IMG/VR virus record: IMGVR_UViG_3300020411_000475
Coordinates: 1-33,598 of that record
DNA length: 33,598 bases
DNA from: a virus
Direction: 5' to 3' (one strand)
Both the position numbers and the translations under genes were made by a program. Below, one piece after another: positions 1 to 33,598 of the stretch. The notes under the pieces were generated by a model. It saw only the letters and a program-made list of their open reading frames with translations, ran no database searches and was not told the DNA's origin. How positions within the stretch are numbered: the first letter of the stretch is position 1; each line of letters begins with the position of its first letter.

Positions 1-828
1 GAAGAGTTTGAAGAAATAGAAATTATTATTGAAGAAGATATAGACTTAATAGATGTATTAATAGCTAATGATATATTTCCTCCTGAACCAGAGGAAGTAT
101 TGGAAGATTTAAAAGAGGTACAGGATGAGTTGGACAAAGAGATACATGGAGATGACATTATTACAGAAGATATTATACAGGATGAAGAAGAAGTTCTTTC
201 TGAAGAGATGGTTGAGGAAGAAGTTGCAGAGCTAGAAGAAGTAATAGATATACCTGTAGTTGAAGAAGATTTATCTGAAGAAGAAGTTGAAGAAGTTATT
301 GAAGAATATGTTGAAGAACTTGAAACTGAAGAAGTTGTTGAAGTCTTAGAAGAAGTAAATGATATTGGTGTACAGAATCTATCCGAAGCCACAGAGGAAA
401 CACAGGCGGTAGTACAGGCTGTAGTAGAAGAAGCTATTGAAGATATAGAAGAACTAACTGAAGAACAAGTTGAGGTTGTGGCTGAAGTACTACAAGTAGA
501 AGCAGAAGATGTAGAGATAATAGCTGAAGCTGTTAAAGAAGACGAGTCAGTTGCTACTGCTGTAGAAGAATATGTTGAAAGAGCTGTAGAAAATAAAGAT
601 GTAGAGAACTATACCCTTGCTGATGTTGTTACAGAGGTACAGTATGAGGAGTTCTTAGAGAATCCAATAGAAACTTTTGTGGATTTTGATAACATACAAG
701 AAATAAGTATTGCAAACATTGGTGATGATATGACAACAGACCAAAAAGAAAAAGCACAAGAGGTTGTAGTACCAGTAATTTTGACTAGAATAGCTAGTAT
801 GGCAGCATTTGTAATGAGGAAATCATAA
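1..828 (+). CDS. Very acidic repetitive protein, 5' end outside window
   Basis: The frame is open from base 1, so the true start lies upstream; the TTG at 100 is only the first start-like codon inside the window. The visible 275 residues are dominated by Glu, Val, Ile and Asp in runs such as EEVEEVIEEY, predicted to be helical and highly negative. The last 40 residues change character and end in a short hydrophobic and basic tail (VPVILTRIASMAAFVMRKS). The stop overlaps the next start (taATG at 826-830), so it is coupled to the small membrane protein downstream. I do not recognise a named family. Position before holin-like genes would fit a late structural or lysis-linked protein, but this is inference. 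The low complexity makes similarity searches unreliable. Confidence 0.75.
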   Translation, partial: EEFEEIEIIIEEDIDLIDVLIANDIFPPEPEEVLEDLKEVQDELDKEIHGDDIITEDIIQDEEEVLSEEMVEEEVAELEEVIDIPVVEEDLSEEEVEEVIEEYVEELETEEVVEVLEEVNDIGVQNLSEATEETQAVVQAVVEEAIEDIEELTEEQVEVVAEVLQVEAEDVEIIAEAVKEDESVATAVEEYVERAVENKDVENYTLADVVTEVQYEEFLENPIETFVDFDNIQEISIANIGDDMTTDQKEKAQEVVVPVILTRIASMAAFVMRKS

Positions 829-1049
829 TGTTTAAAAAGATATGGTCTTGGTTTGTAGAGATAATTAAAGAAACTTTAAATCTTAGTTGGACTTTAGTTG
901 GTTTAGTTATTGCTACACTCACTCTTACTGGTTCTGCTCAACAAATTACAGGGCTTGCGACTTTAATAACACTATGCGTATGGTTACTAACCATAGGTTT
1001 TAGAAAGGATAAAGATAATAATGCAGGTAAAAAAACTGCCTCAAGATAA
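828..1049 (+). CDS. Small two-helix membrane protein, possible holin or lysis accessory
   Basis: 73 residues. An amphipathic N-terminus (residues 1-18, rich in Trp and Lys) is followed by two hydrophobic segments at about 19-36 and 40-58 and a basic, hydrophilic C-terminus. That topology fits a class II holin or another small phage membrane protein. It starts in a taATG overlap with the acidic protein and sits two genes before the better-supported r1t-type holin, so this cassette may hold two holin-like proteins, or this one may be a regulator or spanin-like partner. No diagnostic family motif is visible. The gene is likely real because of its coupling, length and membrane pattern; its function is a guess. 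Confidence 0.65.
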   Translation: MFKKIWSWFVEIIKETLNLSWTLVGLVIATLTLTGSAQQITGLATLITLCVWLLTIGFRKDKDNNAGKKTASR

Positions 1050-1125
1050 AGAGTGTAGAACATTTCTACATGCTAATGGTTATACAAATGTAACCATTTG
1101 TAATTGTAAATACCCAAGGAGATAA
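1021..1125 (+). CDS. Possible 34-aa Cys-containing peptide
   Basis: An ATG at 1021 opens a 34-codon frame that overlaps the end of the preceding gene out of frame and stops one base before the next start. It fills an otherwise empty 77-base gap. The product has three Cys (one at residue 12 and a CNC) and a basic C-terminus. A weak purine-rich stretch (AAGGATAAAG) precedes it. No family is recognised and a chance ORF is quite possible. Confidence 0.25.
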   Translation: MQVKKLPQDKECRTFLHANGYTNVTICNCKYPRR

Positions 1126-1126
1126 T

Positions 1127-1723
1127 ATGAAACTACAAGTTATAAGAACTCAGTTCGGTAAGGATGCTACTAATGGTATGTTATTTATAGATGGTATCTT
1201 TGAATGCTATACATTAGAAGACCAGTACCAAGCTGTTAAAGTAATGCATGAGACATGTATACCTGAAGGTATATACGATGTTAAGTTTAGAAAGACAGGT
1301 GGATTCCATGCTAAGTATTCAGAAAGATATAAGAATGCACACTATGGTATGTTACATATACAAGATGTACCTAACTTTACCTATATCTTAATTCATAGTG
1401 GTAATACAGATGAGCATACCTCAGGTTGTCTAATTGTTGGAGAGACTCAGCAAGACTTAGACTTAAGTGATGATGGCTTCATAGGTCATAGTGGCACTGC
1501 GTATAAGAAAATGTATAGAAAGGTAGCTAATCAATTACTACAAGGTAAAGATGTAACAATAGAATATACAACTATAGATAAACTACTTAACCAAAAACCT
1601 GTTGTTGATAATAAAGCTAAAGACCATGTGGTATTAGCAGAGACAGTATATGAAAAACTACAAGAAATAAATGGTAATGTACTAACTACTAATGCTATGA
1701 TTAAAGGAAGGATAATTAACTAA
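1127..1723 (+). CDS. DUF5675 family protein, L,D-transpeptidase-like, lysis cassette
   Basis: 198 residues with a clear AAGGAG site seven bases before the ATG. Residues 1-110 follow the pattern of phage DUF5675 proteins: an early TLED motif (29-32), IPEGIYDV (45-52), a VPNF segment (81-84) and the core IHSGNTDEHTSGCLIVG (89-105). His90 and the SGC at 99-101 resemble the His...(S/T)xGC active site of L,D-transpeptidase folds, suggesting action on peptidoglycan; that link is inference from the motif. The last ~50 residues are a separate, less conserved tail. Lying between two small membrane proteins, it probably acts in lysis or wall remodelling. No other endolysin is seen in this cassette, so it could be the lysin itself. 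It overlaps the next start (taATG at 1721-1725). Confidence 0.7.
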   Translation: MKLQVIRTQFGKDATNGMLFIDGIFECYTLEDQYQAVKVMHETCIPEGIYDVKFRKTGGFHAKYSERYKNAHYGMLHIQDVPNFTYILIHSGNTDEHTSGCLIVGETQQDLDLSDDGFIGHSGTAYKKMYRKVANQLLQGKDVTIEYTTIDKLLNQKPVVDNKAKDHVVLAETVYEKLQEINGNVLTTNAMIKGRIIN

Positions 1724-2004
1724 TGTTTGAAAAAAAATCACGAAGAAGAAACTCTGATGGGACATTCAAGATGGATGTGAAGTGGACCCCTTGGAATGAA
1801 GCATGGAGTTATAAAATGAGTGAAGACTTAAAAGATATGATTGAGCGAACAGCTTGGACATTCGTTGAAGCCTTTATCGGTGCCTTAACAGTTGCTCCTC
1901 TTGTTGGTGTAGAAGCTGAAACAATTCAGTTAGCTGCATTAGCTGGTGGTGGTGCTGCATTAGCAGTAGTTAAGACATACGCTAAGAAACAAATCAGTAA
2001 GTAA
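1723..2004 (+). CDS. r1t-type holin
   Basis: 93 residues. Residues 1-40 are hydrophilic and basic or Trp-rich. A segment at about 41-63 (ERTAWTFVEAFIGALTV and following) and a Gly/Ala-rich hydrophobic segment at 68-83 form a pair of membrane helices, then a basic tail ends in KKQISK. The pattern, an Arg/Thr-led first helix, then a loop and a small-residue second helix ending in basic residues, matches phage r1t-type holins, which permeabilise the inner membrane at lysis. The N-terminal extension before the helices is longer than in the shortest family members. It is the last gene of the plus-strand cassette and is followed by a hairpin. Confidence 0.7.
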   Translation: MFEKKSRRRNSDGTFKMDVKWTPWNEAWSYKMSEDLKDMIERTAWTFVEAFIGALTVAPLVGVEAETIQLAALAGGGAALAVVKTYAKKQISK

Positions 2005-2011
2005 TCTTATA

Positions 2012-2051
2012 GCAAAGCCATGGGTGTTATCCTTTCTACCATGGCTCTTGC
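2012..2051. terminator. Stem-loop between convergent operons
   Basis: AGCCATGG (2016-2023) pairs perfectly with CCATGGCT (2039-2046); GCAA (2012-2015) then pairs with TTGC (2048-2051) across a one-base bulge. The loop is 15 bases. It fills the gap between two converging stop codons and is the obvious candidate for a bidirectional terminator, although neither side has a long uninterrupted T-run. Confidence 0.6.
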
Positions 2052-2055
2052 TTAT

Positions 2056-2871
2056 TTAAAATGGAGCGTCATTAGGACCAATTTCGTCCATTGATTTCGC
2101 TTTAGGAACTTTCATTCCATTCATAGCTGCAGCATAATCTTTCCACATCTCAGGTGTATTCCAACCATCTACCCACCATGATTTAGAAAATACTTTCCCA
2201 TCAACGGTGTCACCTTTCGTACAATTACTTGCACCTGAACATCTAAAGTCAGGACTCTTAGCTGTTTTCTTATCCTTAGGACTTATGTAGTTAACTACTA
2301 ATCCACACATACATAGTAAGTCTGTGTTATTAACAGCTATCTCTCCAGTTTTTTCATGTGTAGATTTAGATGTATGGTCAAAGCCTGCCTCTTTTAATAC
2401 AGCTCTAACACCTTCAGCCTCAGATGAAGGAGAAGTGGAGGGAGGAGGCGTAGCCTTTTTCCCTTCCTCCTGAGCTATGTCCTTCTCCTTTTTTTGAGGG
2501 ATTGGTTTGCTTTGAGCCACTTCACTTTTACCTGTAGACTTAGACATTTCTTCTAATGAAGGTCTTTTCTTTCCGCTACCTTGGTACATCCAATTAGCTA
2601 ATGCTCTACCAATAGCAGAAGTTTCACAGTTTTCCATCCATGCATCTGCATTTGCAAATCCACCTTGACCTTTTGTTTCTTGTGCTATACCTGTTGATAC
2701 AGGATTTATATCTTCCATATCCTTATAAAGTAATGCTCTTACAATAACCATAGTTCCATCGTCACTTGTAGATACTACCTCTGTAAAGATACGACCATTT
2801 GGATTATCTTTCCAAAATTTTTTTAATCTATCTTCGACCATTTCATAGTCAGCAGGATTAAACTTTGCCAT
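2056..2871 (-). CDS. ERF-like single-strand annealing / ssDNA-binding protein
   Basis: 271 residues; an AAGGAGG site lies about eight bases before the ATG. Residues 1-105 carry the block DYEMVEDRLKKFW (8-20), GRIFTEVV (26-33) and ENCETSAIGRALANW (80-94) followed by KKRPSLEEM. The ENCETSAIGRALA signature is typical of ERF-type recombinases and related actinophage proteins that promote annealing of complementary DNA strands. Residues 115-155 form a low-complexity Lys/Glu/Pro/Ser linker. The C-terminal region (185-271) has Cys187, Cys189, Cys211 and Cys217 and several Trp, a plausible zinc ribbon. It is the last gene of the minus-strand block and ends at the shared hairpin. The family call is fairly firm; the zinc site is inference. 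Confidence 0.7.
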   Translation of the reverse strand: MAKFNPADYEMVEDRLKKFWKDNPNGRIFTEVVSTSDDGTMVIVRALLYKDMEDINPVSTGIAQETKGQGGFANADAWMENCETSAIGRALANWMYQGSGKKRPSLEEMSKSTGKSEVAQSKPIPQKKEKDIAQEEGKKATPPPSTSPSSEAEGVRAVLKEAGFDHTSKSTHEKTGEIAVNNTDLLCMCGLVVNYISPKDKKTAKSPDFRCSGASNCTKGDTVDGKVFSKSWWVDGWNTPEMWKDYAAAMNGMKVPKAKSMDEIGPNDAPF

Positions 2872-2900
2872 TTTTTATACCTCCTTGATATATCCTTATT

Positions 2901-3041
2901 CTATTCTTCTTCTTGTTTTATGTTGCTAATATTTGTAACCCCTGTTCTTATAGGGACATACTCATATTTACCGTTTTGTTCTATTACTAGATGTGGTATT
3001 GAACCAACACCTGCAAACTCAACAGCTTTGACATTAGCCAT
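2901..3041 (-). CDS. 46-aa protein resembling the C-terminal half of a thioredoxin fold
   Basis: This short gene starts in an overlap with the stop of the metallophosphoesterase gene; two in-frame ATGs are adjacent (3044 and 3041) and a GGAGG just upstream favours the second. The product reads GVGSIPHLVIEQNGKY (11-26) then VPIRTGV, which recalls the cis-Pro strand and glycine turn of thioredoxins and glutaredoxins. The CxxC half is absent, so it is not a complete redox enzyme. It ends in QEEE. Translational coupling supports expression; the thioredoxin resemblance is weak inference. Confidence 0.5.
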   Translation of the reverse strand: MANVKAVEFAGVGSIPHLVIEQNGKYEYVPIRTGVTNISNIKQEEE

Positions 3042-4093
3042 CATTCCTCCAAGTCAACTAAGTACTCAGCAGTTACACCTTTGCTAGGTTTAACAAACAA
3101 AGTATATTGGGAAGGTCTTCCCATACTTGCTAGTTGTTCTTGTGCATAAGGATTGTGGCTTTCTGTACTACCATTGACCCAAACTCTTACATCATTAATG
3201 TATAAGTGTGTTGGTGTGTGGTAATGACCACAGACTGCATGAGTAAATTCTTCCATTAGTCCTGCAGAACCCAATGATTTCCAACCTAATATCTTTTTGT
3301 TGTAGCCATAGAAAGGAACACCCATAGTTCCTCTAATGTTATCTCCATGGAATAAAAGAAACTTAGCTTTGACACCTAAGTCAGCTACTGTATACCATGA
3401 TTTCTCAGGGACATGAAACTTAATTCGTTTCTCACCCTCGAACATAGTCTGTAGTATTTTTCCTAACATTCTATCTGCATTACTTTCAGGGTTATAGTCT
3501 CGTCTAGACCTCCCCCCTAATGCACCATGGTTTCCTATGACCCAATAACATTCTACTGTCTCAAACTCAGTTAACAACTTACTAAAGAAGTTATTTAATA
3601 TCCTTGGTCCATCAACAGTTACCTGTCTATATAATGAGCTATCTATCTCATGTGCTTGTCCAGGGAATATAAGCTCTCCTTCAATGATGTCACCGAGTGC
3701 AAAGACTACACATCTTTTTACGATATGATTAGCCTTTTGTATCCTAGCTATCTTGATAATTTTATCTGCATATCTGTCTATTCTTTCTTCTGCAACCTGT
3801 GTGTTATAGCTTGATGTATGCTTTGCTAACTGAACATCAGATAACAATGGTACACAGATTTCTTCTCCCTTCTTTGCAGTAGATATCTTAGGTCCTTTAA
3901 TGTTTGGTAATGTCAATGTAGACATTCCATCTTTTGCACCACGATATACAGCTTCAACTAAATCAGCTTTCTTATCTTTAAGACTATCTATTCTTTTCAA
4001 TAGTCTTTGATTAGTATCTTTTAGTTCTTTTATCTTTTCACTTTCAGCTTCAGCTAATAGCTCAGCTAAAGCCTTATCTTGTTTCTTGTTCAT
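3041..4093 (-). CDS. Calcineurin-like metallophosphoesterase
   Basis: 350 residues. Residues 1-48 are a charged helical or coiled-coil lead. The catalytic domain then shows the family's metal-binding blocks in order: SDVQLA (85-90, Asp86), GDIIEGE (134-140, Asp135), GNHG (187-190, Asn188/His189), HGD (249-251) and GHYH (289-292). These ligate two metal ions and hydrolyse phosphomono- or diesters; in phages such proteins may act as nucleases or phosphatases, but the substrate cannot be read here. Its start overlaps the preceding HTH gene by 20 bases, and its stop overlaps the 46-aa gene. The usual first-block DxH is a DxQ here, a mild departure from the consensus. Confidence 0.8.
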   Translation of the reverse strand: MNKKQDKALAELLAEAESEKIKELKDTNQRLLKRIDSLKDKKADLVEAVYRGAKDGMSTLTLPNIKGPKISTAKKGEEICVPLLSDVQLAKHTSSYNTQVAEERIDRYADKIIKIARIQKANHIVKRCVVFALGDIIEGELIFPGQAHEIDSSLYRQVTVDGPRILNNFFSKLLTEFETVECYWVIGNHGALGGRSRRDYNPESNADRMLGKILQTMFEGEKRIKFHVPEKSWYTVADLGVKAKFLLFHGDNIRGTMGVPFYGYNKKILGWKSLGSAGLMEEFTHAVCGHYHTPTHLYINDVRVWVNGSTESHNPYAQEQLASMGRPSQYTLFVKPSKGVTAEYLVDLEE

Positions 4094-4349
4094 TGATATA
4101 CTCGTTTATCCATACTGATATTCTTGACCTAGACACAGGAAAATTAAACTCATCACGCAGTATTCTTGCTACAGAACTAGCATTTGGTTTCTTTCCCTGA
4201 CGCATTATGGATTCTAATCCCTCAATGAATGGTTTCACCCTGTCAGGTATCTGTTCATACCATGGAGTATGACCACCTTGTTTTGAAGCCATTGCTTTGT
4301 CAAGCAATTTCTTCATGTTTGTTTCTATGTTTGTGTTGTTTGTATTCAT
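4074..4349 (-). CDS. Small helix-turn-helix DNA-binding protein
   Basis: 91 residues. The C-terminal half (about 58-86) reads as a helix-turn-helix: SSVARILRDEFNFPVSRSRI then SVWINEY. The N-terminus is an Asn/Thr-rich lead. No good Shine-Dalgarno site precedes the ATG at 4349, so either a later Met (codon 12 or 20) is used or the message is leaderless. It is the first gene after the tandem terminators, so it probably has its own promoter and may regulate, or act with, the metallophosphoesterase that it overlaps by 20 bases. No closer family is recognised. Confidence 0.7.
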   Translation of the reverse strand: MNTNNTNIETNMKKLLDKAMASKQGGHTPWYEQIPDRVKPFIEGLESIMRQGKKPNASSVARILRDEFNFPVSRSRISVWINEYINEQETR

Positions 4350-4394
4350 GTGTATATGCTATCACATAACTTTGTTTATACAAGTTATTGATAG

Positions 4395-4455
4395 GGGAAA
4401 TTTTAGACCAAAAAAAAAGGCGTGTATTCACACGCCTTTAGGGAAATTTTAGACC
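4395..4455. repeat. Direct repeat GGGAAATTTTAGACC beside each terminator
   Basis: The 15-base sequence GGGAAATTTTAGACC occurs at 4395-4409 and again at 4441-4455, each directly before the A-run of one terminator. Together with the shared GGCGTG stem base this makes a roughly 46-bp tandem duplication whose loops and upper stems have diverged. Confidence 0.85.
4410..4439 (-). terminator. Rho-independent terminator, distal copy of tandem pair
   Basis: GGCGTGT (4419-4425) pairs with ACACGCC (4430-4436) around a four-base loop. On the minus strand the stem is followed by nine T (A-run at 4410-4418). It is followed by a copy of the same downstream sequence as the other terminator (GGTCTAAAATTTCCC on the minus strand). 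Confidence 0.9.
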
Positions 4456-4491
4456 AAAAAAAAAGGCGTGAGAGTTTATCTCACGCCTTTT
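4456..4491 (-). terminator. Rho-independent terminator, proximal copy, ends the VWA operon
   Basis: GGCGTGAGA (4465-4473) pairs with TCTCACGCC (4479-4487) around a five-base loop, and flanking A/T extend the stem. On the minus strand it is followed by nine T. It lies ten bases beyond the stop codon of the VWA gene. Confidence 0.92.
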
Positions 4492-4500
4492 AGTTGGTGC

Positions 4501-6375
4501 TTACTTGCTTTGCTTTACAGAAGTTGCTAATTGCTTAGCTACTTTGTGAACTAATTCATAACTATTAATAGGTATAATATTATTCTTTACCATAAAGTTC
4601 ATAATCTCTAATCTTTTCTCAGCACTTAATTCTCTAGTGTTACCATTATCTTTATCAACACCAATGAATTGTAAATCAGATACAAGTATTCTAGGAAGAG
4701 GCTGTTTAGCTAACCACTTAACAGCATCAAAGTCTATATTGTTTTGACCATAATCCTTAAGTCTATCAATAGCTTTACTATCATACCTTCCTTTATCTGC
4801 AATTATTTCTATCATTCCATGATACATTTCACCATTGAATCTAATATCATTTTGAGAACTTCCATAGCCAACATAACCTGCAATGGTAGAAGCTGGAAGA
4901 AGTTTAATAATCTCTACAACTTCTTCTGTATACCAACCCATTGAACCACTAAAGTCTATCATCATTGAACCACCTGCAACAGTTCTTCTACTTGAAAATA
5001 CTTTTCTATCAAGTGCCATTCTGTGCATATTCTTTGGTACAACACCATAGTCAGAGTTTCTTTTTCTTAACTCTCTTATAGCTTGGTTAACTTTCTCCTT
5101 AGGTTTAAATGGTTTTATATCTGCATTACCATGTACACCATCAGACTCATAGTTAGTCCTATACAGAAATGTAGCATCATGATTAGCTTGTTTTTTAATC
5201 TCATCTTTAGTTTCTTTATCTAAAGATTCAGGTAACTTAATACCATCTTGAACAGCTTCTTTAGCTTTCTGTGCCATTTCCATAGGTGTAATTCTATTGC
5301 TAAACTTTTCATCATAGTACTTACCGTCCCAATCATTCAAGGTTAGTTTGTTATACACCTTTCTTACCATACCCTTATACTTCTTAGGATAGGTAGTCAT
5401 GTATCCATAGCCAGTTCTTTCTCTCTGTTTCCAAGAATATCTCATAGCTTTATAAGGAAACTTCCTCATATCTGATGGAAGTTGTTGAGCATTTCTGATA
5501 ACCATAGAAGTATGCCTACACATATTTTCAAAGAAATCTACTTCTTTTTGTATTAATTCCTTATCAAATGTTCCAATGATTTGATTTGATTTAACTTGAT
5601 TAAGTATCTCATCATTAATCTTTGACCAATCAACATCATTATCTACTAAAGCTAGTTTCCTAACTGCATTCAAATGTGCTACTCTATAATTTTTTGTATC
5701 ATAGTAATCAGTAACCATATCTGCATAAGCCTTTTGTACATAAGACTCGTTGACTAAAGGATAAGGTGAACTATATAACTTCTTATATGTTATATAGTTA
5801 AACATCTCCTTTGTCATACCTTCTTCATTCTTAATATTCTTAATTTCAAAGTCAGATATGTTCTCAACATAGCACTTCTCCTCAGCTTCCATAGGAGTAT
5901 ACTCAGGTAATGAAGCAAAGAACTTCACAATGCTTTTGATAATTCCTTTATCATACTCTAAGATTTCCTCACTAACATTACCCCACCAGTTATTACCAAC
6001 CATATTCTTAGTTGATGTATTAATCCTTGATGGATAGCAAAGTTTCTTATACATTAACTTGACCTGCCATACAGATGAAATTAATTGAGAAAGATAAATT
6101 ATATCTTCTGTACCAAGTATTAGCTTTTTGTATTTATCAAATCTGAAATACTTATTAGCTAACATGGTAAGGTTTATAGCTTTTCTTTCTTCTATACCAT
6201 CTAAGTAGGGGAGAGAGGGAACTTGTAATTCCCTCCCACCTCTATCATACGAGGAGGTTTTATTAAGTTTGTATTTCACAACCCTATTACCCCTCAAAGC
6301 TAAGTTAGGATATTGAATAGGTTTAGTAATTTCTTTGTTATCACTTCTAAACAAATCCATGTTACTCATCCTCAT
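4501..6375 (-). CDS. VWA-domain protein, partner of MoxR-like ATPase (CobT/ViaA-like architecture)
   Basis: 624 residues. Residues 1-440 are mostly helical and unfamiliar, with many Tyr, Lys and Trp. The C-terminal third is a von Willebrand A domain: the MIDAS DxSxS is seen as IDFSGSM with Asp474, Ser476 and Ser478. The strand ILVSDLQF places a later acidic residue at Asp567. The usual Thr-containing GGT loop appears as GQNNIDFD (543-550), so the MIDAS Thr seems to be replaced. Such C-terminal VWA proteins work with MoxR-family AAA+ ATPases (RavA-ViaA, CbbQ-CbbO, NorQ-NorD, CobS-CobT) to remodel or metallate a target protein. Here the ATPase gene is immediately upstream and overlaps it by 14 bases. 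Starts at 6375 and 6369 both have an upstream GAGG. The target is unknown; no CobN-like chelatase is in the window. Confidence 0.85.
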   Translation of the reverse strand: MRMSNMDLFRSDNKEITKPIQYPNLALRGNRVVKYKLNKTSSYDRGGRELQVPSLPYLDGIEERKAINLTMLANKYFRFDKYKKLILGTEDIIYLSQLISSVWQVKLMYKKLCYPSRINTSTKNMVGNNWWGNVSEEILEYDKGIIKSIVKFFASLPEYTPMEAEEKCYVENISDFEIKNIKNEEGMTKEMFNYITYKKLYSSPYPLVNESYVQKAYADMVTDYYDTKNYRVAHLNAVRKLALVDNDVDWSKINDEILNQVKSNQIIGTFDKELIQKEVDFFENMCRHTSMVIRNAQQLPSDMRKFPYKAMRYSWKQRERTGYGYMTTYPKKYKGMVRKVYNKLTLNDWDGKYYDEKFSNRITPMEMAQKAKEAVQDGIKLPESLDKETKDEIKKQANHDATFLYRTNYESDGVHGNADIKPFKPKEKVNQAIRELRKRNSDYGVVPKNMHRMALDRKVFSSRRTVAGGSMMIDFSGSMGWYTEEVVEIIKLLPASTIAGYVGYGSSQNDIRFNGEMYHGMIEIIADKGRYDSKAIDRLKDYGQNNIDFDAVKWLAKQPLPRILVSDLQFIGVDKDNGNTRELSAEKRLEIMNFMVKNNIIPINSYELVHKVAKQLATSVKQSK

Positions 6376-7093
6376 CCTCTTCCTCTATGCTATCACTTCT
6401 ATCATCTGAATCTTGTATAGCTAATGCTTCTACCAATGAATCAGCATCATCTTGAAATACAGCGAATGAAGCGTCATCTACATCTATACCATTATCCATA
6501 AGATTCGCAAAGTCTATCCATTTACGAACAGAGAATACATGGTTTTCTTCTGTGTAGTCGTTATATATTCCTCTAAGATTTGTAGGTAATTGTTTAATCG
6601 CATCAGGATTAACCTTATCCATATGAATCTTAACAGGGAATCTATCTGCTAATGCCTCTGATAAATCATCAGGCACACCATTCATAGTTGCTATAATCTG
6701 AAAACCTTCAGCAGGTCTAACAGTTTCTTTTTCTTTATTAGGTAAAGTAAACCTCGCAAACATAGGGTCATCTAATAGTGCATGAAGAAATGTCATCACA
6801 TCTACTCCTGCATTATCAATCTCATTGATAACCAATCTTGCACCCTGTTTCCAAGCCTTTATTCCTAAGCCATCATGCCACTCAAAAGCACCCTGTTCAT
6901 TAGGAACATAGTGTCCTAACAATTCAGTAGCAGTACTATCTTGTGTTAAGGTAGTTTGGAACATCTCTTGTCCCTCCTTTAATCCTTCTGTGGCTGCAAT
7001 ATAAGTTTTCCCTGTGCCAGGCGGACCGTATAGTAGTATCCTCCTTGAAACAGGAAGCACCTTTGTTAATACTTCCCAACATCTGTTGTTCAT
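6362..7093 (-). CDS. MoxR-family AAA+ ATPase (CobS-like)
   Basis: 243 residues from the ATG at 7093, chosen because AGGGAG lies eight bases upstream; a GTG at 7102 would add three residues. Numbering from the ATG: Walker A GPPGTGKT at 23-30, Walker B as LVINEID (Glu91, Asp93), sensor 1 IIATMNG (Asn138) and the arginine finger in ALADRF (Arg151). The LLGHYVP segment and an insert between Walker B and sensor 1 fit the MoxR/CobS branch. The C-terminus is extremely acidic (IEEEDEDE). It would hydrolyse ATP as a ring and act on a substrate recruited by the VWA protein encoded just downstream. Phage genes of this type are often labelled cobS, but nothing here shows a role in cobalamin synthesis. 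It begins one base after the stop of the 165-aa gene. Confidence 0.88.
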   Translation of the reverse strand: MNNRCWEVLTKVLPVSRRILLYGPPGTGKTYIAATEGLKEGQEMFQTTLTQDSTATELLGHYVPNEQGAFEWHDGLGIKAWKQGARLVINEIDNAGVDVMTFLHALLDDPMFARFTLPNKEKETVRPAEGFQIIATMNGVPDDLSEALADRFPVKIHMDKVNPDAIKQLPTNLRGIYNDYTEENHVFSVRKWIDFANLMDNGIDVDDASFAVFQDDADSLVEALAIQDSDDRSDSIEEEDEDE

Positions 7094-7094
7094 A

Positions 7095-7592
7095 TTAATC
7101 ACTCCCTTTCTCTAACTTGTTCATCTCTTCAATGAACTCTTGTGTTATGGTTTCTTTCTCTTGTTTCCACCAATCAGCCCACTCTTTTTGCTTTAAGTAT
7201 CTAATTGATGGTACTTCAGGTAGCAACTCAAAAGCTGTTGCTGGAATATCAACGATAAACCTTCGTTGAAGTTCTCTATCCTGAGACATAAGTCCTGTCC
7301 ATATAGTTCTATAATGTAGGTCAGTCCTTTCGCCTTGCTTGTGATAATGAGGAACTACCATTACTAGAAATAATGGGAATCTATCATCAATCACATCAGA
7401 CAACTCATCACTCTCTTCTCTTGAACGAAAGATAGCATCTAATAATTGCCTGTTATATCCATACCTTATGGATAAATTGTTAAGATATTTAAGTATATCT
7501 TTAGTTATTGCACAGCTTTTCTTTTTCATAGAAGCCTTAGCAATATCTTCTTCATGTCCTTCTATACCTGTGTACTCTCCAGTATCACTCAC
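7095..7592 (-). CDS. Unknown 165-aa protein of the MoxR-VWA operon
   Basis: It starts with a GTG in a GTGA overlap with the stop of the upstream gene; that gene's last codons (GAGGAGGAAGAG) supply the ribosome site. The protein appears soluble and alpha-rich, with no membrane segment, Cys motif or recognised catalytic block. Notable stretches are a Trp-rich WADWWKQEKE near residue 140 and a hydrophobic strand PLFLVMVVPHYHK around 73-85. Its tight coupling to the ATPase suggests that it is a subunit or adaptor of the MoxR-VWA machine, which is inference from context only. Confidence 0.7.
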   Translation of the reverse strand: MSDTGEYTGIEGHEEDIAKASMKKKSCAITKDILKYLNNLSIRYGYNRQLLDAIFRSREESDELSDVIDDRFPLFLVMVVPHYHKQGERTDLHYRTIWTGLMSQDRELQRRFIVDIPATAFELLPEVPSIRYLKQKEWADWWKQEKETITQEFIEEMNKLEKGSD

Positions 7593-8233
7593 TCTTCCTC
7601 CTCTACTTTCTTAACAGCTTCCTTTAAAAGGTCTGTTAGTTCGGATTCATCTAACTTAGCAGTAATCATTTCATCTAAGTCATCTCCCTCTCTGCGACCA
7701 ATAGCCGAAGCAACACTATGTATATCTCCAACCATAATCATTTGAGGTTGATTTTCAAATACGCCATCAATGAAATCGCCAACCATCTGCTTATCAAACA
7801 GTTGTTCTTCTAAGATATCAAAGAACTTTACTATTCCTCCAACTTGTCTATCAGTTAGTTCTAAGGTATCCTTCATAGCATTATGCCATTGTTTATAAGT
7901 ATCTGAATCTTTAAGTTCATCAGGTTCTTCAAACAAACTTCTAATATATCTAACCATAGATAGATTAGTGTTAACCATAGCTTGTGATTGAACTACCTTA
8001 ACAGTTTCCAATAGTGCATCAATTACACTATGTCCTTCTGTTGCAAACATCATTCCATCAACCATGTTTGAGCCATCTGATTTGCTGTCGCTTCTGTCGA
8101 AATCTCCCATCAACCTAACGCCAAACGCTGACTTCTTTTTCTCTGCACGATAACCTCTCTTATCTGCATAGCCTAACCTCTTAACTAATTCTCTAAGTCT
8201 CTTAGGGAAATAATCAAAAGTATATTCACTCAT
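7589..8233 (-). CDS. Unknown 214-aa protein of the MoxR-VWA operon
   Basis: The start is uncertain. The ATG at 8233 follows the upstream stop by four bases but has no close Shine-Dalgarno site; GTG codons at 8245 and 8254 lie nearer an AAAGG and would add 4 or 7 residues. The protein begins with a basic YFPKRLRELVKRLGY helix and continues as mixed helices (a TYKQWHNAMKDTLELTDRQV block in the middle). It ends in an acidic KKVEEEE tail encoded by the next gene's ribosome-binding site. No family is recognised. Overlaps on both sides place it in the same transcript as the AAA+ and VWA genes. Confidence 0.65.
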   Translation of the reverse strand: MSEYTFDYFPKRLRELVKRLGYADKRGYRAEKKKSAFGVRLMGDFDRSDSKSDGSNMVDGMMFATEGHSVIDALLETVKVVQSQAMVNTNLSMVRYIRSLFEEPDELKDSDTYKQWHNAMKDTLELTDRQVGGIVKFFDILEEQLFDKQMVGDFIDGVFENQPQMIMVGDIHSVASAIGRREGDDLDEMITAKLDESELTDLLKEAVKKVEEEE

Positions 8234-8237
8234 ATGT

Positions 8238-8453
8238 TCAGCCACAGCAATCACAACCTTTCTTAATAAGTTCTGTTACTAGGTCATCTTTCAATGCCCA
8301 CTTACCTAAATGAATTTCATGGTTTTCACATGAAACTAGAAATTCATTATCAATGGTTACAGATACTTTAAGATGTCCATTACCATTCGTTTCTTTAACG
8401 CATAACTTACACGCTAATACCTGAACGATATCACTATCTTTTATCTCAGCCAT
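8238..8453 (-). CDS. Small Cys-rich, probably zinc-binding protein
   Basis: 71 residues with a strong TAGGAGG site before the ATG. Cys pairs CKLC (15-18) and a C-terminal CDCC, plus a Cys-Glu-Asn-His in the middle, suggest one zinc site. The central VSVTIDNEFLVSCENHEIHLGKW looks like a small beta sheet. No named family. It is the first substantial gene before the coupled unknown-ATPase-VWA series and may be a structural adaptor or DNA/RNA contact; the role is not known. Confidence 0.6.
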   Translation of the reverse strand: MAEIKDSDIVQVLACKLCVKETNGNGHLKVSVTIDNEFLVSCENHEIHLGKWALKDDLVTELIKKGCDCCG

Positions 8454-8461
8454 TATTCCTC

Positions 8462-8578
8462 CTAAATTATTCCTTTAATTTTCCACCTAATATAAGTTCT
8501 TATTCTTACTCCATAACAGAACTTATCTAAGAGTGGTTGATAAATATTAAATACCCAAAAGCGTATTATATTATCCAT
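8462..8578 (-). CDS. 38-aa micro-ORF in coupled chain
   Basis: Its ATG at 8578 forms a taATG overlap with the preceding micro-ORF, and the strong GAGGAGGAGG site sits six bases upstream. The product is hydrophobic, aromatic and basic (MDNIIRFWVFNIYQPLLDKF then a YGVRIRTYIRWKIKG tail), compatible with a short membrane-associated peptide. The next gene's TTAGGAGG site starts at its stop codon. Signals at both ends make translation likely; function unknown. Confidence 0.6.
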   Translation of the reverse strand: MDNIIRFWVFNIYQPLLDKFCYGVRIRTYIRWKIKGII

Positions 8579-8658
8579 TATTCCTCCTCCTCACTAGACG
8601 ATATCCATGAGTTGTGAATACGATTACCTTCCTTATCAAAGGAATATCCACCACCCAT
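8578..8658 (-). CDS. 26-aa micro-ORF in coupled chain
   Basis: It starts in a taATG overlap with the stop of the 145-aa gene and ends in a taATG overlap with the 38-aa ORF. The product opens MGGGYSFDKEGNRIH and ends in an acidic SSSEEEE tail; those Glu codons are the ribosome site of the next gene. It could be a real peptide or only a coupling leader. Confidence 0.5.
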   Translation of the reverse strand: MGGGYSFDKEGNRIHNSWISSSEEEE

Positions 8659-9095
8659 TATTCTTCTTCGCTATTCAAATTGTTTTCCATGTTCTGTATA
8701 ACAAACATTTCTTTACTCTTGTCATATGCCTCTTTGAATCTTACCAATTCTTCATCTGATAAATCATCAGGAAGATTGAACATAGCAGGATTATTACGCA
8801 TGTGTTCCAGCATGTCTTCAAATGATGTTTCATTAGCCATTCGTTCTGCATAAGCAACGAACTCTTTATTGTCCATCATAAGTTGCATAATTTTTCCTGT
8901 TAGAGTTCTATCCTCAGAATGCATACACAAGACCATTACCATATCGCCAATAGTCTTTAGCTTAGTACTAAGCATATCTATCTCTTCCCCAAGGCTGACA
9001 GTATTAGCCAATACTCTTGCGAATAATTTAGCCATGTCTTTTGGATTATCCATATCCATGCTTAACAGTTCTTTTTCTGTTATTCTTTTACCCAT
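8658..9095 (-). CDS. Unknown 145-aa protein, first gene of the coupled operon
   Basis: The ATG at 9095 is preferred because AGGAGG lies nine bases upstream; the ATG at 9113 would place that site inside the coding sequence. The protein is helical and Met-rich, with a central KLKTIGDMVMVLCMHSEDR and a later DDLSDEELVRFKEAYDKSKE helix, and ends in NSEEE. No family recognised. It leads a chain of at least seven overlapping or abutting genes that ends with the VWA protein, so it may be the first component of that system. The inverted-repeat array lies immediately upstream. Confidence 0.65.
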   Translation of the reverse strand: MGKRITEKELLSMDMDNPKDMAKLFARVLANTVSLGEEIDMLSTKLKTIGDMVMVLCMHSEDRTLTGKIMQLMMDNKEFVAYAERMANETSFEDMLEHMRNNPAMFNLPDDLSDEELVRFKEAYDKSKEMFVIQNMENNLNSEEE

Positions 9096-9119
9096 ATCTT
9101 TATACCTCCTCATGAGTAT

Positions 9120-9491
9120 GCTATCCGAATAGATAGCTTACAGCACACACTAATCCATGAGACATTGCGTAACATTACGAACTACGGAGGTTACTACAAC
9201 ATCAGGGTAGTCAATGTTTTACTTATAGCCATAAGTGTATGTGCTGTAAGCTACCTACTTTCGGTCATTGGTGTGTTAACAGGGCTATTTGTATTAACCA
9301 ACTCCTAATCGTAGATAGCCTGATACCTACACGACTGAATCACATTTACACAAAAGGGAGAACATCAGTTCTACTGTATAGGTATCAAGCTACCTACACT
9401 ATTAGTAGTGGTACAATTACATTCACTTGCGTGAATATGGCACTACTAATAGCGTGGATACTAGCACTTGCGTGTCAGTAGTAGATAGCTT
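9120..9491. repeat. Array of alternating inverted repeats in a gene-free gap
   Basis: This 370-base stretch holds no convincing gene. Six short boxes alternate in orientation: GCTATC 9120, GATAGC 9132, GCTACC 9250, GATAGC 9314, GCTACC 9389, GATAGC 9484. Three larger stem-loops use them: (1) GATAGCTTACAGCAC at 9132-9146 pairs with GTGCTGTAAGCTACC at 9241-9255; (2) GATAGCCTGATACCTAC at 9314-9330 pairs with TAGGTATCAAGCTACC at 9379-9394; (3) AAGCTACCTAC at 9387-9397 pairs with GTAGATAGCTT at 9481-9491, with CTATTAGTAGTG (9399-9410) and CACTACTAATAG (9441-9452) nested inside. Small perfect hairpins sit within the loops: ACTTAT-AGCC-ATAAGT at 9221-9236 and ATTCAC-TTGC-GTGAAT at 9421-9436. The arm sequences differ but stay complementary, as in a selected structure. 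Confidence 0.8.
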
Positions 9492-9868
9492 TATATACAT
9501 TCGTTGCATATTACACAGCCATTATTCATACCTGAAGGTATGATAAGGAAGCATAACATACAGTATATATCTTTTATTGTATTAGTTATACGCTTACGCT
9601 TGTTAGCGTAAGAACTCTTTTCTTTAAACTTCTCTTTCTTTTCTTGTTCCATAAGTTCTATCTGACCTTGTCGCCTGTGTTCAAGATACTCTAATCTCTC
9701 ATGAGATACCATGTACTTACACTTACGACATACAGATTTGTATGACAATGTCAATGACTTACAGAATATACATTCGTTACTTCCCTGTATCCGTGTACTA
9801 GGAAAGTTATACTCTCGCACACCTGATAAGTTCATACTAGGTGCTTTACTTTCTCTATAATTTTTCAT
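9491..9868 (-). CDS. Cys-rich zinc-ribbon-like protein
   Basis: 125 residues from the ATG at 9868, favoured by AAGGGA about seven bases upstream; an ATG at 9898 lacks such a site. Two Cys clusters stand out: CIFC (33-36) with CRKC (47-50), and CMLC (103-106) with CVICNEC (118-124), separated by a very charged Lys/Glu/Arg helix (about 55-95). Two zinc ribbons joined by a helical spacer would fit a nucleic-acid-binding or bridging protein. No named family. Its stop codon touches the last arm of the inverted-repeat array. Confidence 0.65.
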   Translation of the reverse strand: MKNYRESKAPSMNLSGVREYNFPSTRIQGSNECIFCKSLTLSYKSVCRKCKYMVSHERLEYLEHRRQGQIELMEQEKKEKFKEKSSYANKRKRITNTIKDIYCMLCFLIIPSGMNNGCVICNECI

Positions 9869-10213
9869 AGATAATCCCTTCTTCGTGCACACATGCACAA
9901 ATTTGTGTAAAAACAGAAATAAAAATTTCTTGAAAAAAACTTTAATCTTTTTCTTAATGCGTTGATTAGGATTCTTATTATAATACTAGAATTTGACAGT
10001 ATCTTTCACGCGTGTGTGATTGAAATTAATTTCTTATTACATGTATTGTGGGGTAAAAAAATTTTATTTTTTATTTTAGAATAAGGTGTGTGTTATATAT
10101 TTGTTCTTTATGATTTTGTTTAGTTTATATTTATGTGGTGTAGAGCAGACTATGGTGTTATATGTTTCCAACAGGTGTGTTATATTTTTTTAGTAATTGT
10201 GTTATGACTCATT
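9869..10213. other. AT-rich gene-free control region
   Basis: No ORF with start signals is visible here. On the minus strand the sequence reads toward the Cys-rich gene and contains a TATAAT-like box around 9980-9985, but no convincing -35 at the right spacing. A palindrome CACGCGTG lies at 10007-10014 within TCAC...GTGA. Four GTGTTATAT repeats sit in the right half. The stretch is a candidate promoter/operator or replication-origin region; this is inference from base composition and repeats. Confidence 0.5.
10090..10207. repeat. Iteron-like GTGTTATAT repeats
   Basis: GTGTTATAT occurs at 10090-10098, 10155-10163 and 10177-10185, with a 7/9 match at 10199-10207. The last three are exactly 22 bases apart, and the first is 65 bases before the second, close to three such steps. 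Same-face spacing of this kind is typical of protein-binding iterons. Confidence 0.55.
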
Positions 10214-10245
10214 AAAAAAAGGGAGTAGATTTCTCTACTCCCTTT
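10214..10245 (-). terminator. Rho-independent terminator of the 272-aa gene
   Basis: GGGAGTAGA (10221-10229) pairs perfectly with TCTACTCCC (10234-10242) around a four-base loop, extended by flanking A-T pairs. On the minus strand it is followed by seven T. It lies just beyond the stop at 10253. Confidence 0.92.
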
Positions 10246-10252
10246 AATTATA

Positions 10253-11068
10253 TTATGCTTTGGCTTTGGTAGCTAAGCTATCATAGTATTTAAGGAAGTC
10301 CACTTCCTCGTGTGTTATGTTAGTATTTTCGTAGTTACCTGTTGCCATAGCTTTAGATATTATAGTCCATCGTTCAGGACTGAGTACCTGAATATCTTGT
10401 TGATAGACTTTACCAACCTCTATGTTGGCAATAGCTATGTCAGTTTTGACAATGCTATTAGGTCTACTGAAAGGAGTTCCTCCTAGTTTATTCGTTCTAT
10501 CATATAGCTGTGCCATAGATATTGTAGGAACGATAATAGGAACTCCTGAATTGGAAGTCCAAGCTACGCATTTGTTGCGTCCTAAGTCCGTTTGGAACTT
10601 AGTTGGTAACTTCCAATTCTCATCAATATGATATTCTGAGTACTCAGAGTCGGTGAAAAGTTCAGTATTATACTTCACTAACCATTCGAACTGCTTTATT
10701 GAAGCAGTCTGAGTGAAGTATATACCTGTGTCGAACTTTTCATCGACATAAACAGCGAAACGCTGTTTATCGGAGTTGGATTTTCCATCTGTACCGAGTG
10801 CGTTGTCGCCAACTTCACTACCAAGTACTCGTTTAAATGTAAACGATATGTCTACAACCTGTTTATTTAAGAATGCTTTGGTTTTGCATTTCCTTCTAAG
10901 AAATGTTCCAATTTCATTCTTTTTAGGTTGTAGACTGTTAAGTCCTTGTTCAATTACCAATTCAGATGCTATATCATCTGTAGGTACTTGATTTGGTAAG
11001 GACTTAACCTGATGGTCTAATCCAACTTCGTCTAATAACTCACTTAGAGTTTTTTCTTTCTTAGTCAT
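10253..11068 (-). CDS. Unknown 271-aa protein, monocistronic
   Basis: The ATG at 11068 is preferred (AAAGGA seven bases upstream); an upstream start at 11104 lacks one. The N-terminal ~60 residues look like a flexible, charged lead (KKEKTLSELLDEVGLDHQV). The rest is a compact mixed domain with beta-like stretches around QVVDISFTFKRVLGSEVG and NKCVAWTSNSGVPIIVPTIS. No membrane segment, Cys cluster or catalytic motif is recognised. It has its own strong terminator and faces the divergent control region, so it is probably expressed strongly and separately from the downstream operon, as an early host-takeover or regulatory protein might be. That role is inference. Confidence 0.7.
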   Translation of the reverse strand: MTKKEKTLSELLDEVGLDHQVKSLPNQVPTDDIASELVIEQGLNSLQPKKNEIGTFLRRKCKTKAFLNKQVVDISFTFKRVLGSEVGDNALGTDGKSNSDKQRFAVYVDEKFDTGIYFTQTASIKQFEWLVKYNTELFTDSEYSEYHIDENWKLPTKFQTDLGRNKCVAWTSNSGVPIIVPTISMAQLYDRTNKLGGTPFSRPNSIVKTDIAIANIEVGKVYQQDIQVLSPERWTIISKAMATGNYENTNITHEEVDFLKYYDSLATKAKA

Positions 11069-11147
11069 AATTTTATCCTTTCTTATATAACTAATACTAA
11101 GCAAGAATCTAGCAGTAATATTGCTAATGCGATATTACCTTGTGCCT

Positions 11148-11160
11148 AGTCAAGTCAAAC
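11148..11160 (-). promoter_or_regulatory. 13-bp element, copy facing the minus-strand gene
   Basis: AGTCAAGTCAAAC on the plus strand reads GTTTGACTTGACT toward the gene starting at 11068, about 80 bases away. The same 13 bases occur at 11744-11756 facing the other way. Each copy contains two TTGACT units, like a doubled -35 box; a TAATAT lies 15 bases beyond the first unit on the minus strand. Confidence 0.5.
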
Positions 11161-11523
11161 CGCCTATATAGAAAAACAACAAACAACTATCTCTGAAAGA
11201 TTATATGCGTTGGCTTGTATGTTTTTCTTATGGGACTTTGACTTTACAGGTATGCTAGATTAATGCTTCCCCATTGAAACATATGAGTGACCTTCTAGCC
11301 TGTATACCATTCTTAACAGAGAGTATCTATGGTTGAAATCATTAGATAGGATTATATGGTATATGTAGGACATATCTTTGTATATGTTTGTGTTTATGTG
11401 TATTAGTAAGCAGATATAGTGTATAGTATTTTTTGTCTAGTGTGCACCATGCGTAAGGGGCTTTCAATGTGGGGTGGTCCCTATATCATTATGTAATACC
11501 TTAGAATATTGCTGGTAATTGTT

Positions 11524-11615
11524 GGACTTAAGAGTTAAGGAAAGTGGTGTAGCCAGGCGTATGTTTTATCAAGGAAGGTATAGATAAATAATCTACACCA
11601 CCATTCCTAATGTCC
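11524..11615. ncRNA. Candidate structured RNA or cruciform
   Basis: A long interrupted stem: GGAC (11524-11527) with GTCC (11612-11615), TTA with TAA, GGAA (11539-11542) with TTCC (11604-11607), and a perfect nine-pair GTGGTGTAG (11544-11552) with CTACACCAC (11593-11601). The 40-base loop holds a further TTTATC/GATAAA pair. It does not fit an ORF. Strand and identity are unknown. Confidence 0.45.
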
Positions 11616-11616
11616 T

Positions 11617-11635
11617 ATTTTACCACATTTTACCA
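11617..11635. repeat. ATTTTACCA tandem repeat
   Basis: ATTTTACCA occurs at 11617-11625 and 11627-11635, with a 10-base period (one helical turn), directly after the large stem. Likely a protein-binding site if functional. Confidence 0.4.
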
Positions 11636-11637
11636 GT

Positions 11638-11666
11638 AAAGAGAAAGTATAAAATACTTTTTCTTT
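11638..11666. terminator. AT-rich 13-bp hairpin, possible terminator
   Basis: AAAGAGAAAGTAT pairs with ATACTTTTTCTTT around a three-base loop, with a single G-T pair. It may end a transcript from the structured region, but the stem is weak in GC and no clean T-run follows. Confidence 0.35.
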
Positions 11667-11743
11667 AATGTGAGAGTATTAGATATAGCGTACCCTGTGT
11701 CACTCCCTCCCAAAACCAGTAAATAAGTTTAGTGACAATGTTT

Positions 11744-11756
11744 GTTTGACTTGACT
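11744..11756 (+). promoter_or_regulatory. 13-bp element, copy facing the plus-strand genes
   Basis: GTTTGACTTGACT, the exact reverse complement of the element at 11148-11160, lies 175 bases before the ATG at 11931. An AT-rich TTATTTATAAAT follows, but no -10 at ideal spacing can be named with confidence. Confidence 0.5.
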
Positions 11757-11830
11757 TTATTTATAAATATGTGAAGTAATAGCCTCTAACGCTAGTTAAC
11801 ATGGTCCTGCTAGTCCACTTGATGTATTTC

Positions 11831-11902
11831 GCCTGTTCTTACAAATCATTTCTTAAAGCAGGTGATTCATAATGCCTGTTTAAATCACTATAGTGTTATA
11901 GT
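11831..11902 (+). promoter_or_regulatory. Operator-like repeats before the plus-strand operon
   Basis: GCCTGTT followed by AAATCA occurs twice (11831-11847 and 11874-11887, with slightly different spacers). GTGATT (11862-11867) is the inverse of AATCAC (11883-11888), and a perfect hairpin ACTATA-GTGT-TATAGT lies at 11887-11902. It ends about 30 bases before the nuclease gene, where regulator sites would be expected. Confidence 0.45.
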
Positions 11903-11930
11903 AATTATATAACAAGTAAGGAAGGAAAAA

Positions 11931-12461
11931 ATGTTTGATTTCAAAGAACAGTTAGAGATAGGTAGGAAGGGTGAAATATTAATTAAATCTTACTACGAAT
12001 CTCAAAGTGAAGAAGGTAAAGGAAAGTACATAGTAAGAGATGCAAGGAAAGATGAACAACTGAAAGGTGCAGACTTCTTTATAATCAATAATGAACTAGG
12101 TACAAGGTATATTGAAGTAAAGACAGATACACAGAGTAAAGAAACAGGTAATGTAGCACTTGAAATACAGATAGTACAAGATGATGGAACAAAATCTATT
12201 GGGTGCCAATTTAAAACATTCTCTGATTTTATGTTCTACTGGATTTACCCAACCAACCAGGTCCTTTACTGGAATCCTGTGCATCTTATACCTTATATAG
12301 TCGATTGGATTATCAACGATACATATAGGATTGTAGAAGCTGAAAATAAAAATTTTTTTTCACGCTCTTTGATAGTACCTATAGAGGACCTACTCGCAAC
12401 AGGTGTAGTGCAGAAAATCAATCTAAGTTATCACTTGTTAGATAAGGTTAAGGTTGCATAG
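11931..12461 (+). CDS. PD-(D/E)XK-fold nuclease-like protein
   Basis: 176 residues; GGAAGG lies five bases before the ATG. An N-terminal helix carries Glu15 in GRKGEILIKSYY. Asp48 in KGADFFII and Glu62-Val-Lys64 in YIEVKTD then follow at the spacing of the restriction-endonuclease-like core. This fold cuts DNA using metal ions; the phage version could resolve junctions, trim ends or degrade host DNA. The second half (LYWNPVHLIPYIVDWIIND and following) is aromatic-rich and unassigned. It heads the plus-strand operon just before the terminase genes, so a DNA-processing role in packaging is reasonable. Fold call is moderately sure; exact function is open. Confidence 0.65.
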   Translation: MFDFKEQLEIGRKGEILIKSYYESQSEEGKGKYIVRDARKDEQLKGADFFIINNELGTRYIEVKTDTQSKETGNVALEIQIVQDDGTKSIGCQFKTFSDFMFYWIYPTNQVLYWNPVHLIPYIVDWIINDTYRIVEAENKNFFSRSLIVPIEDLLATGVVQKINLSYHLLDKVKVA

Positions 12462-12474
12462 TATAATCTATTAG

Positions 12475-12642
12475 ATGAGAAATGATGACTGCAATAAATG
12501 CGGTCAAAAAATAAAAAAAGTAAAAAACACATGGAAATGTGTTAATCTAGGTTGTGTAAATTACAACAAACAAGTTAGGAGGAATCGTGCCAGTAACAAA
12601 GAAGGGGAAGAAAAAGAGATACCCATCAAAAAGAAAAGGTAA
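12475..12642 (+). CDS. 55-aa zinc-ribbon basic protein
   Basis: The frame opens at the ATG at 12475, just after the nuclease gene. The product has Cys6-x2-Cys9 and Cys22-x4-Cys27, one compact zinc ribbon (CNKCGQ...KCVNLGC), followed by a basic tail ending KKKR. It probably binds nucleic acid. Upstream ribosome-site evidence is weak (a purine run GATGAGA overlaps the start). Its 3' third encodes a second peptide in another frame. Confidence 0.55.
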   Translation: MRNDDCNKCGQKIKKVKNTWKCVNLGCVNYNKQVRRNRASNKEGEEKEIPIKKKR

Positions 12643-12652
12643 GAAATATTAA
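12587..12652 (+). CDS. Nested 21-aa very basic peptide
   Basis: A GTG start sits six bases after TTAGGAGG, the strongest ribosome site in this stretch. The frame lies inside the zinc-ribbon gene in another frame and ends in a taATG overlap with the next gene at 12652. About 12 of 21 residues are Lys or Arg (MPVTKKGKKKRYPSKRKGKK and a final Tyr), so it would bind DNA or RNA if made. The site and coupling argue for translation; it could also only deliver ribosomes to the next gene. Confidence 0.55.
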   Translation: MPVTKKGKKKRYPSKRKGKKY

Positions 12653-12858
12653 TGGCTGGAAAAATTAAAAATAAACCAAATATATTTGGAACGCCACGAG
12701 ATTTAAAATCTTGGGCAATAGAGTTACAAGAAGCATGTGGTTCAGAGTTAATAAACAAAAAACCTAATACTTCTAAAGTAGATGCTCTAATAGAGAAATT
12801 TGTTGGAGACTATAACGAGAACATGGAGAAATTGTCAGAGGAAGTCGAATCTAAGTAA
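12652..12858 (+). CDS. 68-aa protein before the terminase
   Basis: It begins in a taATG overlap with the nested peptide and ends in a taATG overlap with the large terminase. It is small, charged and predicted helical (DLKSWAIELQEACGSELI and DALIEKFVGDYNENMEKLSEEVESK), with no Cys or recognisable HTH. Its position is that of a small terminase subunit, but at 68 residues with no clear DNA-binding motif it is shorter than most. The DNA-recognition job may instead reside in the N-terminus of the large subunit. Confidence 0.6.
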   Translation: MAGKIKNKPNIFGTPRDLKSWAIELQEACGSELINKKPNTSKVDALIEKFVGDYNENMEKLSEEVESK

Positions 12859-14768
12859 TGCCTACTAATGTTGTATGCATAAGTCCTGAATGTGAGACTC
12901 TCCTGCCTCCTGGAAAAACAAAGTATTGTTCTAAAACATGTTATTACAGAGAATCTAAAAGAAAAGCTAGATATAAAGCTCAAGGTAGAGAATACGAACC
13001 TGATGTAAAAGAAGTTAATAAAGGAAAAGTAACTCAAGTTCGTAGGGGTGCCTTATATGATAAATTTGTAAATGAAGGTTATGCTATGGACTTAATTCAG
13101 GAGAGATTAACTAGAAACCAAATAGCAGAAGAATTAAAATGTACACCAGCACACATATCTAGGTTATTAGGTGCATTTGAAGAAGATGCTAGAAAAGATA
13201 AACAATCTGCTGAATGGGAGATATCAGATGATGCTAAACAATCTTTAGATGACTTTACTAATTTTAGAGATAGGTACTTTTTAACAGAACAAGGTATACC
13301 TTTTGAAACTGCAGACTTTCATGAGAACTGGATAAAGGCTATTAATAAAGCTTTACTTCATGGTAGCCAACAGATGATATTAAGTCCGCCTAGACATGGT
13401 AAGACAGAATTATTAATTCACTTTGTGATATGGCTTATTTGTAGGAATCCAAATATAAGAATTATGTGGGTAGGAGGTAACGAGGATATTGCCATGAACT
13501 CAGTTATGTCTGTGATGGATACCTTAGAACAAAACGATAAACTTAAAGAAGATTTCTGTGGACCTAATGGTACATTTAAACCTGCAACTAGAGCAGGTAA
13601 GATGTGGTCAAGAAATGGATTTACTGTATCTACTAGAACAGTATCAGGTATTAAATCACCTACAATGATAGGTATAGGTAGGGGTGGTAAAATTCTATCA
13701 AGAGACTGCGATATAATTATTGCAGATGACATTGAAGACCACAGTTCTACTATGCAACCATCATCAAGAAATAATACAAAGAATTGGTGGACTACAACAC
13801 TTGGTTCTAGAAAAGAGGAGCATACAGCTATGCTTGTTATTGGTTCAAGACAGCATCCTGAAGATTTGTATTCTGCTCTTTTGGAATCAGAAGCATGGGA
13901 AACAATAGTAGAAGAAGCACATGATTCATTATGTGTAGTACCTGAGTTTGACGAAGAGGACCATGTTGACTGTATGTTATGGTCAGGCAAAAGAAGTTTT
14001 AAATGGCTAATGGATAGAAAGCGTGATGCTATGACTACAGGAGGTCTTAAGAATTTTGAAATGGTTTATTTAAATAAAGCTTACAATGATAGCTTAAGTT
14101 TATTTAATCCTGAGAGTATAGAGAAATGTTATAAACCTAATATGCCATTAGGTACTGTTCCTGAAGGTGCATACTTAGTAGCTGGATTAGACCCAGCAGC
14201 TACAGGTTATCAAGCAGGTTTCTTATGGGCTGTAGAAACAGGAGAGAAAATAAAATTAACTATGGTAGATTTAGAAAATCATCATGGTGGTGGATTAGAC
14301 GAAGCATTTGCTCTAATAAGAAATTGGCATGAAAAATATAATTGTTATCACTGGGTAATAGAAGAGAATGGATTTCAAAAAGCAATTAGACAAGATAAAA
14401 GAATAAAAGAGTATTGTAATGTACAAGGTATTAAATTAGAAGGACATGAAACTCATAAGAACAAATGGGATGAAAAATTTGGAGTAACTTCATTAGCACC
14501 AATGTTTAATGAAGAGATGATAAGCTTACCTTTTTATGGAGGAGATGCACAAGCTAAATCAATAACTTATCAAAAACAATTAGTTTATTTTGCTTCTAAA
14601 GGAAGTGGTGGTAGAGGATTTAAATCAGATGTTGTTATGGCTAGTTGGTTTCCTATGAAAGTAGTAAGAACACTTAGTAGATTGTCCTATGCCGATTTGT
14701 CCTATGAATACTCCCCAAGTTATGAGAAGTATGATACCATAGATTGGAATGAATTACCTTGGAGTTAA
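12858..14768 (+). CDS. terL: Terminase large subunit with N-terminal zinc-finger and HTH segments
   Basis: 636 residues. The C-terminal ~490 are the packaging motor: Walker A as PPRHGKTE (Lys182), Walker B as IIIADDIED (Asp290/Asp291), then an RNase H-like nuclease with Asp445 in AGLDPAATG, Glu502 in WVIEENG and Asp591 in KSDVVMASW. It pumps DNA into the prohead using ATP and cuts concatemers. Uncommonly, the first 110 residues carry Cys7, Cys12, Cys24 and Cys28 (a C4 zinc-finger pattern), a basic stretch and a helix-turn-helix at about 85-105 (TRNQIAEELKCTPAHISRLL). Such a DNA-binding lead could take over part of the small-subunit role. It starts in a taATG overlap and precedes the portal by four bases. 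Confidence 0.92.
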   Translation: MPTNVVCISPECETLLPPGKTKYCSKTCYYRESKRKARYKAQGREYEPDVKEVNKGKVTQVRRGALYDKFVNEGYAMDLIQERLTRNQIAEELKCTPAHISRLLGAFEEDARKDKQSAEWEISDDAKQSLDDFTNFRDRYFLTEQGIPFETADFHENWIKAINKALLHGSQQMILSPPRHGKTELLIHFVIWLICRNPNIRIMWVGGNEDIAMNSVMSVMDTLEQNDKLKEDFCGPNGTFKPATRAGKMWSRNGFTVSTRTVSGIKSPTMIGIGRGGKILSRDCDIIIADDIEDHSSTMQPSSRNNTKNWWTTTLGSRKEEHTAMLVIGSRQHPEDLYSALLESEAWETIVEEAHDSLCVVPEFDEEDHVDCMLWSGKRSFKWLMDRKRDAMTTGGLKNFEMVYLNKAYNDSLSLFNPESIEKCYKPNMPLGTVPEGAYLVAGLDPAATGYQAGFLWAVETGEKIKLTMVDLENHHGGGLDEAFALIRNWHEKYNCYHWVIEENGFQKAIRQDKRIKEYCNVQGIKLEGHETHKNKWDEKFGVTSLAPMFNEEMISLPFYGGDAQAKSITYQKQLVYFASKGSGGRGFKSDVVMASWFPMKVVRTLSRLSYADLSYEYSPSYEKYDTIDWNELPWS

Positions 14769-14772
14769 TTAG

Positions 14773-16509
14773 ATGACACCTGACCAAATTTTAGATAGAG
14801 CAATATACTTAAGACAAATGCACAAAGATGCATTACCTGATAGATATAGATTTAAAGCTATTCTTAATGGTGGAGAAGAAGGTATAACAGAACTATTAGG
14901 AACTAAAGCTGATAGTAATAACTTACCTGCACCTAACTTAATGTTATCTGCATTAGATAGGTTAGCTCAAAAAATTGGTAAAACACCGACAACGGAAGTA
15001 CAAATAACAAATGCTAGAGATAGTGGTCGTAATAGGAAGAAAAAAGAAAAGATAGAAAGAATTGTTAATTCATATGACAATCTTCAAAAACTTGAATTAC
15101 AACTACCTCAAGTAGCAAGATGGCTACCTGGTTATGGATTTGCAGTTTGGATTATATCTACAAAAGAAGATAGTAATGGAAATGTTTATCCTATAGCTGA
15201 ATTAAGAAATCCTTATGATTGTTATCCAGGACATATGGGTAATACACAAGACCCACAAGAGCTTGCTATTGTAACAAAGATTCCAATTAAAGAATTATTA
15301 AAGATGTATCCTGAATTAAAATCTTGGTACAACAGTGACAAGAAAGCAAAACAAAGAGAATCACAACCTGCTCCTTTATATGGATTAAATGAACATAAAG
15401 CTGATTGGAGTAACTCAGGAGATGATGGAGATATAATTATAGAATATATGAATCCTGAAGGAACATATATTGTACATGTAGCTTCAAAGAAAATTGTAGA
15501 TTTTATTCCTAATGTTCTTAAATCAGGACCAGCATTTGTTGTAGCTAAAAGATTTAGTTTCGATAAGTTGCAAGGTCAGTTTGACCAAGTTGTAGGTTTA
15601 ATGGCAGCTATGGCAAAGATTAATATCTTGTCAGTTATAGCTATGGAAGACGCTGTCTTTACAGAAACAAATATTGTTGGAGAAATAGAATCAGGTAAAT
15701 ATAGAAAAGGTAGACACTCTATAAATTATTTAACACCAGGTTCTCAAGTTGTTAAACCTGTAACTAATTTACCTTATCAGTTATTTGAATCTGTAGGAAG
15801 ACTTGAAAGACAATTAAGAGTTGTTGCAGGTTATCCTGTTCAGGATGATGCTATATCTCCAAATTCATTTGTAACAGGTAGAGGTTTAGAAGAGTTGGAG
15901 TCAGGTGTAAGCCAAATGGTAACTGAGTATCATACTATTTTAGAATACGCATTACAGGAAGTAGATACTAAGAGATTAGAGTTAGACGAAATATTACTAG
16001 GTAATAAACGCAAACCTATGACTGGAACATACAAAGGAGCTTCCTTTGCAGAGTTCTATACTCCTGATAGAGATATTGATAGTAACTATGTTACAAAAAG
16101 AAAATATGGTGCTATGGCTTCTTTCGATGCACCAAATAAAATTATTACAGGATTGCAATTACTTCAAGCTGGAATAATTGATAAAGAAACAATGCAAGCT
16201 GAGATGGATGGTTTAGATAATCTTACACAAATTAATGAAAGAATTACTAAACAGAAAACAGAAGAAATTCTTTTCCAAATGTTATTACAACAAGGTCAAC
16301 AGGGAGATACTTCAGCAATGATGGCTGTTGTGGAAATATATAACAATCCTAAGAAGATTGGAAATATATTAGAGAAGTTCTTTAGTGCTGCTGGTGAACA
16401 ACCTAGTCCTGAAGAACAAGCTATGATGATGGCTCAACAAGCAGGAGCAGCAGGACCAGCAGGACCTCAAGGTCCTCCTAATCTAGCTGCTATGTTAGGA
16501 GGAGGATAA
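14773..16509 (+). CDS. Portal protein
   Basis: 578 residues, directly after the terminase, with GGAG in the terminase's final codons as its ribosome site. The beginning (ILDRAIYLRQMHKDALPDRYRF, then AILNGG) resembles portals of tailed actinophages and related phages; a long mixed body and a helical region at 270-390 fit the stem and wing. The last ~40 residues become Gln/Ala/Gly/Pro-rich. A dodecamer would form the DNA gate at one capsid vertex and bind the terminase. The call rests on position, length and N-terminal resemblance; no single catalytic motif exists for this family. Confidence 0.82.
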   Translation: MTPDQILDRAIYLRQMHKDALPDRYRFKAILNGGEEGITELLGTKADSNNLPAPNLMLSALDRLAQKIGKTPTTEVQITNARDSGRNRKKKEKIERIVNSYDNLQKLELQLPQVARWLPGYGFAVWIISTKEDSNGNVYPIAELRNPYDCYPGHMGNTQDPQELAIVTKIPIKELLKMYPELKSWYNSDKKAKQRESQPAPLYGLNEHKADWSNSGDDGDIIIEYMNPEGTYIVHVASKKIVDFIPNVLKSGPAFVVAKRFSFDKLQGQFDQVVGLMAAMAKINILSVIAMEDAVFTETNIVGEIESGKYRKGRHSINYLTPGSQVVKPVTNLPYQLFESVGRLERQLRVVAGYPVQDDAISPNSFVTGRGLEELESGVSQMVTEYHTILEYALQEVDTKRLELDEILLGNKRKPMTGTYKGASFAEFYTPDRDIDSNYVTKRKYGAMASFDAPNKIITGLQLLQAGIIDKETMQAEMDGLDNLTQINERITKQKTEEILFQMLLQQGQQGDTSAMMAVVEIYNNPKKIGNILEKFFSAAGEQPSPEEQAMMMAQQAGAAGPAGPQGPPNLAAMLGGG

Positions 16510-16739
16510 TGGCTATTCCTGAGCCATCAGATGTAGAGTTTGCAAAAATAGTTGCTAGAAATTTTCCTGAAGAACATGTTTATGAAGAAGAATATTTAAC
16601 AGATAATCAAGATGGACATTTACTAGACTACCAAACTTTTAATGTTGTATCATTAGCATACATCCCAGGTTTTGGAAGAATAGATATAGTATTTGTTCCT
16701 GATGAAAATCCAATGCTTGGAGGTTTTCCCTTTGAGTAG
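16509..16739 (+). CDS. Unknown 76-aa protein after portal
   Basis: It starts in a taATG overlap with the portal and has AGGAGGA just upstream. The protein is acidic at the start, then has a beta-like LLDYQTFNVVSLAYIPGFGRIDIVFV. No family is recognised. It lies where head-completion or portal-associated proteins are found, but nothing more can be said. It overlaps the next gene by a few bases. Confidence 0.65.
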   Translation: MAIPEPSDVEFAKIVARNFPEEHVYEEEYLTDNQDGHLLDYQTFNVVSLAYIPGFGRIDIVFVPDENPMLGGFPFE

Positions 16740-17055
16740 ATATAGACCTCAACAAGAATTTAAAGCAGAAGAATATCATGGTCAGGCAACAGACTTAGAG
16801 AGATTAGAAAATGCTGCTGCCATGCCAAAAGATGAAACTCCTAAAGTAGAAACGCCTGAGAATACAACACCTCAAAACTTAGGTAGATTGGTGCAAGACG
16901 CATATAGAAGCACTGAGAGACCGTTTGAGCCGTCTAATACAAGACTAAGTGCTACTGATGCACCTTTCTTAGCTCAAGATGCAGATATGATATTACAAGC
17001 AATGTATAGAGTATTGCCTAGTAAAGAGATAGCAGCATTGTTGAGAAATTTATAG
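16732..17055 (+). CDS. Unknown 107-aa protein after portal
   Basis: The likely start is the TTG at 16732, eight bases after GGAGG; an upstream ATG at 16693 would overlap the preceding gene much further and lacks such a site. The middle is Pro/Glu/Thr-rich and disordered; the end (APFLAQDADMILQAMYRVLPSKEIAALLRNL) is helical. No named family. An AGGAGG at its stop serves the giant gene. Confidence 0.6.
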   Translation: MSRYRPQQEFKAEEYHGQATDLERLENAAAMPKDETPKVETPENTTPQNLGRLVQDAYRSTERPFEPSNTRLSATDAPFLAQDADMILQAMYRVLPSKEIAALLRNL

Positions 17056-17064
17056 GAGGGCTAC

Positions 17065-20000
17065 ATGGCAGAATTAAGATGGTGGTGGCAACCACCATTC
17101 ATGGAAGATTATGAAAATCAAGCCCAAGATAATAGGATACAACAAGCTAAAGTTTTAACTAGCTATGTAGAATCAAATCCTCAGTTATCACAAAACTTAC
17201 AAGGTTTAATACAAGAACATTTCTATCTACCTAAAGATGTATTAGTTGGTGCATCTCTTATAGGATTAACTACAGAAAGTCCTGAGCTAGCACCATTAGT
17301 AGAGAGATGGTTAGATAATGAAAAGACTTGGTGGGATAAAACAAAAGCAGTAGCTAGAGGAGCTGTTAGAACTGCATTTGTAGGAATGGAATCTGCAGCA
17401 CAAGAGTTAGTTAAGAAACCTTTGTTAGCTACACAAAAATATTTAAATGATAAAAAACATGAAGATGGTATTGGATTTGCAGGTGCTATGTTGCAACTTT
17501 ATACAAATAGAGAAGCAATGAATGATTGGCAGAAGATTAAAAAACAAATGGGTCCCTCAGTTGGTAGAGAAGCTCTTAAAAAATTAGCAGCAGGAGAAAA
17601 AGTAAACTTAGGTGAAGGTTACTTTGGTAACTCAACACTAGCAGAAGATACAGATATATTTAAAGAAATGGTTGCTAGAGGTGGAGACCCTGAAGAAATT
17701 AGAGAAATTGTTCAATCATATTATGGTCAAGATATAACTAATGCAGCTAGAGAAAGAAATGAAGGTTTATCTTTTAAATCTAGAAATGGACAAGTTATTA
17801 AATTAACTCCTGCAGCACCGTTAGTTTCATCAGTAGTTGAACCTGGAACTCAAGCTTACAATATAATGTCAGGTATTGTTGATGGTGCCATAACACTATT
17901 TATGGACCCAGCAATATTACTTGGTGGATATTTAAATAAAGCTGGTAAGGCAGTAAGAAGTCTTGACCAATCTCTTGTTGTATCTAGAGCAGGAATTATT
18001 AATAACTCAGTAAGGAAAACAGTACATGTTCCTACTGCTACAGAGTATGTAACTAAAACAAAAGGAGGTCAAAAGATAGTTGACCAATTTGTTTTAACAG
18101 ATGACTATACAGGAATAAATAACTTATTAAGAGGACAAGGCGATGCAACATTACATGCTGCTTTAAAAAATTCTAAAAATAGAAATGAAGTTCAATCTCT
18201 ACTTATTGATGCTATAGAACAAAGACAAGTATTAAATAAACTAGACCCTAACTCTATGGTTATGAGAGGAAAGATTTCATCAACATTAGGTAGAGCTATT
18301 GGAGGAGAGTTTGGTGCAGCAGTAGGTTTGAAAGGTGCAATATCAAAAGGTATTAATGATACACAACTAGGTAGAATATTTGCTCAGTTTCCTGTACCAA
18401 AACTTTATGTAAATGATTTAAATCAATCATTTTTTGATTTAAGAGATTGGATGAAATTTGCAAAAGTAGATGATAGTATTGCAAATCCTGCATTAGATAA
18501 ATTATCAGAAATGGCAGCAAAACAAAAAGCTAAGATATTAAATCCTGATATAGAAGAACCAGTTAATGCTATAGAAAATATGAATGAAGTACTTGAAATA
18601 TGGAATCAAGTATTAACACATATAGGAGAAAAGTTTGCCAATGTAGGTTTACCTGAAGAATTAGTAAAAGGTGTTCGTAAATGGATGTCGTCCATTGACC
18701 AAACAAGAATGTATTTTGTTAATGAGTTAGGTGAACTTGAATGGTTTGTTGGTTCTAAATATGAAATTATACCTAAAGAGTTTAGAGAATTAATAGCAGA
18801 AGAGTTATCTCCTGAAGATACAAGAATGCTTACTGAAAGAATTGTTTCTAAATTTAGAAAGAATAAAGCAATTGATTCAGATGAAATAGATACTATCTTA
18901 CAAAAAATACAAGATGCAAGTAACAATATATTAGAACCTGAAGCTAGACAATTAGTTCAAAGAATACATAGTGGTTATTATGAGGGAGCTGAACGAGCAG
19001 TATTAGACATTGCAGAAGAATTAGGTGTCGGTACTACTGGTAGAGTTCCTTATGGTTATACAGGCAAGGTTAGTCCAATAGATTTAGATACAGCTAATTT
19101 TTCTAGACACCCTATGAATTTTAATATGTCACCAGCAGATAATATCTATGGTGTAGAAACTTCTACTATGAAATTAATTATGGAAGGTAAGAGAACATCT
19201 ACTACAAGAAGTGCTGGAGCATGGGCTACAGCTTTTGGAAAACAAGTAGGAGAAGAATTTTCATTACCTTTTACTGGTCAGAGATTAACATTCTTTGATA
19301 AAGCAGGTAACGAAGTACCTGTACAAATTACTAAAGTTAGAAAACTACCACAAGATTTATTTACTAATCCACAAAGAAGAGTATTGCTAGAAGATATTAT
19401 TTCTAAAGAAGGTTGGACTGAAGCTGCTTATCAAAGAATATTAAACGAAGCAGGAATGGGTAAGGGGTTTCCATTATGGCAAGTTGAATATAAACCATTA
19501 CAACTTCAAGGTAGATATGACCAAAACAAACAAAGAATGTTGCAACTTGGATTATCTGATAATTTAGATACTGATTTAGCAAAAGCAGAATATGATTGGG
19601 GAACTAAAGCAGATAGAATTAAAGTAGAACTTTCTGATGAAGTGAATCAATTACCTAAAAATATACAAGGCAAAGTTAAATTATCTATGACTCAGTTAGG
19701 AGAACTAGAGAAAAAAGGTTCAAACTTGAATGCTGCTAGACAAGCTTTAGTTACTCAAAAAGAAGGAATCCTAGCTAAGTATGAACCTACAGGTGCAAAT
19801 ATAGCTTGGGCTAAAAGAACTATAGCACAACAAAGAGGTGTTGAACCTAAGGCAGTAAGTAAAGATGAAGCTTTAAATTATCTTAATAGCAGAAAGTCAG
19901 ACGAATTAAACAACCCTGTAACTAAAGAAGCTTTTGAAACAAAAACAATTACAAGGGAAGCTTACATAGATGAAGTTACTGGAGATAAAGTAATTGATGA

Positions 20001-23000
20001 CATATCAGAAGAAATTACTAGAGGTAGAGGTAGAAAAACTGCAGTTACTTTAGATGAAGCTATAGAAAACTTAGATGAAAATATAGCAAGAATACAGCAA
20101 CAAGTAGAAGAACAAGTATTTTATTTAGAAAATAATGTTCCTAAATTTAAAGAATTAAACAAACTAAATGCTAATAAACCTAAATATGGAAATCTTGAAA
20201 AGGATTGGGGTGCAATAGAACCAGGAAGTTTTGATTACAGAACTGCTGCAGCAAATAACTTAGCTAACTCTGATGGTGCATTAGTTGTATTATCAGGTGC
20301 AGGAGCACCAGGTCAAGGACTTAAATCTAGTAAAAACTTTTTAGAGAATGGCAAATGGGATGATGTAGAAAAAATAGAATTAGAATATATAGATGATATG
20401 AAACCTAATGTTCTAAAAGCAAACCCTAATAAAATATATTTGTTTGGTGATAACTTAGAAAGAAGAGGAACAGGTGGTCAAGCAATTATTAGAAATGAGC
20501 CTAATGCATTTGGTATAGCTACTAAAAAATCACCTAGAAGAGATGATGCTGCTTTCTTTACTGATGCTGATTATGATGAAGCAATTAAAATAATTGATGA
20601 AGATATTCAAAAAGCTTTAAATGATGGTAGAACTATTGTAATACCTAAAGCAGGTTTAGGAACTGGTCGTGCTCAATTAGCTACTAGAGCACCAAAAATA
20701 AATGAATACTTGCAAAATAGATTAAGAAATTTATCTAAGTCTATTGATACACAAACAGATTTATCTCCTGGTTTATATCAAGGAAACATACCACATATAG
20801 TGGTAAATCCTAATAAAGTATATACACCTGATGAGATTAGAGAGATACAAACTTTTCTTAAAACAAATAAGATTAATGATTTAGGAGTTGTAGGTTCTAG
20901 TGATTTAACTCCAGTAGAAGCTACAAAACTTAAGACATTGTTAGATGATATAATATTTCAAACTGAATCTACAGATAATCTTAAAAATACTGTAGGTGGT
21001 TTAGCTAGAACATTAGATGAGTATTTAACTTCTACAGATGATTTAGGTGAATTAGCTATATCAGAAGGAGAAATAAGAACTCTATTAGATGAATTAGTAG
21101 ATGAACTTAAAAATACAAACATCTTAGAAAAGATAGAAACAAATCAAGTAAGTAAAGCTAGACCAACAGCTCATCTTATCTCTGAGTATTACAACGATGG
21201 ATTTATTCCTATGCCTGATGCAAGATTATTCTTAAGAGTATTTAGACCTTTAAGAGAATTAGGATTAAGACTAAGAGGTAAAGGTTCTTTACCAGCTGAA
21301 GATTTTGATAAATTACTAGCTAAACCTATAACAGATTTAGCAGAACTTGCATTAAAAGAAGATAAAACATTAACAGAGAGTGTAAGGCTTTGGGTTAAAA
21401 GTGCAAGAACAAGAATTAAAATGAATGTTGATGAAGATGGTATTAATCAAATATCAGAAGGACTATTAACTGCAGTAGCTGATGGATATATGCAGAGAAT
21501 ATGGAAACCTTCTGTTCTTATTAGACCAGCTTGGGTACTAAGAGTTGTTGGTGAAGAACAGCTTAGAATGTGGGCTGCAGACTTAGATAATGTATTTGCT
21601 CATCCATTATCAGCATTTGCTTGGATAATAGGTAGGAAACCACAAAGGTCTAGACAGTTCTTACAAAAAGAACGAGAGATGGTAAGAGATGATTATCTAG
21701 CAGATACTTTTAATTTAGGTAGAGGTGAAACAGATATCTTTGATGAATCTTTAGAATTAGCTGTTGAACATCAACAAGCATTAACACAATCTCACGCAGG
21801 TATATTATTTGGTTTAGACCCTAGAAGAGCTAGAGGATTTAAAGTAATTAATAAAGGTGAAAAAGGTTTTTATAATGCTTGGACTTCAGAGATACTGCAG
21901 TTACATTCTGATGAGTTAGCTTCTAGATTAGCAGCAGCTACTGTTGTAGGAGACCCAACATCTCCAGCTTTTGTAAACAGCGTAAATAAAATTAAAGAAG
22001 AATTTTGGTCAGGTGATTTATCTAAATGGAGAAAAGCATTAGTTGCTAATAGTGATGATGATGCTAAACAACTAAAAGCTTTAATTATGGAAGATAAGAA
22101 ATGGTCTGATAGTTATGTTGATTCAGTAGTAGCTAGAGTTCATCTTAAGACTGGAGGTAAATATAGAGCACATGAAGTATTACCTGATGGTAAGAAGATA
22201 CCTTTAGACTTAGAAACACCTAGACCTATGAATCCTAGTCATGTAATAGAATATCAAATTATAGAATCAGGAGACCATGAATTACTTAGACAAATAGGCA
22301 GAGGTCATTTAGATGAATCTGAACATGGTATACAAATATTTAATAGTAAATCTAAACAATACGAAGACATGATATTTAATAGAAAAATGTCAAGGTCAGA
22401 GTTTAGAAAATATTCTACTTGGTTAAATAAATATAAAACAGATGTTGTATCAGATAACTTTAAAGTAAAAGCATCTAGGTTTGAAGCTGATAGAGATTAT
22501 GCTGCTAAAGCAGACCAAGTTATAGAAACATTATATGCAGGTCTTATGGGTGTTTCTACTAATGAACTATCTAGGTCATCAGCATTTAGACAGTTCTACT
22601 GGAGATTTATAGAAGGTGCATATGCAAATATGGATGATGCTGCAAGAGCTAAGATATTAGCTAAAGCTAAAGATGTTATGGGTACAAGTTTACCTGGCTC
22701 TAAAGCTAAGAAATTTATTAAAAATTTAGAGACAATGGGTAAAGCAGATGTCACTAAAGCTATAACTGTAGATGACTTAAGAGCTATAGATGATTTAGCT
22801 AAGTCATATGCTTTACAAGAAACAAAAGGTCTGCTATATGATTTGAACAAAAGACATGTTATATCTGACCAACTAAGACTTATATTCCCATTCGCAGAAG
22901 TCTATATGGAAATTGCAGGAACATGGACTAAGTTATTAAAAACACAAAAAATGTTATTTGGTAGAAAGTTACAAAGAACAACAGAAGCATTTAGAAAACC

Positions 23001-24552
23001 TAGTGTATTTGGTACAGAAGAAGATGAAGGATTCTTTACTACAGACCCACAAACAGGTCAAGAAATGTATAACATGGCTGGTTTTGATTTAGGATTTAAT
23101 GTAGATAGAGCACTTAATAATCCTGATGAATCAGATATAGGTATTAACCCAATAACAGGAAGACCTGATATTGGCACTCCTAGAGTTAAAGCTAAAATGG
23201 TAGGATATGCAAGTGGATTAAATATGGTTGCAGGTTCTGTAGTTCCAGGATTAGGACCATTAGCACAACTTCCTGCTAGTGCAGTACTACCAACTAGCCA
23301 ATCTATTGATGAAGCATTCTTTCCTTATGGAAGACCTGAAGGGGAATGGTATGACCCTAGATTTTATGTTACATCTGCAATGCCTAATTGGTTTAAAAAG
23401 ATACTTGCTGCAGGTGGTTCAATAGATAAAGATTTAGAAAGACAATATTCAAATGAAGTTAAAACAGTACTTAGAGCTATGAATACTACAGGTATATTTG
23501 ATGATAGTTCTCCTGCAGCAGAACAAGAATCATTAGAAAGAGCTAGAAAATTAGCAAGTCATATGTTACTTATAAGAGGTATTGTTCAAGCTATAGCACC
23601 ATCAGGTCCAGTATTTAAATATGAATACCAAATAGGACCTGAAGGTAGTCACTTTCTAGACCCTACTAAAATAAAAGAAGAAGACCCTGATAATCATTAT
23701 TTTGCAGAAGTATTATTATCAGATGCTTATTATCAATTCTTAGCAGAGTTTGATGGAGACAGAGTACAAGCTACAGGTAAGTTTATTAAGATGTTTGGAT
23801 TTGACCCTACAGCTTTATTAACATCAAAGTCTAAAAAAATTAGAGCAACTACATACACAGTAGAAGGTGGATACTTCTATAAACAAAATAAAGAACTAAT
23901 GGATAAACATCCTGATATCGGATACTATATGTTTCCTGATTCTCCTTTAGATGAGTTTGATTTTCAAGCATGGGCAGATGCTTTTGCTTCAGGAGATAGA
24001 GTAGATTTAACAGATGTACAATATCAAAAAGCTATAAGACAAGCTCAAGGTTCATTAGCTTATGAAAACTATAGAAGAATGCTTATGGATGGACCTATGT
24101 TTTCAAGAGTTCCATTGGATAAGAAATTTGAAATGTTATATCTATTTAGATTACAAGTACAAAAACAATTCCCTGGATATGGTCAGACTTCTACAACTGC
24201 ACCTTCTTTAGATGTAAATTCAAAAATTGATTTATTAATTAATTTTATTGCTACTGAACAAAATACAGAAGTTACATTACCTGATGGAAGTATAACCACT
24301 GTATCTCAGTTACCTGCTATTAGAGGTACTATGCAGTATATAGCAACTAGACAATTCTTATTAGAAGGAATAAAGCAAAGATATGGAGCAAATGCTAGTA
24401 TAAGTAGAGCAGAAGCTAGTGAAGCTAGGAGAATACTTAGGAATACTGCAAGTCAGTTAATGTCCAAGTATCCTGATTTTTACTATGTTTATTATGACTT
24501 GTTTAGACTAGAAGCAGAGGAGATAAGTTACGGAATGGGATATGAAATATAA
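17065..24552 (+). CDS. Giant 2495-aa probable internal/ejected virion protein with ASCH-like and macro-like segments
   Basis: It begins MAELRWWWQPPF six bases after AGGAGG. The first ~700 residues are helical with a hydrophobic patch near 270-295. Residues about 695-815 contain the pattern GKRTSTTR (around 710) and end FPLWQVEYK, resembling an ASCH (PUA-like) domain. Residues about 1050-1085 (RTAAANNLANSDGALVVLSG) recall a SLOG-type nucleotide fold, weakly. Residues 1118-1215 match a macro-like phage domain: IYLFGDNLERRGTGGQAIIR, then GIATK and IPKAGLGTGRAQL. The remaining 1280 residues are helical with no recognised motif. Size and position between portal and capsid genes fit an internal core or ejected protein. 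An ADP-ribose-related role for the macro-like part is inference. Confidence 0.8.
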   Translation: MAELRWWWQPPFMEDYENQAQDNRIQQAKVLTSYVESNPQLSQNLQGLIQEHFYLPKDVLVGASLIGLTTESPELAPLVERWLDNEKTWWDKTKAVARGAVRTAFVGMESAAQELVKKPLLATQKYLNDKKHEDGIGFAGAMLQLYTNREAMNDWQKIKKQMGPSVGREALKKLAAGEKVNLGEGYFGNSTLAEDTDIFKEMVARGGDPEEIREIVQSYYGQDITNAARERNEGLSFKSRNGQVIKLTPAAPLVSSVVEPGTQAYNIMSGIVDGAITLFMDPAILLGGYLNKAGKAVRSLDQSLVVSRAGIINNSVRKTVHVPTATEYVTKTKGGQKIVDQFVLTDDYTGINNLLRGQGDATLHAALKNSKNRNEVQSLLIDAIEQRQVLNKLDPNSMVMRGKISSTLGRAIGGEFGAAVGLKGAISKGINDTQLGRIFAQFPVPKLYVNDLNQSFFDLRDWMKFAKVDDSIANPALDKLSEMAAKQKAKILNPDIEEPVNAIENMNEVLEIWNQVLTHIGEKFANVGLPEELVKGVRKWMSSIDQTRMYFVNELGELEWFVGSKYEIIPKEFRELIAEELSPEDTRMLTERIVSKFRKNKAIDSDEIDTILQKIQDASNNILEPEARQLVQRIHSGYYEGAERAVLDIAEELGVGTTGRVPYGYTGKVSPIDLDTANFSRHPMNFNMSPADNIYGVETSTMKLIMEGKRTSTTRSAGAWATAFGKQVGEEFSLPFTGQRLTFFDKAGNEVPVQITKVRKLPQDLFTNPQRRVLLEDIISKEGWTEAAYQRILNEAGMGKGFPLWQVEYKPLQLQGRYDQNKQRMLQLGLSDNLDTDLAKAEYDWGTKADRIKVELSDEVNQLPKNIQGKVKLSMTQLGELEKKGSNLNAARQALVTQKEGILAKYEPTGANIAWAKRTIAQQRGVEPKAVSKDEALNYLNSRKSDELNNPVTKEAFETKTITREAYIDEVTGDKVIDDISEEITRGRGRKTAVTLDEAIENLDENIARIQQQVEEQVFYLENNVPKFKELNKLNANKPKYGNLEKDWGAIEPGSFDYRTAAANNLANSDGALVVLSGAGAPGQGLKSSKNFLENGKWDDVEKIELEYIDDMKPNVLKANPNKIYLFGDNLERRGTGGQAIIRNEPNAFGIATKKSPRRDDAAFFTDADYDEAIKIIDEDIQKALNDGRTIVIPKAGLGTGRAQLATRAPKINEYLQNRLRNLSKSIDTQTDLSPGLYQGNIPHIVVNPNKVYTPDEIREIQTFLKTNKINDLGVVGSSDLTPVEATKLKTLLDDIIFQTESTDNLKNTVGGLARTLDEYLTSTDDLGELAISEGEIRTLLDELVDELKNTNILEKIETNQVSKARPTAHLISEYYNDGFIPMPDARLFLRVFRPLRELGLRLRGKGSLPAEDFDKLLAKPITDLAELALKEDKTLTESVRLWVKSARTRIKMNVDEDGINQISEGLLTAVADGYMQRIWKPSVLIRPAWVLRVVGEEQLRMWAADLDNVFAHPLSAFAWIIGRKPQRSRQFLQKEREMVRDDYLADTFNLGRGETDIFDESLELAVEHQQALTQSHAGILFGLDPRRARGFKVINKGEKGFYNAWTSEILQLHSDELASRLAAATVVGDPTSPAFVNSVNKIKEEFWSGDLSKWRKALVANSDDDAKQLKALIMEDKKWSDSYVDSVVARVHLKTGGKYRAHEVLPDGKKIPLDLETPRPMNPSHVIEYQIIESGDHELLRQIGRGHLDESEHGIQIFNSKSKQYEDMIFNRKMSRSEFRKYSTWLNKYKTDVVSDNFKVKASRFEADRDYAAKADQVIETLYAGLMGVSTNELSRSSAFRQFYWRFIEGAYANMDDAARAKILAKAKDVMGTSLPGSKAKKFIKNLETMGKADVTKAITVDDLRAIDDLAKSYALQETKGLLYDLNKRHVISDQLRLIFPFAEVYMEIAGTWTKLLKTQKMLFGRKLQRTTEAFRKPSVFGTEEDEGFFTTDPQTGQEMYNMAGFDLGFNVDRALNNPDESDIGINPITGRPDIGTPRVKAKMVGYASGLNMVAGSVVPGLGPLAQLPASAVLPTSQSIDEAFFPYGRPEGEWYDPRFYVTSAMPNWFKKILAAGGSIDKDLERQYSNEVKTVLRAMNTTGIFDDSSPAAEQESLERARKLASHMLLIRGIVQAIAPSGPVFKYEYQIGPEGSHFLDPTKIKEEDPDNHYFAEVLLSDAYYQFLAEFDGDRVQATGKFIKMFGFDPTALLTSKSKKIRATTYTVEGGYFYKQNKELMDKHPDIGYYMFPDSPLDEFDFQAWADAFASGDRVDLTDVQYQKAIRQAQGSLAYENYRRMLMDGPMFSRVPLDKKFEMLYLFRLQVQKQFPGYGQTSTTAPSLDVNSKIDLLINFIATEQNTEVTLPDGSITTVSQLPAIRGTMQYIATRQFLLEGIKQRYGANASISRAEASEARRILRNTASQLMSKYPDFYYVYYDLFRLEAEEISYGMGYEI

Positions 24553-26318
24553 TGACTGATTGGGAAAAAACAGATTTAAGTCCTGAAGAACAGAAGTTAT
24601 TAGAAGACCTATCTACAGACAGATACGACCCTAATGAACTTCCAAAAGGCACTACCCTTGTAGACAATAGACATGGTGTTCAATGGGAAGGTGTTGGACC
24701 AAGTCGTCCACATGAATTTGATAAAGAAAAGTTTAGAGAGTTTTATACACTTATATTAAAAATGATGGGTGCAGATATATTTGGACCTGCATTAGAAAGT
24801 TTAATAGATGCTATTACTAATTACTTTAGTGGTGATGTAACACCTGAACAACCACCTTTTGCAGAGGTTAATCCTGTATCAATGGCAGACTATATACTTG
24901 TATGGGAAGCTAATACAGGTCAAGTATTTAAAGACTTACCTCCAGCTACACAAGATATGATATTGCAAAGTTATGATATATTCATGTTCCAAGATGAACT
25001 TGTAGTTGAGCTTGCAGATAAAGTAAATACAGAAGCTGATGTATTAAAAAATATATATTCCAAAACAGGAGAAATACCAGGTGAAGAATTTGCACATATT
25101 GATGATGCTGTTATTGGAGCAGCTATAACAGGTACTTATTCTACAGAAGCAGATTTAGCATATAAATCATTTCTAACTAAACAACAACATGAAGCTCAAT
25201 TCAAAACTGATGCAGCAATGGCTATAGACAATAGAAGTGCAACAGATTTTGAAAACCAATTAGCAGCAGGAGATATAACATTAGAACAATATCTAGAAGG
25301 AATGGATAATATTATTTTAGCTAGTGATTTAGATATATCACCTGATGAACTTTTAGACATGGTTGATAATCCTCAAAAATTTCTATTACCTGCAGGAGAG
25401 TATGACCCATGGCTACAGAGTAGAATTGCAGACCCATCACAGTTTGGATTCATTGGTATAGAAGAATATGACCAAGAAATATATAGTTCTAAAGAACAAG
25501 GTAATAAGATACCTCTATATGAAACAGGAGTAGATAGATTATTATTTGCTAATGCTAGTCCTGAAGAAATAGCTGAGGTACAGAATCTATTAGTAGAAGC
25601 AGGCTTCTTACAACCTTATTCATTTGCTTATGGAGTTATAGATTTTAATCAACCTGAGGGTGGAACATTAGCTGCAATAAATTCAGCTATGTCAAGATTT
25701 AATTTAAATGCAGATACAATTTCTAAAGAAGATTTATATTCTATATTATTAGCTCCAGGTGCAGATAGTTCTAACTTGATTGTATTTATTAAAGAGTTCT
25801 TTAAAGATACATTAGAAGATTATGGATATGGAACTAATAAGTTTGAGCCTCATTCAACTGTTGGTTACGCACAAGGTTATCAAGAGTTATTCCAATATCA
25901 ATCACCTAACATGATAAACTCTCATTCAGATATACAGTTTGCATTAGAGAGAGGTCTAGGAAGACCTGTATCAAGTCAAGAAATAAATTCATTTGTAGAT
26001 TACTACAATCAAATAGCTTACGATTTACAAAAACGAAACTTTGAAATTAGACAAGAAAATATACAAACACAATTGTTAGGTGAAGAACAAAGGTATCAAG
26101 CATACTTACAAGGTAAGACAGATTTTGAATTACCTGAACTACAGCAACAAATAGATTTAGATAGTGCTATGGCAACATCTATGTCTAACTATGTAAGGCA
26201 ACAATACGGAGAGGCTATAACAGGTGAAGACAAGACAAGAGCGATGCAAGAAACTCTTCTCAATCTTCTTAATACCATTGGTTCTCTTAGCCAATACACC
26301 TCAGGAGGCAGGGGATAA
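24552..26318 (+). CDS. Unknown 588-aa probable virion protein
   Basis: It begins in a taATG overlap with the giant gene. The N-terminus is acidic and Pro-rich; the remainder is helical with many Gln, Asp and Glu (for example TLEQYLEGMDNIILASDLDI and LELPELQQQIDLDSAMATSM-like stretches near the end). It has no signal peptide, membrane segment or catalytic motif that I can name. The context, inside a run of large coupled genes that includes a transglycosylase, suggests an internal virion or tail protein. It is followed two bases later by the next start. Confidence 0.7.
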   Translation: MTDWEKTDLSPEEQKLLEDLSTDRYDPNELPKGTTLVDNRHGVQWEGVGPSRPHEFDKEKFREFYTLILKMMGADIFGPALESLIDAITNYFSGDVTPEQPPFAEVNPVSMADYILVWEANTGQVFKDLPPATQDMILQSYDIFMFQDELVVELADKVNTEADVLKNIYSKTGEIPGEEFAHIDDAVIGAAITGTYSTEADLAYKSFLTKQQHEAQFKTDAAMAIDNRSATDFENQLAAGDITLEQYLEGMDNIILASDLDISPDELLDMVDNPQKFLLPAGEYDPWLQSRIADPSQFGFIGIEEYDQEIYSSKEQGNKIPLYETGVDRLLFANASPEEIAEVQNLLVEAGFLQPYSFAYGVIDFNQPEGGTLAAINSAMSRFNLNADTISKEDLYSILLAPGADSSNLIVFIKEFFKDTLEDYGYGTNKFEPHSTVGYAQGYQELFQYQSPNMINSHSDIQFALERGLGRPVSSQEINSFVDYYNQIAYDLQKRNFEIRQENIQTQLLGEEQRYQAYLQGKTDFELPELQQQIDLDSAMATSMSNYVRQQYGEAITGEDKTRAMQETLLNLLNTIGSLSQYTSGGRG

Positions 26319-26319
26319 T

Positions 26320-27249
26320 TTGGAATATACTGTCGATGAGGTTATTGAAGCTTTAAGAGCTGAGGGTTTTAGTGATGAAGAATTTCTAAGATATGCTGTC
26401 CCTTTGTTGGGATATGAATCTAAATCTTTAGAAACTAATATTCCATTTACACAAGATGTTATAGATAAAGAGTCTCCTTCAGTAGGTATATTTCAAATTA
26501 ATGTAGATACTGCTGCACCACAGATATTCCAATATATGGCAAGAATTGGTGATGAAGGAGTATCTATACTACCAAGAGATTCAGAACATAAGAGAGCATT
26601 AGCTAAAGGAATACTTAGTGAAGAACAAGAAGGAAGATGGGATTTACTTAAAGTAGAAGGTGATGCTAAAGATTATGCTATTACATTTATACAAGGATTA
26701 GATTTAAAGCAACAAGCTGAATTGTTTAGAATGGTCTATGACCAAAAAGAAAAAGAACAAGAAGATAAATCTTTTAAGAATGTATTAAAAGAACTGTATC
26801 CATATACTACAGGTAGAATGTATGAATATAATGATGATGATGCTATAGCTTTTTTAAATAATATAATTAAAGATGTAGATAATTATTTAGCACAACCTCC
26901 TGTAGAAGTAGAAGAACCTACTACTACTCCTAATTATGCTGGTAGAAATTATGAGGAAGATGAAGGTAATACAGATTTACCAGTAGATACATTTAAATTT
27001 CTAGGAACAGAAATGATTCCACCTGAAGCAACTAAAGAAGTATGGGCAAAAGCATTACAAAGAATATATGGTGTTACTCCTCCTACTCCTATGTCTATTG
27101 AGAAAAGTAAATATTTAGAGAAATTAGAAAAGAAAAATGAAAGCAGACCGAGTATTTTTACTAACTTAAGAAACATGATAACTGAAAATATAGATGATGT
27201 TTTAGATAGACAAGAACAATTTAATAGGGAAGTATATGGCAGAAAATAA
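26320..27249 (+). CDS. Virion-associated lytic transglycosylase-like protein
   Basis: The TTG at 26320 lies one base after the previous stop, with GGAGG and AGGGGA just upstream; an in-frame GTG at 26224 would run through the preceding gene and has no ribosome site. From the TTG, 309 residues: Glu33 in LLGYESKS, then SPSVGIFQIN (52-61), the Glu...SxGxxQI pattern of soluble lytic transglycosylases, which cleave the glycan strand of peptidoglycan. A helical segment and an acidic Pro/Glu linker (about 205-235) follow. Such enzymes in the virion open a local hole in the wall during DNA entry, which agrees with ejected internal proteins around it. Confidence 0.72.
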   Translation: MEYTVDEVIEALRAEGFSDEEFLRYAVPLLGYESKSLETNIPFTQDVIDKESPSVGIFQINVDTAAPQIFQYMARIGDEGVSILPRDSEHKRALAKGILSEEQEGRWDLLKVEGDAKDYAITFIQGLDLKQQAELFRMVYDQKEKEQEDKSFKNVLKELYPYTTGRMYEYNDDDAIAFLNNIIKDVDNYLAQPPVEVEEPTTTPNYAGRNYEEDEGNTDLPVDTFKFLGTEMIPPEATKEVWAKALQRIYGVTPPTPMSIEKSKYLEKLEKKNESRPSIFTNLRNMITENIDDVLDRQEQFNREVYGRK

Positions 27250-29776
27250 ATATTCATCAATGTCAGATGAAGATATTATCAAACTTTTTGATTCCCAATT
27301 TTATTATTTGGTTGATTCTCCTAACATAGTAAGGAAACAATTTGCAGATTCAATGAGAGATATATTATCTACAATTAATCCTACAGCAAAAGAATTTCGT
27401 GAAATGGCAGGAATGATACGATTTATGTGGGGTAATGTTACATATGGTCTTACCTTTATGCCTTGGGATGGAGAGAATGAAAGACTTGTTAAAGATGTAA
27501 TTGGAGGAGATGCACCAATGAAAAAAATATTAGAAGTTGTAGATTGGCGTGATGAATATATTAAAACAGCAGATGAAATATTTAAAAATTTAACTGACAA
27601 TACTAAACATGTATTACATAACAATAGAGATTTATTTAAAGATAGTAAAACATTTTTGAGAAATCTAGATTACTTAAATGAAATGTATGGTAATCAATTT
27701 GAGAATCCTGACTACGACAGATTAAAACCAGTTCAATACAATATAGATAATAAATCTTATTCCAAAGCAGAATCTCTTGATTATGAAAGTTATGAAAAGT
27801 TAATAGATGAGGCTGCTAAAGAACAAATAAGATTAGAAGAAGAATTTATGCAAGAACAAAAACTTGTAGATGCAGAGCTTAAAGAGTTATTACAAAAGTA
27901 TGAAGAATTAATGAATCAATATGGAGATGCAGAAGGTTTATCTTCAGCAGATGAAAAAATGTTAGATGATAAATTAGAAGAGATTGAAGAGAAGATAAAA
28001 AAATTAGAAGATAAAAAAATAGAGTTTGATTATAAAAAGAATGTAGAAAAGATAACAGATAAAATTCCTGAAGAGCCAAAAGACCTTATTACACAATATG
28101 AAGAACTAAGCAAACTTTATGCAGATGCAGAATCCCCATCAGAAGCAGCTATGTTAGATGAAAAATTAGAGGAGCTTGAAGAATTATTAGAAAAAGAATA
28201 TGAAGATTTAATACCTGAGGACAGAAGGGATTATCTTCAAAAATTACGAGAAGACATAGAGAAAGAAGGATTTGAAAAATATAAAGCTATGTCTGATGAA
28301 GAGCAAGTTGAATGGGAGATATATGGAGATGAAGGTAGACCTGTTGATATAGACCCACCTACAAATGTAGTAGATGAAGGAGTAATAGGTCCTGACCCTA
28401 GGTCTGGTGTACCAAGAGATATAACTATACCATTAGATGAAAATGGTAATGTAATACTATATAGGTCTACTGATGACCCTAATAGAATTATTGATTCTAA
28501 TTTCTTAAAAAGACCAGGAGATGCAGGTAGTGTAGGATTAGGACAACATAATTATTTTGCTACTAATCCAATGTATTCACATAAGTATCAGCAAACTGGA
28601 ATGAAAAATTATAAATTTGTAACAGATATAAAATTAAATGAAATTTTAAATTTAGATACAAAAATAGGTGATAACCCTGCTTTAGCTAAAGCATTAGGTA
28701 TACCTGAATCTGTTACATTCGATTATCCAGTTCAATTACAATTTGGTGATATGGTTACAGAAGCTAATCTTTGGGATATGACTTGGAGAAATGCAGTAGT
28801 AGAGCCACCATTTCAAAAAGCTATGGGTTTCCCAGATAAACCTGACATTACTCTACAAAAACTTTTTGGGGATAATATAGATTTACTTAAAGCAAACGGA
28901 ATAAAAGCACTAGGTACAGGTGCAACTGGTACGCCAGGTGGTTCATCTTATGTTGAATACGAAATAATACCATTAGTTAAAGAAGGAGATACTTTAGGCA
29001 TAAAACCTGTTGCAACATTACAAACTAAAGAAGGTTTTGATGCAGGTAAAAGATTAGAAGCATTTATAGAAACATCAATAGACACACCTACAACAGAAGG
29101 AACAGTTACAAGAATGGAAGAGTATAGGTTTAAAAAACTTATAGAAGAAGTAGAAGAAGCAACACCTGATGTAACAAAAATTACATCTGAACAAGCTAGG
29201 ACAATAGATGATGCATTAAATGAAGCTAAAGCTTTACTTAATAGAGAGAAGTTTCAACTTATACAAGGTTCAAAGAACAGACCTTTTAAGAATGTAGATA
29301 TGACTTATGAACAGTTCTTTAAAGCTGTTAAGTATAAATTAGTTACAACATTTGCTGATGGTTTACAAGCATGGGATGCATATGAATTAGGTTTATTATT
29401 TATGGCAGTAGCTGACCCAGCTATAGATAGTTTAGTAGAACTTGTGTTTCCTCATACACCTGAAGATGATAGAACTTATTTCGAACAAGTAATGGGGAAC
29501 TTAGATAGATATGCAGAAGTATCTCCTACTGAACAAGGTATAAAGAAAAACAAAGAATCTAGAGCAAGAAAGTTTAAACCTAAAGAAGTAGAAGATTCTA
29601 TAGCTGCACATGAAAGAGGAGATATATCTTTCTTTGAACACTCAGCAAATCTTGACAGAATATTGGATAGACAGAAATCATGGGAGTATAAAGAAGTTAC
29701 TCCTAATATTGGAAGAACAGCTAATAGAATACATAAGAATACATGGGGTTCTATGTATGGTATGCTAGGAGGATAA
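27236..29776 (+). CDS. 846-aa virion protein with ADP-ribosyltransferase-like region
   Basis: It overlaps the transglycosylase gene by 14 bases. Residues about 185-360 are a long charged coiled-coil region (Glu/Lys-rich). Residues about 400-580 look like an ADP-ribosyltransferase fold of the R-S-E type: Arg410 in ILYRST, an aromatic YFATNP (440-445), a YSHKYQQTG helix start, ILNLD, LLKANGIKAL, and YVEYEI with Glu574/Glu576. Such enzymes transfer ADP-ribose from NAD+ to a target. The usual STS block is not exact here (FATN), so the call is tentative. The rest is helical. The gene ends in a taATG overlap with the next gene. Confidence 0.6.
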   Translation: MAENKYSSMSDEDIIKLFDSQFYYLVDSPNIVRKQFADSMRDILSTINPTAKEFREMAGMIRFMWGNVTYGLTFMPWDGENERLVKDVIGGDAPMKKILEVVDWRDEYIKTADEIFKNLTDNTKHVLHNNRDLFKDSKTFLRNLDYLNEMYGNQFENPDYDRLKPVQYNIDNKSYSKAESLDYESYEKLIDEAAKEQIRLEEEFMQEQKLVDAELKELLQKYEELMNQYGDAEGLSSADEKMLDDKLEEIEEKIKKLEDKKIEFDYKKNVEKITDKIPEEPKDLITQYEELSKLYADAESPSEAAMLDEKLEELEELLEKEYEDLIPEDRRDYLQKLREDIEKEGFEKYKAMSDEEQVEWEIYGDEGRPVDIDPPTNVVDEGVIGPDPRSGVPRDITIPLDENGNVILYRSTDDPNRIIDSNFLKRPGDAGSVGLGQHNYFATNPMYSHKYQQTGMKNYKFVTDIKLNEILNLDTKIGDNPALAKALGIPESVTFDYPVQLQFGDMVTEANLWDMTWRNAVVEPPFQKAMGFPDKPDITLQKLFGDNIDLLKANGIKALGTGATGTPGGSSYVEYEIIPLVKEGDTLGIKPVATLQTKEGFDAGKRLEAFIETSIDTPTTEGTVTRMEEYRFKKLIEEVEEATPDVTKITSEQARTIDDALNEAKALLNREKFQLIQGSKNRPFKNVDMTYEQFFKAVKYKLVTTFADGLQAWDAYELGLLFMAVADPAIDSLVELVFPHTPEDDRTYFEQVMGNLDRYAEVSPTEQGIKKNKESRARKFKPKEVEDSIAAHERGDISFFEHSANLDRILDRQKSWEYKEVTPNIGRTANRIHKNTWGSMYGMLGG

Positions 29777-31128
29777 TGACAGAACCTATAGACAGAGGAT
29801 TACAAGAAGAATTAGATATACAGAAAGCAGAAGAAGCTGCTTCTATAGGTACGCCTAATTGGGCTGGTTCAAATAAACTTGTAGCTGATGCTGCTTTTGT
29901 AAGGAATGGAGTTTTATATTTTGCCTATGAATTATCATCATTGTTTGATGGTCAACCAACATGGGTAGTTTATGAAGCTAGTGGTGTAAACCCAAATCAG
30001 TATAAAGGTAATTGGGGTGCAGATGGTGCAGGTAATCAAAGAGTAGGACCTAGGATAGGTACTGAACCTGATGGTTTATTAATTGAGGGTGGTAACTTTC
30101 AATTATTTACATTAGGTGCTGGAGACCCTGCTAGAGGAATAGATGCTTTATCAGATGATATTGACTTAGTTGACTTAGTAGATGAAGGATATAGAACTTT
30201 AGTAGATAATTATGGATTCTTTTTTGATGAAGTTAATGGTGAGTTTCCAGGAATGGAATTATTATTTTCTAGACTTGGTCAAGGTCTACCTGTTACAGTT
30301 CAAGATTTGCAAAGTGCAGGTATAGGTGCTAATGTATCACAACTTAAATTAGATTATCTTAATGCAACAATAGCATCAAGAGATTCTGATAATCCATTTG
30401 TATACACAGTAAATGGGGAAGAAGTTGTTAATCAAAAGTATGTAGACCACTATGGAAAAGTAGAAGGATTAGCAGAAGCAGCTTTAGAAGAACTAGGATT
30501 TGATGCAACTTTATTTGAAAAAGAGAATAAATTATTTTATAAACAACTTGTAAATACATTAGTTAAAGGAAATATATCATCGACAATGATGACAGAATTT
30601 ATTGGATATGTATTAGGTGTTGAAGGATATGAAACACCTGATGATGCTGCTTTAACTAATTTATTTAGTTCAGTTGCTAAGTCAGTTAAATCAGAACAGT
30701 TCTCTACTTCTAGTACATTGTTTGCAAATGCTTTAGATGCAGAATCTTTAGCTATTAGAAAAATAGGAATAGGTAATTACAATGCGTTATCAGAAGATAA
30801 GAAAAGAGAAATAATGCTTATGTATAATGATAGTGTTGATGCAGCTACAAATATGTTGCAGGCTATGTTTGAAGAATACTATCCTGAATATGCTGGTAAG
30901 AATTTAGATTATGCAAGTGTTAAAGGTAAGTATCTTAATAAATGGCAAGGTATATTTGGAGAAGCTCCTGATGAAGAAGATGTAAATTGGTCAGACCAAA
31001 TAGGTAAACCAATAGCTGAAGCTTCAAAGGCATACATGACTCATGCTTATAATACAGGTAATCCATTCTTTAACAGAAATATAGCAACAAGTATTAATCA
31101 AGCATTAGGAGGAGTAGTAATTAGATAA
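29776..31128 (+). CDS. Unknown 450-aa probable virion protein
   Basis: The ATG at 29776 overlaps the preceding stop and has AGGAGG immediately upstream, so an in-frame upstream start at 29743 is rejected. The N-terminal third has Gly/Trp/Phe-rich stretches (GTPNWAGSNKLVADAAF, FDGQPTWVVYEASGV) suggesting a compact beta domain; the second half is helical (around LFANALDAESLAIRKIGIG). No family recognised. Its neighbours suggest an internal or tail-tube protein. Confidence 0.68.
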   Translation: MTEPIDRGLQEELDIQKAEEAASIGTPNWAGSNKLVADAAFVRNGVLYFAYELSSLFDGQPTWVVYEASGVNPNQYKGNWGADGAGNQRVGPRIGTEPDGLLIEGGNFQLFTLGAGDPARGIDALSDDIDLVDLVDEGYRTLVDNYGFFFDEVNGEFPGMELLFSRLGQGLPVTVQDLQSAGIGANVSQLKLDYLNATIASRDSDNPFVYTVNGEEVVNQKYVDHYGKVEGLAEAALEELGFDATLFEKENKLFYKQLVNTLVKGNISSTMMTEFIGYVLGVEGYETPDDAALTNLFSSVAKSVKSEQFSTSSTLFANALDAESLAIRKIGIGNYNALSEDKKREIMLMYNDSVDAATNMLQAMFEEYYPEYAGKNLDYASVKGKYLNKWQGIFGEAPDEEDVNWSDQIGKPIAEASKAYMTHAYNTGNPFFNRNIATSINQALGGVVIR

Positions 31129-32249
31129 TGGCAAAGATTACATTATACAGAAGAGATGATTTGTCAGGCAATGTTATTATTGATGATACAGAATCTGTTA
31201 CACATACAGATGGTATAACAAGACCTGCATTAGAACACTATACAGAAATTGCTGGTTATACAACAGATAAAGGTGTAGCAGAAAATTTAGCTAAGGCATA
31301 TGAGTCAAATCAAAATCAAAATAATGCAACTGCTGGTTCTGCTCCTGATAAAGATGGTGCAACAATTACAAGACAACAAGTATTTAATTTATTGCCTTGG
31401 TTATCTAAATTCGCTGGAACAGATGGAGATAAATTAGTAGATGCATATGTACAAGGTTATATTGATAGTGACGGAACTACAGAACAAGCTTTAGCTGAAA
31501 TGAGATTTGGTACAGGTAAAGAAGCATATGAAAGAGTATTTGTTAATATTGTAGACCCTGATACAGGTGCATTAAGAATGACAGAAAAAGATTATCTAGC
31601 TGGTTTAGAAGACTTTAATACTATCCTTACACAAAATAATTTAGCTGGATATGCTGCAACATTAGGTAAAGAAAAATATGCAACATTAGTTTCACAAGAT
31701 GTAGCTATGCCTGAGTTTGCTTCAAGAGTTAAACAACTTAAAAATGTAATAGATATGGTAGATGAAGATTTAAAAGTTAGTGTTATTAATCAATACAATC
31801 AATACTACTCAGAACAAGGAGTTGCTGCAGGTATGGACGAAGAAGGGCTTCTTGCTGTTGCATTAGACCCTAATTTAAATTCAGATATATTAGCTGGAAG
31901 AATACAATCTTCACAGCTCGGTGCAATATATGAAGGAGTAACTGAACAGAGGTTAGGTCTTGGAACTGTTCAGAAGTTAATGGGTGCAGGTTTACAAGTT
32001 GGTCAGGCGGAAAGGCAATTTGAAGTTGCTGCACAGTCTGCAAGATTGCTCAGTTCAGCAGCAAGAAGGCAGAGGCGTGCAACAACTTTAAGTGCTGAGA
32101 ATGTATTAGAAGCAAGTATATTTGGAGACCAAGATACTCAATCAATTATAGATGTTATTCAAAATCAAATAGCCATAGGTTCTTCTGTTGCTATGGGAGG
32201 AAGAAGAACTGAGACAGGTGCTGTTACAGGACTAACAGAAGTCAACTAG
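31128..32249 (+). CDS. Unknown 373-aa probable virion protein
   Basis: It starts in a taATG overlap with the previous gene. The beginning is beta-like (KITLYRRDDLSGNVIIDD), the middle is helical, and the end (about 275-335) is a long Ala/Gln/Arg-rich helix (QVGQAERQFEVAAQSARLLS), followed by a glycine-rich tail. That pattern, mixed head and Ala/Gln-rich helix, is common in internal or ejected virion proteins. No named family. It is the last gene before the capsid promoter. Confidence 0.68.
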   Translation: MAKITLYRRDDLSGNVIIDDTESVTHTDGITRPALEHYTEIAGYTTDKGVAENLAKAYESNQNQNNATAGSAPDKDGATITRQQVFNLLPWLSKFAGTDGDKLVDAYVQGYIDSDGTTEQALAEMRFGTGKEAYERVFVNIVDPDTGALRMTEKDYLAGLEDFNTILTQNNLAGYAATLGKEKYATLVSQDVAMPEFASRVKQLKNVIDMVDEDLKVSVINQYNQYYSEQGVAAGMDEEGLLAVALDPNLNSDILAGRIQSSQLGAIYEGVTEQRLGLGTVQKLMGAGLQVGQAERQFEVAAQSARLLSSAARRQRRATTLSAENVLEASIFGDQDTQSIIDVIQNQIAIGSSVAMGGRRTETGAVTGLTEVN

Positions 32250-32266
32250 ATATTGTATATATAAAC

Positions 32267-32294
32267 TTGACACTACTATATGTAGTAGTATTAT
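32267..32294 (+). promoter_or_regulatory. Sigma70-like promoter with palindromic spacer, capsid genes
   Basis: A perfect TTGACA (32267-32272), 16-base spacer and TATTAT (32289-32294). The spacer is almost wholly a palindrome: ACTACTATATGTAGTAGT at 32272-32289, with seven-base perfect arms around TATG. A repressor or activator bound there would sit between the two polymerase boxes. It lies 174 bases before the scaffold start. Confidence 0.75.
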
Positions 32295-32467
32295 AAAGAG
32301 TACTGCGTGGTGAGTTCCGCAGGTTATAAATAGGGTCACACACAATAGATAGTAATAACCAAGGTGTACTATTTTGTATAATCTAAATCCTTGTGACATC
32401 CCTTTTAATTACCTAGCGATTATTGTTATGGGATTTTTTACATGCTAGAGAAAACGGAGAAGTAATT
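32295..32467 (+). promoter_or_regulatory. Structured 5' leader of the scaffold-capsid transcript
   Basis: No ORF. It contains CTGCG/CGCAG (32303-32307 and 32318-32322), an outer GTCACA (32335-32340) with TGTGAC (32392-32397), and a nested ATAGTA (32349-32354) with TACTAT (32367-32372). A GGAGA near the end serves the scaffold start. The structure may stabilise or control the capsid message. Confidence 0.5.
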
Positions 32468-32956
32468 ATGGTAAATAATGAACAAGTAACTGAGACTAAT
32501 GAGGAGAAGACAGAGACATTGGATAATGTTGATAATATAAAACAACTTAGAGAAGAGTATAAAAAGCTCAAATCTGAGAATAAAAAATATAAAGTACAAG
32601 CAATGGATTCTGCACTAACCTCAATGGGCTTATCCTCACAAAAGGGATTAGGCAAAGCAGTAACAAAACTTTATGACGGAGATATAACAGTCGATGCTAT
32701 AACAGATTTTGTTAAGACAGAGTTTGGAGAAGAAGTAACTTCTGAAGCTCCAGCACCTGCAGCTCCGCCTACAGAGAATGTCATTGAAGCTCAATCTAGA
32801 GTTGAGCAACTTAATAAATTGGGTGTAGATAACGAACCTGCAGATGTTATGCAGCAAGCTGTTAACTATATAAATGACCCAAACACTTCTGTAAAAGATT
32901 CCATCGGTGCAAAACTTGCAATGATGGACCAAATAAAAGAACAAGAAAATAAATAA
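32468..32956 (+). CDS. Probable scaffolding protein
   Basis: The ATG at 32468 follows GGAG by about eight bases; a longer frame from the TTG at 32423 has no ribosome site. The 162 residues are acidic, with a coiled-coil stretch (NIKQLREEYKKLKSENKKYK, about 24-43), an Ala/Pro linker (EAPAPAAPP) and a helical C-terminus ending KEQENK. That layout, small, acidic, helical and directly before the major capsid gene, is typical of phage scaffolds, which guide capsid assembly and leave the prohead. The function is inferred from layout and position; no strict motif exists. Confidence 0.75.
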   Translation: MVNNEQVTETNEEKTETLDNVDNIKQLREEYKKLKSENKKYKVQAMDSALTSMGLSSQKGLGKAVTKLYDGDITVDAITDFVKTEFGEEVTSEAPAPAAPPTENVIEAQSRVEQLNKLGVDNEPADVMQQAVNYINDPNTSVKDSIGAKLAMMDQIKEQENK

Positions 32957-32993
32957 TAATAGATGTAGCAATATATCGGAGAGGTAAATTAAT

Positions 32994-33598
32994 ATGGCAG
33001 AAATAAGTGGGTTAAACGCAAGTACCCCAATATATGCACAAAATATTAATAACTTTACTGGTGAGTTGTTTAAAGTTGGTGGTCAAAGGACTCCTTTACT
33101 ATCTGCAGTTGGCGGATTGAATGGTGGTAAAACATTAAACTCTACATATTGGCAAGTCCAAGTAGAGGATAGTTACACCATTTCTTCTGAACCTACTAAA
33201 GGTCAAGAAGGTAGTACACCTACAGAATATCTTGGAAGAGACAGAGCTGCGTATACACATGTAACTCAAGTTTTCCATAAAGGTGTTCAAATGACATATA
33301 CAGCTTTAGCGTCCACAGGAAATCAAAATCCTTTTACTTTATCTGCAGCTATCACAAATCAATCTGATGGTGATGGAACAACAACTGGAGGTGTTGCACA
33401 AGGATTATTCGGTGGTAACGCAATAAATGACGAATTTGCTTTACAACTTGAAAAAGCTATGGAAAAAGTAGCAAGAGAAGTTGAATGGTTTGCATTCAAT
33501 GGTTCTTTCTCTGACGGTGCGAATGTTACCCCAGGGTCAGGAACTAGAGAAATGTACGGTATTGATGTATGGATTACATTAAACAAGAACTCTAGTAA
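32994..33598 (+). CDS. Major capsid protein, SU10/DUF5309 type, 3' end outside window
   Basis: The ATG at 32994 follows a GGAGAGG site. The 201 visible residues begin MAEISGLNASTPIYAQNINN, then LFKVGGQRTPLLSAVGGLNGGKT, VTQVFHKGVQMTYTALAS and EKVAREVEWFAFNGSF, the pattern of SU10-like (DUF5309) capsid proteins with an HK97-type fold. The VGGQRTPLLSAVGG block near residue 28 is the most telling. It builds the icosahedral shell around the portal. The reading frame continues past the window edge, so roughly the N-terminal half to two thirds is present. It shares the promoter and leader with the scaffold. Confidence 0.88.
   Translation, partial: MAEISGLNASTPIYAQNINNFTGELFKVGGQRTPLLSAVGGLNGGKTLNSTYWQVQVEDSYTISSEPTKGQEGSTPTEYLGRDRAAYTHVTQVFHKGVQMTYTALASTGNQNPFTLSAAITNQSDGDGTTTGGVAQGLFGGNAINDEFALQLEKAMEKVAREVEWFAFNGSFSDGANVTPGSGTREMYGIDVWITLNKNSS

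Follow-up and report, generated by a model that had tools for sequence, protein, structure and literature searches.

A MoxR-type ATPase and a VWA protein form a conserved gene pair in a lineage of uncultured tailed phages

We found that the genes for a MoxR/AAA_5-type AAA+ ATPase and a VWA-domain protein are adjacent, co-conserved, and selected, with conserved AAA+ and MIDAS-type residues, and that the pair belongs to the invariable gene core of a large, never-cultured group of tailed phages with genomes of about 41 to 44 kb. We propose, with a confidence only a little better than even, that the two proteins constitute a dedicated MoxR/VWA remodelling machine of the phage, produced from an early (non-virion) gene module. 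The DNA analyzed (the window), a fragment from an IMG/VR virus record, spans 33.6 kb and has a G+C content of 34%. An earlier note, made from these letters alone, had read the two genes as a MoxR-VWA remodelling pair, and the adjacency, co-conservation, and retained AAA+ and MIDAS-type residues support that reading.

On the minus strand of the window, reading frames of 145, 26, 38, 71, 221 (214 from ATG), 165, 246 (the ATPase), and 624 (the VWA protein) codons follow one another through overlapping or few-base junctions; the ORFs, strand, junction types, coordinates, and motifs were all correctly described in the earlier note (Table 1). The double terminator placed after this chain is also present, as two perfect tandem terminators (4491–4461 and 4439–4416) downstream of the VWA gene, and the arrangement is common to the relatives L001, L014–L017, L095, and L098. 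Beyond the terminators lie, in order, the 91-aa HTH-like gene, the phosphoesterase (nuclease) gene, a 47-aa gene, and the 271-aa annealing candidate. The HTH-like gene adjoins the nuclease gene in all testable groups of the two subgroups described below (64/64 and 68/68), and 7 of 25 relatives of the 271-aa protein match Pfam Rad52_Rad22 (best 7e-5). One junction is open to a different reading: the 14-base overlap between the ATPase and VWA genes exists if the first ATG is used, but the conserved N terminus of the family, M-D-L-F, starts at 6360, 1 nt past the ATPase stop.

Table 1. Features of the pair and its surroundings in the window
Feature	Coordinates	Strand	Remarks
MoxR/AAA_5-type AAA+ ATPase, 246 aa	6362..7102	-	GTG start; ATG at 7093 possible alternative
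VWA adaptor protein, 624 aa	4501..6375	-	directly after ATPase gene; conserved start probably 6360
g165, 165-aa protein, function unassigned	7095..7592	-	8-nt overlap with ATPase start
g221, 221 aa (214 from ATG), fast-evolving, function unassigned	7589..8254	-	4-nt overlap with g165
Small 71-aa protein, Cys pairs	8238..8453	-	in 28/45 testable subgroup A groups
38-aa microprotein ORF	8462..8578	-	TAATG-type junction
26-aa microprotein ORF	8578..8658	-	TAATG-type junction; L001 has one too
145-aa protein, first gene of the chain	8658..9095	-	AGGAGG ahead of start; 9/45 testable groups
Two tandem intrinsic terminators	4416..4491	-	within 30-bp direct duplication
91-aa HTH-like protein	4074..4349	-	conserved neighbour, both subgroups
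Mre11/SbcD-like calcineurin-fold phosphoesterase	3041..4093	-	phrog_284 1.1e-39; conserved neighbour
Rad52-like single-strand annealing candidate, 271 aa, C-terminal Cys cluster	2056..2871	-	phrog_11717 4e-27; conserved neighbour

The ATPase matches the Pfam models AAA_5 (5.2e-20) and bpMoxR, the MoxR model (2e-7, above the cut-off), and the closest PDB neighbours of its 32-row family profile are Midasin, NorQ, CbbQ, and CobS. Walker A K32, catalytic E94, sensor-1 N141, R154, and R193 are invariant in 32/32 relatives. The protein thus combines the profile match with Walker A, the catalytic Glu, sensor 1, an Arg finger, and sensor 2, as is required of a MoxR/AAA_5 member, and the earlier assignment of the gene with AAA+ motifs to a MoxR-type ATPase is borne out. 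The canonical Walker B Asp (DE) is missing: the family has Asn at this position (LVINEID) in all 32 of the aligned sequences and in 129 of the 130 that were parsed, whereas most of the outside ATPase relatives aligned keep the Asp. The earlier note listed NEID among the motifs and passed over this substitution, which might slow or otherwise alter the use of ATP. A tree of the ATPases sets the family apart (support 91/97), but its outside branches are long and we do not rely on it. Searching cellular genome contigs with the ATPase profile returned distant ATPases only (24–32% over long matches) and no close relative, and we dropped host assignment by this route.

The VWA protein comprises a helical N-terminal region (residues ~60–405), flexible stretches, and a C-terminal VWA domain (~468–624). 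Residues D474-x-S476-x-S478, N545, D548, and D567 (DxSGS...N..D...SD) are invariant in 162/162 VWA sequences, and in the AlphaFold model (mean pLDDT 80) the C-terminal domain alternates strand and helix. Compared with the MIDAS pattern DxSxS...T...D, the DxSGS and the Asp are invariant and the Thr position is occupied by Asn in all 162 sequences. Thus the MIDAS Thr, reported earlier as lost in a possible specialization of this phage, is indeed replaced, but family-wide, and the Asn could still be a ligand. Family models did not recognize the protein: curated Pfam VWA models matched 0/40 family members, and its only PHROG match is phrog_33218 (function unassigned, 1.4e-5). Fold searches were little more informative, with TFIIH subunit chains at the top of the PDB search (E 0.2–0.8, weak), which we take to be the Ssl1/p44 subunit, itself VWA-fold, and with an unnamed viral protein (6e-6) as the best BFVD match and a named VWFA protein, from a haloarchaeal virus, at 0.02. 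A match of the VWA profile to the sequence of a solved structure was discarded as a chance match. We conclude that the predicted C-terminal DxSxS VWA domain is well founded on motifs and agrees with the strand/helix pattern of the model, with no basis in family models and weak fold matches.

To place the pair in its lineage, we scanned viral contigs with ATPase, VWA, and nuclease profiles and obtained about 146 non-identical contig groups, 73 in each of two subgroups (A and B, with a few contigs counted in both). Within this lineage, to which the counts apply because the loci were found via these same genes, the VWA gene adjoins the ATPase gene, as expected of a MoxR-VWA couple, in 113 of 114 testable groups (58/58 in subgroup A and 55/56 in subgroup B), and the pair lies upstream of the Mre11-like nuclease, within ~3 kb, in 108/108 (54/54 in each subgroup). 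The sole exception to adjacency, L208 in subgroup B, carries an intervening 77-aa gene; same-strand junctions are mostly overlaps of 1–44 nt. The genes upstream of the pair behave differently. The g165 gene is next to the ATPase gene in 47 of 55 testable subgroup A groups and absent from subgroup B, and g221 is found in 38/45 and 0 groups, respectively; the g165 model (pLDDT 86.5) matched no PDB fold. The earlier note had treated the upstream genes and the pair as one unit, a view to be abandoned if homologues of the pair occurred without those genes, and our search for conservation of the block found just this: subgroup B, half of the family, carries the pair without g165 and g221. We therefore reject the whole chain as a conserved block and regard its upstream genes as lineage-specific.

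We pooled omega over 26 independent close pairs per subgroup (26 + 26). The values for the two subgroups were lowest for the nuclease (0.06/0.07), followed by the ATPase (0.15/0.11), the VWA C-domain (0.34/0.25), and the VWA N-domain (0.49/0.39), the fastest of these. These ratios indicate that both genes of the pair are under purifying selection and that the pair is functional, and a part that faces the target would be expected to change rapidly, as the N-domain does. In the single comparison of the window with L001, the N-domain has a dN of 0.042 against a dS of 0.015, and omega exceeds 2 in the N-domain and in g221 on few synonymous changes; given these few changes and a pooled value below 0.5, we do not claim positive selection.

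Phage MoxR-VWA or cobST pairs have been described previously (PMC8651126, PMC7824862, PMC7911831, PMC4124505, PMC2147016, PMC11288001), so the earlier suggestion of an undescribed phage-encoded complex applies to this family, which is undescribed in the literature searched, and not to such pairs in general. The cobST pairs span tailed viruses whose hosts belong to eight orders, and in the cyanophages among them cobT is mis-annotated as a peptidase (PMC8651126); roseophages of the CRP-810 type and the halovirus Hardycor1 also carry them. For the P-SSM4 cobT "peptidase" we confirmed HExxH and a canonical MIDAS; the gene order there is gp46-cobT-pcyA-cobS-gp45, such that the cyanophage pair flanks gp46, among early genes. 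We found nothing usable in the literature on the expression timing of phage cobS or its presence in virions. With the viral cobST/MoxR-vWA pairs (cyanophage, haloarchaeal, Hardycor1, and group 2.2 jumbo), the present family shares the adjacent or near-adjacent placement of a MoxR ATPase and a C-terminal VWA protein in a tailed virus, frequently in the company of early genes. It differs from the viral cobST pairs in that no HExxH was seen, the VWA is invisible to Pfam, Asn stands at both the Walker B Asp and the MIDAS Thr, and the ATPase has only 246 aa with no N-terminal extension; the ATPases are ~25–37% identical. We regard the family as a strongly diverged form of a kind of pair already known in viruses.

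Other MoxR systems offer further comparisons. NorQ-NorD, CbbQ-CbbO, and RavA-ViaA likewise combine a small MoxR ATPase with an adaptor that has a helical N-terminal region and a C-terminal VWA, and one of the PDB sequences closest to our ATPase is NorQ (3e-15); unlike in NorQ-NorD, no metalloenzyme target gene was recognized near the present pair, and the VWA sequences are recognizably related only in the MIDAS motifs. Midasin (Mdn1/Rea1), the best PDB match of the ATPase profile, has AAA_5 modules that work with a MIDAS domain, but it is a single giant chain with several AAA modules acting in ribosome assembly, whereas the present family consists of two short proteins. The bicaudavirus ATV also encodes a MoxR ATPase (p618) with a VWA partner (p892), although ATV is an archaeal spindle virus with p618 in the virion and the present pair belongs to a tailed phage and lies outside the structural module. 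Among the PADLOC defence models, no match of the ATPase went beyond weak P-loop similarity (IetA, 4e-6 over 29 residues), the VWA protein had none, and the pair is not a member of the MoxR-VWA defence systems modelled there.

The surrounding genome bears on when the pair might act. The pair shares its strand with the nuclease and annealing genes, and the packaging and structural genes occupy the other one. In the relative G009, a wrap-around contig overlap (96.5% over 10.9 kb), used solely to estimate genome length, gives a genome of ~41.2 kb (41183 bases). The ORF lists of relatives comprise packaging, portal, giant structural-region (2317–2495 aa), capsid, tail, and lysis genes. The remaining non-structural region is small, and no ORF seen there is longer than the VWA gene. 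Judged by size and reading, none of the non-structural ORFs in the genomes read is large enough for a polymerase, primase, or helicase, which makes it probable that the phage depends on the host replisome.

Because viral CobST has been proposed to act with host CobN in making cobalamin (PMC8651126), we considered whether the pair is a CobS/CobT-like helper that borrows host CobN. The ATPase is distantly similar to phage CobS (phrog_249, 1e-25; PDB CobS, 1.5e-8), but the CobS equivalog model TIGR01650 is not listed for the window ATPase and scores the relative L010 at 12.9 bits against a cut-off of 558.55 (the P-SSM4 protein receives 66.9 bits). No CobT model matched the VWA protein, whose profile aligns with CobT-like VWAs over the DxSGSM segment only. 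No CobN was recognized among the proteins scanned in the 33.6-kb window, and neither CobN nor a cobalamin-dependent enzyme was recognized in the relatives' ORF lists read. A standard cobaltochelatase with adjacent cobN, the outcome that the earlier note said would overturn its reading, is thus disfavoured. Since the family fails both the CobS and CobT models, it would work like a MoxR-VWA couple and we do not file it as a cobaltochelatase, a role that we judge very unlikely. Still less credible is a decaying, inactive relic. Both the Walker B Asp and the MIDAS Thr are replaced, as decay would allow, but both substitutions are invariant family-wide (129/130 parsed sequences for the Walker B Asn), the other catalytic residues are kept, and omega is far below 1.

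A partnership in recombination, in which the pair acts on its neighbours, the Mre11-like nuclease and the Rad52-like annealing protein, by loading, removing, or activating them, is somewhat less remote, yet we hold it improbable. The proximity of nuclease and pair in both subgroups favours it, as does the cyanophage pair flanking gp46. Synteny across a whole lineage does not mark out the nuclease as a partner, however, and the same nuclease family occurs at 80 loci of other phages with no family ATPase or VWA within the flanks examined, as well as in Streptomyces phage Dagobah, which lacks the pair; the pair is therefore not simply a nuclease accessory. The main rival is a virion-assembly chaperone that matures a capsid, portal, or tail protein, to which we assign a minor but appreciable probability. 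It keeps this standing because ATV p618, a virion component that binds p892, belongs to an experimentally studied viral pair linked to virion tail development, which we count against an early machine (PMC4124505), and virion assembly was proposed by Iyer et al. for the group 2.2 jumbo-phage MoxR-vWA (PMC7824862). The giant proteins of the structural region might also need remodelling. Against this, the pair sits on the strand opposite the structural genes, in a unit of its own with the nuclease and annealing genes as neighbours; in the window's subclade, terminators close this unit. Because the pair lies outside the virion module, gene position favours an early, non-virion role.

For a remodelling machine made early in infection, NorQD, RavA-ViaA, and CbbQO suggest how the parts may operate. 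In NorQD, a VWA finger occupies the pore of the hexamer, and it is the MIDAS face to which the target binds (PMC9976466, PMC13036017). By analogy with these three systems, the 246-aa motor would form a hexameric ring, the VWA domain would dock on its pore, and ATP hydrolysis would move the VWA protein, whose helical N-terminal domain and MIDAS face would grip a protein target that is then pulled apart, activated, or inactivated. Since no polymerase, primase, or helicase was recognizable in the phage, this target would most likely be a host complex active in replication, transcription, or defence, or else an early protein of the phage, and not a metal chelatase or capsid part. More speculatively, and we regard this as distinctly less likely, the machine with its modified Walker B and MIDAS may be the main host-takeover tool of a polymerase-less lineage, the fast-evolving VWA N-domain selecting a host complex (e.g., the replisome or a defence complex) that the motor then takes apart or puts to new use.

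MoxR-VWA pairs are common among viruses, where they are usually filed as cobalamin genes (cobS/cobT). Here the pair stands at the core of a small genome without recognized cobalamin, replication, or metabolic genes, which is why a cobalamin role is very unlikely in this family. The family thereby makes the wider question, the function of MoxR-VWA machines in phages, more accessible to tests, and its compact motor and two family-wide active-site substitutions offer specific handles for biochemistry.

The chain of small overlapping minus-strand genes upstream of the ATPase gene is preceded by a non-coding stretch with two inverted repeats, a possible promoter or regulatory region, and a perfect hairpin with a T-run is probably a terminator that separates the 283-aa gene from this chain. 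A C-terminal EEE is common among the proteins of the region (8658-9113, 8578-8658, 7589-8254, 2901-3044, and neighbours), and in several of these genes the final codons (GAGGAGGAA) resemble a Shine-Dalgarno site for the gene that follows. Such double use of the final codons as a putative Shine-Dalgarno site would account for the TAATG junctions as well as for the acidic C-termini.

Features outside the ATPase–VWA pair, with their coordinates in the window
Feature	Position	Strand	Description
Non-coding stretch	9114-9490		~380 bp, upstream of gene chain
Inverted repeat 1	9130-9150/9237-9257		in non-coding stretch
Inverted repeat 2	9391-9410/9441-9460		in non-coding stretch
Hairpin	10218-10245	minus	perfect, 12-bp, with T-run
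Giant ORF	17065-24552		2495 aa; DUF7831 domain (Pfam, 4.9e-36)
846-aa protein	27236-29776		

The giant ORF, whose counterparts in relatives are 2317 aa or partial giants, probably encodes a virion protein, internal or injected. To the eye, the segment VILYRSTDDPNRII...GLGQHNYFATNP of the 846-aa protein looks like ADP-ribosyltransferase-like domains; a Pfam search with this protein returned no matches.

Only one relative, from the second subgroup of the phage family (L208:1964-4384), has a small gene (77 aa) separating the ATPase from the VWA gene. Streptomyces phage Dagobah, which has its own primase/polymerase, encodes a nuclease of the same Mre11/SbcD-like family (L180:11920-12981, 44% identity) without the ATPase–VWA pair. 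In actinobacterial genomes (L157-L163), AAA+ genes are directly followed by genes of ~530-605 aa, two of which contain a DxSGS motif. These gene couples are cousins of the phage pairs, either cellular or belonging to prophages.
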